Below, piece by piece: positions 1 through 54,367 of a DNA stretch of 54,367 nt. The notes beneath the pieces are model-generated. The model did not search any database, was not told the origin of the DNA, and worked only from the letters and a program-made list of their open reading frames with translations. A program made the translations under genes and the position numbers. This DNA is from Phycisphaerae bacterium. GTDB taxonomy: Bacteria; Planctomycetota; Phycisphaerae; Phycisphaerales; SM1A02. Positions within the stretch are counted from its first letter, which is position 1, and each line of letters starts with the position of its first letter. The DNA is taken from assembly GCA_002862305.1 (NCBI GenBank), contig PKCS01000073.1, positions 1-54,367 of the forward strand, in the 5' to 3' direction.

Positions 1-368
1 TGCCAGTCGGGGTGCATGTGGTGGTGGACGGCGATCGAACTCATGTAGACGAAGTGTCGATCGCCGGCCGCCTGCAGGAGGTCGATCGATCCGACCATGT
101 TGCTGCGCATGTGCTCGACCAGGTCACCCTGCTTGAGGGAGTGCCAGTCGAAGCTGTTGTGGATCACGGCATCCACCCCGTCCAGCAGCTGCTGGTGGAC
201 AGCGGGATCCTCGTGGGTGCCGACGACCAGCCGATCGACCAGCCCCTCGATGTGGTCCGTGCGGCTGGTCTCGCGGACCAGGGCGGAGACGGCGTGCCCG
301 CGTGCGTGGGCCTCTCGCACGAGGGCGGCCCCGATGAAGCCGGATGCACCGGTGATTGCGACTCTCAT
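1..368 (-). CDS. NAD-dependent epimerase/dehydratase family protein (partial, C-terminus off the left edge)
   Basis: The translation begins MRVAITGASGFIGAALVREA, the glycine-rich GxxGxxG dinucleotide-binding loop that opens an extended short-chain dehydrogenase (Rossmann fold). About 122 codons are present before the window edge. Further on, VDAVIHNSF and FVYMSSIAVHHH match the second and third conserved strands of the family (D-A-V-I-H and the serine-rich S-S strand). The catalytic YxxxK lies beyond the edge, so the substrate (sugar nucleotide, flavonoid-like alcohol or other) cannot be told. The ATG is 6 bp downstream of a TATGAT hexamer with no Shine-Dalgarno sequence, which fits a leaderless transcript. 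Family assignment is confident; function is not. Confidence 0.8.
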   Translation of the reverse strand, partial: MRVAITGASGFIGAALVREAHARGHAVSALVRETSRTDHIEGLVDRLVVGTHEDPAVHQQLLDGVDAVIHNSFDWHSLKQGDLVEHMRSNMVGSIDLLQAAGDRHFVYMSSIAVHHHMHPDW

Positions 369-374
369 GCGACC

Positions 375-380
375 ATCATA
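375..380 (-). promoter_or_regulatory. Putative -10 element of the epimerase gene
   Basis: TATGAT read on the minus strand, followed by six bases and then the ATG at 368. A start site about 7 bp downstream of the hexamer would fall on or next to the A of the ATG. No good -35 hexamer is visible. Confidence 0.45.
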
Positions 381-506
381 GCCCTGCAGGTCACGTCCCA
401 GCGGGCGCGGGAGGGCCGATCTGGTGACCACCGGGCGGAAGTGATATCCTGTCCAGCCTGCGGATCGGCCCGTCGGGATGCCGACGATGCCCCGGAGCGC
501 AGCCAC

Positions 507-593
507 GGAGAGGTGGCGGAGCGGTTGAACGCGCCGGTCTCGAAAACCGGTATGGCCTTCGGGTCATCGAGGGTTCGAATCCCTCCCTCTCCG
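507..593 (+). tRNA. tRNA-Ser (anticodon CGA)
   Basis: An 87-nt class II tRNA. The acceptor stem pairs GGAGAGG (507-513) with CCTCTCC (586-592), followed by discriminator G593. The anticodon stem CCGGT/ACCGG (534-538/546-550) closes the loop CTCGAAA with anticodon CGA at 541-543, which reads UCG. A long variable arm spans about 551-568, as expected for serine tRNA. The T arm is GAGGG-TTCGAAT-CCCTC (569-585). The 3' CCA is not encoded, so it must be added by the CCA-adding enzyme; a candidate lies at 17857-19080. A TATCCT hexamer at 445-450 could be its -10, with a weak TGGTGA 17 bp upstream. Confidence 0.96.
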
Positions 594-613
594 CTTTTCA
601 TGGAGCAGCAGCA

Positions 614-637
614 GCGCCCGGGCCACGGTCCGGGTGC
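614..637. other. Inverted repeat between tRNA-Ser and a convergent gene
   Basis: GCGCCCGG and CCGGGTGC form an 8-bp stem (one G-U pair) around an 8-nt loop. It lies between the 3' end of the tRNA and the 3' end of the convergent gene at 661, where a terminator would be useful. Neither side carries a T tract, so intrinsic termination is unproven. Confidence 0.3.
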
Positions 638-660
638 TTGCTTCATGCAGGGCGTGGCAT

Positions 661-2151
661 TCAGGGGGACCAGTTCAGCAGGACGATGGTCAGGTCATCA
701 CCCCGGACCACCCCGTCGCCGTTGATGTCCGCGGCTGGATCCGCGGTGTCCCAGCTGGAGAGCAGCAGGGTGATGTCGACGCCGTTGACGAGTCCGTCGA
801 GGTTGATGTCCCCGGGGGCGTAGACCGCCGGACACTCGTTCGCGCTGGAGTCACCATCGAGATCCACGCAGTTGGATTCGACGCCCCCCCAGGAGGAACC
901 GGCCTGCTCGCACTCGGACTGCGAGAGGTCGAGGCAGAAGCTCGTGGCGAAGCAGCAGGCGCCGAGCGGCTGGGGGCAGTCCTGGTCGACACAGGAAGTA
1001 CCGTCGCCGGCGAAGATCCCGCCGAGACTGGTCGCGGTGTCGGGACTGATCCCGTCGATGCACGATCCATCGGGGAGGCAGGCCGCGCCGATCGGGAAGC
1101 ACGTGTAACCGGCGCAGAGTTCACCCGGCGGCCCGGGCTGCCCGCCGGCGGCGGTGCAGTCGGCCGCGGGCAGCTGGATGCATCCGCCGGTGCTCTCGAA
1201 GCAGCAGGGCCCGCCGTCCTCGAGGGCGTCGCAGTCGAGCTCGGCGCAGGTCCCGTCCGCACTCCAGGTGCCCCCGCTGTCGAGGCAGATCACCTGCGAC
1301 AGCGAGTCGACGCAGAGTCCCCCGGTCAGGCAGCAGGCCCCGCCCTCGTCCTCGCAGGTGAAGGGGGTCCAGGTGGCACGGATCGCCCAGTCACCGGACG
1401 GGGTGCAGAAGGAGGGAAGCTCGGTGAAGGTGCTCCAGCCCGCGGGGCAGAGGATGCAGTCCACCGCGAAGAGCCAGTTCTGTCCGGGGAAGTTCAGGCC
1501 GCCGGTGTCGGTCGCCGGAAAGGCGTTGCAGCAGGACGGGGGTGCGACGAAGCATGGATTGCCGGTCTGGCTGTTGTGCTGGTCTATCCGGAGGGCGACG
1601 CTGAAGGTGTCGCTGCCGTCGTTGCCGAGGATGATCTGCTCGGGTTCCCCGGGATCGATGAGCAGCTGGATGTTCACGATGTTGTTGCCGGGTGGCACGA
1701 TGAGGTGCGGGAGCAGCTTGCCGTCGGATGAGAAGCTGTACCGGAGGGTCCCGTCCCGGGGCGTCCCCTCGTAGAAGAGCGCCGTCCATTCGGTGGTGGT
1801 GGTGACGGTGGCGTTGTTGGTCCCCGCCAGCACCTCGAGCAGGTCGATCTTGACCGGGAACTGGTCGGGATCGATCGTGAAGGACGCACCCGCCATCTCC
1901 CCCTCGGCGAAACCGGCCTGCAGAATGTAGGAACCACCGTCGAAGCTGGCGTTGGAGAGCGTGCTCTGGACGGGTGGACAGGCCCCGGCCAGGCTGCCGG
2001 GGGGCGCCCCACCACCGGGATCGAGGTGGACCTGGAAGGTCGGTACCGATCGATCCCCGACCTCGAGCTCGACCACTGATTGTCCATGCAGGACGGCGCT
2101 GGGCGACAGCAATGCCAGGAGGACCGGGAGTATGGCTGATGTCTGCTTCAT
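661..2151 (-). CDS. Secreted Cys-rich repeat protein with C-terminal dockerin-like domain
   Basis: A 496-residue protein with an N-terminal signal peptide (MKQTSAILPVLLALLS, cleavage probably after LHG/Q near residue 24). Residues 25-265 form an unrecognised, probably beta-rich domain with several cysteines. About 268-440 holds four roughly 40-residue repeats with GxxCC or GAxC cores (GGACCLTGGLCVD, GGPCCFESTGGC, GAACLPDGSC, GACCFATSFCLDL), probably disulfide-bonded outside the cytoplasm. The last 50 residues have two dockerin-type calcium loops, GDINLDGLVNGVDIT and DINGDGVVRGDDLT, each followed by a hydrophobic helix and Trp. Such combinations are familiar in Phycisphaerae exported proteins, where the C-terminal loops may help in surface sorting or assembly. 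No enzymatic motif is visible. Confidence 0.8.
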   Translation of the reverse strand: MKQTSAILPVLLALLSPSAVLHGQSVVELEVGDRSVPTFQVHLDPGGGAPPGSLAGACPPVQSTLSNASFDGGSYILQAGFAEGEMAGASFTIDPDQFPVKIDLLEVLAGTNNATVTTTTEWTALFYEGTPRDGTLRYSFSSDGKLLPHLIVPPGNNIVNIQLLIDPGEPEQIILGNDGSDTFSVALRIDQHNSQTGNPCFVAPPSCCNAFPATDTGGLNFPGQNWLFAVDCILCPAGWSTFTELPSFCTPSGDWAIRATWTPFTCEDEGGACCLTGGLCVDSLSQVICLDSGGTWSADGTCAELDCDALEDGGPCCFESTGGCIQLPAADCTAAGGQPGPPGELCAGYTCFPIGAACLPDGSCIDGISPDTATSLGGIFAGDGTSCVDQDCPQPLGACCFATSFCLDLSQSECEQAGSSWGGVESNCVDLDGDSSANECPAVYAPGDINLDGLVNGVDITLLLSSWDTADPAADINGDGVVRGDDLTIVLLNWSP

Positions 2152-2201
2152 GACGGAGGCGACCTCGTCCCAAGTCTACGGCCCGGGGGCGGCGAAGCCA
2201 G

Positions 2202-2237
2202 CAAAAACACACCAGCCCACCGTGAACGGCGGGCTGG
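2202..2237 (-). terminator. Rho-independent terminator of rpoZ
   Basis: On the minus strand CCAGCCCGCCG-TTCA-CGGTGGGCTGG forms an 11-bp stem (one G-U wobble) with a four-base loop, followed by TGTGTTTTTGC. The wobble pairs only in the minus-strand RNA (it is an A-C mismatch on plus), which together with the T tract fixes the direction. It lies 34 bp past the rpoZ stop codon. Confidence 0.85.
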
Positions 2238-2270
2238 ATCGGTCGGGAGGGACTCGAGACGGGGGTCGGA

Positions 2271-2504
2271 TTACCGGCGCTTGGCGGCCGTGGGCTTCTC
2301 CAGCCCGCTGGCCTCCCAGTCGATGGTGATCTTGTCCTGCAGGATCTCCTCGATGACCACCTCGAGGTCGCTCCGTCCCTCTCGTTCGACGAGCGGCCGG
2401 GCGCCGTCGATGATCTCGCCCAGGCGCTTCTGGATGAGGGCCGTCAGCTTGAAGCGGCCACCGAACTTGTTGACGATTTCGTCGCTGTTGAGCGCATCGA
2501 TCAT
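2271..2504 (-). CDS. rpoZ: DNA-directed RNA polymerase subunit omega
   Basis: A 77-residue protein beginning MIDALNSDEIVNKFGGRFKL. The segment GGRFKLTALIQKRLGEIIDGARPLVE corresponds to the conserved omega core (normally ...RYxLVxxAxKRARQL...G..P), which wraps the C-terminus of beta-prime and supports polymerase assembly. The start was chosen at the ATG preceded by AGGAG with 8-bp spacing; the open frame runs further upstream, but without family similarity. The C-terminal KPTAAKRR tail is basic. It is a single-gene unit closed by the terminator at 2202-2237, divergent from the chloride channel. Confidence 0.9.
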   Translation of the reverse strand: MIDALNSDEIVNKFGGRFKLTALIQKRLGEIIDGARPLVEREGRSDLEVVIEEILQDKITIDWEASGLEKPTAAKRR

Positions 2505-2587
2505 GTTGAAGCTCCTGGAAATCGGCCCGTGGGCCCTGAAAGGGTCGGGAGGGCGGTCCTGACCACCCTGGATCCGCGAAGCCGGGT

Positions 2588-2593
2588 AGTCTA
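2588..2593 (-). promoter_or_regulatory. Putative -10 element of rpoZ
   Basis: TAGACT on the minus strand, about 84 bp upstream of the rpoZ start. The hexamer 17 bp further upstream (TGGCCC) is a poor -35. TAGAMT-type hexamers recur before other genes here (uvrA, fusA, mnmA), which supports the reading. Confidence 0.4.
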
Positions 2594-2621
2594 GCCGACT
2601 TCTGGCTTCAGGGCCAGCCCT

Positions 2622-2642
2622 CAGCCGATCGGCTGGTATCGT
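2622..2642 (+). promoter_or_regulatory. Perfect 14-bp palindrome abutting a candidate -10 of the clc-rnpA-yidD operon
   Basis: CAGCCGATCGGCTG (2622-2635) is a perfect palindrome, followed after one base by TATCGT (2637-2642), a possible -10 element. A dimeric repressor bound here would cover the -35/-10 spacer. The start codon chosen for the channel (2686) lies downstream of this. Confidence 0.35.
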
Positions 2643-2685
2643 GCTCCCCCGGGGGGGAACCCCAGCCGTCCAGACCAGGAAGCTC

Positions 2686-4503
2686 ATGCCCGTCCGCCAG
2701 CAATTCCGCACCATAAGCACTCGAATCGGGCTCGGCAGTGATTGGTACCTGATCCTGCTCGCGGTGGTGATCGGCCTGGTCATGGGCGGGGCGACCCTCG
2801 CCTTCATCCTGCCGATCACCTGGCTGGAGGGCACCCTCGAGCACGTGGACGAGGATCCGGTGGCATGGACCACCTGGCTGGTCCTGGTGCTTCCGATCGG
2901 TGGTGCACTCCTGACCGGGGTGACGCTCTGGGCCCTCCCCATGAGGGTCCGCGGGCACGGGGTCTCACAGTGCATGTACGCGGCCAGCCGGGAACAAGGG
3001 CGACTGCCGATGATCCTCATGGTCAGGCAGTGGGTCGGGTCGACGCTCACCATCGGTTCCGGGGGGTCGGCGGGGCCTGAAGGTCCGATCGTCACCATCG
3101 GTGCCACGGTGGGTTCGAACCTGGCGAAGCTGTTGCGGCTCGACCCTCAGAACACCTGCACGCTCCTGGGATGCGGGGCGGCCGCCGGACTCGCGGCGGT
3201 CTTCAATGCCCCCATGGCCGGGATCTTCTTCGTGCTCGAGGTCATCCTCAGGGACTTCTCGCTGCGCACCTTCACCCCGATCGTGGTGGCGGCGGTGATC
3301 TCCGCGGCGACCACCCAGACCATACTCGGGACCAGCCAGCCACTCTTCGGGGTGGGTCCCGAGATCTTCAACGATGCGGACCGCCAGTTCACGGTCCTGC
3401 AGGTCCCGGAATTCATGGTGCTGGGGATCGTGTGCGGCCTGGTCGCATCGTTCTTCGGGCTCACCCTGAGGTCGATCGAGAAGTTCTTCGTCGCGTTGAG
3501 GGCGCCGACCATCCTGAAGCCGGCGTTGGGTGCCGTGGTGCTGGTGATCCTCGGGATCTCCTGGAACCAGCTCGGCGACGATGCCGTCTCCACCGAGGAG
3601 CACTGGAAATCCCCGGCCTTCTACGGGAACGGCTACCTGCTCATCAAGATGCTCCTGCAACCGGAGTTCTACCTGCAGAACCCGCAGCACCTGATGCTGC
3701 TGGTGCTCGGGGTCCTCGTACTGCTCAAGATAGTGGCCACCGCGCTCACCCTGGGGTCCGGAGGATCGGGGGGCCTCTTCGCGCCCTCCCTGGTGCTGGG
3801 AGCGCTCACCGGCAGCCTGTTCGGGGGGTTGCTGGAACTGGTCGGCATCCTGCCCAACGCCAACCCCGCCCAGTTCGCCCTGGTGGGCATGGCGGCGGTG
3901 GTCGCGGGAACCAACCATGCGCCGCTGACCGGGATGATCCTGGTCTACGAGATCACCCAGAACTACGCGCTGATCCTGCCGCTGATGCTCACCGCGGTCA
4001 TCGCCACCATCGTCGCACGCATCGTCAACCGCGACTCCATCTACGGTTCGGACCTCAGTGCGATGGGGATCAAGATCGGGACCCTCGGGGACCTGACGCT
4101 GCTCCGAAGGATGAGCGTTCGTGACGTCCCGATGATCCCGCCGGTGATGGTCCGGGAGGGCGAGAGCGGGCAGCGGCTGCTCGAGCTCTCGGAACGCTTC
4201 AGCGTGAACGACTTCGTGGTCGTGAACGACGAGGGCCAGTACCTCGGCCTGGTGACCGGGAACGATCTGGCGCAGGCCCTCATCTACCGGGAGGCGATCC
4301 CGCTGATCCAGGTGGGCGAGATCGAGCGATCGGATCTTCCCACCGTCCACCGTGACGAGACCCTGGACCAGGTCCTCGACAAGTTCAGTGCCCACGACGT
4401 CCAGAGCCTCGCGGTCATCAACCTGTCGAATCGCGAGGTGGTCGGGCTGATCACGCGAACCAGGCTGATGAAGGAATACCAGCGTGAACTGGAGAAGGAC
4501 TGA
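2686..4503 (+). CDS. ClC-family chloride channel/transporter with C-terminal CBS pair
   Basis: A 605-residue polytopic membrane protein. Residues 20-470 form the ClC fold. The selectivity motifs are GSGGSAGPEGP (124-134; the usual GREGP is GPEGP, but the gating glutamate E132 is kept) and GSGGSGGLFAPSLVLGA (the GGxFxPxL motif). About 485-605 holds two CBS domains (VNDFVVVNDEGQYLGLVT and VQSLAVINLSNREVVGLIT), which usually sense adenine nucleotides or ionic conditions. ATG 2686 has AGGA 6 bp upstream; an in-frame GTG at 2641 falls inside the candidate promoter and is less likely. Its stop codon overlaps the rnpA start (TGATG), so the two are translationally coupled. Whether it is a Cl-/H+ exchanger or a channel cannot be told. 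Confidence 0.93.
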   Translation: MPVRQQFRTISTRIGLGSDWYLILLAVVIGLVMGGATLAFILPITWLEGTLEHVDEDPVAWTTWLVLVLPIGGALLTGVTLWALPMRVRGHGVSQCMYAASREQGRLPMILMVRQWVGSTLTIGSGGSAGPEGPIVTIGATVGSNLAKLLRLDPQNTCTLLGCGAAAGLAAVFNAPMAGIFFVLEVILRDFSLRTFTPIVVAAVISAATTQTILGTSQPLFGVGPEIFNDADRQFTVLQVPEFMVLGIVCGLVASFFGLTLRSIEKFFVALRAPTILKPALGAVVLVILGISWNQLGDDAVSTEEHWKSPAFYGNGYLLIKMLLQPEFYLQNPQHLMLLVLGVLVLLKIVATALTLGSGGSGGLFAPSLVLGALTGSLFGGLLELVGILPNANPAQFALVGMAAVVAGTNHAPLTGMILVYEITQNYALILPLMLTAVIATIVARIVNRDSIYGSDLSAMGIKIGTLGDLTLLRRMSVRDVPMIPPVMVREGESGQRLLELSERFSVNDFVVVNDEGQYLGLVTGNDLAQALIYREAIPLIQVGEIERSDLPTVHRDETLDQVLDKFSAHDVQSLAVINLSNREVVGLITRTRLMKEYQRELEKD

Positions 4504-4895
4504 TGGGAGCGCCGGTCCGGCCCGACCAGTCGTTCCCGAGGGCCCACCGCCTCGGCGGGGACCTGGCGTTCAAGCGCGTCTTCGATTCGAGGCATCGCCG
4601 GGAGTCCGGACCACTGCTGGTCTACGGGTGCCCCAACGGCCTGTCGCATTCGAGGCTCGGGCTGTCGGTGGGCCGCAGGGTGGGCGGCGCGGTGCGGCGA
4701 AACCTCGTGAAGCGTCGGATCCGGGAGGCGTTCCGGACGCGCCCCGAACGGGAGGTCCCGGGATTCGACCTGGTGGTGGTGGTAAGGCCCCACGGACGGC
4801 TGCGGTTCGACGACTACCGGAGACACCTCGAGAACGCCATGGGAAGGGTCGTGAGGGAATGGCATCACGCACGGGACCACTCGCAGGGATCCTGA
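4503..4895 (+). CDS. rnpA: Ribonuclease P protein component
   Basis: A 130-residue basic protein. The RNR signature is clear: RRNLVKRRIREAFR (about 65-78), within the usual context LGLSVGRRVGGAVRRN. It binds RNase P RNA and helps recognise the 5' leader of pre-tRNAs. The upstream motif FPRAHRLGGDLAFKRVFDS corresponds to the N-terminal FKxVF element. It overlaps clc upstream and yidD downstream. The usual partner rpmH is not upstream; a chloride channel takes its place, so the classical rpmH-rnpA-yidD-yidC cluster is only partly kept. Confidence 0.95.
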   Translation: MGAPVRPDQSFPRAHRLGGDLAFKRVFDSRHRRESGPLLVYGCPNGLSHSRLGLSVGRRVGGAVRRNLVKRRIREAFRTRPEREVPGFDLVVVVRPHGRLRFDDYRRHLENAMGRVVREWHHARDHSQGS

Positions 4896-5089
4896 TCATC
4901 GGCATCCGGATCTACCAGAAGACCCTGGCCAACCTGATCGGCGGCCAATGTCGATTCCACCCGAGCTGCTCGGAGTACGGAATCGAATCCCTGCGCAGGT
5001 ACGGAGCGATCAAGGGAAGCATCCTCACCGTGCGTCGAATCGGTCGCTGCCATCCCTGGGGGGGGTCGGGGCACGATCCCGTACCCTGA
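4859..5089 (+). CDS. yidD: Membrane protein insertion efficiency factor YidD
   Basis: A 76-residue protein with the compact YidD signature: IYQKTLANLIGGQCRFHPSCSEYG, then YGAIKGSILTVRRIGRCHPWGGSGHDPVP. The three conserved cysteines (CRFHPSC and GRCHPW) are present. An N-terminal amphipathic or hydrophobic helix (GILIIGIRIYQ) probably associates with the inner membrane. YidD assists YidC-dependent insertion. The ATG lies inside the 3' end of rnpA (37-bp overlap), the usual rnpA-yidD arrangement. yidC is not in this window. Confidence 0.94.
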   Translation: MASRTGPLAGILIIGIRIYQKTLANLIGGQCRFHPSCSEYGIESLRRYGAIKGSILTVRRIGRCHPWGGSGHDPVP

Positions 5090-5102
5090 CCGGAAGCCGG
5101 GG

Positions 5103-5762
5103 TCACGCCTCCTCGACCACCGGGTTCGAGATCCGTCCGACGCCGGGGATCTCGACCTCCACCACGTCCCCGTGCTTGAGGAAGAGCTTCGGGGTCCTGC
5201 CCGCGCCGACCCCGGCGGGGGTGCCGGTGAGCAGGATGGTCCCGGCGCGGAGGGTCATTCCCCGGGAGAGGTCGCTGATCATCTCGGGAACGCTGAACAC
5301 CATGGTGCTCGTGGAGGCTGACTGGACCAGCTCCCCGTTCACCCGGGTGGTGAGCTGGAGGTCGCCGGGGTCTCCAACCGTGGCCGCATCGACGAATTCC
5401 GAGACGGGACAGAAGGTGTCGAAGCTCTTGCCCCGGCAGTACTGCCCGCCGGATCCCTGCTTCTGCCACCAACGGGCGCTCACGTCGTTGGCGACGGCAT
5501 AGCCGCCGACGTGATCGAGGGCATCCTCGACCGTGACGTCCCTGGCGTCCTTGGAGATGAGGACGGCGAGTTCCCCCTCGAAGTCCACCTGGGGCTCGGG
5601 ATGACGGCAGATGGCCGGGATGCGGATGGGGTCGGTCGGTCCGCACAACGATGCGGGGTTCTTGAGGAACACGACGATCTGCTCGACGACCTCGTTACCG
5701 AGTTCGGCGGCGTGCTCCGCGTAGTTCCTTCCGACGCAGATGATCGCGGGGGGGACGTGCAT
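5103..5762 (-). CDS. Fumarylacetoacetate hydrolase (FAH) family protein
   Basis: A 219-residue single-domain member of the FAH superfamily. Conserved elements include ICVGRNYAEHAAELG near the N-terminus, the metal-binding DFEGELAVLI, YAVANDVSARWWQ, GKSFDTFCP, and GTILLTGTPAGVG near the C-terminus. These enzymes hydrolyse, decarboxylate or isomerise C-C bonds in 2-oxo acids (fumarylpyruvate hydrolase, oxaloacetate decarboxylase, HHDD isomerase); the substrate cannot be assigned. GGAG lies 8 bp before the ATG. It follows a putative membrane-anchored helical protein by 42 bp on the same strand and may be the last gene of a long operon. Confidence 0.9.
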   Translation of the reverse strand: MHVPPAIICVGRNYAEHAAELGNEVVEQIVVFLKNPASLCGPTDPIRIPAICRHPEPQVDFEGELAVLISKDARDVTVEDALDHVGGYAVANDVSARWWQKQGSGGQYCRGKSFDTFCPVSEFVDAATVGDPGDLQLTTRVNGELVQSASTSTMVFSVPEMISDLSRGMTLRAGTILLTGTPAGVGAGRTPKLFLKHGDVVEVEIPGVGRISNPVVEEA

Positions 5763-5804
5763 GGCGTGGCTCCGGGGAGGCGGGAGCCCCGCGACGGCAT
5801 CCGC

Positions 5805-7751
5805 CTACTGTCGCTCGGCACCCTCGTTTCGCTTGCGCTCGTCCAGTTTCTTCTGGTTGAGATCGGATTGCAACAGGCGGAACTCCTCCATGCCCGCAGG
5901 TTCCGGGTAGACGGACTCGAAGCTGATCCGTTGCGCGAGACGCGAGTCCTCGAACTCGGCCTCGATGACCCCCCGGGTGTCGTCGAACACCAGCATCTGC
6001 TGCTCGGCCGGGGCCCGGTTGTACATGGTGATCCGGTCGACCAGCGGAATGGAGGTGTCGAGCATGAGCATGACGAACACGTCCCGGACGCTCTTGTCGA
6101 GGTTCGAGACCAGGTCGGACATCCTGCCCTCGCCGAACTTGTTCACGTAGTTGTGGTCGCTGGTCTTGAAGTAGACGGTCAGATCGCTCGCGAACTTGAG
6201 CGCATCCTCGAGCACCTCGGGTCGGCGGAAGAGGAGCCCCTCCCGGAAGCCCCGGATCAGCGCGGACTGGACGTCGTTGTACGCGGTCCACGGCTCGTCG
6301 ACGTAGGAGTCGTAGGTCTTCTCCTGCACGAAGGCGTCGAGGGGCACCGCATACTGCAGGGTGGGGATCAACCCCCCACTTCCATAGAGCTCGTCGAGCC
6401 GCTCCAGGATCCGCTGCGCCTCCTCGCGGTCCCCGGAACGGTACAGGCTGCAGACCGCGCGGGTCATGAAGTTCTCGTGGAAGTTGGTGAAGGTGTCGCC
6501 GCCGGCGCCCCGCGACTTGTAGTGCTTGTCGTAGAGCTCCATGAAGTACTTCTCGATCACGGTGATCCACCGATTGTCCGAGAGCCGGCCGGGATTGTCG
6601 TTGCTGAAGGGATCGACGTTCATGTTCCCGGTCCGGGCGAGGGACTGCATCGCGTGGATCAGGTGACGGTCGTTGTTGATCACCTTGTAGACGCCGTCGT
6701 CGTCCTGGTTCCGGTCGTCGGCGAACTGGCTGCCCTTCCTCGACCAGTAGAGTGCGTGCGCCTGGGGGTGCCTCCAGTCGAGCGGACCGGTTTCCTCCAT
6801 GTACTCGTACATGAGCTGGGGGTCCATGTTGTATTCCTCGATGAGGACCTTCCTGCGCAGGAAACGCTCCAGTGCCGCGACGGCCTCCGCGTTCTCTGGG
6901 TCACCGAGCACCTCGTCCATGGTCTTGTAGATGGGGTCGTTCGCCTTGAAGGCGGTCTCGAGCTCCAGGGCCTTCGCGTACATGGAGGTCTTCGAGGCCC
7001 GCCACATCCCGCAGTTCCGCAGGAAATCCTGGTTCAGGGCGAACTGGTTGCGCTTCTCGAAGCCCTTGAGTCCCTCGGTCAGTTCGTCGATGACGACCCG
7101 TACCCTCGGGTACTCCCGCTCGAGCTGGGAGAGGGTCCGGGGGGCGTCGGCCACGGCCTTCATCCAGGCCAGCCTCTGGTCGTAGTCGAAGGGTGGCGGC
7201 CCGAGCAGGAGGTGCCAGTTCTTGGCCATCTCTCGCTTGTAGTGGAAGTGGGCGTCGTCGGAGTAGCCGTCGAGCTTGTGGGAGAACCAGAACGCGAGCT
7301 CCTTGTAGAGCTGCAGGTCGTTTGGATTGTGCCTGAGCCCCTTGTTCCGGACCAGGTCGATGCCCGCCTTGACCCAGGCCCACCGTTCCTCGGGGGTGTC
7401 GGTCATCACCGAGACGTTGTAGGCCATGTTGTGCCCGTGGAAGGACCAGACCTGGCCGAAGCGGGGCTGCAGCTTGGTGATCAGGTCGGCGTCGGCCATG
7501 ACCTCGTAGAAGAGCCCCTTCTGCTTCATCAGGTTGATCTTGATCCAGAGGTAGTCGACGATCAGTCCCCGCAGGGCGCCGATCGCGGTACCAAGCGCAA
7601 CGATGGGCGGCGCGCCCTCGATCGAGACGTCCGTGTACCGGAGTCGGGCGTCGTCGGACTCCTTCAGGATGGGATTGAGCAGCGAACCGGCACCCACCAT
7701 GCAGGTGACCAGGAGCAGGGCCGCGCCGAGTTGGATGATCTTGTCTCGCAT
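5805..7751 (-). CDS. Membrane-anchored helical (TPR-like) protein in an ABC/SPFH operon
   Basis: A 648-residue protein with one N-terminal transmembrane segment or signal anchor (IIQLGAALLLVTCMVGAG), then mostly alpha-helical, Trp- and Tyr-rich sequence. The stretch ALRGLIVDYLWIKINLMKQ...LITKLQPRFGQVWSFHGHNMAYN (about 58-115) resembles TPR-like membrane proteins often found next to ABC-2 transporter genes. No catalytic motif is visible. The start chosen is the ATG at 7751, with AGGAC upstream and the hydrophobic segment immediately after; upstream in-frame sequence is low complexity. It lies 52 bp after the ABC permease, so it is probably an accessory subunit or periplasmic scaffold. The operon role is inference. 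Confidence 0.7.
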   Translation of the reverse strand: MRDKIIQLGAALLLVTCMVGAGSLLNPILKESDDARLRYTDVSIEGAPPIVALGTAIGALRGLIVDYLWIKINLMKQKGLFYEVMADADLITKLQPRFGQVWSFHGHNMAYNVSVMTDTPEERWAWVKAGIDLVRNKGLRHNPNDLQLYKELAFWFSHKLDGYSDDAHFHYKREMAKNWHLLLGPPPFDYDQRLAWMKAVADAPRTLSQLEREYPRVRVVIDELTEGLKGFEKRNQFALNQDFLRNCGMWRASKTSMYAKALELETAFKANDPIYKTMDEVLGDPENAEAVAALERFLRRKVLIEEYNMDPQLMYEYMEETGPLDWRHPQAHALYWSRKGSQFADDRNQDDDGVYKVINNDRHLIHAMQSLARTGNMNVDPFSNDNPGRLSDNRWITVIEKYFMELYDKHYKSRGAGGDTFTNFHENFMTRAVCSLYRSGDREEAQRILERLDELYGSGGLIPTLQYAVPLDAFVQEKTYDSYVDEPWTAYNDVQSALIRGFREGLLFRRPEVLEDALKFASDLTVYFKTSDHNYVNKFGEGRMSDLVSNLDKSVRDVFVMLMLDTSIPLVDRITMYNRAPAEQQMLVFDDTRGVIEAEFEDSRLAQRISFESVYPEPAGMEEFRLLQSDLNQKKLDERKRNEGAERQ

Positions 7752-7803
7752 GATGGACGTCCTGGACCTGTACGGGAGGGGCGTGGGGATCGTTCGCCGG
7801 GTT

Positions 7804-9855
7804 TCAGCCCTGTCCGCTGTAGATCGCGAGCTCCTTCCTCGAGAAGGCGGTGAATCCCACCAGGAGCGAGATGAAGGCCCACACGACCACCAGCCAGAAG
7901 AACTCGAGCCAGACCTCGGACCAGGGGATGACGCGGCCCTCGACCAGCATCTGGGCGGGCTGGATCTCACCGAAGCGGTTGAGGAGGGTGTGGACCAGGA
8001 ACGCGATGCCGGCGACCACCTGCTCCGCGAAGTTGGTGGGGTAGTACTGGGTCAGGGAGATCCCCAGGTAGGGTCCGATCGAACCGCCGATGAAGATCGC
8101 GAAGGACAGCAGGCAGGCGACCGGGAACGACAGGAAGCAGGCCGTGGAGACCGCGAGGACCCCGAGGAAGGCCAGCTTGAACCAGTCGACCAGCACCGCT
8201 CGCAGGAAGTTGATCTCGAAGTCGCTGACGTGGTACAGGACCTCGAGCTTGTCCTTGTCCCAGAAGAGCGAGTACTCCGCGGGGAAGAAGGTGTTGGTGT
8301 CGGCGTTGAAGCCCGAGTTGATCAGCTCGACCTCGAGGGTGCCGTCCTCCGAGACCAGCTCGGCGGGCACGCTGAGGAACGCTCCCACGGTCGGGACGTA
8401 CTGGAGGTCGATCCAGGTCTGGTCCTTGGGGAACCGGACGATGACGGGATGCACCTCGTGGGTGTCCGAGGATCCGCAGTGGAAGAGGTAGCGGAGTCTC
8501 AGCTCCTTGCCGCCCTGGCCATCGGGGCGGGGCAGCCCCGAGAAGGTGAGGGTCTTGCTCGCGCCCGGGGGGATCTTGCGCTGGTCGGCATCGAATTCCT
8601 TGGTGACCTCCCGGACGAGGTCGGCCCGGGCCCTGATCAGGGTCGTCTCGCCACGATCGATGCGCTGGCTCAGCTCGACGTCGGCATCGATCTGCCCGTC
8701 CACGATCTCGCGCAGCTGGCTCGGGGGGATGCGTTCGTAGTCCGCGACCTTGCCCGCGCGCGCGGTGAGGACCTCGGTGCGGACCGCGAGGTCGTCGAGC
8801 TCGTCGAGGGCGGGCCTGGTCTTGAGGACCTCGACGGAGATGAAGATGGCGGTGGAGGCGGTGAAGAGCCCGACGCCGGAGACCGCCATGATCCCGACCC
8901 ACTTGCCGATCAGGTACTTGAAGCGGTGCACGGGCTTGGTCATGACCTGCCAGATCTGGCGGTCGCGTATCTCGAATGCGACGGTGGAGCAGCCGAGGAC
9001 CACCGACATGCAGGCGAGGATCACGTAGGTCAGGGAGATGCTCCGGCTGAGGTAGGACTGGATCTGGTACCGGAGGGGTTCGGAGTCGTCGATGAACGAG
9101 GGTATGAGGGGCAGGATCACCACCAGCACGATGACGAAGACCACCGACACCCTCTGCCGAACCGCCTCGCGAACCACGCTCTGCGCGATCGCGAAGACCG
9201 GGTGGGGCGCGGACAGCAGCACCAGGGCGAGTCGGGTGAGCAGGGCGAAGGTCATCGCGAGGAAGCTGATCCCGATGATCGCGAAGATCGTCTCGAAGTC
9301 CGGAGGGGCCGTGATGGAGTCGGCAAGCGCGCTCTTGATCCAGAAGGGGATCGTCAGCAGGAAGGACCCCAGGCAGAGCAGGAGGAAGTTCCAACCGAGT
9401 CCGAACACCCCCACGAGGGCCAGCCAGAACACCGCACCCAGCCAGAGGGCAACCCCCAGTCCCGGGGATTCAAGGACGAATCCCGGAATCCATTCCGGCC
9501 GCATGGAGGAGATCAGGATGGTCGTGGCGTCGACCGGGGCGATGCAGCGCCCCGACTCGTCGAAGAAGCTGGGCGCGATCCCGGTGAGCCGGGGATCGCC
9601 GTAGGTGACCCCCGCGACGGTGACCGTCCCCTCCTCCACGAACTGGACCGCGGCGGTCTCACCCTTGGAGAGATCGGCCTCCCTCAGCACCTGGAAGACG
9701 CGCTGCCCGATCGAGTTGAACTGGTACGACTTGATCACCGCCGGCAGGAAGTAGGCGCTCGCCGCCAGCACGCCCACGACCACGAAGGCGATCCTGAAGC
9801 GCTTCGACTTCTGCAGATCGACCAGGCGGCGGTTCGTCTCGCTCAGCAGGCCCAT
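7804..9855 (-). CDS. ABC-2 type transporter permease with large extracytoplasmic domain
   Basis: A 683-residue polytopic protein. It has an N-terminal transmembrane segment (FRIAFVVVGVLAASAYFL), a cluster of helices over about 135-310, a large soluble region (about 330-520, with LRLRYLFHCGSSDTHEVHPV), and C-terminal helices ending near WLVVVWAFISLLVGFTAFS. This is the topology of ABC-2 permeases with an inserted extracytoplasmic domain. Its ATG overlaps the stop codon of the ATPase gene (TGATG), so the pair is coupled. The exported substrate is unknown. A separate permease lies divergently at 16124-17200. Confidence 0.82.
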   Translation of the reverse strand: MGLLSETNRRLVDLQKSKRFRIAFVVVGVLAASAYFLPAVIKSYQFNSIGQRVFQVLREADLSKGETAAVQFVEEGTVTVAGVTYGDPRLTGIAPSFFDESGRCIAPVDATTILISSMRPEWIPGFVLESPGLGVALWLGAVFWLALVGVFGLGWNFLLLCLGSFLLTIPFWIKSALADSITAPPDFETIFAIIGISFLAMTFALLTRLALVLLSAPHPVFAIAQSVVREAVRQRVSVVFVIVLVVILPLIPSFIDDSEPLRYQIQSYLSRSISLTYVILACMSVVLGCSTVAFEIRDRQIWQVMTKPVHRFKYLIGKWVGIMAVSGVGLFTASTAIFISVEVLKTRPALDELDDLAVRTEVLTARAGKVADYERIPPSQLREIVDGQIDADVELSQRIDRGETTLIRARADLVREVTKEFDADQRKIPPGASKTLTFSGLPRPDGQGGKELRLRYLFHCGSSDTHEVHPVIVRFPKDQTWIDLQYVPTVGAFLSVPAELVSEDGTLEVELINSGFNADTNTFFPAEYSLFWDKDKLEVLYHVSDFEINFLRAVLVDWFKLAFLGVLAVSTACFLSFPVACLLSFAIFIGGSIGPYLGISLTQYYPTNFAEQVVAGIAFLVHTLLNRFGEIQPAQMLVEGRVIPWSEVWLEFFWLVVVWAFISLLVGFTAFSRKELAIYSGQG

Positions 9856-11081
9856 CAGTCCGTCCGCTCCGAGTCACCCTTCGGGGCGGAATCACCCAGC
9901 AGGTCGTCGATGACGCTGCGGTCGACGGATTCGTCGGCCGCGGGGGCGGGCGCGGACTCCGCGGGTGCGGTGGGTGTGGCGGGTGTGGCGTCATCCTTCC
10001 CGGTGAGCAGGTCGTCGAGGACGGAATCGGTGGATTCCTCGACCCCGGACTGCGCGACCTCGTCACGAGCGCGTTCACGCGGCAGCTCCTCGGGTTCCGT
10101 GGAACGATCCCGGCTCAGCTCCTCGATGAGATCGCCGCCCTCGGCCGGCTCGTCATGGCGGAGGAACTCCGCGGTCGGCCCTCCCTGCCCGGCGCCGGCA
10201 TTCGCGAGCTGGTCGGCACGTGCCTCCTCGACGATGTTCATGAAGAAGTCCTCGAGGCGCTGCCGTGGCTGTTCGACCCGCTCGATGGTGACGTCGGTGT
10301 TCTCCTCGAGCACCTCGCCGATCCGAGCGACGGTCTCGGTTCCGATGCGCGGGAGCCTGATCACGGTGTGGTCGGTGTCCGCGAGGAGTTCCTCGCCGGT
10401 CCCCTCGGCCCGGATCCTGCCACCGTAGAGGATCACCATCCGATCGCAGACGTCCTCCACGTCGGAGAGGAGGTGGGAACTCAGCAGGATGGTGGTCCCC
10501 GAGCGGCCGAGCTCCTGGAGGAGCTCCTTGACCTGCCGGGTCCCGATGGGGTCGAGCCCGGAGGTGGGCTCGTCGAGGATCAGCAGGTCAGGGTCGTTGA
10601 TGAGGGCCTGGGCGAGGCCGATTCGACGAGCCATGCCCTTGGAGTACTCCCCCACCTTCCGGTGGGCCACCTCGCTGAGGCCGACCATGCTGAGCAGCTC
10701 GTCGACCCGTCGCTTGCGGATCCGATGGTCGAGCCCGAACAGCTTCCCGTAGTAATCGAGGGTCTCGCGGGCATCGAGGAAACGGTACATGTACGTCTCT
10801 TCGGGCAGGTAGCCGATGCGGTTCTTGATGGAGACGTCGGAGGGATCCTTTCCGAAGACGGTGAGCCGGCCGCGCGTCTTCCTCAACAGCCCGAGGATCA
10901 TCTTGATCGTGGTGCTCTTTCCCGAGCCGTTCGGGCCCAGCAGTCCGAAGATCTCGTTCTGGTCGATCTCGAAGTCGATGCCGTCGACCGCGCGCGCCTT
11001 CGACCTGAACCAGAAGTCGGTGAAGACCTTGGTCAGCCCCACCGCCTCGATGATCTTGAGGTTTGATGCGTTCTGGGCCAT
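9855..11081 (-). CDS. ABC transporter ATP-binding protein with long acidic C-terminal tail
   Basis: A 408-residue protein. Residues 1-288 are a standard ABC-2 exporter ATPase: Walker A GPNGSGKST (49-57), Q-loop region YLPEETYMYR, signature YSKGMARR (146-153), Walker B LLILDEP (166-172), D-loop SGLDP and switch histidine SSHLL. Residues 289-408 are an acidic, Pro/Ala-rich, probably disordered tail carrying three motifs of the form (L/V)(I/L)(D/E)(D/E)L at residues 318, 354 and 390, exactly 36 residues apart. Such tails are not part of the core fold and may bind a partner. The gene sits between the HflK-like SPFH gene (15 bp upstream) and the permease (overlapping). Confidence 0.93.
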   Translation of the reverse strand: MAQNASNLKIIEAVGLTKVFTDFWFRSKARAVDGIDFEIDQNEIFGLLGPNGSGKSTTIKMILGLLRKTRGRLTVFGKDPSDVSIKNRIGYLPEETYMYRFLDARETLDYYGKLFGLDHRIRKRRVDELLSMVGLSEVAHRKVGEYSKGMARRIGLAQALINDPDLLILDEPTSGLDPIGTRQVKELLQELGRSGTTILLSSHLLSDVEDVCDRMVILYGGRIRAEGTGEELLADTDHTVIRLPRIGTETVARIGEVLEENTDVTIERVEQPRQRLEDFFMNIVEEARADQLANAGAGQGGPTAEFLRHDEPAEGGDLIEELSRDRSTEPEELPRERARDEVAQSGVEESTDSVLDDLLTGKDDATPATPTAPAESAPAPAADESVDRSVIDDLLGDSAPKGDSERTD

Positions 11082-11096
11082 GCGCGGGCGCTCCTA

Positions 11097-12593
11097 TCAG
11101 TTGCCGTCGTCGGCCCGACCAAGGCCACCACTGGCGTCTCGTTCAAGCCGGCGTCCGGGACCCTCGAGCACCATCTGGCTCCGGCCCCACTGGAACCCCC
11201 TGATCATCTCCCCCTCGGCCTCGAGCGTCGCGAACCGCTTGCGCTCGAGCTCGGAGTCCCTCCGCAGCTGCATGATGTCCTCGGAGCTCTTGATCGCGAG
11301 ATCGAGCTTCGCGAGGTCGAGCGGCACCGAGAAGACCTCGAGCTGGTCGTTGCTGAACACGTCACGATACGCCTGCAACCACAGCCGCCGCGAGAAATCC
11401 CGGGGGTTTTCCCGGAAGGTCGGGGAGAGGGTGCGGATCTTCCGGAGCTCGCTGACCAGCCTGGTCTCGAGCTTCGACTGGTAGGCCTTCGCGCGGTTGA
11501 TGATCTGGGCGGCATCACCGCCGATGTCGCTGGCCTCGAAGCGGGCACCGATCGATGCCATGACCTCGTCGGCCCTCTGCTGGTCGCCGGAGGTCAGGGC
11601 GAGGGAGTAGTCGTTGATGAGGACCAGGAGGTCCGCATAGGCGCTTTCCCCGGCGACCCTCGTGAACTCGGTGGCGACCTCCTGCCCGGCGCGATCGATG
11701 GCCTCCTTGGCCTCCTCTCGTGCCTTCTGGACGTCCCTGAACTGGGAGCGGATCGCGAGGGGCTCGGTCGCGTCGCTGAGCTGCACCGTGACGAGGTCGA
11801 TCCCGGAGTCCAGGGAATCCAGGACCTCCTGGGCCCGCTCCTTGACCCGGGCGGAGGGCTCCTCGCGGAGGGTGGTGAACTGCTCCAGGGTCAGCTCGGC
11901 CGCGGAGAGGACCACCCCCCGCTCCAGCGCGTAGCGCACGAGCTTGTCCCCCTCGGTCGGTTCGAGCTCCCGGAGGTAGCTGGCGGCGTCGGCGATCTGG
12001 TAGGTCGCCTTGACGTCGCAGTGGGCGATGTCCCCACCGGCGGTGATCAGGTAGCCGTCGATGCCGGGCCGAAGCTGGGTGTTCTCGGATCGGTTCTCGT
12101 CGATGTTGGCCCGGGTGCCGGTCTCGGCGGACTTGGAATCGCGCGACATCGGCCAGAAGGAGCTTCGGAGTTCAACCTCCCGCGTCTGGGGGACGATCAC
12201 GACCTCCCCGACGGGATAGGGCCAGAACGGATGGAGCCCGGGGCCGATCTGCTCGAGGCCCTGGTCGCCCACGATCGCCCCGAAGCGGGTCCGGACGCCC
12301 ACGTCGCCTTCCTCGACGGTCTGGAAGCCGGAGAAGAGGAAGACCCCCAGCAGGGCGAGGATCCCGACCTGCAGCAGGCGGAAGCTGAGTCGCAACGCGT
12401 CCGTGAGGCTCTGATTGGCGGGGTCCATCGCCTCCCGGAGCCGGACGTCGGAACTGGCTTCGCTGGACACCACGAACTCCGCGGAAGCCTCGCGCCGCGG
12501 GGCCTCCTCGGAATGGGTGTCGTCGGGGGTGAGCCCATCGACCTCCGGGTCGCCGGCTCGATCCCTCTGCCTGTCGTCGTCCATCGGGGGCAT
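11097..12593 (-). CDS. SPFH/band 7 domain protein, HflK-like
   Basis: A 498-residue protein. An acidic hydrophilic N-terminus (about 75 residues) precedes one transmembrane helix (LLQVGILALLGVFLFSGF). The SPFH domain follows: VEEGDVGVRTRFGAIVG, GPGLHPFWPYPVGEV, and TAGGDIAHCDVKATYQI, as in HflK. A long charged helical region (about 270-430) should drive oligomerisation into membrane cages. ATG 12593 has AGGAGG 10 bp upstream; an in-frame TTG at 12599 is an alternative. It overlaps or abuts the preceding HflC-like gene. HflK/C modulate FtsH in other bacteria, but no ftsH is visible here; the ABC genes that follow suggest a link with export instead. Confidence 0.85.
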   Translation of the reverse strand: MPPMDDDRQRDRAGDPEVDGLTPDDTHSEEAPRREASAEFVVSSEASSDVRLREAMDPANQSLTDALRLSFRLLQVGILALLGVFLFSGFQTVEEGDVGVRTRFGAIVGDQGLEQIGPGLHPFWPYPVGEVVIVPQTREVELRSSFWPMSRDSKSAETGTRANIDENRSENTQLRPGIDGYLITAGGDIAHCDVKATYQIADAASYLRELEPTEGDKLVRYALERGVVLSAAELTLEQFTTLREEPSARVKERAQEVLDSLDSGIDLVTVQLSDATEPLAIRSQFRDVQKAREEAKEAIDRAGQEVATEFTRVAGESAYADLLVLINDYSLALTSGDQQRADEVMASIGARFEASDIGGDAAQIINRAKAYQSKLETRLVSELRKIRTLSPTFRENPRDFSRRLWLQAYRDVFSNDQLEVFSVPLDLAKLDLAIKSSEDIMQLRRDSELERKRFATLEAEGEMIRGFQWGRSQMVLEGPGRRLERDASGGLGRADDGN

Positions 12594-12595
12594 GT

Positions 12596-13570
12596 TCAAT
12601 CACCCTCCTTCGGAGCGTCCGTCGAGCCCTGGACGACGGGTGCGTAGTCGCTGGCGGGAATCGGAAGGCCGCTTTCGTTGGTCGGGGCGTCGAGGTCCAG
12701 GAGGTGGAACGGCGCCCGGGTGGTATCGGTGATGAACGTGGTGTTCCCGGTGAGGCTGTCCCGCAGGGTGTCGCGCCAGGCCAGGAGGATCGCGAGCTCG
12801 GAATCCTTCTGCATCTCGCGATAGAAGCGATCCGCCTCCTCGTTGCCCTGCGACTCGATCTGGGCCGCCCACTGGGTCGCGAAGTTGCGGATGGTGTCCG
12901 CCTTGGTCGCGGCCTGGCTCCGGAGGTTCTGCGCGGTGGCGTTCCCGCGCTGGCGCTCGAGCTGGGCCAGGGTCTGCTGGACGGCCGCCATGCGGCGTAT
13001 GACGGAGATGCTGGTCGACTCCGGGAGGATCATCCGGTTGATGCCGACCGCGACCGGTGTGACTCCGTTCTTCACGGTGTTCCTGAGGTCCGCGAGGATC
13101 TCTGCCTCGGCGTCCTGCAGGCGACTGTTCACGCCGATGAGGTCCTCGAAGTCGTAGCCGCCCACCACGCGAAGCGCGCCCTGGAGCTGCTGCTCGAGGT
13201 CGTTGGAGGCCCGGTTGACCGTCTCGTAGCTGTTGTAGAACTCGAGGGCGGGGCTCGATCCCGCGTCGCCGCCCTCCTCGCCGTCGACCTGCCAGAGCAG
13301 GAACGCCTCGATCATCACCTGCTGTCCGTCACGGGTGAGGACGGTCTCCAGTGGGGAGTCGATCAGCTGCTTCCGGGTGTCGATCTTCGTGATCCGGTCG
13401 ATGAAGAACGGAGCCTTGAAGTGCAGCCCCGGCTCCTGGATGACCGCGACGGGCTTCCCGAAGCGGGTCTTCACCGCGACCTCGTGGTAGTTGACGCTGT
13501 AGGTCGTGTTGAAGGCCACCAGGATCAGGATGATCAATGCACTGACGATGATGGTGAAGGTTCTGGTCAT
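12596..13570 (-). CDS. SPFH/band 7 domain protein, HflC-like
   Basis: A 324-residue protein with an N-terminal membrane anchor (FTIIVSALIILILVAFNTTYSV) and then the stomatin/HflC signature VNYHEVAVKTRFGKPVAVIQEPGLHFK, DRITKIDTRKQ and a helical segment rich in Gln and Arg (LERQRGNATAQNLRSQAATKADTIR). HflC-type proteins end in a short cytoplasmic or periplasmic tail, as here. ATG 13570 was chosen because the hydrophobic anchor follows at once; the upstream open frame overlaps the previous gene. Only a weak GGAA lies upstream. It is the middle of three consecutive SPFH genes. Confidence 0.87.
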   Translation of the reverse strand: MTRTFTIIVSALIILILVAFNTTYSVNYHEVAVKTRFGKPVAVIQEPGLHFKAPFFIDRITKIDTRKQLIDSPLETVLTRDGQQVMIEAFLLWQVDGEEGGDAGSSPALEFYNSYETVNRASNDLEQQLQGALRVVGGYDFEDLIGVNSRLQDAEAEILADLRNTVKNGVTPVAVGINRMILPESTSISVIRRMAAVQQTLAQLERQRGNATAQNLRSQAATKADTIRNFATQWAAQIESQGNEEADRFYREMQKDSELAILLAWRDTLRDSLTGNTTFITDTTRAPFHLLDLDAPTNESGLPIPASDYAPVVQGSTDAPKEGD

Positions 13571-13605
13571 TGGATTGGTTCCAGTGATGTGAGGGTGGGG
13601 CCCGC

Positions 13606-15828
13606 TCAGGACCCGCCGGAATCTGTGTTGATGTATTCCTGGATGTTGAAGCCGACGTCGGGCTCCCGCATCTCGATGCCCATGTTGACTCGTTCGGTGT
13701 CGGGGCCCAGCACGTACTTCATGCGGACCGAGTTCAGGGTCGAGGCGAAGACGTCCATGATGAGCCGCTGGCGGAAGAGTTCCGGCGCGGCACGGTAGGC
13801 GGTGGCCTGGCCCCGGACCTCGGCGGTCTCCTCCTGAGCCTCGGTCACGATCTCCCATCGGCGGGCCCGCGCCATGCTGATGAGGGTGGCGGCCTGGGCG
13901 TTGCCCCGGATGAGCTTGTCCTCGATCTCGGCCCGGAGTGCCTTGGCGTCCTCGGACTCGGTCCCCTCGCCCTTCTCCGTCTCGCGCAGCTTCGCGATGA
14001 GTTCGGTGATCTCGTCCGCGCTCTCGGAATCACCCACCAGCGAGGCCATGGTGACCGCGGCCTGGCGCCTGGCCTCCTCGATGATCTTTCGGGCGTTCTG
14101 GAGCTCGATGGACATGTCCTCGAAGCTGCCGGCCGCGGCGGGGGCGGGCTGCAGGAACGGAATCACGAGGGAAACCACCTCCACCCCGGTCCCGTAGCGG
14201 TCGAACGCATCCTGCACCCTGCCCTGGAGCCGTGCGAGGAGGGACTCACCCTTCGGGGAGAGCACGTCGTCCATGGGTTCCCTGGCCAGGAACTGGCTGA
14301 CCTCCCGGAGGGCGATGGTGTAGAGGGCCTTCTCCCGCATGTTCATGAGCGATCGCGGGATCTTGGCGTCACTGGAGAAGTTGAGGAACTCGACGAGCTG
14401 GCCGGCCTTGACCCGCCAGCGGATCACGATGTCCGCGTTCACCAGCGCGAACCTCGAGCCCAGTGAATCCTGGCTGGAGGCGGCCTTCCTCGGCCGGGGC
14501 GAGTCCGGGGCCGGCTCCGCCCCGGGGATCCCGGGCTCCGCCTCGTCGGCGTCCGTCATGGCGTCGTCGAATCGTTCGGTCGCCTCGATGCCCTCGACCG
14601 CCTTGCGCACCGTCTCGCTCATCGGCTGGGCGGCGACGAGGAACGACTTGCGCGCTCGCACCGAGTCGTCGTCGCTGCTCTGCCACCGGTTCACTTCCGG
14701 GTAGTCGAGGGCGGAGGGGCCGATGAAGAGCTCCTGGACCAGCCCGACGTCGTAGGTCTCGACGGTCTCGATCGGCCAGGGGAGCTTCCAGACCGCCTCG
14801 CCCTGGCGGACGTCCCCCACGATCTTGCCGAATCGGAGGCGGACCCCCTGCTGGTCGGGCTCCACGACGACGAGGGTGGAGAGGGCGAGGAGGGCGACCA
14901 CCGCGAAGACCGCCAGCCAGGCGAAGCTCCTGATCAGCAGTTGGTAGCCCCAGGAGCTGGTGATGTCGAACCCGAACTGGTAGTTCACCGCCTCGTTGAT
15001 GCTGCGGACGATGGAGTCGGGGGCCGCGAGGAGGCTGAGGACCCTTGAATCGAAGGCCGGTCGGGGGACTTCCCCACCGCGGCGGGGGCGGTACAGGTTG
15101 AGGATGAAGTTCAGGACGGTCTCGGCCGCGACCGCGAGCATGAAGACGAGGATGATCTGGGAGACCACCCGCATCGCCCCGGTGTTGTCGAACAGGGTGA
15201 GGATCACCCCGATGGCGATGGCCAGGCAGACCAGGGCGTTGCCGACCATGAACCCGGCACCACCCCGGAGGTTCTGCCATGCGGGCTGCTTGGACATGCC
15301 CGCGACGAAGCGGCTGAAGATGAAGGCGATCACCGCGAAACCGAGGCAGATCGCGATCTGCCAGCCCGGGGACTTTCCGATCTCGAAGCCCGCGTCCAGG
15401 TTCACGGTGCTCATCTCGTCGTCGAGGCGACCGAACCACACGAAGGTCATGATCGACAGGAGGACGAGCAGGCCGGCGGTGGCGAGGCTCGCGGTGGGGA
15501 CGATCCACTTGTGCATCTTGCGAAGCCGGCGCGCGGCGATCCCGGTCTCCTCGCGGCTCGCCTCGAAGATGGAGGCATCGGGCCGGGCCTCGCGCAGCTC
15601 GTCCTCCTCGAGGGCCTCGAGGCGTTCCAGTCGATGCTGCTGGAAGACGATGATCAGCACGATCCAGACCAGGAGCCCGACCAGCGGGTAGAAGGAGCCG
15701 ATCACGAGGGTCGAATCGCGCCCCAGGAGTCCGAAGAGCAGGAGGGTCAACCCGATCGCGAGCTGGAGCAGGAGCCCGAACCCGGCGACCCGGGTGGCCT
15801 GCTGGTATGCGAAGTGGTCGACTCTCAT
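13606..15828 (-). CDS. Polytopic SPFH/band 7 domain protein (third member of the cluster)
   Basis: A 740-residue protein combining about six N-terminal transmembrane segments (for example FGLLLQLAIGLTLLLFGLLG, WQIAICLGFAVIAFIF, IILVFMLAVAAETVL) with a further helix (LAVFAVVALLALSTLVVV) leading straight into an SPFH domain (EPDQQGVRLRFGKIVGDVRQGEAVWKLPWPIETVET). An insert of about 70 residues rich in Glu and Pro lies near 400-470. The last 200 residues are helical and charged. ATG 15828 (MRVDHFAYQQ) is preferred because the membrane region follows; ATG 15861 is in frame but adds a basic, low-similarity stretch. Neither has a good ribosome-binding site. It leads the operon and probably forms a mixed assembly with the HflC- and HflK-like proteins. 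Confidence 0.8.
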   Translation of the reverse strand: MRVDHFAYQQATRVAGFGLLLQLAIGLTLLLFGLLGRDSTLVIGSFYPLVGLLVWIVLIIVFQQHRLERLEALEEDELREARPDASIFEASREETGIAARRLRKMHKWIVPTASLATAGLLVLLSIMTFVWFGRLDDEMSTVNLDAGFEIGKSPGWQIAICLGFAVIAFIFSRFVAGMSKQPAWQNLRGGAGFMVGNALVCLAIAIGVILTLFDNTGAMRVVSQIILVFMLAVAAETVLNFILNLYRPRRGGEVPRPAFDSRVLSLLAAPDSIVRSINEAVNYQFGFDITSSWGYQLLIRSFAWLAVFAVVALLALSTLVVVEPDQQGVRLRFGKIVGDVRQGEAVWKLPWPIETVETYDVGLVQELFIGPSALDYPEVNRWQSSDDDSVRARKSFLVAAQPMSETVRKAVEGIEATERFDDAMTDADEAEPGIPGAEPAPDSPRPRKAASSQDSLGSRFALVNADIVIRWRVKAGQLVEFLNFSSDAKIPRSLMNMREKALYTIALREVSQFLAREPMDDVLSPKGESLLARLQGRVQDAFDRYGTGVEVVSLVIPFLQPAPAAAGSFEDMSIELQNARKIIEEARRQAAVTMASLVGDSESADEITELIAKLRETEKGEGTESEDAKALRAEIEDKLIRGNAQAATLISMARARRWEIVTEAQEETAEVRGQATAYRAAPELFRQRLIMDVFASTLNSVRMKYVLGPDTERVNMGIEMREPDVGFNIQEYINTDSGGS

Positions 15829-15909
15829 TCGGTGGGGGCTCGCGTGGGTGACTCGTGGCATCGGGAGGGGCGGGTCTCCCGAGGCAGGTGCGTCAGGACG
15901 ACACCGTCC

Positions 15910-15915
15910 ATTCTA
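15910..15915 (-). promoter_or_regulatory. Putative -10 element of the SPFH-ABC operon
   Basis: TAGAAT on the minus strand, 82 bp upstream of the chosen start and 49 bp upstream of the alternative. The same hexamer precedes fusA and uvrA. The -35 position is weak. The 295-bp divergent region 15829-16123 otherwise shows nothing recognisable. Confidence 0.4.
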
Positions 15916-16123
15916 TCCAGTAAGCGCGGGCGAGGTGCGACTTCGGGGGTCGTCGGGGGTCACCCCGGCCGATCGGGCCGTGCGGGGGTGGATACGTCCC
16001 GGGAGGCCCGGGAGTTCAGCATCCCGGGCGGGTGGGCGAAAATCCAGTCCCCCGCCCCGTCCCGAAGGTACCATTGGGTCCACTTCCGGGAACCATCGCC
16101 GAATCCACGAGGAACCGCCGGGC

Positions 16124-17200
16124 ATGTCCCTCCTTGAACAACTGCTTGCGATCTCGAGAAACACCTTCAAGGAGAGCATCCGGCAACCGGTCCTCTTCGT
16201 GGTGGCGATGTCGGCGACGCTGCTGATCATCCTCAGCAACCCGTTCGCGACCTTCACCCTCGAGAACGACCAGCGGATGTTCGTCGACATCGGCCTGTCC
16301 AGCGTCTTCCTCGCGGGCGTGCTCGGCTCGGCCTTCATCGCGACCAACGTGCTGACCAACGAGATCGACAACCGGACGGTGCTCACCGTGGTGTCGAAGC
16401 CGGTCCCCCGGCCGCTGTTCATCGCGGGCAAGTTCCTGGGGGTGGTGGCGAGCCTCACCGTCCTCATGAGCTACCTGATCATCCTGTTCATGATCGTGGA
16501 CGTGCACGGGTCGCTGGAAAGCGCGGCCGCCAAGTACCACATGCCGGTGATCGTGCTGGGTTCGGTGGGCTTCCTGCTGGCACTGGGGGTCGGGGTCTGG
16601 TGCAACTACTTCTACAACTGGACGTTCGGGGCGACGACCCTCGCGGTCCTCGTCCCGGTCTCCCTGCTGGTCTACGTGCTCTGCCTGGTGTTCGGCAGAC
16701 AGTGGGAGCTTCAACCCATCGGCACGGACTTCAAGGGCCAGCTCTGGATCGCCGCAGGCATGCTGTTCATGGCGGTCCTGGTGCTGAGCGCGATCGCGAT
16801 CGCGGCCTCCACCCGCCTCAACCAGGTGGCGACCCTGGTGGTGACCTGCTGCTTCTTCCTGCTGGGGCTGCTCTCGGACTGGCTCTTCGCCCGCCCCGCC
16901 GCGAACATGCTGGCCGTGGTCGAGGAACCGGACGCCGCCGCCGGCGTCGAGGGTTCCGCGACGATCATCGAGCAGGCGCCGGTGCTCATGGAGGGTGCGA
17001 GCGGGTTCCAGTTCTGGCTGCTGCAACGAGCGCACGACGTGGTGCCGAACTTCCAGGTCTTCTGGCTCGCGGACGCGGTCAACCAGGAGCACGACATCCC
17101 CCTGGCCTACATCCTCTCCACCGTGTCCTACGGGCTGCTGCTGATCGTGGCCGCGGTCTCCCTCGCGGTGATCCTCTTCCAGAAGCGCGAAGTCGGCTGA
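16124..17200 (+). CDS. ABC-2 type transporter permease
   Basis: A 358-residue membrane protein with about six helices: an early one (LFVVAMSATLLIILSN), then FLAGVLGSAFIATNVLTNEIDNRTVLTVVSKPVPRPLFIAGKF. In that segment the cytoplasmic loop motif (E-x-x-x-R-T-x-x-x-x-x-x-K-P-x-x-R) typical of ABC-2/NosY-type permeases is clear. Five more hydrophobic segments follow, ending in SYGLLLIVAAVSLAVILFQKRE. The start at 16124 has GAGGAA upstream. It is divergent from the SPFH-ABC operon and has no ATPase of its own nearby, so it may share the ATPase at 9855-11081; that is inference. Its stop codon lies 12 bp from a convergent gene. Confidence 0.85.
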   Translation: MSLLEQLLAISRNTFKESIRQPVLFVVAMSATLLIILSNPFATFTLENDQRMFVDIGLSSVFLAGVLGSAFIATNVLTNEIDNRTVLTVVSKPVPRPLFIAGKFLGVVASLTVLMSYLIILFMIVDVHGSLESAAAKYHMPVIVLGSVGFLLALGVGVWCNYFYNWTFGATTLAVLVPVSLLVYVLCLVFGRQWELQPIGTDFKGQLWIAAGMLFMAVLVLSAIAIAASTRLNQVATLVVTCCFFLLGLLSDWLFARPAANMLAVVEEPDAAAGVEGSATIIEQAPVLMEGASGFQFWLLQRAHDVVPNFQVFWLADAVNQEHDIPLAYILSTVSYGLLLIVAAVSLAVILFQKREVG

Positions 17201-17212
17201 TCGGGACCCGTC

Positions 17213-17860
17213 TCAGTCCCAATCGACCCAGGTGCGTCGGATGCGCGGGAGGTTGAGGACCAGCGCGAACACCCCCGGCCCGCAGGCCCCCATGATCGCG
17301 AAGGCCACGAACAACCGACTGCTGTCGACCACCAGCTGCTCCTCGTCGAGGGGGGGCATCATCCGGACCGGGAACGCGCCCCCCTCCCCGGGGGACGGGG
17401 CGCCGGCCGCCTCCACCGCCCTCGCGCGTTCGTAGACCACCGCCTGCCGTTCCACGAAGTCCGGCAGGGTGTTCAATCGGAGGAAGAGGGTGCCGAGGAT
17501 CGCCGCGAGCATGGCGATCGCCCAGAGGTTGAGGAGCCTCGGTCCCAGCAGCCTGCGCCGGAGGAGGACGATCCCGGCGAGGAACAGCACCCCACCCAGC
17601 AGCAGGCCGGTCACGACCGGGAAGAACTGGGCGGCGAGCAGGAGCGGGCTGGGCGGGACCTCCAGCGAGAGGCTGTAGAGGTAGAGGATCGAGAGCAGGC
17701 GGATCACCACGTACACGATCATCAGGCTTCCGTAGAGGATGGCTGCAGTGCCGAGCAGGAGGGGCCAGCGGAGCATCATGCGTTCCCGCCGCTCGATCTC
17801 GGCGGCGATCGCCTCGTCGTCCATCTCGAGTTCCGGATCCGCGGCGTCGAGGTCGTTCAC
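17213..17860 (-). CDS. Hypothetical membrane protein
   Basis: A 215-residue protein starting at a GTG that overlaps the upstream stop codon (GTGA), with GGAG 8 bp before it. The N-terminus is acidic (DLDAADPELEMDDEAIAAEIE). About four hydrophobic segments follow: TAAILYGSLMIVYVVIRLL, a second at LLLAAQFFPVVTGLLLGGVLFL, a third at LLNLWAIAMLAAILGTLFL, and a C-terminal one (FVAFAIMGACGPGVFALVL). No family is recognised. It is the last gene of the cmk-plsC-cca run, suggesting co-expression but not a function. Confidence 0.65.
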   Translation of the reverse strand: MNDLDAADPELEMDDEAIAAEIERRERMMLRWPLLLGTAAILYGSLMIVYVVIRLLSILYLYSLSLEVPPSPLLLAAQFFPVVTGLLLGGVLFLAGIVLLRRRLLGPRLLNLWAIAMLAAILGTLFLRLNTLPDFVERQAVVYERARAVEAAGAPSPGEGGAFPVRMMPPLDEEQLVVDSSRLFVAFAIMGACGPGVFALVLNLPRIRRTWVDWD

Positions 17861-19080
17861 TGGGGGGTCTCCGGTGTTGGCTCGACCGCCAGGTCGAGTG
17901 CGTGCTGCAGGGCTTCCGATCGATCGCGGACGCGACCCTCGAGCTGGGCGTCGTACACCGAGTCGAGGATCCCCTTGAAGCGGGGTCCCGGGCGGAGTCC
18001 GGCCTCGATGAGGTCGTCCCCGTCGAGCAGGGGATCGGGGGGGAGGCCGCCGGGGAGCAGTTGGTCGAGTTCCTCCCTGATCCGGGCGCCGGGCCCGGGT
18101 CGTCGGACGAGGAAGAGTGCGTGGGCGGCGTGGTGCAGCTCGTCCGCTCCCGCGCGGATCCTCCGGGCCACGGTGAGTTCGCTCCACCGATCCATGATGG
18201 CGACCAGCTCGAACAACCGGGCGAGCCGACGGGACTCCTCGTTCGAGAGCATGAGCCGCGTTCGCAGGACTTCGCGCTCGGCCGCATCCGGCGCGGCCCC
18301 GCGGTCGAGCAGCCAGGCGGCGAGTGCGTCGACGGGATCGCGGGCCTCGTCGCCCAACCCGTCGAGCAGCTCGAACCCGGGGTTCGTTCGCGGGAGCCCG
18401 AGCACCTCGCGGTCGAGTTCGAACCGTTCCAGCAGCCGGGCGGCGGTCCCCCGACCGGGATCGGCGAGCATCCGACGAAGCTCGCCGCCGACTCGCTCGC
18501 GACTCACGCCCTCGAGGGCCGGGGTGGAGCCCGAGATGGCCGCCTCGGTGCCTTCCTCGATCCGGAACCCGAACCGTGCGGCGAAACGGATCGCCCGCAG
18601 GACCCGAAGCCGGTCCTCGGAGAGTCGCGCCTTGGGGTCCCCCACCGCCCGCAGCAGCCTCGCCTCGAGGTCCGGCCTGCCCCCGACGTGGTCCACGATG
18701 GTCCCGTCGATTGGATCCTCGAAGAGCGCGTTGACCGTGAAGTCGCGGCGCGCCGCGTCCGACGCCTCGTCGGCGAAGCGGATCGAGTCGGGACGTCGCC
18801 GGTCGAGGTACTCGCCGTCGCTCCTGAAGGTGGCCACCTCGGTGACCAGCTCGCCCCGGCGCACCAGCATCACCCCGAAGGACTCCCCCACCCCGATCGC
18901 GCTCCTGAAGAGCGCCTTGATCCGATCCGGTCTGGCATCGGTGGCGACGTCGTAGTCGGCGGGGACCAGGCCCAGCAGGCGATCCCGGACGCAGCCCCCC
19001 GCGAGGTAGGCGACGTGCCCATGGTCCCGCAGCCGGCGGGCGATCGAGACCGCGAATTCACGGGCCGGGTCTTCAGGCAT
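17857..19080 (-). CDS. CCA tRNA nucleotidyltransferase / poly(A) polymerase family
   Basis: A 407-residue class II nucleotidyltransferase. The N-terminal catalytic domain has AGGCVRDRLLGLVPADYDVATDA, giving the GG motif and the metal-binding DxD. RRDFTVNALFEDPIDG follows (the RRDFTxN nucleotide-binding motif), then the neck motif EDRLRVLRAIRFAARFGF. The C-terminal half is helical. It either adds CCA to tRNA 3' ends or polyadenylates RNA; the local tRNA-Ser lacks an encoded CCA, so an adding enzyme is required in this genome. The two activities cannot be separated by eye. GAGGA lies 8 bp before the ATG. Confidence 0.9.
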   Translation of the reverse strand: MPEDPAREFAVSIARRLRDHGHVAYLAGGCVRDRLLGLVPADYDVATDARPDRIKALFRSAIGVGESFGVMLVRRGELVTEVATFRSDGEYLDRRRPDSIRFADEASDAARRDFTVNALFEDPIDGTIVDHVGGRPDLEARLLRAVGDPKARLSEDRLRVLRAIRFAARFGFRIEEGTEAAISGSTPALEGVSRERVGGELRRMLADPGRGTAARLLERFELDREVLGLPRTNPGFELLDGLGDEARDPVDALAAWLLDRGAAPDAAEREVLRTRLMLSNEESRRLARLFELVAIMDRWSELTVARRIRAGADELHHAAHALFLVRRPGPGARIREELDQLLPGGLPPDPLLDGDDLIEAGLRPGPRFKGILDSVYDAQLEGRVRDRSEALQHALDLAVEPTPETPQ

Positions 19081-19095
19081 CCGGGAGTTCCTCGC

Positions 19096-19839
19096 TCAGG
19101 CGTCCGGGGAGGGTCCGTCGTTGGGTCCGGCGGGCGGCCAACGACCACCGGTTTGCTCGCGCAAGATCCTACGCGCCCGGAGGCGGAGGGTGTCGATCTC
19201 TCCTCGCAGCCGCCGCAGGGCCTCGGGACCGTCGAGGCCCAGCAGCTCCTCGGCGGGGATCGGCTCGCCGCAGACGCTGGCGATCCGGCCCGAGAGTCGC
19301 GGGAACTTCCGGCTGCGGGGCCAGACCTCGTAGGCCCCGTCGATGCCCACGGGCAGCACGGTGGCGCGGGACCGGCGCAGGACCAGGAGCAGCCCGTTCT
19401 GGAATCCCTTGACGAACCCGTCGTCGGTCCGCGATCCCTCCGGGTAGATGAGGACGGTCCGCCCCTGCTCGAGCTGCGAGATCGCCGCCTTGAGGGCACC
19501 CTTGTCCCCGGCGCTCGCCGAGACGAAGACCGTGTCCCACGACTTCAACAACCATCCGAACGGCTTGAACTTGGTGAGCCCGCGCGTGGCGATCGCGCTG
19601 TACGGTCGCCGGCAGGCGAAGACCCCGTTGATGACCGGATCCAGGTAGGACTGGTGGTTGGACACGAGGATGAGCGCCCCGGACTCCGGAACCCGATCCG
19701 TGCCCTCCATCCGGAAGCGGTGCAGCAGCCTCAGGTAGAGCTCGCAGACGAGGCACCCGAAGTCGTACCACATCACGGAAAGCCAGGATCGTCCCGGGGC
19801 GCGACGCCCCATCCGGAATCGACCTCGGAAGAGGCTCAT
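19096..19839 (-). CDS. plsC: 1-acyl-sn-glycerol-3-phosphate acyltransferase (PlsC family)
   Basis: A 247-residue acyltransferase. The catalytic Hx4D motif is VSNHQSYLDP, the acceptor-phosphate motif IYPEGSRTDDG matches the family's FPEGTRS, and GIDGAYEVWPR and CGEPI match later blocks. The protein should transfer a second acyl chain to lysophosphatidic acid at the inner membrane face. Its ATG overlaps the stop codon of cmk (ATGA), a frequent cmk-plsC pairing. Other lysophospholipid or ornithine-lipid acyltransferases share these motifs, so substrate specificity is inferred. Confidence 0.87.
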   Translation of the reverse strand: MSLFRGRFRMGRRAPGRSWLSVMWYDFGCLVCELYLRLLHRFRMEGTDRVPESGALILVSNHQSYLDPVINGVFACRRPYSAIATRGLTKFKPFGWLLKSWDTVFVSASAGDKGALKAAISQLEQGRTVLIYPEGSRTDDGFVKGFQNGLLLVLRRSRATVLPVGIDGAYEVWPRSRKFPRLSGRIASVCGEPIPAEELLGLDGPEALRRLRGEIDTLRLRARRILREQTGGRWPPAGPNDGPSPDA

Positions 19840-20564
19840 GCGGGACCACCGGATGCAGCGCGCACCAGGTACCCACGGACCGCGGACTCGAGCTCGTCGA
19901 CCACCTGCGACGCCGTCAGGGCACCGGTGTCGACGCGGATCGCCCCGTCCGGGACCTGGAGGGGGGAGTCGGAGCGTTCCCGGTCGAGCCGGTCCCTGCT
20001 CTGGATGCTTTCGAGGATCGCGCGCTCGTCGACCTGCTGTCCTGACGCCTGCAGCTCGAGCGCCCGACGACGGGCGCGAACTTTGGAGTCCGCGTCGAGG
20101 TAGAACCGGACCTCCGCATCGGGAAAGACCACGCTCCCCTGGTCGCGACCCTCGGTCACGAGCCGGGGATGTCGTTCGGCGATCCGGCGCTGGGCGCGGA
20201 CCATGAGGTCCCGCAACTCGGGGATGCTGGCGACCCTCGAGACCAGCTCGTTCACGTCCGGCTGGCGAAGGCGTTCGTCGACCGCGCGGCCGTCCAGGGT
20301 GATCTCCGGCGGGGTGCGCGTCCAGTCGAAGTCGATCCGGTGTCGCTCGACCGCTCGCACCACCGCGGCGGGATCGGCCGGATCGAGCCGCTCCTCGATC
20401 ACGACCAGGGTCAGGCAGCGGTACATCGCCCCGGTGTCGAGGCTGTCGAGGCCGAGCCGCCCGGCGAGCTCCCGGGCGACGGTGCTCTTGCCGCTGCCGG
20501 CGGGACCATCGATGGTCACGATCAGTGAATGGGACTGGGCTGGTTGGTCGTTCATCTGCGTCAT
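19836..20564 (-). CDS. cmk: Cytidylate kinase
   Basis: A protein of about 242 residues. IVTIDGPAGSGKSTVARELA is the Walker A loop in the typical cmk form, followed by DTGAMYRCLTL. The central motif EGRDQGSVVFPDAEVRFYLDA matches the cmk EGRDIGTVVFPDA motif with I to Q. RDRLDRERSDSPLQVPDGAIRVDT is the CMP-binding and lid region (RDxxDxxRxxSPL). It phosphorylates CMP and dCMP. Start choice is uncertain: TTG 20576, ATG 20564 and ATG 20555 are all in frame and none has a clear Shine-Dalgarno sequence. Confidence 0.94.
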   Translation of the reverse strand: MTQMNDQPAQSHSLIVTIDGPAGSGKSTVARELAGRLGLDSLDTGAMYRCLTLVVIEERLDPADPAAVVRAVERHRIDFDWTRTPPEITLDGRAVDERLRQPDVNELVSRVASIPELRDLMVRAQRRIAERHPRLVTEGRDQGSVVFPDAEVRFYLDADSKVRARRRALELQASGQQVDERAILESIQSRDRLDRERSDSPLQVPDGAIRVDTGALTASQVVDELESAVRGYLVRAASGGPA

Positions 20565-20602
20565 CGCGGCCGTCAACCCGGGGCCCGGGGCGCCCGGTCC
20601 CT

Positions 20603-21535
20603 TCAGGAGTCCTCGTCGGTGGCCTCGTCCCCGCCGGGGATCGAATCCGCGGGCGCGTCCGACTCGGCCGGGGACTCTCCGAGGTCCAATCCCTCCTCGA
20701 GGGAATCGAGCAGGGCCTCGAGGTCGTCCTCGTCGAGCTGGCCGAGTGCCTCCGCGAGCAGTCGGCGCCCCGCGCGGAGCGTCACCACGGGATTCCCGCG
20801 ACCCTCGAAGCCGAGCGCGATGGTGTTCTGGTAGCCGACGCTCAGCACCGATTCGACGGCTTCGTAGGCATCGAGCGTCGCCTCCCCGCCCTTCTTCGAC
20901 CGGGCGGTGATCTCGATCCCCCCGGCATAGGGCGCGAGCTTCCTCATGGTGTCCCGGGGATCCGCGGTGCCCTTGGCGTGGGTGAAGCCGGGGTAGGACC
21001 CGATCCGGAACCCCCCCACCTTCTTGATGATGTCGGTGAGGCGGTCGGGATCACCGGTCATCCCCTTGCTCGGGGCGACCAGGAGATTGAGGTCGTAGTC
21101 GTCGATCATCCCGACCGCACTCTTGAGTCCCGCGACGATCGATTCGAACATCGCATCGTCCGACCGCGGGGCGCTGCATGAGATCGCGAGCGAGTTGCAG
21201 CCGAGTCGATTCGCGGCCACGGCCAGTCGCTGGATGCGGTCCCGGGACGCCGACAGCTCCTCCGGTTGGTCGGCGGACATCGCCAATGGCTGGTCCTCCA
21301 CCAGGATGAGTACCGGGCAGCCCGCCTTGTCGGCGTTGTCCCGGAGGCGGTCGAAGTCGTCGATCGATCGTCCGGTCAGCAGGGAGGCGGGCATGTTCAG
21401 CCCGCGGAGGTCGAATTCCCTCATGGTGAACTCGGGGATGTCCTCGAGGGGAAGCTCACCGGATTCGACCAGGCCCTTGAGGGAGCCTGCTGCCAACGTC
21501 ATGAGGATCTGTGCCTGCACGGACCGGAACTCCAT
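20603..21535 (-). CDS. Xylose isomerase-like TIM-barrel protein with acidic tail
   Basis: A 310-residue protein. Its pattern (DIPEFTMREFDLRGLNMP, CPVLILVEDQPLA, LAVAANRLGCNSLAISCSAP, IDDYDLNLLVAPSKG, VGGFRIGSYPGFTHAKGT, YAGGIEITARSK) is that of sugar phosphate isomerase/epimerase TIM barrels, with alternating beta strands and acidic or His residues at strand ends. The last 35 residues are an Asp/Glu/Ser-rich tail with no fold. No close functional family is recognised. The start follows no clear ribosome-binding site; a TAGAAT hexamer lies 32 bp upstream. Confidence 0.65.
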   Translation of the reverse strand: MEFRSVQAQILMTLAAGSLKGLVESGELPLEDIPEFTMREFDLRGLNMPASLLTGRSIDDFDRLRDNADKAGCPVLILVEDQPLAMSADQPEELSASRDRIQRLAVAANRLGCNSLAISCSAPRSDDAMFESIVAGLKSAVGMIDDYDLNLLVAPSKGMTGDPDRLTDIIKKVGGFRIGSYPGFTHAKGTADPRDTMRKLAPYAGGIEITARSKKGGEATLDAYEAVESVLSVGYQNTIALGFEGRGNPVVTLRAGRRLLAEALGQLDEDDLEALLDSLEEGLDLGESPAESDAPADSIPGGDEATDEDS

Positions 21536-21566
21536 CGGAGGACAGTGGGGGTGGGAATGGATCGTG

Positions 21567-21572
21567 ATTCTA
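21567..21572 (-). promoter_or_regulatory. Putative -10 element of the TIM-barrel gene
   Basis: TAGAAT on the minus strand, 31 bp upstream of the start codon. No good -35 hexamer is seen. Confidence 0.4.
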
Positions 21573-21603
21573 GCAGGAGGACGCCCCGGTGAGTTCGGGG
21601 CGG

Positions 21604-21622
21604 CCGGGGGCTCCGCCCCCGG
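21604..21622. repeat. Perfect 8-bp hairpin in a divergent intergenic region
   Basis: CCGGGGGC-TCC-GCCCCCGG, a perfect 8-bp stem with a 3-nt loop. No T tract follows on either strand, so it is not a standard terminator. Apart from this and two candidate -10 hexamers, the 307-bp interval 21536-21842 holds nothing recognisable. Confidence 0.5.
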
Positions 21623-21790
21623 AACGGGCGCCCTGCGGTCGGGTGCGGGTCGGGCCTCGAGGCCGGAGAACGGGGATTTGGGTGAAATCGGTCCGGATGC
21701 CGACCCGAGATCGGCGGCGTGGGGACGCCAACCGCGAAATTCGCCGTCGCTCCTCGGAGTCCGTGCTTCCTGCTGGGGCGCCCGGCAGGC

Positions 21791-21796
21791 TATCAT
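21791..21796 (+). promoter_or_regulatory. Putative -10 element of the gcvH operon
   Basis: TATCAT, 46 bp upstream of the gcvH ATG, with a TTCCTG hexamer about 18 bp before it as a weak -35. Confidence 0.4.
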
Positions 21797-21842
21797 GCCG
21801 CGCCTCGGGGATGACGGCAGGAACTTGAAGCAGGAGCTCAGC

Positions 21843-22220
21843 ATGGCAATCCCAAGCGATCGAAGGTATTCGGAGTCACACGAATGGTTCCGGGTGGAGG
21901 GCAACATCGTCACCGTGGGCATCACCAAGCACGCGACCGATGAACTCACCGACATCACCTACGTCGAGATGAACCCGGTCGGCACCGACGTCAGCCCCGG
22001 AGGCGCCGTCGGGGAGGTCGAATCGGTGAAGACCACCGCGGAAGTCTTCTCCGTGGTGGGAGGCACCATCCGGGAAGTGAACGAGACCCTCGGGGGCGAC
22101 CCCTCGATACTGAACGAGGATCCGTACGACGCCGGCTGGCTGCTCAAGCTGGAAGTGGACGACGCGAGCGCCCTGGATGGCCTGATGGACGACAAGGCGT
22201 ACGAACAGCTTCATGGCTGA
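21843..22220 (+). CDS. gcvH: Glycine cleavage system H protein
   Basis: A 125-residue lipoyl-domain protein: RYSESHEWFRVEGNIVTVGIT at the N-terminus, the lipoylation motif GEVESVKTTAEV with K63 as the modified lysine, and a conserved C-terminal WLLKLEVDDASALDGLM. It shuttles the aminomethyl group between GcvP, GcvT and dihydrolipoamide dehydrogenase, and in some bacteria also carries octanoyl or lipoyl groups for lipoate synthesis. GCAGGAG precedes the ATG. None of gcvT, gcvP or lipoate ligase genes is in the window. Its stop overlaps the next gene by 8 bp. Confidence 0.95.
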   Translation: MAIPSDRRYSESHEWFRVEGNIVTVGITKHATDELTDITYVEMNPVGTDVSPGGAVGEVESVKTTAEVFSVVGGTIREVNETLGGDPSILNEDPYDAGWLLKLEVDDASALDGLMDDKAYEQLHG

Positions 22221-22977
22221 GGATCACCCCCAGCACGAACTGGCCATCCGGGTCGGCTCGCTCCACAAGTCCTACCGACTCGGGGACCGCAGGGTCGACG
22301 CCCTCAACGGGATGGACCTCGAGATCACGGAGCCGGGCTTCTACGCGGTCATGGGGGCGTCCGGCAGCGGGAAGAGCACCTTGCTGCACCTGCTGGCCGG
22401 CCTGGACAAGGCCGATCGCGGCACCCTCGAGGTGCTGGGCATCCGGGTCGACGAGCTGCCGGAGCACGAGCTCACCAGGTATCGCAGGCACACCGTCGGG
22501 GTGATGTTCCAGCGGTTCAACCTCCTGCCGACCCTGACCGCCTACGAGAACGTGGTCCTGCCGGGGGTGCTGGACAAGCGCCCACCGGCCGAGCTGAGGG
22601 AACGGGGGATGGGACTGCTCGAGGAGATGGGACTGGCGGATCGCAGCCGGCACCGGCCGGACGCCCTCTCGGGCGGCGAGCAGCAGCGGGTCGCGATCGC
22701 GCGGGCGCTGTTCTTCGCTCCGCAGATCCTCTTCGCGGACGAGCCGACCGGGAACCTGGACACGCTCTCCAGCGAACGACTGTGGTCCACGATGGAGGAC
22801 CTCGCGGACAAGCGGAATATGATCGTGCTCATGGTCACCCACGAGGCGGAGGCCGCATCCAGGTGCCGGAAGGTGTTCCTGGTCAAGGACGGATGCAGTG
22901 CCGGAGTAATCGATGCGGAAGATCTGGAACCATCCGAGCTGGCAGCTCGCGCGACGGCAATTACGCGGTCGACTTAG
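22213..22977 (+). CDS. ABC transporter ATP-binding protein (LolD/MacB type)
   Basis: A 254-residue ATPase. Walker A GASGSGKST, Q-loop VMFQRFNLLPTLTAYENV (the hallmark FQ.FNLLP of the LolD/MacB/FtsE group), signature LSGGEQQRVAIARAL, Walker B ILFADEPTGNLD and switch His MVTHE are all present. The partner permease begins inside this gene's 3' end, 65 bp before its stop, so the two are tightly coupled. This class drives mechanotransmission rather than classical transport, for example in lipoprotein release or efflux. The substrate is not evident. Confidence 0.93.
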   Translation: MAEDHPQHELAIRVGSLHKSYRLGDRRVDALNGMDLEITEPGFYAVMGASGSGKSTLLHLLAGLDKADRGTLEVLGIRVDELPEHELTRYRRHTVGVMFQRFNLLPTLTAYENVVLPGVLDKRPPAELRERGMGLLEEMGLADRSRHRPDALSGGEQQRVAIARALFFAPQILFADEPTGNLDTLSSERLWSTMEDLADKRNMIVLMVTHEAEAASRCRKVFLVKDGCSAGVIDAEDLEPSELAARATAITRST

Positions 22978-25516
22978 TCGATCGTTGCTGCTGTCGGCGG
23001 CCGTCGCCCTGTCCAGTGCGCTGGTGTGCGCCATCGGCAGTGGCATGAACACCATGCGCGCCAGCGTGGAGTACCGGATCGACCGGCTGGTCGGCTCCGC
23101 GGACGTGCGGGTGGTCCATGACTACTCCGGCCAGTTCGAGGTCGACGAGGTCCGGACCCTGCTGGAGCTCGAGGGCGTGGTGGCCGGGGGTGGTCGGCTG
23201 GGCGGGTCGCTGACCCTGGTGCGCGGCGACGGCCGGGTCGGCGAGTCGGGACGACCGGTGCGGATCACCGTCTCCGCACGGGGTTCGGACATCGACCTGG
23301 AGGATCGCTTCGCGCAGATCGAGCTCGAGGAGGGACGCCTCGTGGCATCGCCGGAGGAGATCGTGATCGACCCCCTCACCAGCAGCAAGCTCGACGTCGG
23401 GATCGGGGACGTGGTGCGGGTGCAGAGGTTCGGGACCCCGATCGAACTGGAGGTCGTCGGCATCCAGAAGCGCCCGATCCTCGGTGCGTTCCAGAAGCCG
23501 CTGGTCCAGCTTTCGAGGTCCAAGCTGGTCGAGGCCATAGGCGGGAGCGACCGGATCGACGTCTACTCCCTGATCCTCGACGACTCGCTGGCGGTGGACG
23601 ACTGGGTGTCCGAGCATGGGGACCTGCTGGAGGAGCCGCTCATCCTGGAGGCCACCGAGCGGATCAGTTCGGGATTCGACCGGCAGGTCGAGGGCGGTCG
23701 CGTCGCGTTCGTCTTCGGTTCGGTGATCGGGTTCCTGGCCTGCTCCATCATCGTGGCGACCGGGATGACCACCGCCCTGGTGGAACAGCAGCAGGACCTC
23801 GCGATCTGCCGACTGATCGGCGCCGGGAGGGCCCAGCTCTTCCTCTCCCAGATCCTGCTCGGGGTGGTGCTCAGCCTCAGCGGGGGGATCGCCGGCATCC
23901 CGATCGGGCTCGGCCTCGCCCTCGGCCTGAGCGCATGGTTCGCGGAATTCCTCCCGGGCGGGTTCCAGGTCTCGTGGATCGCGATCGGACTGGCCCTGGC
24001 GGGCGCGACCATGGCGGGGGTCCTCGGTGCGATGCTGCCTGCGTTCCTGGCCTCGCGGGTGACGCCGATCTCGGCCCTCACCGTCCAGAGCCGACCGGCC
24101 ACCACGCGGGGCGTGGTGACCTGCAGCCTGGTGGGGACCTGCATGATCGGGGTGCAGCTGCTGCTGATGCTCATCCCCGAGACCCAGACCCGGTTCTGGT
24201 TCTACAGCCTGGTGGGGATGCCGATGCTGGTGGGTGGCTTCTTCCTGCTGATGCCGGGACTGAGTCGACTCGCGGCCCCGCTCCTCGGGCGGATCGGGGA
24301 ACGGCTCCTGGCGATCCCGGACGGCTTGCTGAGCGGGGCGGTCCACAACACGCCCTATCGCCTCGGACTCACCGCGGGCGCCCTGATGATCGGCATGTCG
24401 ATCCTGGTCTCCACCTGGAGCCACGGCTCCTCGATCCTCGATTCGATCGTGGAACGGGTGCGCTTCGCGGACGCCTTCGTGTTCAAGACCACCGGGCTCT
24501 CCGAACAGGAGGTCGAGACCCTGTCCGTCCTCCCGGGCGTCAAGGCCGCGTCGCCGATCGGCTACCTCCCCCTGCGACTCGGCGCCGAAGCCCGGTTGGG
24601 GATCGACGCCTTCGCGCCCCAGAACGTCATCTGCGTCGGCTTCGAGCCGGTGTCCTTCATGGAACTGAACCGGATCGAATGGATCCAGGGCGATCCCGAG
24701 GTGGCGATCCCCCGCCTGCTGGAGGGCGATGCGGTCCTGGTCGCCGAACAGTTCCTGACCGCCCGGGACCTCGGGGTCGGCGACCCGATCCAACTGGGAC
24801 CCGAGGGCCGGGAGAAGGAATTCGAGATCGTCGGGGTGGTCGGCGCCGCGGGGCTCGACGTCGCGACCCAGATCTTCGGGATACGGTCCCTCTACATGGA
24901 GCATGCGGTGAGCTGCGTGTTCATGGACTACGAATCGGTGGCGAGGAACTTCAACACCAAGGAGGTGTACATCCTGCAACTGGTCCTCGACGAGGCGGTC
25001 GAGCAGCCGGACGAGGCCGTGCTGCAGGGTGAAGTCTCCGAGCTGGCGCCGGGAGCGCTCTTCAGCAGCGGTCGTGCGATCAAGCGGGTGGTGATGCAGG
25101 CCGGCAACACCGTGCTGGGGATCAGCAGCACGGTCGCGCTCGGGGCGCTCCTGCTGGCCTGCTTCGCGGTGGGCAACGTGGTCGCGGCGGGCATCAGTTC
25201 GCGACGGTTCGAGTACGGGGTGCTCCGCGCGATCGGTTCCTCGCGGTGGCTGCTCAGCCGGATCATCCTCGGGGAGGTGGTGATCATGGCGATCCTCGCG
25301 GCCTTCGCGGGCACCATCCTGGGGATCTACCTCGCGGTGGTCGGCATGGGCCTGCATCGCGACCTCGCGGGTGACCTGCTCGCCCTGAGCATCCCCACCA
25401 CCCCCGTGCTGCTGGGAAGCGGGCTGGTGATCGCCCTGACCATACTGGCCGCCACCCCCCCGCTGGTCTCGTTGCTGAAGCGGCAGGTTCGCGAGCTGGT
25501 GGCGGCCGGACGCTGA
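22913..25516 (+). CDS. FtsX-type ABC transporter permease (double FtsX core)
   Basis: An 867-residue permease. The first helix is SLLLSAAVALSSALVCAIGSGM. A periplasmic domain of about 200 residues follows, then three helices near 265-400 (VAFVFGSVIGFLACSIIVATGM ... GIPIGLGLALGLSAW), the first FtsX core. Two helices follow about 410-450, then another helix, a second periplasmic domain (about 510-720) and a second FtsX core ending in LAAFAGTILGIYLAV. This 8-10 helix double-core layout is typical of the MacB_PCD/FtsX family of stand-alone lipoprotein or peptide exporters. GGAG lies 7 bp before the ATG. Confidence 0.9.
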   Translation: MRKIWNHPSWQLARRQLRGRLSRSLLLSAAVALSSALVCAIGSGMNTMRASVEYRIDRLVGSADVRVVHDYSGQFEVDEVRTLLELEGVVAGGGRLGGSLTLVRGDGRVGESGRPVRITVSARGSDIDLEDRFAQIELEEGRLVASPEEIVIDPLTSSKLDVGIGDVVRVQRFGTPIELEVVGIQKRPILGAFQKPLVQLSRSKLVEAIGGSDRIDVYSLILDDSLAVDDWVSEHGDLLEEPLILEATERISSGFDRQVEGGRVAFVFGSVIGFLACSIIVATGMTTALVEQQQDLAICRLIGAGRAQLFLSQILLGVVLSLSGGIAGIPIGLGLALGLSAWFAEFLPGGFQVSWIAIGLALAGATMAGVLGAMLPAFLASRVTPISALTVQSRPATTRGVVTCSLVGTCMIGVQLLLMLIPETQTRFWFYSLVGMPMLVGGFFLLMPGLSRLAAPLLGRIGERLLAIPDGLLSGAVHNTPYRLGLTAGALMIGMSILVSTWSHGSSILDSIVERVRFADAFVFKTTGLSEQEVETLSVLPGVKAASPIGYLPLRLGAEARLGIDAFAPQNVICVGFEPVSFMELNRIEWIQGDPEVAIPRLLEGDAVLVAEQFLTARDLGVGDPIQLGPEGREKEFEIVGVVGAAGLDVATQIFGIRSLYMEHAVSCVFMDYESVARNFNTKEVYILQLVLDEAVEQPDEAVLQGEVSELAPGALFSSGRAIKRVVMQAGNTVLGISSTVALGALLLACFAVGNVVAAGISSRRFEYGVLRAIGSSRWLLSRIILGEVVIMAILAAFAGTILGIYLAVVGMGLHRDLAGDLLALSIPTTPVLLGSGLVIALTILAATPPLVSLLKRQVRELVAAGR

Positions 25517-25527
25517 GAAGGAGCAGG

Positions 25528-27618
25528 ATGAGCGAGCGCCGATTCGAGCTCAGGAGTGACTTCGAACCCACCGGTGACCAGCCGGGGGCGATCGAGGAGC
25601 TGACCAACGGAGTCCTGGAGGGACGCACGCACCAGACCCTGCTGGGCGCCACGGGTACCGGCAAGACCTTCACGATGGCCAACATCATCGAGCGGACCCG
25701 CAAGCCCACCCTGATCATCAGCCACAACAAGACCCTCGCGGCCCAGCTCTTCGAGGAGATGCGGGAGCTCTTCCCGGACAACGCGGTCTGCTACTTCGTG
25801 AGCTACTACGACTACTACCAGCCGGAGGCGTACATCCCCCAGCGGGACATCTACATCGAGAAGGACGCCTCGCGGAACGCGGACCTCGACCGGCTCCGGC
25901 TGGCCGCGACCAGCAACCTGCTCAGCCGGGAGGACGTCATCGTCATCTCCAGCGTCTCGTGCCTCTACGGGCTCGGCTCCCCCGATGCCTACGCGAACCG
26001 GGTCATCCACCTGCAGAAGGGTGCGAACCTCGACCGCAGGGAGTTCCTTCTGGGACTGTCCGAGATGCAGTACCAGCGGAACGACTACGAGCCTGAGCGG
26101 GGCAACTTCAGGGTGAAGGGCGACTGCATCGAGGTGTACCCGGCCTACGAGCAGTACGGGGTCAGGCTGGACCTCTTCGGGGACGAGATCGAGTCACTCC
26201 AGCTGTTCGACCCCCTGACCGGGGAGCTCCTCGCGGAGGAGCACAACGTCTACATCTTCCCCGCGGTCCACTACGTGATGCCGGAGGAACAGAAGGAGCA
26301 GGCCCTCGACCAGATCCGTGAGGAACTCGACCAGACCGTGGTGTCGCTGAAGTCGCAGGGCAAGCTCCTGGAGGCGCAGAGGCTGCTGGGACGGACGAGG
26401 TACGACCTGGAGATGATCCAGGAGGTCGGCTACTGCTCGGGCATCGAGAACTACGCGAGGTTCTTCGACGGGCGCGAGCGGGGCAGCCGGGCGTTCTGCC
26501 TGCTCGACTACTTCCGGGCGATGCCCGAGCGGAAGCGTGACGACTGGCTGGTGATGATCGACGAGTCCCACGTGACCATCCCGCAGATCCGGGGGATGTT
26601 CCACGGGGACCAGGCCCGGAAGCGCACGCTGGTGGAACACGGGTTCCGGCTGCCCAGCGCCCTCGACAACCGTCCGATCACCCTCGACGAATTCGAGGAG
26701 ATCGTCCCGAGGTCGATCTACGTCTCGGCGACCCCCGCACCCTACGAGCTCGAGAAGAGCGAGGGACACGTGGTCGAGCAGGTGATCAGGCCCACCGGAC
26801 TGGTCGACCCCCCCATCGAGATCAAGCCCGCGCGCGGGCAGGTCCCGGACCTGGTGGAGGAGGCCCGCCGCCGTGCGGAGCGCGGCGAACGGGTTCTGGT
26901 GACCGCCCTCACCAAGAAGCTCTGCGAGGACCTCGCGCACTACCTCGAGAAGGAGGGGCTGCAGGTCCGCTACCTCCACAGCGAGATCGACACCCTGGAC
27001 CGACTGGACATCCTCGCGGACCTGAGGTCGGGTGCGTTCGACGTGCTGGTCGGGGTCAACCTGCTTAGGGAGGGCCTCGACCTCCCCGAGGTCTCCCTGG
27101 TCTGCATCCTGGACGCCGACAAGCAGGGCTTCCTGAGATCGCAGTCCAGCCTGATCCAGACCATGGGCCGGGCGGCGAGGAACGCCAATTCGGAGGCGAT
27201 CCTCTACGCGGACACCGTCACCGAGCAGATGCAGAACGCGATCGACGAGGTGGAGCGCAGGCGCACCCTCCAGCTCGCGTACAACGAGGAGCACGGGATC
27301 ACCCCCACCACCATCCAGAAGGCGATTCGCCGGGGCATCGACCAGGAACTCTCCGCGCACCGCACCGCCAACGAGGCGGTCGGGAAGCGCGAGGAATCGA
27401 AGGTGGAGATCGACGATCGCGTCAAGCAGCTCGAGGAGCGGATGCTCGAGGCGGCGGACCAGCTCGACTTCGAGCTGGCCGCGGAGCTCCGGGATCGCGT
27501 GGAGGAACTGCTGAATCCGGGATCCGGTCCGGTGGAGCAGGTGAAGACCAAGGCCGGCACCCCGGGGTCGCGGGTGGGTCGGACCGGCCGGAAGCGCAAG
27601 GGTCGTTCAGTCGAGTGA
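25528..27618 (+). CDS. uvrB: Excinuclease ABC subunit UvrB
   Basis: A 696-residue nucleotide excision repair helicase. It shows FEPTGDQPGAIEEL, Walker A LLGATGTGKTFTMAN, the beta-hairpin YYDYYQPEAYIPQRDIYIEKD, helicase motif II VMIDESHVTIPQ, motif VSATPAPYEL, motif V/VI GVNLLREGLDLPEVSLVCILDADKQG and QTMGRAARN, and the C-terminal UVR motif DQLDFELAAELRDRVEELL that binds UvrC. The length is typical. AAGGAGCAGG precedes the ATG, 11 bp after the permease stop, so uvrB is probably co-transcribed with gcvH and the ABC pair. uvrA lies just downstream under its own promoter. Confidence 0.98.
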   Translation: MSERRFELRSDFEPTGDQPGAIEELTNGVLEGRTHQTLLGATGTGKTFTMANIIERTRKPTLIISHNKTLAAQLFEEMRELFPDNAVCYFVSYYDYYQPEAYIPQRDIYIEKDASRNADLDRLRLAATSNLLSREDVIVISSVSCLYGLGSPDAYANRVIHLQKGANLDRREFLLGLSEMQYQRNDYEPERGNFRVKGDCIEVYPAYEQYGVRLDLFGDEIESLQLFDPLTGELLAEEHNVYIFPAVHYVMPEEQKEQALDQIREELDQTVVSLKSQGKLLEAQRLLGRTRYDLEMIQEVGYCSGIENYARFFDGRERGSRAFCLLDYFRAMPERKRDDWLVMIDESHVTIPQIRGMFHGDQARKRTLVEHGFRLPSALDNRPITLDEFEEIVPRSIYVSATPAPYELEKSEGHVVEQVIRPTGLVDPPIEIKPARGQVPDLVEEARRRAERGERVLVTALTKKLCEDLAHYLEKEGLQVRYLHSEIDTLDRLDILADLRSGAFDVLVGVNLLREGLDLPEVSLVCILDADKQGFLRSQSSLIQTMGRAARNANSEAILYADTVTEQMQNAIDEVERRRTLQLAYNEEHGITPTTIQKAIRRGIDQELSAHRTANEAVGKREESKVEIDDRVKQLEERMLEAADQLDFELAAELRDRVEELLNPGSGPVEQVKTKAGTPGSRVGRTGRKRKGRSVE

Positions 27619-27628
27619 GGTGTCGGAC

Positions 27629-27841
27629 TCAGCGGGAGCCGGAGGGGGCGCGCAGCTTGATCCGGTCGATTCGGAGGGACCGCTCGTCCAGCACCGGCGG
27701 GGATGCCGGGTCGGTGGCAGGCCCGGTGGCGCCCGGGACCCCGGGACCCGGGACGGCGACCATGGCCCCCACGGGGTCGACCACGCCGGGGGCGGGCCTG
27801 GGATGCCCGGTGGACGGCTTGTTGATCGTGGTGGTGGTCAT
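27629..27841 (-). CDS. Small Pro/Gly-rich hypothetical protein
   Basis: A 70-residue open frame (MTTTTINKPSTGHPRPAPGV... ending DERSLRIDRIKLRAPSGSR) antisense to no other gene, between uvrB and uvrA. Almost every third codon position is G or C, including ACC, AAC, AAG and ATC codons, matching the real genes here and not expected of shadow frames. The middle is Pro/Gly/Ala-rich and probably disordered; the C-terminus is charged and may form an amphipathic strand or helix. No family recognised. The ATG has only a distant GAGGA upstream. If it is not real, 27619-28002 is a 384-bp non-coding gap. Confidence 0.5.
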   Translation of the reverse strand: MTTTTINKPSTGHPRPAPGVVDPVGAMVAVPGPGVPGATGPATDPASPPVLDERSLRIDRIKLRAPSGSR

Positions 27842-27974
27842 GGTTTCGTACCGGGTCCTCGTTGGCCAGCCTAGGACGTGATGGGTGGCAACTGACGGGT
27901 CACATCGGGTTTTCGAGCAAATCCACTGCTGTTTTTCCTGCATTGGGGATTGGACCCCCGAACCACCCAGTCCG

Positions 27975-27980
27975 TAGAAT
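27975..27980 (+). promoter_or_regulatory. Putative -10 element of uvrA
   Basis: TAGAAT 22 bp before the ATG, with TTGGAC 19 bp upstream as a possible -35. A LexA-type site is not seen. Confidence 0.45.
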
Positions 27981-28002
27981 CCCCCCTCAAGTGAGCAAGG
28001 CG

Positions 28003-30903
28003 ATGGCCAAGAAGTCCCAGAACCAGACGATCAGGATCCGGGGGGCGCGGGAACACAACCTGCGTGGCATCGACGTGGAGCTGCCTCGGGACGAGCTCCT
28101 GGTGGTGACCGGGGTCTCTGGTTCCGGTAAAAGCTCGCTCGCCTTCGACACGATCTTCGCCGAGGGCCAGCGGAAGTACATGGAGTCCCTCAGCGCCTAC
28201 GCCCGGCAGTTCCTCGACCAGATGCAGAAGCCCGACATCGAGTCGATCGAGGGGCTCCCCCCCACCATCGCGATCCACCAGCGGGCGAGCGGCCACAACC
28301 CCCGGTCCACGGTGGCCACCACCACCGAGATATGGGACTACCTCCGGCTGCTCTTCGCCAGGTGCGGGACCCCCACCTGCTGGCATCGGTCGGGGCGAAA
28401 GGTCTGCGGGAGGGAGATCTCGGCCACCAGTGCGAGCCAGATCGTCGAGGCGATCATCGACGGCTTCGAGGGACGACGCGTGCAGCTGTGCGCCCCGGTG
28501 GTCCGCTCCCGGAAGGGCTTCCACCGGGAGGTCATCGAATCCCTGCAGAAGCAGGGATTCGTCCGGGCCCGGGTCGACGGGGAGGTCGTCGACCTCCGGG
28601 AGGTCCTGCTGGTCGAGGGCGAGAATCCCCTCGGGCTCGGGCGCTACGAGATGCACGACATCGAGGCGGTGGTCGACCGGATCAGGATCGAGAAGTCCGA
28701 TCGCCAGCGGGTGGTGGAGAGCGTGGAGACCGCGCTCCAGACCGGCGAGGGCTCCCTGATGGTGCTGGCCGAGACCACCGACGGTGGCTGGTCCGAGCAC
28801 CGCTTCAGCGATCGATTCGCATGCCCCGACCACCCCGACCACAGCCTCGAGTCGATCGAGCCGAGGCTGTTCTCGTTCAATTCTCCGCATGGCGCCTGCG
28901 GTGAATGCTCCGGACTGGGGACGATCCTCGAGTTCGACGAGGACCTGGTGGTTCCCGATCGCTCGAAGCCGATCGCGGAGGCCGTGGATCCGTGGCGGAG
29001 GAACGGCAAGCGGATGAACATCTGGTACGGACGGCAGATGCGTCGTTTCCTGGACAACGCGGGCATCGACCGGACCACGCCGTTCTCCGACGTCCCGGAG
29101 GACGTCACGAGGATCCTGTTCTCGGGGACCACCGCGAGCGACGAGAAGCGGCTCGGCTTCAAGTTCATGGGGGTGATCCCCAACCTGAGGCGCCGGATCG
29201 AGGAGACCGAGAGCGACCAGGTCCGGGAGCGGCTGCACGGGTACACCACCTCGATCCCCTGCCCCAGGTGCAGGGGGGCGAGGCTTCGACCCGCCTCCCT
29301 CGCGGTGCAGCTCCGCTCCGGGAAGCGGGTCGCCAACATCGCGGAGATGGCCGCGATGACCATCCGCGAGGCGACCGAGTTCATCGGATCGATCTCCATG
29401 GACCGGGAACGGACCCGGATCGCCGAGCCGATCCTCCGCGAGATCGCGGCGCGGCTGGGGTTCCTCGAGTCGGTGGGACTCGGGTACCTCACCCTGGACC
29501 GCTCGAGCTCCACGCTGTCCGGCGGGGAGGCGCAGCGGATCCGGCTCGCCACCCAGGTGGGCAGCGGACTGGTGGGCGTCTGCTACGTGCTGGACGAACC
29601 GACCATCGGGCTGCACGCCCGGGACAACGACCGGTTGATCAGGACCCTGCGGCACCTCAGCGACATCGGCAACACGGTGGTGGTGGTCGAACACGACGAG
29701 TCGATGATGCGGGCCGCCGACCAGGTCCTGGACATCGGGCCCGGCCCGGGACGGCACGGGGGGACGGTCGTCGCGCAAGGGACCCTGGAGGAGATCTCCC
29801 AGATCCCCGAGTCGATCACGGGAGCGTTCCTCTCGGGACGGGAGACCATCGAGGTGCCCTCCGAACGCCGGGTGCTCGACGTCGAGGACGCCATCAGGAT
29901 CGAGGGTGCGGCGGAGCACAATCTCAAGAAGATCGACGTCGACGTCCCCCTCGGCGGCATCGTCTGCGTGACCGGGGTCTCGGGTTCGGGCAAGTCCACC
30001 CTGGTCAACGACATCCTGCTGAGGTCCGCCCAGCGCGAGGTCACCGGGTCGAGGGTGGTCCCGGGCACGGTGGGTGCGATCACGGGCTTCGAGGAGATCG
30101 ACCGGATCGTGGAGGTCGACCAGTCGCCGATCGGCCGGACCCCGCGATCGAATCCCGCCACCTACACGGGGATCCTCGACGACATCCGGAAGCTGTTCGC
30201 CCAGGCCGCGGAATCGAAGATCCGCGGGTACCAGCCCGGCCGCTTCAGCTTCAACGTCAAGGGAGGCCGGTGCGAGGCGTGCCAGGGACAGGGCGTCCGG
30301 CGCATCGAGATGCACTTCCTCCCCGACGTGTTCGTCACCTGCGAGGAATGCAACGGCCTCCGATACAACCGGGAGACCCTCGAGGTGAAGTTCCGCGGCA
30401 AGAACATCGCCGACGTGCTCTCCATGACGGTCGAGGAGGCGGTCGACTTCTTCGATGCGCACCGCAAGGTCCACAGGATGCTGGAATGCGTCCGGGACGT
30501 CGGACTCGGGTACCTCGAGCTGGGACAGCCCTCCACCACGCTCTCCGGGGGCGAGGCGCAGCGGGTCAAGCTCGCCTCCGAGCTGGGGACCGCGACCCAG
30601 GGGCACACCCTCTACGTGCTCGACGAACCCACCACCGGCCTCCATTTCGCCGACGTCAAGAAGCTCCTGGACGTGATGCAGCGACTGGCCGACAACGACA
30701 ACTCGCTGATCGTGATCGAGCACAACCTGGACGTGATCAAGTGCGCCGACTGGATCATCGACCTGGGACCCGAGGGAGGGTCCGGAGGAGGCGAGGTCAT
30801 CGCGACCGGGATGCCCGAGGACATCACCGAATTCGAGGAGAGCCATACCGGCAGGTTCCTGCTCCCGATCCTCGAGGCCGCCCCCGTCGAGGAGACGGTC
30901 TGA
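28003..30903 (+). CDS. uvrA: Excinuclease ABC subunit UvrA
   Basis: A 966-residue damage-recognition ATPase with two ABC modules. Walker A sites are [10 protein letters not shown] (about 37-46) and [10 protein letters not shown] in the second half; both signatures are present ([30 protein letters not shown]) with Walker [14 protein letters not shown] and [13 protein letters not shown]. The second zinc site is the standard CEAC...CEEC in [20 protein letters not shown]. The first reads ACPDHP...GACGEC, so its first pair is C-x2-H rather than C-x2-C. ATG 28003 ([20 protein letters not shown]) is preferred; GTG 27991 is an alternative. It lies next to uvrB but probably has its own promoter. Confidence 0.98.
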
Positions 30904-30922
30904 GGGTCGATCCGCACCGACT

Positions 30923-32401
30923 TCAATTGCACAGGGTCGGTTCGGCCACCAGCGGTGGGAGCGCGCCGCGGCGGCGCAGGGCGTACACCAGGACGTCGGG
31001 TTCCGGAGCGGCCAGCGGGCGCTCGGTGAAGGGCACCGACCTGAAGAATCCCGAGTTCTGGAGGAATGACCGAAGCCCGGAGGGGGTGAAGTGGCCGATC
31101 TGGCGGGGCTGGTGCAGCTGCGCCTCCGGGGAACGCCACCTCGCGACCAGCACCAGCGTTCCCGCCTCGGACAGGAGCCGATCCAGCTCGGCCAGCAACC
31201 GGATGGGATTGGGGTGTCGTTCGAGCACCCGGTCGACGAGCACCAGGTCGAGGGAATGGTCCGGCAGGTCGACCGAGGAGAGGTTCTCGACCAGTGCGGG
31301 CACGCGGTGGTCGGGGGCGACGGATCGCAGCCTCTGTCCCGCGACGTGGGCATCGAGACGGTCCTCGATGCCGGTCACCAGGATCCCGCGGCCGGCGAGG
31401 ATCGTCTCCATGCGACCGTCGCCCGCACCGAGCGCGGCGATCCGGAGGGGGCGCCCCGGGACCACCAGCCCCTCCATGAGCCGGACCCGGTTCTCCAGCT
31501 CCTCGGCCGGGGGGTCGATCCCGCCGGAGAGCATGCGCGGGTCGAGGTCGGCGATCGGGACCAACTGGGCCCCGAGGCGGGAACGCATCCGGTCGATGTC
31601 CGGACACAGCCGGTCGAACCCCCACTTGTCCCGGAACGCCTCGAGGGAATCGCGGATGCCCTCCGGGGCATCGCTGCGGGAGGACCGGTCCGCACGAAGT
31701 CGGTGTCGGTGCTCGTAGCGCAGTCCTGGCTCGGTGAGGAGGCGCCATCCCGCCTGCCTCAGGCGAATGGTCAGGTCGATGGTCTGGCCACGGAGGATCG
31801 ACTCGTCGTAGGGACCGACCTCCTCGAAGGCCGAACGGCGCATGACGTGGAAGCAGCCCATCACGTGGTCCGGCTCGAACGGATCGTGGTCGACGGGTCG
31901 CTCGAGCCCGGCCCCGAGGTGCTGGTACCCGTGGGGGTGGAAGAGGAGGTCACCGAGGCCGAGGACCGAGCCCGCGGGATCAAGCTGGCACCCGCCGAGC
32001 AACCCCAGTCGCTCGTCGGCGGTGAAGCGGCCGAGCGCCCCGTCCAGCCAGTCGTCGGCGCCGAGGACGATGTCCCCGTCGAACCTGAACACGATCGGTG
32101 CGGAGGTCGATGCCATCAGCCGGTTGAGCACGCGGGAGAGCACGCCGCAGTGCTCGAGCTCGACCAGTCGGCAGGCCGGGTGGCCGGCCGCGGAGATCCG
32201 GCCCACCCACCTCCGGGCGGTCTCGAGCGAGTCGTCGGTCGAGCCGTCGTCGGCGACGAGGACCTCGGTGCGGGAAAGGGCCCGACCGAGGGTGCGCTCG
32301 ATGGAGGCCAGGAGGTCGCCCAGCAGGTCGGTCGAGCGATCGCGGGCGCTCTGCCGCCCGTTGTTGAAGTTGGGGATGATGATCGAGGCCTCGGGGGACA
32401 C
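30923..32401 (-). CDS. Glycosyltransferase family 2 - methyltransferase fusion protein
   Basis: A 492-residue two-domain protein. The N-terminal GT-A domain has ASIIIPNFNNG, VLVADDGSTDDSLETA, a DxD-like FRFDGDIVLG and a C-terminal GCFHVMRRSAFEEVGPYDE acceptor-side motif. From about residue 300 a Rossmann-like methyltransferase begins (LRIAALGAGDGRMETIL, motif I) with ENLSSVDLPDHSLDLVLVDRVLERH (motif IV region) and LLSEAGTLVLVARW, typical of class I SAM enzymes. Acting together they may extend and cap a glycan, but the substrate is unknown. It starts at GTG with GAGGAG 7 bp upstream. No capsule or LPS genes flank it. Confidence 0.82.
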   Translation of the reverse strand: MSPEASIIIPNFNNGRQSARDRSTDLLGDLLASIERTLGRALSRTEVLVADDGSTDDSLETARRWVGRISAAGHPACRLVELEHCGVLSRVLNRLMASTSAPIVFRFDGDIVLGADDWLDGALGRFTADERLGLLGGCQLDPAGSVLGLGDLLFHPHGYQHLGAGLERPVDHDPFEPDHVMGCFHVMRRSAFEEVGPYDESILRGQTIDLTIRLRQAGWRLLTEPGLRYEHRHRLRADRSSRSDAPEGIRDSLEAFRDKWGFDRLCPDIDRMRSRLGAQLVPIADLDPRMLSGGIDPPAEELENRVRLMEGLVVPGRPLRIAALGAGDGRMETILAGRGILVTGIEDRLDAHVAGQRLRSVAPDHRVPALVENLSSVDLPDHSLDLVLVDRVLERHPNPIRLLAELDRLLSEAGTLVLVARWRSPEAQLHQPRQIGHFTPSGLRSFLQNSGFFRSVPFTERPLAAPEPDVLVYALRRRGALPPLVAEPTLCN

Positions 32402-32463
32402 GGGTGCTCCTCAGTGGGATGGTTTACCTTGCCAAGACGCGGGTTTGGAACGATGATCGACCC

Positions 32464-32883
32464 ATGCACGATGACTCGAAGATAGCCCTGCGGGTCCTGA
32501 TGATGCCCAGCGACACCAACCACGAAGGCACGATCTTCGGCGGGGTGATCCTCAGCCACATCGACCAGGCGGCGTACGTCGAGGCCCGGCACCACGGGGT
32601 GCATCGCTGGGTGACCGCGGCAGTGGATCGGGTCGACTTCCTCCAACCGGTGTTCATGGGGGACATCGTAAGCTACTGGACCCGCACCACCAGGAAGGGA
32701 ACCAGCAGCGTCACGGTGAACGTGGAGGTGATGGCGCAACGCCATGCGACCGGCCACAGCTGCAAGGTCACCACCGCGGAGCTGGTGATGGTGGCCATGG
32801 GACCGGAGGGCAGGCCACGGCCCTACTCCGACGTCGATCCCTTCGAGGAGCCGCCCGCGACGGATGGCGGGGCGGGTCGATGA
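32464..32883 (+). CDS. Acyl-CoA thioesterase, hotdog fold (YciA type)
   Basis: A 139-residue hotdog-fold protein. The diagnostic stretch MMPSDTNHEGTIFGGVILSHIDQAAYVEA (13-41) contains the N-x-x-G-x-I-F-G-G-x-x-L...D signature, with D34 the likely catalytic acid. VDRVDFLQPVFMGDIVSYW and VNVEVMAQR complete the fold. It should hydrolyse short or medium acyl-CoAs. The ATG at 32464 was preferred over an in-frame start upstream because similarity begins here. It is divergent from the glycosyltransferase fusion and 34 bp before the formyltransferase gene. Confidence 0.88.
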   Translation: MHDDSKIALRVLMMPSDTNHEGTIFGGVILSHIDQAAYVEARHHGVHRWVTAAVDRVDFLQPVFMGDIVSYWTRTTRKGTSSVTVNVEVMAQRHATGHSCKVTTAELVMVAMGPEGRPRPYSDVDPFEEPPATDGGAGR

Positions 32884-32917
32884 GGCGCCTCGCGACCCCC
32901 CCGACCGGTGACGACCG

Positions 32918-33532
32918 ATGAGTGCTCGCAATCTGAGGGCGGCCGCGCTGATCTCCGGAGGGGGCAGGACGGTGGCCTCGCTGGTGCAATCGATCGAGTG
33001 CGAGGGGATCCCGGTCGATCTGGACCTGGTCATCGCCCACGACGAGGCACTCGAGGGGGTCCGCCGCTGCCGGGAGCTCGGGATCCGGGTCGAGGTGGTG
33101 CCGGGACCCCCGGGAGTCCGGACCAGCGACCGGATGGACGAGATCCTGGTGGAACACGGGACCGACCTGCTGTGCCTGTGCGGCTACCTGAGGCGGTTCC
33201 GGGTGGAGCCCCTCTGGCGGGACCGGGTGATGAACATCCACCCCGCGCTCCTGCCCGAGTTCGGGGGCAGGGGGATGTACGGGGACCACGTCCACCGGGC
33301 GGTGCTGGAGGCGGGACGAACCCGGACCGGGTGCACCGTCCACTGGGTCGACGAGGAATACGACCACGGCGACCACATCCTCCAGAAGACCTGCCAGGTC
33401 GAACCCGACGACACCCTCGAGTCGCTGGCCGAGCGGGTGTTCGCCCTCGAGTGCCGAGCCTATCCCGAGGCGGTGAAGTCGGTGGCCGACGAACTGATCG
33501 AGAGGGTTCACGCCGGGCTGGACCAGGCATGA
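32918..33532 (+). CDS. purN: Phosphoribosylglycinamide formyltransferase (PurN-like)
   Basis: A 204-residue formyltransferase. The catalytic triad of the family is present: N106 and H108 in [11 protein letters not shown] and D149 in [13 protein letters not shown], the loop that activates 10-formyltetrahydrofolate. CLCGYLRRF matches the family's strand before the catalytic loop. The phosphate-binding loop reads [12 protein letters not shown] where PurN usually has SGxGSNxxA, so substrate binding may be altered; a different formyltransferase is possible. The ATG has little upstream support (GACCGATG). The gene overlaps the next by 4 bp (ATGA). Confidence 0.85.
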
Positions 33533-35040
33533 GGGCGGCCAGGTTCGCAACCATACTCCTCGCCGTCCTGCTCGCGGGTCCCTGCGTGGCACCGGCGTCC
33601 GCCCAGACGGTGAAGCCTTCGCGCGTCGCGCTGGAGCGGCAGATCATCACCGCGTTCGGGCGTGACGACGTCCGTCGGGCGCTGCTGCTCATCGACCGCT
33701 ACCTCGTCCACTGGCCCAACGACGGGAACATGATCTACAACTCGGCCTGCGGTCATGCCCTCAACGGGGATCGGGAACTGGCCGCGGAGCGGCTGCTCGA
33801 GGCGGTCCGCAAGGGATTCCGTGACTTCGACCACATGGAGGCCGACGAGGACCTCAGGTCGATCCGCGACCACGACGTCTTCCTCGCGATCCTGGAGGCG
33901 CGAGAACGGATACGCGAGACCCAGCGGGAGCAACGCCCCGACCCCGGGGAGGGGATCTCGGTCCCGGAGGTCCCGGAGGCGCTGGTGCCACGCTCGGGGC
34001 GCGGTTCCGAGGAGTACGCGGACTGGAAGGCCGCCCACGGGGATCGCTACGTGTTCGAGGAGCTCGAGCAGCAGCGACTCCACGTCGCCTCGACCCTCCC
34101 GCTGGAGGCGCGTCAGGAGATGATGGCGATGCTGAGGAGGCAGGGCGGCTACCTGACCCGCGAGCTCTTCGAATCGGTCCAGCCGGACTGGGTCTTCCTG
34201 CTGGTCCCCTCGCGCGCCGACGCCTCCCGGTTCGACCTGGACTCGAGGACCGCGGGGTGGTACGAGCACTCGAGGCGGATGCTCACCACCGCGGACATCG
34301 GTGCGTCCCTGCGGCACGAGTTCGTGCACGTCCTCCACTGGGGGCACATGGACCGCCTGCAGCAGCAGCACCCGATGTGGATCCAGGAGGGGCTGGCCTC
34401 GCTGTTCGAGGAGTACGAGTTCAGCCGGGACGGGGAGGTGATCCGGTTCAAGCCGAACGAACGGCACAACGTGGTGTACGACATGGTCCGCGGCGGCCAG
34501 AACCCCCCGTGGCGGAGCCTGTTCTCGATGAACACCACCAGGTTCATGAGGGCGGCCAGTCGGCTGTACCCGATGACCCGCTCGATCTTCGAGTACATCG
34601 CGGACCGCGGGATGCTGGCCAGCTGGTACCGGAACCTCACCATGAGCTGGGAACGGGACCCGACCGGGGTCATGGCCACGGAACGGACCTTCGGGGCCCC
34701 GATCGAGGAGGTCGAGCAGGACTGGACGAGGTGGGTCCGGGCCCGCGGCCCCCGGGACGACTCGATCGGCACCGGCGACGCGTCGATCGGGATCCAGGCG
34801 GAGAACGACGTGGACGGCTGCCGGATCACGCTGGTCCACGAGGGAAGCGGGGCCCGTGAGGCGGGGCTCAGGGTCGGGGACGTGATCGTGCGGATCGGTC
34901 CCCGGAGCATCCGCTCGACGCGGGAGCTGATGCTGGAGGTCGCTCGACGAGGGATCGGCGAGATCGTCGTGATCAGGGTCCGCAGGGGCGAGGACTACCT
35001 CGACCTCAGGACCGAGCTCAAGCCCATGCCACGCCAGTGA
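33529..35040 (+). CDS. Secreted zinc metallopeptidase (HExxH) with C-terminal PDZ domain
   Basis: A 503-residue protein with a signal peptide ([20 protein letters not shown], cleaved near residue 26). About 35-130 looks like TPR-type helices. The zinc site is [11 protein letters not shown] (H263, E264, H267), followed by the third-ligand segment [15 protein letters not shown] with E287, the gluzincin arrangement. Residues about 410-500 form a PDZ domain ([27 protein letters not shown]), expected to bind a C-terminal or internal peptide. It probably processes proteins outside the cytoplasm. The start overlaps the purN-like stop codon; family-level identity beyond gluzincin is not certain. Confidence 0.83.
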
Positions 35041-35076
35041 ACACCGCGCCGGATGGTGCGGACACCGAACCTGCCC

Positions 35077-35082
35077 TAAGAT
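35077..35082 (+). promoter_or_regulatory. Putative -10 element of the DUF502-raiA-ptsN-ptsH operon
   Basis: TAAGAT ending 8 bp before the ATG at 35091, with no Shine-Dalgarno sequence between, so the transcript may be leaderless or nearly so. Confidence 0.45.
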
Positions 35083-35090
35083 GAACCAGA

Positions 35091-35969
35091 ATGGCCAGGT
35101 CCGATCGCAAGACATTCAGGGGTGACTTCCGGAGGTTCTTCGTCAAGGGACTCGCGGTCCTGCTGCCGACCGTGCTGACCATGTGGATCCTGGTCAAGGC
35201 CTACGAGTTCGTGGACGTGGCGATCGCACAGCCCATCAACCGCGGCATCCGGCTGGTCATGAACCAGGCGACCCCCCACGTGGGGTTCCTCGAGGCCGAG
35301 TTCGAGCCGTCGCCTCAGGTCGTGGACCGGGAGATCGCGAACACCGTCTCCGCCAACCGCAAGCCCCGGACCAAGGCGGAGGTCCGTTCCGAGCTGAGGG
35401 CGGAGTCCATCCGGGCCTGGTGGGATGCACGGTGGTACATGAACTTCATCGGGCTGATCGTGGCGATCATCGCGGTGTACGTGGCCGGTCGGCTGCTCGG
35501 GGGATTCCTCGGGCGTGGGATCTACAACAAGCTGGAGTCGCTGCTCACCTCCATCCCCGGCATCAAGCAGGTGTACCCCTACGTCAAGCAGGTGGTCGAC
35601 TTCCTCTTCAGCGACGAGAAGCCGATCAACTTCAACCGGGTGGTGCTGGTCCAGTACCCGCGGAAGGGCGTCTGGTCGATCGGACTGGTCACCGGCACTC
35701 CCATGAAGTCCGTCCAGCAGGAGATGGCGCCCGGCCAGGAGCCGGGGGTCACCATCTTCATCCCCAGCTCGCCCACCCCCTTCACCGGCTACACCATCAG
35801 CGTCCCGCAGGAGGAGATCGTGGAACTCCCCCTGACCATCGACGAGGCCCTCAGGTTCACGATCTCGGGAGGCGTGCTCATCCCCGCCCAGCAATCGATC
35901 GAGGACGGGAACGCGACCGACCTCCCCGGGCAGGCTACCCTTCCCGGTGGGGCACCGCCGAAGGAATGA
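35091..35969 (+). CDS. DUF502 family membrane protein
   Basis: A 292-residue protein. The N-terminal segment FRRFFVKGLAVLLPTVLTMWILVKAYEFVD is the DUF502 signature, followed by a second helix (FIGLIVAIIAVYVAGRLLGGFLG) and the conserved stretch SIPGIKQVYPYVKQVVDFLF. The C-terminal half (VVLVQYPRKGVWSIGLVTG, ITIFIPSSPTPFTGYT, VPQEEIVELPLTIDEALRF) is the family's cytoplasmic beta-rich domain. The family is widespread and uncharacterised; envelope functions are suspected. It begins a probable operon with raiA, ptsN-type EIIA and HPr. Confidence 0.9.
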   Translation: MARSDRKTFRGDFRRFFVKGLAVLLPTVLTMWILVKAYEFVDVAIAQPINRGIRLVMNQATPHVGFLEAEFEPSPQVVDREIANTVSANRKPRTKAEVRSELRAESIRAWWDARWYMNFIGLIVAIIAVYVAGRLLGGFLGRGIYNKLESLLTSIPGIKQVYPYVKQVVDFLFSDEKPINFNRVVLVQYPRKGVWSIGLVTGTPMKSVQQEMAPGQEPGVTIFIPSSPTPFTGYTISVPQEEIVELPLTIDEALRFTISGGVLIPAQQSIEDGNATDLPGQATLPGGAPPKE

Positions 35970-36015
35970 GATCGGCCCCGGATCGGTCGGAGGCCAGACG
36001 AAAGGAGCTGCCAGC

Positions 36016-36312
36016 ATGCAGATCAGCATCACCGGACGACACCTCGAGATCGAGGAGCGGGTCAGGAAGTACGCCGAGGACCGGGCCCAGCGGCTCCCCC
36101 ACTACTTCGACAAGGTCTCGAGGGTGGAGGTGGTGATCGACCGCGAGGGTGGCGACTTCACCTGCGAGATCCACGTGTCCGCCGAGGGTCACGAGGAATT
36201 CGTGGCCAGGGCCGGGGACCGGGAGCTGACCGCGTCCATCGATCTGGCCCATGACAAGGTTGTTCGACAGTTGAACGACTGGAAGAGCCGATTAAGAGAC
36301 AACCATCATTGA
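36016..36312 (+). CDS. hpf: Ribosome hibernation promoting factor (HPF/RaiA family, short form)
   Basis: A 98-residue protein: MQISITGRHLEIEERVRKYAEDR, then LPHYFDKVSRVEVVIDREGG and LTASIDLAHDKVVRQLNDWKSRLRD, the beta-alpha-beta-beta-beta-alpha fold of the S30AE domain. Such proteins occupy the decoding site in stationary phase and promote 100S dimers or protect 70S ribosomes. It lacks the long C-terminal extension of long HPF, so it is the short type. AAAGGAGCTGCCAGC before the ATG is the strongest ribosome-binding site in the operon. Confidence 0.92.
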   Translation: MQISITGRHLEIEERVRKYAEDRAQRLPHYFDKVSRVEVVIDREGGDFTCEIHVSAEGHEEFVARAGDRELTASIDLAHDKVVRQLNDWKSRLRDNHH

Positions 36313-36366
36313 ACCACCACCAACCTCAGATGAGCATCCGGGCCCCGGGTCGTCAGGGAAGAAATC

Positions 36367-36840
36367 ATGAAACTGCGTGAAATCGTCGTAGAGAAGTCAG
36401 TGATCCCGAACCTCCAGGCCGAGAAGCGGGAGGACGCCGTCAAGGAGCTGATCGGCTCGCTCGTGGAGTCCGGCTCGATCGGCACGGAGCTCCAGGAGGA
36501 GTTCACCAAGGCGGTGCTCAGCCGGGAGCGCAAGGGTTCCACCGGCTTCGGCCACGGGGTGGCGGTTCCCCACGTGAAGAGTCCCAAGGTCGACCGGATC
36601 ATGGTGACCATCGGCATCTCCGCGAAGGGGATCGACTTCAAGGCCCTCGACAAGCAGCCGGTGTATTCGTTGTTCCTGCTGCTCAGCCCCGAGGACCGGC
36701 CGGAGGAGCACCTCGATGCGATGGAGGCGATCTTCGCCAACCTCTCCCAGGAGCAATTCAGGAAGTTCCTCAGGCAGGCCTCGACCGCCGAGGAGATCAT
36801 GACCCTGCTCGACGAGGCGGACACCTCCCAGGTCCGCTGA
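36367..36840 (+). CDS. ptsN: PTS EIIA domain protein (PtsN-like)
   Basis: A 157-residue EIIA-Fru/Ntr-type domain. The phosphorylatable site is GFGHGVAVPHVKS, with H69 the expected phospho-acceptor. LVESGSIGTELQEEFTKAVLSRERKGSTG is the conserved N-terminal block. LSPEDRPEEHLDAMEAIFANL belongs to the C-terminal helix typical of EIIA-Ntr. It would receive phosphate from the HPr encoded next and signal nitrogen, potassium or carbon status rather than transport sugar, since no EIIBC permease is near. GGAAG precedes the ATG. EI is not in this window. Confidence 0.9.
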   Translation: MKLREIVVEKSVIPNLQAEKREDAVKELIGSLVESGSIGTELQEEFTKAVLSRERKGSTGFGHGVAVPHVKSPKVDRIMVTIGISAKGIDFKALDKQPVYSLFLLLSPEDRPEEHLDAMEAIFANLSQEQFRKFLRQASTAEEIMTLLDEADTSQVR

Positions 36841-36901
36841 GCCACGGGACCGGGTCCACCCCGTCCCCCTGATTCCCACCCCGACGAATGGAAGCCATCA
36901 C

Positions 36902-37177
36902 TTGGAGCGATGCAAGGTCGAGATCCTGAACAAGCTTGGCCTGCACGCGCGGCCCGCCATGACCTTCGCGGAGCGGGCCGCCGAGTTCAGTTCGGCGATC
37001 GCGGTGCGCAGGCTCGATTCCGACGAATCGGTCGACGGGAAGTCGATCATGCAGATGCTCATGCTCGCGGGGACGATGGGGACCAAGCTCGAGATCACCG
37101 CGAGCGGGGATGACGCCACGGAGGCGATCAAGGCGCTCGAGGATCTCGTGAACGCACGTTTCCTCGAGGACGAGTGA
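36902..37177 (+). CDS. HPr family phosphocarrier protein
   Basis: A 91-residue HPr. LNKLGLHARPAMTF carries the active-site H15, and VDGKSIMQMLMLAG carries the Ser46-type regulatory position (S48) within the conserved GKS context. The C-terminus (TASGDDATEAIKALEDLVNARF) matches the last helix. The only in-frame start is TTG 36902, with GGAAG 7 bp upstream. It ends an apparent DUF502-hpf-ptsN-HPr operon, a layout like the proteobacterial rpoN operon (hpf, ptsN, ptsO), so NPr is the alternative name. Confidence 0.9.
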   Translation: MERCKVEILNKLGLHARPAMTFAERAAEFSSAIAVRRLDSDESVDGKSIMQMLMLAGTMGTKLEITASGDDATEAIKALEDLVNARFLEDE

Positions 37178-37196
37178 GCGGATTCGACGGACCCCC

Positions 37197-38219
37197 TCAG
37201 CCGATCGTCTCGGAACCGAGATCCCGCGAGAGCAGCCCCTCGATGGCGCTCCGGGCGGGAAGCCCCTCGAAGAGCACCGAGTGGACGGCATCGAGGATCG
37301 GGACCTCGACGCCCCGCGCCCGGGCGAGTTCGACGATCGCCCTGGTGGTCTCGACCCCCTCCACCACGCACATCGACCCGGCCAGGTAGTCCTCGAGGCT
37401 CGTTCCCGCCCCGATCGCCTCGCCGCAGCTGCGATTGCGTCCGTCGGGGCTGAAGCAGGTGGTGGCGAGGTCCCCCACCCCGGAGATTCCGAAGAACGTC
37501 TCCCGGCGCGCGCCCAGGGCCGTCCCCAGTCGCACCACCTCGGAAAGTCCCCGCGCGAGCAGGGCGCTCTTGGCGTTGAATCCCTGGCCGAGCCCGTCGA
37601 GGATCCCGGCCGCGATCGCGATCACGTTCTTGACCGCGCCCGCGAACTCGACCCCCAGCAGGTCCTCGTGGGTGTAGACCCGCATCCACCGGGTGGTGAA
37701 GCAACCCTGGACCGCGCGGATCGCATCGCGGTCGTCGCCGGCGGCGACCATCGTCGCGATCATGCGGGCCGCCAGCTCGGTGGCGATCGTGGGACCGGAG
37801 AGGCAGACCCCTCGATGCCCCCGGTCGCCGAGCACGTCGCGGAGGATCTCGGTCGGCCGGAGCAGGCTGCCCACCTCGAGTCCCTTCGCAACGCTGACCA
37901 TGATCGGGGTGCCGACCAGTCCGTCACCGATGGATTGGAACACCGGGCGGATGTACTGGCACGGAATCGCGCAGACCACGAGGCGAGCATCGGCCAGGAC
38001 CGGTGCCGGGTCCGGACTCACGAGGATGGATCCGGGGACCTCGTAGCCGGGCAGTCTCGCGCTTCGGCGGGTCCGGGCGAGTTCGCGAACCTCGGCGTCC
38101 ATCGGCCCCCAGACGCGGACATCATGCCCGTTCTGGTGCAGCAGGTCGGCCATGACCAGTCCCATCTGCCCGTCTCCGATCACGGAGGCGGGGACGGGAT
38201 CGGGTGGTCGGTCGTTCAT
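37197..38219 (-). CDS. gpsA: Glycerol-3-phosphate dehydrogenase [NAD(P)+]
   Basis: A 340-residue GpsA. The nucleotide-binding loop reads VIGDGQMGLVMADLL (the usual GAGAWG is GDGQMG). ILVSPDPAPVL, VSVAKGLE (the conserved SxxKG), LSGPTIATELAARM, the catalytic FAGAVKNVIAIAAGILDGLGQG (with the invariant lysine of KN) and GISGVGDLATTCFS are all present. It makes sn-glycerol 3-phosphate for phospholipids, compatible with plsC in the same window. The start has AAGGAG 7 bp upstream. It converges with HPr (19 bp apart) and is divergent from the P-type ATPase. Confidence 0.94.
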   Translation of the reverse strand: MNDRPPDPVPASVIGDGQMGLVMADLLHQNGHDVRVWGPMDAEVRELARTRRSARLPGYEVPGSILVSPDPAPVLADARLVVCAIPCQYIRPVFQSIGDGLVGTPIMVSVAKGLEVGSLLRPTEILRDVLGDRGHRGVCLSGPTIATELAARMIATMVAAGDDRDAIRAVQGCFTTRWMRVYTHEDLLGVEFAGAVKNVIAIAAGILDGLGQGFNAKSALLARGLSEVVRLGTALGARRETFFGISGVGDLATTCFSPDGRNRSCGEAIGAGTSLEDYLAGSMCVVEGVETTRAIVELARARGVEVPILDAVHSVLFEGLPARSAIEGLLSRDLGSETIG

Positions 38220-38333
38220 CGGGGCTCCTTGCAGACGCAAAATCCGGCCGGGGCGGGCCGGTCGACGAACCATGGCCCGACCAGAGCGTACAAACTCCCG
38301 GCCCCAGCTGCCGCGAGTGGACTCCCGGGGGGC

Positions 38334-38339
38334 TATGAT
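38334..38339 (+). promoter_or_regulatory. Putative -10 element of the P-type ATPase gene
   Basis: TATGAT 34 bp upstream of the start codon; no convincing -35 and no recognisable metal-regulator operator. Confidence 0.4.
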
Positions 38340-38373
38340 GTCCCCGCCTCATCACCCAACATGGAGTCCCCGC

Positions 38374-40428
38374 ATGAGCGATACCACGCTCTCACCCGTC
38401 AATCAGGAACCAACCGATCGGACCTGGGATGAGGGAGGCGCCCAGAGGCTGGAGCGCCAGCTCTTCTTCGCCCTGCTGGGCGGAATGCTGCTCCTCGTGG
38501 CCTGGATCGGGCGCTACGCCTTCGGATTCGACCAGCAGGTCGCGGACGTGGCGGCCACCTGCGGGGCGATCATCCTGGTGATCCCCCTCGCGAGGGGTGC
38601 CATCAGGGAGATCCTCTCCGGGACCCCCTCGAGCGACGCACTTGCCAGCCTCGCCGTGCTCGCGGCGATCGCGGTCGGCGAGTACCTCGCCGCCGGGTTC
38701 CTCGCGTTCTTCCTCTGGATCGCCGAGCTGGTGCTCTCGCGGACCGCCTGGGGCGCGCAGCGGGCGATTCGCGAACTGGTCGAGCTCACCCCGGACATGG
38801 CGCGGATCGTGGACGCGGAGGGCAACGAGCAGGAGACCGGCCTCAGGAACGTCGCCATCGGGTCGGTGGTCCGGGTCCGCCCGGGGGAGAACCTCCCGGT
38901 GGACGGGCGGATCATCGAGGGTCGCACGGACATCAACCAGGCCTCGCTCACCGGCGAGGCGATTCCCATCGAGGCGATCAAGGGCACCGAGGTCTACGCA
39001 GGCACCACCAACCTCACCGGCCAGGTCGACATCGAGGTGACCGCGATCGCGGGGGAGACCACGATCGGCAAGGTGGAGCAGCTGATCCGCGAGGCCGAGT
39101 CGACCAAGGGACGCCGTCAGGAGCTGATCGAGCGGCTCGCCTCCTACTACGTACCGGTGGTCCTGATGGTGGCGATCGCGGTCGGCTTCTTCACCGCGAA
39201 CGGGACGGATCCCGCGGCCCGCGAGGCGGCGGCGGTCCGGGCGATCACCGTGCTGGTGGTGACCTGCCCGGGAGCCCTGCTGATCGCCTACCCCACGGCG
39301 ATGGTCGCGGCGTTCGCGGCCGCGGCGAGGCTGGGCATCATGATCAAGCAGACCAGGACCCTCGAGTCCGCGAGTCGGATCGACACCGTGGTGCTCGACA
39401 AGACGGGGACCCTGACCACCGGGAAGTTCGCGGTCAGCCGACTGGCTCCCGCGGAGGGCGTCGAGGGTGCGATGCTGCTGCAGCGCGCCGCGGACGCCGA
39501 GCAGTCCTCGAACCACCCCCTGGCCCGAAGCATCCTCGAGACCGCCGAGCGGGCGAGGATCACCCCGGGATCGCTTCGTTCCTACACGGAGGTCCACGGA
39601 CGAGGCGTGAAGGCGGAGACCGAGCAGGGCGTGGTCTTCGCGGGACGTCCCGACTGGCTCGCGGACATGAATCCGGGCATCCGTTCGGAAATCGCCGACG
39701 TGGAGCAGAAGATCGAGGGCATGTCCGGGGTCCACGTGATGCTCGACGAGCAGTACCTCGGCGCGGTGGGCCTCGAGGACGCCCTCCGGTCCAACGCGGT
39801 GGAGGCGGTCTCGGGGCTGCGGGAGGCCGGGGTCCGCAGGGTCTGCATCTTCACGGGGGACCGCCTCTCGGTCGCGAAGCGGGTGGGGCAGACCGTTGCG
39901 GTCGACTCCATCGAGGCGGAATGCCTGCCGGAGGAGAAGCACGAGGAACTCAAGTACCTGATCTCCAAGGGTCACCGGACCCTGGTGGTCGGCGACGGCA
40001 TCAACGACGGCCCGATCCTGGCGTCCGCGGACGTCGGGGTGGCCATGGGGCTGACGGGCTCTGACATCGCCACCAACTCCGCCGGGGTCGCCCTGATGAA
40101 CGACGACCTCCGACACCTGCCGTTCCTGCTGGACCTGGCGAGGCGGACCCGCGGGATCGTTGCGCAGAACATCGCGGCCAGCCTCGTGCTCGCGGTGGTG
40201 GGACTCGCGCTGGCCGCCACCGGACAGATCGACATCTACGTGACCCCCTTCTACCAGGCGGTCGCCTACGTCTTCGTGATCGCCAACAGCCTTCGGCTGG
40301 TGCGGTTCGGCGAGGACTTCGCCGAGGAGGAACAGCGCCGGGTTGCGGAGGAGCAGGCCAGGCAGGCTCGTCCCAAGCGGCGCAACCGATCCGCGAGCCC
40401 GGGCCAGGTCGCCACGTCCGGCGGTTGA
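38374..40428 (+). CDS. P1B-type (heavy metal) ATPase with atypical Cys-Pro-Gly transmembrane motif
   Basis: A 684-residue ATPase with no N-terminal heavy-metal-binding domain. The actuator has SLTGEAIP (TGEA 193-196). The core has DKTGTLTTG (D342), the P1B nucleotide-binding SSNHPLA (HP 381-382), TGD at the start of FTGDRLSVA and hinge VGDGINDGPILASADVGVAMG. The transmembrane metal motif is VVTCPGALLIAYP: Cys298-Pro299-Gly300 (codons TGC CCG GGA at 39265-39273), where copper and zinc pumps have CPC. The last helices (VFVIANSLRL) also lack the Met-Ser-Ser pattern of Cu pumps. Transport specificity is therefore unclear. GGAG precedes the ATG by 8 bp. Confidence 0.9.
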   Translation: MSDTTLSPVNQEPTDRTWDEGGAQRLERQLFFALLGGMLLLVAWIGRYAFGFDQQVADVAATCGAIILVIPLARGAIREILSGTPSSDALASLAVLAAIAVGEYLAAGFLAFFLWIAELVLSRTAWGAQRAIRELVELTPDMARIVDAEGNEQETGLRNVAIGSVVRVRPGENLPVDGRIIEGRTDINQASLTGEAIPIEAIKGTEVYAGTTNLTGQVDIEVTAIAGETTIGKVEQLIREAESTKGRRQELIERLASYYVPVVLMVAIAVGFFTANGTDPAAREAAAVRAITVLVVTCPGALLIAYPTAMVAAFAAAARLGIMIKQTRTLESASRIDTVVLDKTGTLTTGKFAVSRLAPAEGVEGAMLLQRAADAEQSSNHPLARSILETAERARITPGSLRSYTEVHGRGVKAETEQGVVFAGRPDWLADMNPGIRSEIADVEQKIEGMSGVHVMLDEQYLGAVGLEDALRSNAVEAVSGLREAGVRRVCIFTGDRLSVAKRVGQTVAVDSIEAECLPEEKHEELKYLISKGHRTLVVGDGINDGPILASADVGVAMGLTGSDIATNSAGVALMNDDLRHLPFLLDLARRTRGIVAQNIAASLVLAVVGLALAATGQIDIYVTPFYQAVAYVFVIANSLRLVRFGEDFAEEEQRRVAEEQARQARPKRRNRSASPGQVATSGG

Positions 40429-40525
40429 TTCGAACCAGTGCCCCGAAACCGTGGCGCCCCGGCGTCAATTGGTTGTTTTTTGGACGTTTCGGACGATTCA
40501 GCGCCACGGCTGGCGGTTGACTCGG

Positions 40526-40531
40526 TAGAGT
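40526..40531 (+). promoter_or_regulatory. Putative -10 element of the FAS1-CIA30 gene
   Basis: TAGAGT 51 bp before the chosen ATG. A GTG at 40540 just downstream is in frame and could serve a near-leaderless transcript, but lacks the good GAGGAA of the ATG. Confidence 0.35.
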
Positions 40532-40581
40532 GATGATGTGTGAACGATTTGAACGTTTTCAACCTCAGCGAGGAACGAACC

Positions 40582-41853
40582 ATGACCACCCTGCTTCTGA
40601 GCGCCGCCACCCTGAGTCTCGCGGCCGTCGCCAATTCCGGATCCACGAACGACACAATTCCCGCGGTGGCCTCGTCTTCCGATCGCCTGAGCACCCTGGT
40701 CGCAGCGGTCCAGGCCGCAGACCTCGGGGGCGCCCTCTCCGGAGACGGACCGTTCACGGTGTTCGCCCCGACCAACGAGGCCTTCGAACGACTCGACGAC
40801 GGCGTGATCGAAGGCCTGCTCGAGGAACCCGGACGGGGCACCCTGACCAGGATCCTGACCCACCACGTCGTTCCCGGCCGGCTCTACGCGCGTGACCTTC
40901 TCGAGGTCGACTCGGTGGAGACCCTTGCCGGCACCGAGCTCTCACTCGAGGGCATCCGCGGACGCCTGCTGGTCGAGGACTCCATCGTGGAGACCGCTGA
41001 CGTGGACGCGAGCAACGGCGTGGTCCACCTGATCGACCGCGTGCTGGTCCCCCCGACCGTGGTCGCCCCGCTCCAGCAGCTGCTGACCAAGGCGATCGAT
41101 CGTGGCGTCCCGCTGTACAACAGCGGCGACCCCGAGGCGTGCTGCGCGGTCTACGCCACCGCGCTCGACGCGGTGGCGCTCGGGACCGGCTGGAACCTCT
41201 CACCGATGCAGGCCGAGAACGTGCGCCGTGCGATCGAGGACGCGGACGCGATGATCGACGCGGGTTCGCGGGCCTGGGCCTACCGCCGGATCATGGACGC
41301 GCTCATGGAGTCCCGGCAGATGACGACCAGCCGGCCCGCGCCCGCCGACGAGTCGGCACGGAAGGTCTTCACCTTCGACGACCGCTCGGAGATCCAGGAC
41401 TGGCGGATCGTCCTCGACGGCGTCATGGGCGGACTCTCCACGGGCAACCTCAGAATGACGGGGGATTCCATGCTGTTCACGGGCGAGACCTCGCTTCGCA
41501 ACAACGGCGGATTCTCCTCGATCCGTTGCGGGGTCGAGGCCGACACGTTCTCCGGTTCCGACTCCATCAAGCTGCGTGTCCGGGGTGACGGCCGCACCTG
41601 GATCATGGGCACCCGCAAGAGCAACTCCATGGGAGGCGACTCCTACTGGTACCGCTTCGAGACCGTCGACGGCGAGTGGATGGACGTGGTGATCCCCATC
41701 CGGGAGATGCAGCGGCACTTCTTCGGGCAGCGTGCCCCGGGCTCGATCAGCCCCGAGGAGGTGAAGGCGATCGAGTTCTACATCTACGACAAGAAGGCGG
41801 GCCCCTTCTCCCTCGAGGTCGACTCGATCGAGGGGGTCCAGGCGAACGCCTGA
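40582..41853 (+). CDS. Exported fusion of fasciclin (FAS1) and CIA30 domains
   Basis: A 423-residue protein with a probable signal sequence (MTTLLLSAATLSLAAVA). Residues 30-165 are a FAS1 domain: LSTLVAAVQAADLGGALS, GPFTVFAPTNEAFERLDD, and LTHHVVPGRLYARDL with NGVVHLIDRVLVPP, all hallmark blocks. The middle (about 170-250) is unassigned with a CC pair. From about 258 a CIA30 domain begins (KVFTFDDRSEIQDW, DGVMGGLSTGNLRM, LRNNGGFSSIRC), a beta-sandwich first described in complex I assembly factor NDUFAF1. GAGGAA lies 8 bp upstream. Its exported role (adhesion or carbohydrate binding) is inferred. Confidence 0.87.
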   Translation: MTTLLLSAATLSLAAVANSGSTNDTIPAVASSSDRLSTLVAAVQAADLGGALSGDGPFTVFAPTNEAFERLDDGVIEGLLEEPGRGTLTRILTHHVVPGRLYARDLLEVDSVETLAGTELSLEGIRGRLLVEDSIVETADVDASNGVVHLIDRVLVPPTVVAPLQQLLTKAIDRGVPLYNSGDPEACCAVYATALDAVALGTGWNLSPMQAENVRRAIEDADAMIDAGSRAWAYRRIMDALMESRQMTTSRPAPADESARKVFTFDDRSEIQDWRIVLDGVMGGLSTGNLRMTGDSMLFTGETSLRNNGGFSSIRCGVEADTFSGSDSIKLRVRGDGRTWIMGTRKSNSMGGDSYWYRFETVDGEWMDVVIPIREMQRHFFGQRAPGSISPEEVKAIEFYIYDKKAGPFSLEVDSIEGVQANA

Positions 41854-41873
41854 CCGACACGAGGTCGCAACCA

Positions 41874-41906
41874 CAGGCCGATCCCCGGATGTCCGGGATC
41901 GGCCTG
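41874..41906. terminator. Long hairpin between convergent genes, probable bidirectional terminator
   Basis: CAGGCCGATCCC and GGGATCGGCCTG form a perfect 12-bp stem around a 9-nt loop. It lies between the ends of the FAS1-CIA30 gene (41853) and the aldolase gene (41913). The plus side is followed by TTGCGTTC, a weak T tract; the minus side has none. Placement and strength support a terminator. Confidence 0.7.
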
Positions 41907-41912
41907 TTGCGT

Positions 41913-42986
41913 TCAGGCGATGGTGATCTCGTCGTTGAGGTAGACGTCCTGGATCGCATGGAGGAGCTCCACGCCCTCCTTCATCGGACGCTGGAAGGCC
42001 TTGCGACCGGAGATCATGCCGATGCCGCCGGCACGCTTGTTGATCACCGAGGTCCGTACCGCCTGGGCCAGGTCGTTCTCACCCGACCCACCTCCGGAGT
42101 TGATCATCCCGGCTCGTCCGCAGTAGCAGTTGAGCACCTGGTAGCGGGTCAGGTCCACGGGGTGGTCGCTCGAGAGTTCGGTGTACATCAGGTCGTCGTA
42201 CTTGCCGAAGCTGGTTCCACCCTCGTTCATCGCGACGTAGCCGCCGTTGAGCTCCGCCTGCTTCTGCTTGATGATGTCGGCCTCGATGGTGACCCCGATG
42301 TGGTTCGCCTGGCCGGTCAGGTCGGCGGAGACGTGGAAGTCCTTGCCGTCCCGCTTGAAGGCCGGGTTCCTGAGGTAGCACCAGAGCACGGTGGCCATGC
42401 CGAGCTCGTGGGCGTGCTGGAAGGCCTCGGCGATCTCGACGATCTGCCGGTGTGACCCCTCGGAGCCGAAGTAGATGGTGGCCCCCACCGCGGTGGCCCC
42501 GAGGTTCCAGGCCTCCTCGACCGTGCCGTAGAGGATCTCGTCGTACTCGTTCGGGTAGCTCAGGAGCTCGTTGTGGTTGAGCTTGCACAGGAACGGGATC
42601 CGGTGGGCGTACTTCCGGGAGACCGATCCCAGCACCCCGAAGGTCGTCGCGACCGCGTTGCAGCCACCCTCCATCGCGAGCTTGATGATGTTCTCGCCGT
42701 CGAAGTAGAGCGGGTTCTTCGCGAAGGAGGCGCCACCGGAGTGCTCGATCCCCTGGTCGACGGGGAGCATCGAGAGGTAGCCCGTCCCCCCCAGCCGGCC
42801 GTGATTGAACATCTGCTGGAGGGACTTCATCACCTGCGGGTTGCGGTCGCTGGGACCGAAGATCCGTTCCACCCAGTCCGGGCCGGGAGCGTGCAGGAGG
42901 GACTTGTCGACCTTGGCGGTATGGCCGAGGAGGCTCCCGGATTCCGATCCCAGGAGTTCCTCGATGCGGCTGGTGGTGGTGGTCAT
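41913..42986 (-). CDS. fbaB: Class I fructose-bisphosphate aldolase (FbaB/DhnA type)
   Basis: A 357-residue archaeal-type class I aldolase. [27 protein letters not shown] is the characteristic opening of the barrel, [10 protein letters not shown] and [12 protein letters not shown] follow, and [33 protein letters not shown] and [19 protein letters not shown] form the active-site and phosphate-binding segments. It cleaves fructose 1,6-bisphosphate through a Schiff-base lysine. AGGAGG-like GGAGG lies 10 bp upstream of the ATG. It stands alone between convergent FAS1-CIA30 and a divergent antiporter. Confidence 0.93.
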
Positions 42987-43061
42987 GGTGCATTGCCTCC
43001 GGTCGGCGTGGTGATGGTGGACCTCAGGGCGCCATGGTAGCGAGGGATCCGGGGAAATTCC

Positions 43062-43067
43062 TATACT
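43062..43067 (+). promoter_or_regulatory. Putative -10 element of the CaCA antiporter gene
   Basis: TATACT ending 11 bp before the ATG at 43079; the expected transcript would have a leader of only about 5 nt. No good -35 is visible. Confidence 0.5.
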
Positions 43068-43078
43068 CGGACGCAGTG

Positions 43079-44071
43079 ATGATTCCGGATCTCGGCCAAA
43101 TTTCGTCGGGAGTGGCCGTCCTCGTGATGCTCGGGGGAGCCGGCGTGCTCGTCCTCGGTGCCCACCTGCTGGTGACCGCGGCGGTGGCGCTGGCCAGGCG
43201 AGCGAGGCTCTCCCCGTTCTTCATCGGGGCGACGATCGTCGCGGTCGGGACGAGCGTGCCGGAACTCGCCGCCTCGCTCTACGCGAACCTCACGGATCGC
43301 GAGGGGATCGCGCTGGGGAACGTGCTGGGCTCGAACGTCGCCAACCTCGGGCTGGTGCTCGGGGCGGTCGCGCTGGCCCGGCCCATCCCCCTCAAGGGCC
43401 GGAGCATGGGCCGTGACCTCCTCGTGGTGGTGCTGGTCGGTCTCGTTCCCCTGCTGGCGCTGCCCTTCGACAACCAGCTCACCCCCTGGCACGGCGTGGT
43501 CCTGCTGCTCCTGCTCGCCGGGTACTTCTACTGGACGAGGCAGGCGAGGCACGACTCCCCTCCCGAAGCACGACCGGACCAACCGGCCACCCGGACCTGG
43601 TTGATCGGGCTCGGGCTGGTGCTGGGCCCGGTGATGCTGGTCGCGGGGTCCCAGTTGTTCGTGGAAGGCGCGGTGGTGGTGGGACGGGGGATCGGGGTGC
43701 CGGAAACCGTGATCGGCCTCACGGTGGTCGCCTTCACCACCTCCCTCCCGGAACTCGTCACCAGCATCTACGCCGCGCTGAAGGGGCAGCAGGAGCTCGG
43801 GGTCGGGAACATACTCGGGTCGTGCATCATGAACGTGCTGGGGATCCTCGGGCTGGTCCTGCTCTTCGGTTCGATTCCCGTGGACCCGCAGATCTACGCC
43901 GTGGACCTGCCCGCGCTGCTGATCGTCTCGGTCGCCGCGGTCCCGATCCTCGTCAGCGGCGGACGGGTGATCCGGATGGAGGGGCTGCTCCTCCTGCTGA
44001 TGTACCTCGCGTACGTCACGTTGCTCTTCGTACTGGTCCCGGGCTGGTTTCCGGAAGGTCCGGGGTCCTGA
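43079..44071 (+). CDS. Calcium/sodium antiporter (CaCA family, YrbG-like)
   Basis: A 330-residue membrane protein made of two inverted repeats. Alpha-1 is [20 protein letters not shown] and [16 protein letters not shown]; alpha-2 is [19 protein letters not shown] and [16 protein letters not shown], the paired motifs with acidic residues that coordinate cations. About ten helices are visible. The ATG at 43079 was chosen because TATACT lies just upstream; an in-frame GTG at 43034 precedes that hexamer. It should exchange Ca2+ for Na+ or H+ at the inner membrane. It converges on mnmA with 11 bp between. Confidence 0.92.
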
Positions 44072-44082
44072 ACCGATCGGGC

Positions 44083-45195
44083 TCAGTCCTCCGAGGCCCG
44101 CTCGATCCAGCCACCCCCCAGGACCAGGTCCTCCTCGTAGCAGACCACGGCCTGCCCGGGGGCGACCGCCGACTGCGGCTCCGTGAAGCGGACCTCGAGG
44201 CCTTCGTCGGCGAGAAGCCTGACCTCGGCGGGGACCGGCTGGGCGTTGTACCTGATCCTCGCCTCGCAGGGTCGCCAACCGCGATGCGGCTCGACCAGCC
44301 AGTTGGCCTCGGAGGCGAACAACCCGTTCGAGGCGAGCTCCTCGCGGGTGCCGACCACCACCTGGTTGGTCGTCGGATCCCGCTGGAGGACGAAGAGGGG
44401 GACCGAGGAATTCAGGCCGAGCCCGCGTCGCTGGCCCACGGTGAACTTCTGGTGCCCGGAATGGGTTCCGATCCGGTGTCCGTCCCGGTCCACGATCGCC
44501 CCCTCCCGGAGCCCCCGTTCGGATCGGCGATCCACGAGGCCGGCGTAGTCCCCATCCGGCACGAAGCAGATCTCCTGGGAGTCAGGCTTGTCGAAGACCG
44601 GCAGGCCGAGTTCGAGGGCCAGCTCCCGGACCTCGGACTTCGTCATCCCGCCGATGGGCAGGAGCATCTCCGAGAGCCGTTGGGGCCGGGCGCCGAAGAG
44701 CACGTAGGACTGGTCCTTGTCGCGGTCCAGCCCGCGGTACAGCCGATGCGTCCCCTCCTTCGTCGTCAGGACCCGGGCGTAGTGCCCGCTGGCGACGTGG
44801 GAGGCACCCATCTGGGACGCATACTCGTGGAGCCGTCCGAACTTCAGCCAGTCGTTGCAGCGCACGCAGGGGTTCGGGGTTCGTCCGGCGTCGTACTCGG
44901 CGACGAAGTAGTCGATGATCCGCGAGAAGTCCTGCTTGAAGTCCACCACGTAGAACGGGAGGCCGAGGCGGGTGGCGACCTGCCGGGCATCGTCGGCGTC
45001 GTTGATGGAACAGCAGCCCTGCTTCCCGATGCGCACGTCGCAGGAGGACTCCAGGCGTTCCCCGGGAGTCCCCAGCCGCATGAAGAGCCCGACCACGTCG
45101 TGGCCGGCACGCTGCAGCACCGCCGCCGCGACCGAGGAGTCGACGCCGCCGCTCATCGCGACCAGGACCTTGCCCTTGGATGGACGGGTGCTCAT
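44083..45195 (-). CDS. mnmA: tRNA-specific 2-thiouridylase MnmA
   Basis: A 370-residue PP-loop thiouridylase. VAMSGGVDSSVAAAVL is the ATP pyrophosphatase loop; TPNPCVRCND holds the first catalytic cysteine (C110); SGHYAR and KDQSYVLFGARPQRLSEMLLPIGGMTKSEVR match the central block; DSQEICFVPDGDY supplies the second cysteine; FTVGQRRGLG and the C-terminal GQAVVCYEEDLVLGGGWIER finish the protein. It puts the 2-thio group on U34 of tRNA-Lys, Glu and Gln, with sulfur from an IscS/TusE-type donor. The ATG lies 6 bp after a TAGACT hexamer and has no Shine-Dalgarno sequence, so translation may be leaderless. Confidence 0.96.
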   Translation of the reverse strand: MSTRPSKGKVLVAMSGGVDSSVAAAVLQRAGHDVVGLFMRLGTPGERLESSCDVRIGKQGCCSINDADDARQVATRLGLPFYVVDFKQDFSRIIDYFVAEYDAGRTPNPCVRCNDWLKFGRLHEYASQMGASHVASGHYARVLTTKEGTHRLYRGLDRDKDQSYVLFGARPQRLSEMLLPIGGMTKSEVRELALELGLPVFDKPDSQEICFVPDGDYAGLVDRRSERGLREGAIVDRDGHRIGTHSGHQKFTVGQRRGLGLNSSVPLFVLQRDPTTNQVVVGTREELASNGLFASEANWLVEPHRGWRPCEARIRYNAQPVPAEVRLLADEGLEVRFTEPQSAVAPGQAVVCYEEDLVLGGGWIERASED

Positions 45196-45201
45196 GTCCA
45201 G

Positions 45202-45207
45202 AGTCTA
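45202..45207 (-). promoter_or_regulatory. Putative -10 element of mnmA
   Basis: TAGACT on the minus strand, separated by six bases (CTGGAC) from the mnmA ATG; a start site 7 bp downstream coincides with the ATG. Confidence 0.5.
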
Positions 45208-45278
45208 GTCGGGTGGTCGCCGATCCTGTGGGAAATCTGACGATCCCGCGGAGCCCGATCCAGTCCTGAAAGTGGTCG

Positions 45279-45284
45279 TATAGC
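45279..45284 (+). promoter_or_regulatory. Putative -10 element of the RNase HII-like gene
   Basis: TATAGC ending 8 bp before the ATG at 45293, with no Shine-Dalgarno sequence. It mirrors the mnmA promoter on the other strand. Confidence 0.45.
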
Positions 45285-45292
45285 CTGCGGGA

Positions 45293-46267
45293 ATGCTGAT
45301 CTACGCCGGCATCGACGAGGCGGGGTACGGCCCCATGCTGGGTCCGCTGTGCATCGGGTCCAGCTGCTTCGTGATCGAGGGCGCGGATCCCCGGGACGGT
45401 CCCCCGGACCTCTGGGAACTGTTGTCCGAGGTGGTCTGCCGCAAGCCCTCCGACAAGCGCCGAAGGCTGGCGATCAACGACTCGAAGCTGCTGAAGGGTT
45501 CTTCCGGTGGGAAGTCGCATCCGTGCCGCCACCTCGAGCGGGGCCTGATGGCGATGCTCTGTTCGGAGCACGACACGATGCCCTGTTCCGACATCGCGTT
45601 GTTCGAGCGACTCGGGGCGGCGCTGCCCACCGAACCCTGGTACGGGGGGCCGGTCATCGACCTGCCCCTCGCCGGCACCCTCGAGGAACACGGGATCCAG
45701 GCCGCGATGCTGCACCGGGTCATGAGCTCCGCGGGGATCTCGCTCCGGTCCCTGAGGTGCGAGACCGTTCATCCATCGCAGATCAACGACGCCGCGGTGC
45801 GCAACGAGCGCAAGAGCGCGCTGAACCTCGCCGCCGCGCTCCGGCTCGCCGAGGGGATCCGGCGCGATCACCCGGGGGACCACCCCCGCGTCATCATCGA
45901 CCGGCAGGGCGGGCGGCAGGGCTATCGTGAACAGCTCGCCCACGCGTGGCCGGGCGCGGCGGTCCGGATCCTCGGGGAGACCGCCGAGGTGAGCCGTTAC
46001 CGGCTGGACTTCCCCGAAGGTCCGATCACCGTCTCGTTCGAGTCACGATCTGAGGAGAAGCACCTCCCCGCGGCCCTCGCGTCGATGACCGCAAAGCTGG
46101 TGAGGGAGCTCCACATGGCGCGCTTGAACCGCTTCTTCAGCCTGAAACTCCCTGAATTGAGGCCGACCGCCGGCTACGTCCAGGACGGGCGCCGATTCAT
46201 GAAGGAAGTCGACCCGATCTGTCGGGAACTGGACCTCGAGTCGCATCGGCTGGTACGCGGCGTCTGA
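45293..46267 (+). CDS. Divergent RNase HII-like protein (RNase H fold)
   Basis: A 324-residue protein that keeps the order of RNase HII motifs with clear changes. AGIDEAGYGPMLGPLCIG (5-22) matches the DEAGRGPLAGPV motif, with D8 and E9 as catalytic acids and GRG replaced by GYG. INDSKLLKGS (61-70) equals the NDSKKLS motif. VIIDRQGG (D203) matches the third acidic strand. LASMTAKLVRELHM (262-275) aligns with ASILAKVTRDR, so E272 replaces the usual fourth Asp. It is longer than RNase HII (about 200 residues), with an insert between 75 and 160. It may cut RNA-DNA hybrids or another substrate. A canonical RNase HII elsewhere in the genome cannot be excluded. Confidence 0.65.
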   Translation: MLIYAGIDEAGYGPMLGPLCIGSSCFVIEGADPRDGPPDLWELLSEVVCRKPSDKRRRLAINDSKLLKGSSGGKSHPCRHLERGLMAMLCSEHDTMPCSDIALFERLGAALPTEPWYGGPVIDLPLAGTLEEHGIQAAMLHRVMSSAGISLRSLRCETVHPSQINDAAVRNERKSALNLAAALRLAEGIRRDHPGDHPRVIIDRQGGRQGYREQLAHAWPGAAVRILGETAEVSRYRLDFPEGPITVSFESRSEEKHLPAALASMTAKLVRELHMARLNRFFSLKLPELRPTAGYVQDGRRFMKEVDPICRELDLESHRLVRGV

Positions 46268-46290
46268 GGCCCATTGGGCGGATCTTCTGC

Positions 46291-46319
46291 TTGAATTGGG
46301 GATCACGCGTCGATAGAAT
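46291..46319 (+). promoter_or_regulatory. Promoter of the elongation factor G gene
   Basis: TTGAAT (46291-46296) and TAGAAT (46314-46319) are separated by exactly 17 bp, the best housekeeping-sigma promoter in the window. The start site would be near 46326, giving a leader of about 110 nt. Confidence 0.75.
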
Positions 46320-46435
46320 CCCGGATTCTGCGTTTTTCAGCCCCCACACGATTCCGCCGTCCGCGATCGGCCGGCTGGAGCGGGTGGAAGCCTCGCCGAC
46401 GGATCCCAAACCCCTACCTCGAACTGGATCATCTG

Positions 46436-48550
46436 ATGAGCATCGACCTCTCCAAAGTACGCAACATCGGTATCTGCGCCCACATCGACGCCGGCAAGAC
46501 CACGGTCACCGAGCGAGTGCTCTACTACACGGGCATGAACTACAAGATGGGCGAGGTCCACGAGGGCACCGCGACCATGGACTTCCTCGAGGAGGAGCAG
46601 GAGCGGGGCATCACGATCCAGTCGGCCGCGACCACCTGCCCCTGGACGCACAACGGGGTGGACTACAAGATCAACCTGATCGACACCCCCGGGCACGTCG
46701 ACTTCACCATCGAGGTCGAGCGTTCCCTCCGGGTGCTCGACGGCGCGGTGGCGGTCTTCGACGGCAAGGAGGGCGTCGAGGCGCAGTCCGAGACCGTGTG
46801 GCGGCAGGCCGACCGGTACGACGTCCCGCGGCTCTGCTTCATCAACAAGATGGACAAGATCGGGGCCGACTTCAAGTACTCCTTCGACTCGATCCGGACC
46901 CGCCTGGGCGCGAACCCCATCGCGGTCCAGATCCCGATCGGCTCCGCCGACGACCTCAAGGGGATCATCGACCTCCTCGAGATGCGGGCCTACTACTTCG
47001 ACGCCGGGGAACTCGGTGCGAAGGTCGAGGAGCGGGAGATCCCCGACGACATGAAGGACGAGGCCGAGATGTGGCACCACGAGCTGGTGGAGAAGGCCTC
47101 GGAGCTCGACGACACGCTGGTCGAGAAGTACATCGAGGACGAATCCTCGATCACCCCCGACGAGATCCGGGCCGCCCTCCGCAAGGGCACCCTGGACATG
47201 AGCTGCAACCCGGTGTTCTGCGGTTCGGCCCTGAAGAACATCGGGGTCCAGCGACTCCTCAACGGGGTCATCGACTACCTGCCGACCCCGACCGAGGTGC
47301 CCGAGATCACCGGGACCGACCCGCGGGATCCCGAGAAGAGCCTGGTGCGTCCCAACAGTGACGACGCCCCCTTCTCCGCGCTGGTCTTCAAGGTGGTCAA
47401 CGACACCCACGGGGACCTGACCTACGTCCGGGTCTACTCCGGGGTCCTCCCCCGGGGATCGAGGGTCCTCAACCCCTCGAACAACAAGAAGGAGAACGTG
47501 TCGCGGATCTTCGAGATGCACGCCAAGGACCGCGAGGCGCTCGACCAGGTCGGTGCCGGGCAGATCGTCGCGCTGATCGGCCTCAAGAACTCCTTCACCG
47601 GGGACACCATCTGCTCGGTGGACGAGCCGGTGATCCTCGAGAAGATGGACTTCCCGGAGCCGGTGATCTCGATGTCCATCGAGCCCAACACCGCCGACGA
47701 CAAGAAGAAGCTCGGGGAGGCCCTGACCACGATCCGGCGCGAGGACCCCTCCTTCCGTTCGCAGTACAACGAGGAGACCGGGGAGACGATCATCTCCGGG
47801 ATGGGCGAGCTGCACCTCGAGATCATCAAGAACAAGCTGGTGCGGGACATGAAGGTCGGCGTCCAGGTCGGTCGACCGCGGGTCTCCTACCGCGAGACGA
47901 TCACCGGGGATGCCAACGACGTCCGCGGCCTGTTCAAGAAGCAGTCCGGCGGTCGCGGCCAGTACGGCGACGCGGTGATCAACGTCTCCCCCATCACCCC
48001 CGACGAGGCGGAGGAGCAGGAGCTCAAGATGGTCGACGGCGTGGTCTTCGTGGACAGCATCAGCGGCGGGGTCATCCCCAAGGAGTACATCCCCTCGGTG
48101 CAGACCGGCGCCCGCTCCGCCGCGGCCAGCGGTGTGATCGGCGGCTATCCGGTGATCAACGTGAAGGTGGAGCTGGTCTTCGGCTCGTACCACGACGTCG
48201 ACTCCAGCCAGGTGGCCTTCGAGCAGGCGGGGGCGCTCGCGTTCCGCCAGGCCTGCACCCAGGCCGGGCTGGCGCTGCTGGAACCGATCATGAAGGTCGA
48301 GATCGTCACCCCGGACGAGTTCTTCGGGAACGTCTCGGGCGACCTGGCCTCGCGACGCGGCCACATCATCGAGAGCGAGATCCGCAACAACGTCCGGGTC
48401 ATCCAGGCCGAGGTCCCGCTCTCCGAGATGTTCGGCTACACCACGGTCCTGCGATCGATGACCCAGGGACGGGCCACCAGCTCGATGGAGCCGTGCGAGT
48501 ACCGGATCATGCCCGATCGCCTCAAGGAAGAAGTGCTGGCCAGCGAGTGA
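46436..48550 (+). CDS. fusA: Translation elongation factor G
   Basis: A 704-residue five-domain GTPase: G1 AHIDAGKT (15-22), G2 with RGITI in [15 protein letters not shown]3 DTPGHVDF, G4 NKMD, G5 GSAD/GSALK region, then domain II ([24 protein letters not shown]), III-V including [11 protein letters not shown] and [10 protein letters not shown]. It translocates tRNA-mRNA on the ribosome. The gene is outside the str operon (no rpsL, rpsG or tuf near) and some motifs ([26 protein letters not shown]) resemble the mitochondrial/spd type of EF-G, so it may be a paralogue rather than the main fusA. It has a strong promoter. Confidence 0.93.
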
Positions 48551-48599
48551 TCCCCACGTGCGGACAGCACGTCCGGGGACCTGCACGGGAGCCCGGGCC

Positions 48600-49712
48600 G
48601 TGAGCATCGACCGGTCGAACCTGGATCGCCTGATGGACCGCGCCGCGAGGGTGGCGGCCCGGGGCCACGGTCTGGTGGAACCCGGCTGCATGGTGGGTGC
48701 GGTGGTCGCCACCGCGGACGGGACGGTGCTCGCCGAGGACCGCTATCGGAGGTACGGCGGACCGCACGCGGAGCGGACCGCCCTCGAGAAGGCCGGGGAC
48801 GCCGCGCGCGGGGGCACCCTGCTGGTGACGCTCGAGCCCTGCGACCATCATGGCAAGACCCCCCCCTGCACGGAGGCGGTCATCGCGTCGGGGGTCTCGA
48901 CGGTGGTCCACGCCTGCCACGATCCCAACGAGCTCGCGGCCGGCGGTACCGAGGCCCTGCGACGGGCCGGCATCACCGTGATCCATCACCCGACCCCGCT
49001 GACCGAGCTGCTGAACGCCCCCCACGTCCACCGGACGCGGACCGGGCTCCCCTGGATGATCGCCAAGTGGGCGCAGACCCTCGATGGCCGCATCGCGACG
49101 GGCAGCGGGCACTCGAAATGGATCTCCTCGACGAGGTCGCGCCGGCTGGTCCATCGGGAGCGAGGCCGGGTGGACGCGATCCTCACCGGGGTGGGAACGG
49201 TCCTGGCCGACGACCCCCTGCTCACGCCCCGCGACCTGCGCCGGGCGAGGCGCAGGCCCGAGCGCGTGGTGGTGGACGACCAGCTCGACACGCCGCTGGA
49301 CGCCGGGTTGGTCACCACCGCGGGCGACATCCCGACCACCATCCTCTGCCGGATGGAGGCCTCGACCTCGGCCCGGGCCGGTGAATTCCTGGCGGCGGGG
49401 GTGCGCGTGGTGGGGATCGACGAGGCCTCGGGGCTTCGCGGCACCCTGCGTGCCGAGGCCGCGGGACGACGGTGGTCGACGATGATGGTCGAGGGCGGGG
49501 GCGGACTCCTCGGCCGACTGTTCCGGGACGGACTGGTGAATCGCGCCCTCGTCTTCTCCGCCCCGGTGCTGGTGGGCGACGAATCGGCCCCCGGTCCCGT
49601 CCGGGGCCTCGCGCCGGACTCGATCGAGTCCTCGATCCAGCTCGAACGCCTCTGGAGCATCGAACGCGATCCCGATCGCATCGAACTCTTCCGCGTGGCC
49701 GGCGGGGAGTGA
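48600..49712 (+). CDS. ribD: Riboflavin biosynthesis bifunctional deaminase/reductase RibD
   Basis: A 370-residue two-domain enzyme. The deaminase zinc site is GGPHAERTAL (H56-A-E58) with LEPCDHHGKTPPC (C81, C90). The reductase begins near residue 148: WMIAKWAQTLDGRIATGSGHSKWISS, followed by RVDAILTGVGTVLADDPLLTPR and MMVEGGGGLLGRLFRDGLVN. It deaminates and then reduces the pyrimidine intermediate of riboflavin synthesis. The motif that is usually NPxVGAV reads EPGCMVGAV. The start at GTG 48600 fits the family; GTG 48558 is in frame but adds an unmatched extension. No other rib genes are near. Confidence 0.94.
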   Translation: MSIDRSNLDRLMDRAARVAARGHGLVEPGCMVGAVVATADGTVLAEDRYRRYGGPHAERTALEKAGDAARGGTLLVTLEPCDHHGKTPPCTEAVIASGVSTVVHACHDPNELAAGGTEALRRAGITVIHHPTPLTELLNAPHVHRTRTGLPWMIAKWAQTLDGRIATGSGHSKWISSTRSRRLVHRERGRVDAILTGVGTVLADDPLLTPRDLRRARRRPERVVVDDQLDTPLDAGLVTTAGDIPTTILCRMEASTSARAGEFLAAGVRVVGIDEASGLRGTLRAEAAGRRWSTMMVEGGGGLLGRLFRDGLVNRALVFSAPVLVGDESAPGPVRGLAPDSIESSIQLERLWSIERDPDRIELFRVAGGE

Positions 49713-49733
49713 ACCGCCGTCCCGGGACCGGAG

Positions 49734-51068
49734 TCACGAGGGAGGGAGTCGATCGAGCTCGAGGAGGGGCGCGAATCCCGCGGGATGGATGCGCAGCACC
49801 GCGTCGCCGTTCTCGAGGGCCCAGCGTCCCTCGCCGCCCTCGCGGATGACCCGGACGGTGTCGAGCGGGCGGCCGTCGAATCCGTGAAGCACGACCACCG
49901 CGCGCTCGAGTTCGGCGGGATAGGGACCGAATGCGATCTCGGTGGCGCGAGCCTCGGTCAGCTGACCGAGGAGCCGCTCCACCGCACCACGGTCGACGCC
50001 GCGCGAGGTCCCGTCCTCGAGCACCAGCTTCCAGCCATCGAGGTCGCGCTCGAGGGTGAAGTCCGGGGAGTCACCGGGTCGTCGGATCTCCAGCCGGGCG
50101 ACGTCCTCCCGGATCGCGGCGGTCCCGGTGGGATCCACGAGCGACGCGGTGGAGGGAACCAGGATCCCCTGCACGTCCTCGCCCAGCCTGAGCACGGTGG
50201 GACTGCCCTCCAGCAGGCCGTAGCGATCAGTGGAGCCCACGCCCAGCGGATCGCCGAGCCGCAGGACCGCCCGGTCCTCGTCGAGTCGACCGACCAGCTC
50301 GATCGTCGCGATCGGAGGTTCGAGCCCGTACCGACCCAGCTCCGAGGGCTGGTCGTAGAGGTAGCCGAGCGCCCGGGTTCGGGACAACCGGGCCAGCCAC
50401 TCCTCGATGGCGACCGGGTCCGCCCGGGTCTCGACGGGGGCCTTCATCGTCCAGCCGCGCGGGGTCCGTTCGAGGATCAGTCGCTCCTCGCCGGCCCGGA
50501 GGCCGATCCCTCGAGTCTCGATCCCCGCCTCCGGCAGGAGTGCCCGGTCACGCCAGAGACGCTGGTCCAGGTCGAAGAGGCGTTCGTGCAACGCGGCGTC
50601 GACGAGCCAGACCTCCCCGGTTCCCTTCAGGGAAGCCCAGGCTCCACCCGCCAGCGTCCGGTCCCCGAGGTCCAGGGTCGTCGAGCCCGCATCCCAGCGC
50701 CAGGTGATCGTGGCGTTCGGGACCGCCAGCCCGAGGTCCTCGGTGCCGAGGTCGGACTGCCCGGGGGCCTCCAGGGCCCTGAGTCCTCGGAGTGCCGCGG
50801 CGGTGGTGATCAGCTGTCGCGCGCTGAAGGCGTCGATCCCGACGGGGAAGGGCTGCAGCTGGCGCCACTGGTCGCCGGTTCGTCGAATCAGGGTGCGGGT
50901 GCCGTCCCGGAAGGCGATCTCGATCTCGTCGATGCGCTCCACCGGCAGGCGATCCTGGAGCAGGAGCACCTGGGAACCCGCGGGTTCCGGACGATCCCCG
51001 CGAAGCGACCACCAGGCGAGACCCAGCAGGATCGCGACGATCCAGATGACCAGTGGCCTCGGGCTCAT
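49734..51068 (-). CDS. DUF4340 domain-containing protein
   Basis: A 444-residue protein with one N-terminal transmembrane anchor (LVIWIVAILLGLAWWSL) and an exported beta-rich region with repeated DUF4340 blocks (IEIAFRDGTRTLIRRTGDQWRQLQPFPVGIDAFSARQLI, then YGLEPPIATIELVGRLDEDRAVLRLGD). DUF4340 proteins are commonly encoded with gliding-type ABC exporters (GldA/F/G). The ATG overlaps the stop of the GldF/GldG-like gene (ATGA), so it is co-translated. It ends 21 bp from the convergent ribD. Function is unknown; binding or sensing at the exporter is a guess. Confidence 0.85.
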   Translation of the reverse strand: MSPRPLVIWIVAILLGLAWWSLRGDRPEPAGSQVLLLQDRLPVERIDEIEIAFRDGTRTLIRRTGDQWRQLQPFPVGIDAFSARQLITTAAALRGLRALEAPGQSDLGTEDLGLAVPNATITWRWDAGSTTLDLGDRTLAGGAWASLKGTGEVWLVDAALHERLFDLDQRLWRDRALLPEAGIETRGIGLRAGEERLILERTPRGWTMKAPVETRADPVAIEEWLARLSRTRALGYLYDQPSELGRYGLEPPIATIELVGRLDEDRAVLRLGDPLGVGSTDRYGLLEGSPTVLRLGEDVQGILVPSTASLVDPTGTAAIREDVARLEIRRPGDSPDFTLERDLDGWKLVLEDGTSRGVDRGAVERLLGQLTEARATEIAFGPYPAELERAVVVLHGFDGRPLDTVRVIREGGEGRWALENGDAVLRIHPAGFAPLLELDRLPPS

Positions 51069-53845
51069 CCGCGCCTCCGATTCAGGACGATCACGCCGCC
51101 GAGGCAGAGGATCAGCAGGGGCAGGACCAGGATCAGCACGATCCCGATGACCGTACGCTGCACCTCGGAGAGTCCGGTGAGCCGACTGACCTCCGAGACC
51201 CCCGATCCGGCGGCGACCAGTTCATCGAGCCCGGAAAGCCACGCGGTCGCGGCGAGGATGAACCCGCGGTTGCCCGGGGCCTCCAGCACCACTCGGTCGC
51301 CCCCCATCGATCTCGAGAGATCGGCGACGGTGCTCAGCAGCCACCCCGAACCACCCACGACCATGACGCGGTGAGGTGAGTCCGAACCCGGCGGCTCGTT
51401 CTCGACCGCGACCACCACGGGCAACGGCTCGTCGAACCGCAGGTCCGGCGGGATCGATTCACGACGGTCGACGACTTCCATGTTCCACTCCGGCTCCAGC
51501 CAGCGATTGGGGGATGGCTGGATGCTCCAGAGGGTCCTGACCGACGGAGTCTCCCGCGGCGCGAGACCGACGGGCTGGAGGATGACCAGCGCCTGCGTGC
51601 CCACCGCGGAGCTGACGGGGTGCCGGGTCCCGGGATCGGGTTGGGGCAGGCGGGTCCACTGTCGCGTCTCGAAGGTTTCCTCGTCCACGGGAAGCCGTTC
51701 GAGCACCAGCTTCGAGGTGAGGGCCTCCACCCCGAGCTCCTGCGCGATCCCCGCCCAGGGGTCCTCGACCCCCAGGAGGGGCAGGATGCTCCGGGACACC
51801 GAGAGCAGCACCGGCTGCCGTTCCCTCAGCAGGGTGCGCGTGGCCGAGAGCAGCGACCGTTCGGTCGGTGAGACCTCGAGTCCGGATCGCTGCAGCGGGG
51901 GCAGGACCACCCAGACCGGGCGGGTCCCCGCGGGCGGGATCGGTCGATCCGAGGTGTTGACGTTCCATTCCACCACGTCGTGGCGCGCGGCACGAAGGGC
52001 GTCGGCAAGGGCGTAGAAGTCGCTCCCCTGCTCGGAGGGTCGCAGCATCCTGCGATCCTCGCCGTGGACCAGGACCACCCAGGGTCGCTCCTCGAGATCC
52101 AGCGATCGGATGGCACCGGCCAGGACCTCCTCGCCGCGGAACCGTCGATCGATCCGGACCGTGCCGTCGGAGGCCTCGGTCGTGGAGCGCGGGAAGAGCT
52201 GCCAGGCGGGCACCACCGCGGCCCCGGAGGACGGGCTGAGCACGATGGCGGCCTCGCCCGCCTGCAACGCCCGGGCGGCCTCGGAGAGTTCGAGGGGCGG
52301 GAGCTGGGCGAGGGCGTCGGCAGCCCTGGCCAGTTCGACCGCGACCTCCATGTACGCGGGTCGCTGGTTCCTCGCGAAGACCCGTGTCCCCGGGGCGAAC
52401 GAGGAATCGGTGCTCCAGTCGCGCAGGAGCTCGGCGGTGGCGGCGAGCTGTTCCGACCAGAACCCGCAGGTGGTCTGGAGGCCGGTCCGTGCACCCTCGT
52501 AGTCGGGCAACGGTCGGGCCCCGCTGGTGGCCAGAAGCTCGCCGACGTAGCGCTCGAGCTCCTCCCCGTCGGCGGTGAGCCGGGTGAGGGCCCGCGCCAT
52601 CTCGGTCAGCTCGACCGTGGAGGACGTTCCGGGTTCGAGCTCGGCCAGCACCCCCCGAAGGACCGGCAGCTGGCGGATCGCGAACTCGCGAAGTCCCTCG
52701 TAGGCGAGCTGCCCGGCATCGAGGGCGGCGTCGTAGGCGGTGATCTCCTCGGCGTAGGCTTCATCCAGTCGCCCGAGGAGCGCATCGAACTCCAGGAGCG
52801 ACCCCGGATCGAGCGGGTCGATCCTCCGCGCCACCAGCCGGGGGGAGGCCTGGTCGAATCGCTGCAGAACCTCGTCGACCTGGCGGAGCACCGCGGGATC
52901 GTTCTGCTCGTCGACCGCGAGCACCGTGATCGACCACCCACCGTCGGGACCGGGAAGCGACTCCAGCATCCGGATCGTCGAGGGCGCAAGGGCGTAGGCG
53001 CGCGTCCGGGTCAGGTCGAAGGTGTGGCGGAGGCGGTCCTGGTCGAAGAGGCCGACGGCGGCGACGACCAGCGCCACCACGCCGAACAGTTCCAGGAAAC
53101 CACTCCGGAGCATGTCGACGCGGGAGGCACGGCCCGCGGCGAACCCGCTCGACCCGAGCCGGGTGAGCAGCAACAGTCCGACGATCACCGCGAGGAAGTA
53201 GACGACGTTGGCGGTGTCCAGCAGTCCGATGGCGAAATCGTCGGCCCGTCGGGTCGGGTCCAGGCCGAACAGCAAGGTGGACCAGGCGGGATCGACCAGC
53301 CCCGGAATCATCCGGGCACAGAGCACGACCACCAGGGAGGTGAACAGCGCGAGGAGGTAGGAGACGAGCTGGCTTTCGGTCAGCGTGGATGCGAGCATCC
53401 CCAGTGCCAGCCACGCGGACCCCGCCAGCAGGAGTCCCAGCAGGCCGCAGCCGATCTCGCCCCAGTCGGGCCTGCTGTAGAACTCCAGGACGAGTCCGCA
53501 GACCACGATCGGGATCCCCAGCAGGCCCAGCTGGACCAGGAGGGCAAGGAACTTGCCCACCACCACCGTGCCCAGGCCCGAGGGCGACGACAGCAGGAGT
53601 TCCCAGGTGCCCTGTCGACGTTCCTCGCTGAAGGCCCGCATCGCGAAGGCGGGGGCCACCAGCATCAGGACCCAGGCCGCCAGCTTCAGCAGCGGCTGGA
53701 GGGTGGCGGGACCGCCCGGCAGCAGGCAGAGGGTGATGAAGATGATGGCGAGCAGCAGGCTCCCGATCGCGAGGGTCACCCAGCCCGCCGCGGTGAAGAA
53801 GGTGGTCCGAAGCTCCTTGAGGAAGATGCCGAGCAGTCCGTTCAT
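51065..53845 (-). CDS. GldF-GldG type fusion: ABC-2 permease plus GldG-like extracytoplasmic domain
   Basis: A 926-residue protein. Residues 1-235 are an ABC-2 permease of about six helices (WVTLAIGSLLLAIIFITLCLL, LAAWVLMLVAPAFAMRAFSEERRQGTWELLLSSP, which is the GldF signature, and ALFTSLVVVLCARMI). A helix (FGVVALVVAAVGLF) leads to a GldG-like region with the hallmark TFDLTRTRAYALAPSTIRMLESLPG, followed by about 550 residues of soluble sequence and a last helix (VIGIVLILVLPLLILCLGGVIVL). GldF and GldG are usually separate genes; here they are fused. Its start overlaps the ATPase stop. It belongs to a three-gene exporter with the DUF4340 protein. Confidence 0.88.
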   Translation of the reverse strand: MNGLLGIFLKELRTTFFTAAGWVTLAIGSLLLAIIFITLCLLPGGPATLQPLLKLAAWVLMLVAPAFAMRAFSEERRQGTWELLLSSPSGLGTVVVGKFLALLVQLGLLGIPIVVCGLVLEFYSRPDWGEIGCGLLGLLLAGSAWLALGMLASTLTESQLVSYLLALFTSLVVVLCARMIPGLVDPAWSTLLFGLDPTRRADDFAIGLLDTANVVYFLAVIVGLLLLTRLGSSGFAAGRASRVDMLRSGFLELFGVVALVVAAVGLFDQDRLRHTFDLTRTRAYALAPSTIRMLESLPGPDGGWSITVLAVDEQNDPAVLRQVDEVLQRFDQASPRLVARRIDPLDPGSLLEFDALLGRLDEAYAEEITAYDAALDAGQLAYEGLREFAIRQLPVLRGVLAELEPGTSSTVELTEMARALTRLTADGEELERYVGELLATSGARPLPDYEGARTGLQTTCGFWSEQLAATAELLRDWSTDSSFAPGTRVFARNQRPAYMEVAVELARAADALAQLPPLELSEAARALQAGEAAIVLSPSSGAAVVPAWQLFPRSTTEASDGTVRIDRRFRGEEVLAGAIRSLDLEERPWVVLVHGEDRRMLRPSEQGSDFYALADALRAARHDVVEWNVNTSDRPIPPAGTRPVWVVLPPLQRSGLEVSPTERSLLSATRTLLRERQPVLLSVSRSILPLLGVEDPWAGIAQELGVEALTSKLVLERLPVDEETFETRQWTRLPQPDPGTRHPVSSAVGTQALVILQPVGLAPRETPSVRTLWSIQPSPNRWLEPEWNMEVVDRRESIPPDLRFDEPLPVVVAVENEPPGSDSPHRVMVVGGSGWLLSTVADLSRSMGGDRVVLEAPGNRGFILAATAWLSGLDELVAAGSGVSEVSRLTGLSEVQRTVIGIVLILVLPLLILCLGGVIVLNRRRG

Positions 53846-54367
53846 CGATCGTCCCCATCGGCCGCGTCGGTCGCGTCCGGTCCGGGGGGACCGGGTTCGT
53901 TCCAACCGGGACCCCCGGTGGAGGCGCGCAGGAAGATCGATTCCAGGGTCACGTCCCGTGAGCCGAGTGCGCGAAGGGGGATCGACCGTTCGGCGGCGAG
54001 CCGGCCCAGCCGCGGCTGCGCGTCGCGAACTCCGGGGGCCGGGGTGACGTGCAGGGTCCGGACCGGTCCGTTCCCCGGGTCCATCCGCACCTCGGAGAAG
54101 CCATCCTCCGAGCGGCAGGCGTCGAGCAGGTCCGGTGCGAAGCGGGCGTCCAGCTCGGCGATGACCAGTCGCCCCTCCCCGTGAAGCACCTCCTCCTTGG
54201 GACCACAGGCGACCAGCCTCCCCGCGGAGATCATGACCAGCCAGGAACAGGTGGCCTCGACCTCCGGGAGCAGGTGGCTGGAGAGCAGCACCGTCCGATC
54301 ACCGGCCATGCTCCGGAGCAGCTCCCGGAAGGCGACCTGCTGGACGGGATCAAGCCCCACGGTGGGC
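53842..54367 (-). CDS. ABC transporter ATP-binding protein (GldA-like, partial, N-terminus off the right edge)
   Basis: About 174 residues of the C-terminal half of an ATPase. The first residues visible, PTVGLDPVQQ, are the end of Walker B with the D-loop (EPTxGLDP), and LLSSHLLPEVE contains the switch histidine. Walker A and the LSGGQ signature lie off the edge. The C-terminal tail has an extra domain-like stretch ending in an acidic, Pro-rich end. It overlaps the GldF/GldG-like gene by 4 bp, so it is the ATPase of that exporter. Confidence 0.88.
   Translation of the reverse strand, partial: PTVGLDPVQQVAFRELLRSMAGDRTVLLSSHLLPEVEATCSWLVMISAGRLVACGPKEEVLHGEGRLVIAELDARFAPDLLDACRSEDGFSEVRMDPGNGPVRTLHVTPAPGVRDAQPRLGRLAAERSIPLRALGSRDVTLESIFLRASTGGPGWNEPGPPGPDATDAADGDDR

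Follow-up and report, generated by a model that had tools for sequence, protein, structure and literature searches.

The window, the whole stretch of 54,367 nucleotides from a Phycisphaerae bacterium that was analysed here, encodes a P1B-type ATPase of 684 residues, in which the tripeptide at the break of the membrane helix M4 is CPG and further residues of the membrane ion site are replaced as well. On balance, the sequence features of this protein suggest an active P1B pump in which the membrane ion site has been rebuilt and the cargo has changed.

The CPG-type ATPase gene and its product

The gene is located on the forward strand at 38374-40425, followed by a stop codon at 40426-40428, and is identified from its frame and motifs, its matches to TIGR01525 and TIGR01512, and its orthologues. 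A wrong frame or start was considered and rejected, because the alignments of several relatives begin at residue 1 of the protein that starts with the ATG at 38374, although the frame is open from 38152. In this frame, the codons TGC CCG GGA at 39265-39273 (forward strand) specify Cys298-Pro299-Gly300, as the first-pass annotation had read them. The TGE, DKTGT, HP, and GDGIN motifs are located at residues 193, 342, 381 (H381-P382), and 540 respectively. When the protein is scored with the NCBIfam models, it exceeds the cut-offs of TIGR01525 for heavy-metal P-type ATPases (508 versus 346 bits) and TIGR01512 for the cadmium type (426 versus 313.5 bits), but not that of TIGR01511 for copper (348 versus 397 bits). 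The annotation had also described the pump as one without an N-terminal metal-binding domain, and this description is correct, because Pfam detects E1-E2_ATPase and Hydrolase only and the model has its first membrane helix from residue 21 onwards.

The AlphaFold2 model of the protein (26 sequences, mean pLDDT 72.6) contains eight long membrane helices, and its M4 helix is broken at 297-299, namely at the CPx tripeptide. The fold comparison of this model is led by P1B structures, with 7r0g at the top (Z 29.9, rmsd 5.2 over 629 residues), and the best sequence match in the PDB is 7qbz (the P1B-4 pump sCoaT, 291 bits). The features that mark the protein as a member of the P1B family are the catalytic motifs, the TIGR01525 score, and the predicted MA and MB helices with six core helices. 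The genome containing the window, which is 96.6% complete, has three E1-E2_ATPase genes, encoding the CPG pump, a copper-like CPC pump, and an SPC pump, and no ZntA-like pump is seen among these three.

Conservation of the CPx tripeptide

From 215 loci matched over residues 298-300, 31 were removed as identical in residues 51-350 of the match and 7 as paralogues, which left 177 rows, and omission of one too-short row of group A gave 176 orthologues. These orthologues were aligned with 14 comparison P1B ATPases (7 named E. coli or plasmid records and 7 planctomycete paralogues) and grouped by their identity to the window protein, with group A at 64% or above (95 rows), group B at 50-64% (32 rows), and group C below 50% (49 rows). 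The tripeptide of group A is CPG in 88 rows, APG in 6, and TPG in 1. Both P299 and G300 are therefore conserved in 95 of the 95 rows and C298 in 88, a degree of conservation that is beyond chance or error. Group B contains 12 CPS, 6 VPA, 5 CPG, 4 CPT, 4 CPA, and 1 APS, and group C contains 38 CPC, 3 CPT, 3 CPS, and one each of CPG, CPL, TPC, GPS, and YPD. C298 is absent in 7 of the 95 rows of group A and 7 of the 32 rows of group B, and CPC does not occur among the 127 aligned orthologues that exceed 50% identity. The most extreme CPx forms seen are YPD and GPS, which belong to two distant planctomycete orthologues (L210 and L209 respectively).

This spread of tripeptides is not a habit of planctomycete genomes, because 47 other P1B genes of these genomes remain CPC (28), SPC (16), CPH (2), or TPC (1), with Cys at the third position in 45 of the 47. 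This control set consists of 40 rows picked by hand from more than 80 paralogue rows and the 7 planctomycete paralogues of the comparison set.

Other residues of the ion site

In the alignment, C392, C394, K693, D714, E202, and E217 of E. coli ZntA correspond to C298, G300, A607, Q628, A106, and L121 of the window pump, and N785, M813, and S817 of E. coli CopA correspond to A607, Q628, and Y632. The Cu-type residues in M5 and M6 are thus absent while the HP motif is kept, in agreement with the earlier reading. The codons for L121 in M2 and Q628 in M6, as computed from the residue numbers and the gene start, are located at 38734-38736 and 40255-40257 respectively on the forward strand. Glu at position 121 is present in 14 of the 14 comparison P1B ATPases, in 46 of the 49 rows of group C, and in 43 of the 44 control paralogues that cover this position (3 of the 47 do not), and it is found in none of the 95 rows of group A or the 32 rows of group B. 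This Glu was set in the present analysis as one of the P1B criteria, and its functional role is one that we presume from the copper-pump literature; the window pump has Leu instead. The name that we associate with the residue equivalent to E217 has no match in the accessible part of PMC9433437.

Positions 628, 632, and 306 differ between the groups in a similar manner. Position 628, which is Asp (D714) in ZntA, is His in 48 of the 49 rows of group C and 26 of the 32 rows of group B, and Gln (67 rows) or Tyr (28 rows) in group A. Position 632 is Ser in 35 of the 49 rows of group C, Asp or Glu in 26 of the 32 rows of group B, and Tyr in all 95 rows of group A. Position 306 is Thr in 35 of the 49 rows of group C, Ser in all 32 rows of group B, and Tyr (67 rows) or His (28 rows) in group A. 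The residues at 306 and 628 of group A form the pairs Y-Q (64), H-Y (24), H-Q (4), and Y-Y (4) in a raw count (n=96). However, this pairing is not evidence of coupling, because only two supported independent pairs are obtained on the tree and neither of them differs in 628. The coupling of C300 with E121 or H628 likewise yields just two supported pairs on the tree, which are uninformative.

The site was also scored by six residues, which are C392, C394, D714 (or His or Glu), K693, E202 (or Asp), and E217 in the ZntA numbering. The score is 1 for the window pump, 1 (88 of 95 rows) or 0 (7 rows) for group A, 2 (25 of 32 rows) or 1 (7 rows) for group B, 2-5 for group C, and 2-6 for the comparison P1B ATPases. 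The score falls in other subfamilies too, because the TPC-type paralogue has only 2 of the 6 residues.

In a study of sCoaT (eLife 2021, PMC8880997), H657 is called crucial for function and compared with K693 of SsZntA, in that it probably serves as a built-in counter-ion. E120 of sCoaT, which overlays E202 of SsZntA, is described there as a release residue, and its mutation to Ala (E120A) lowers the activity. The window pump would, by this account, be without the counter-ion and the release aid, because both positions are replaced.

Comparison with the known P1B types

The window pump shares features with several known P1B types, but does not fit any of those compared. P1B-4 (SPC, HEGxT) includes the best sequence match in the PDB, and the His of HEGxT in the SPC paralogues aligns with the M6 His of the group C orthologues. 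These paralogues are, however, outside the clade that includes the window pump. In the window pump, SPC is replaced by CPG and HEGxT by QAVAY (His by Gln, or by Tyr in other members of its group, and Glu by Ala), and there is no M2 release Glu. P1B-2 (ZntA and CadA; 4umv and 4umw) has its fold and catalytic motifs in common with the window pump, which also passes TIGR01512, but the CPC, M5 Lys, and M6 Asp of this type are not found in the window pump, in which the residues equivalent to C394, K693, D714, E202, and E217 are all replaced. P1B-1 (Cu+; CopA) provides the best fold match to the model, but the window pump has no YN, MxxSS, or second Cys, and is below the TIGR01511 cut-off. P1B-5 is characterized by TPC with QE..D in M6; this motif is seen in a paralogue (L126), and the window pump does not fit it. 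Further P1B subfamilies with their own motif sets are reportedly distinguished in the 2014 work of Smith et al. The planctomycete orthologues of group C are on the same side of a branch with a support of 100 as the window pump, and CPC, His628, and the M2 Glu are retained in 38, 48, and 46 of their 49 rows respectively; many of them are encoded in an SPFH/ABC operon, unlike the window pump.

CPG is also found outside the group of the window pump. Five of eight haloarchaeal rows were examined, and these plasmid-encoded P1B ATPases (L221 and L224-L227) have CPG but, unlike the window pump, retain HEAS in M6 as well as the Glu of M2. The gene for each of them is located behind a small gene for a heavy-metal-associated domain, and the one that was placed in the tree groups with the references. 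In addition, one distant planctomycete orthologue (L202) has CPG alone among CPC and CPS rows, which points to a separate origin. CPG alone is not diagnostic of the cargo, because the haloarchaeal P1B ATPases with CPG otherwise resemble ordinary metal pumps. According to a review of haloarchaea (PMC3600143), a zntA deletion strain grows poorly with Ni, Cu, Zn, and Cd, and ZntA is filed there under another transporter type; neither CPC nor CPG is printed in the accessible part of this paper, so that haloarchaeal zntA is not assignable to the CPG pumps. Thus, CPG as such is not new. What is unusual is that the second Cys and the M2 Glu are missing at the same time, together with the M6 His or Asp in group A and with the first Cys in 14 of the 127 rows of groups A and B. 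A literature search, which covered mainly papers outside subscription and is correspondingly weak, yielded no description of this pump group or of CPG as a P1B type.

Catalytic integrity, distribution, and phylogeny

The DKTGT, TGE, and GDGxND motifs are present in all long rows of groups A (95), B (32), and C (49), and HP is present at the aligned column in all rows of groups A and B and in 49 of the 49 rows of group C. The dN/dS ratio of the window gene against six relatives is 0.05-0.24, these values being rough because synonymous sites are near saturation (pS 0.52-0.66). Within M4 (residues 285-316), pN is 0.00-0.05 while pS is 0.44-0.72. The gene is not decaying and is under purifying selection.

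An orthologue is present at E <= 1e-150 in 109 of the 121 genomes sampled from the family of the window, and in all 82 genomes of this family with a completeness of 90% or more and a contamination of 5% or less. At E <= 1e-110, a match is found in 222 of the 298 genomes sampled from the class and in 75 of the 392 sampled from the phylum. Among the best 80 of 158 loci in a scan of genome contigs, 69 are labelled as planctomycete, 10 simply as bacteria, and one as Limnohabitans.

A maximum-likelihood tree was constructed by a quick method from 108 orthologues, thinned at 83% identity within each tripeptide state, and the 14 comparison P1B ATPases, with the trait columns of M4 and M6 left out. 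The planctomycete orthologues are separated from the comparison P1B ATPases with a support of 100, as are groups A and B together and group A by itself, and group B has a support of 82. Deep placements are uncertain, because group C as a unit has a support of only 16 and some rows of group C and of the comparison set have long branches. The best tree requires 19 tripeptide changes, with 5 switches between Cys and another residue at 300 and 8 at 298. It gives no series of tripeptide states, because groups A and B are sister groups. The proposal that the pump belongs to a distinct P1B group is therefore borne out by a conserved clade of its own with full support and without CPC, but the part of this proposal that took CPG as the mark of a non-soft ion is not, because CPG also occurs in haloarchaea and in L202.

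Genomic neighbourhood

The pump gene has a divergent neighbour at 37197-38273 on the reverse strand, which we take to be a gpsA-like glycerol-3-phosphate dehydrogenase gene. A gpsA match is found in 92 of the 96 pieces of group A and 25 of the 32 pieces of group B, and in 74 and 24 of these pieces respectively, the best match is on the opposite strand, no more than 600 bases upstream. Directly downstream, 40540-41853 encodes a single protein that combines a fasciclin domain and, after it, a CIA30 (complex I intermediate-associated) domain, and a few genes further, 43034-44071 encodes a protein of the sodium/calcium exchanger family. When 25 of the 45 flanking clusters were read by eye, no metal-linked or cargo-telling neighbour was recognised for groups A and B. 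Rfam detects no riboswitch in the window, its sole match being a tRNA at 507-593.

In group C, the pump gene is commonly located between SPFH genes and an ABC ATPase gene. According to rows read by eye, SPFH/Band 7 genes are present in 35 of the 49 pieces, some of which are short, and the pump gene directly follows an SPFH gene in 21 of the 49, mostly with the ABC ATPase, a permease, and a conserved protein with no Pfam match after it; in some genomes of this group it is at the other end of the cluster. Loss of this cluster from the genome of the window was considered and rejected, because a Band_7 search located it inside the window. It consists, in the same order and on the reverse strand from 5805 to 15861, of genes for a long SPFH/Band 7 protein (13606-15861; Band_7, 33% identity over 731 columns to a group C member), a second (12596-13597; Band_7, 27% over 308 columns) and a third SPFH/Band 7 protein (11097-12599; Band_7, 30% over 353 columns), an ABC transporter ATPase (9855-11081; ABC_tran, 57% over 288 columns), an ABC-2 permease (7804-9855; ABC2_membrane_2, 27% over 483 columns), and a conserved protein of approximately 640 residues with no Pfam match (5805-7748; 30% over 526 columns), together with a divergent gene for another ABC-2 permease on the forward strand (15794-17200; ABC2_membrane_2, 32% identity to a group C member). 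This assembly of three SPFH/Band 7 proteins, an ABC-2 exporter with its ATPase and two permeases, and a protein with no Pfam match, at 5805-17200, is conserved in planctomycetes.

No pump gene is inserted in the cluster of the window. It is absent from the gap between the third SPFH gene, which ends at 11097, and the ABC ATPase gene, which starts at 11081, and a distance of 22.5 kb separates the nearest SPFH gene from the start of the CPG pump gene. It is probable that the pump gene has left the SPFH/ABC operon, since the cluster keeps its order without it, although in some genomes of group C the pump gene is at the other end of the cluster. Of the 45 searched genomes with both genes, 12 carry the pump gene and the long SPFH gene on the same contig and no more than 30 kb apart (families f1, 4 of 9; f2, 0 of 21; f3, 0 of 1; f4, 2 of 3; f5, 4 of 4; f6, 2 of 7). 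For f1-f4 together the count is 6 of 34, different contigs, which account for many of the misses in draft genomes, being scored as not near; in one genome (G033), no orthologue reaches the cut-off. These counts led to the rejection of linkage as a general rule, and, because the two genes are so seldom within 30 kb, a present functional tie of the pumps of groups A and B to the SPFH/ABC cluster is a guess.

Discussion

The first-pass annotation had suggested an altered ion, possibly not a soft metal. The present results strengthen the case for an altered ion, because the second Cys, the M6 ligand or counter-ion, the M2 release Glu, and a further M2 Glu shared by nearly all compared P1B ATPases are all gone together, but CPG alone is no marker of a non-soft ion. 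The caution over a non-soft ion is reasonable, but it rests on more than the tripeptide.

The window pump is best explained as a vertically inherited export pump of Phycisphaerales. Its ancestor would most likely have been a CPC-type pump with an M6 His, like the members of group C encoded beside the SPFH and ABC genes, from which it would differ by Gly at 300, Thr306 to Tyr or His, His628 to Gln or Tyr, Ser632 to Tyr, and Glu121 of M2 to Leu. The pump would run an ordinary P-type cycle, with phosphorylation at DKTGT and dephosphorylation with TGE, and would export a cation that does not need two thiolates and is probably neither Cu+ nor Zn2+. The M4 break may hold this cation through C298 where that residue is present, through backbone carbonyls, and through a cluster of Tyr, His, and Gln at 306, 628, and 632, with D88 and, where present, E118 as putative residues of the path. 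Several observations count against this explanation. Retention of C298 in 88 of the 95 close orthologues is odd if no thiophilic ion mattered, the haloarchaeal CPG pumps resemble ordinary metal pumps, the TPC-type paralogue also scores low at the site, no telling neighbour is recognised in the 25 flanking clusters read and no riboswitch in the window, and nearness to the SPFH/ABC cluster is limited to 6 of the 34 genomes of f1-f4.

The main rival to a rebuilt site, which we regard as possible but clearly less probable, is that the cargo is still a thiophilic divalent metal (Zn, Cd, Co, Ni, or Fe), exported by means of one Cys and other ligands, CPG being a tolerated variant. The retention of C298, the TIGR01512 score, the heavy-metal-associated domain gene adjoining each of the five haloarchaeal CPG pump genes, and the lack of a ZntA-like pump among the three E1-E2_ATPase genes of the genome are all consistent with it. 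On the other hand, C298 is missing in 7 of the 95 close and 7 of the 32 middle orthologues, and the M6 His or Asp, the M5 Lys, and two M2 Glu positions are lost in the window pump; in sCoaT, the E120A form is less active and H657 is called crucial (PMC8880997). A bolder form of the changed-cargo reading, which seems rather improbable, is that the pump has left metal transport altogether and handles a non-metal cargo, such as an organic cation (e.g. a polyamine), a proton, or a lipid-linked group, with the SPFH/ABC system from which the gene would originate, the Tyr/His/Gln cage replacing the Cys site. It is more doubtful still that the protein has ceased to transport and is retained as an ATPase that regulates the SPFH/ABC membrane system or helps to assemble it. 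Seven close orthologues with none of the six site residues and the SPFH genes in 35 of the 49 pieces of distant orthologues would fit such a role, but the high conservation of M4 and the presence of P299, G300, and Y632 in all 95 close rows suggest a working membrane site. A private substitution or sequencing error, which CPC in close homologues would have indicated, can be dismissed as practically negligible, because the 88 close orthologues with CPG come from many separate assemblies and CPC is not found above 50% identity.

The CPx tripeptide is the usual key for sorting P1B pumps by metal. In the clade of the rebuilt-site pump, CPC, CPS, CPT, CPA, CPG, APG, TPG, VPA, and rarer forms occur within one set of orthologues with intact catalytic motifs. 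This clade may therefore provide a natural variant set for asking which membrane residues set the cargo. It is also a warning that a gene present throughout this bacterial family may be wrongly labelled by names such as "cadmium family heavy metal-translocating ATPase", that of the model whose cut-off it passes.
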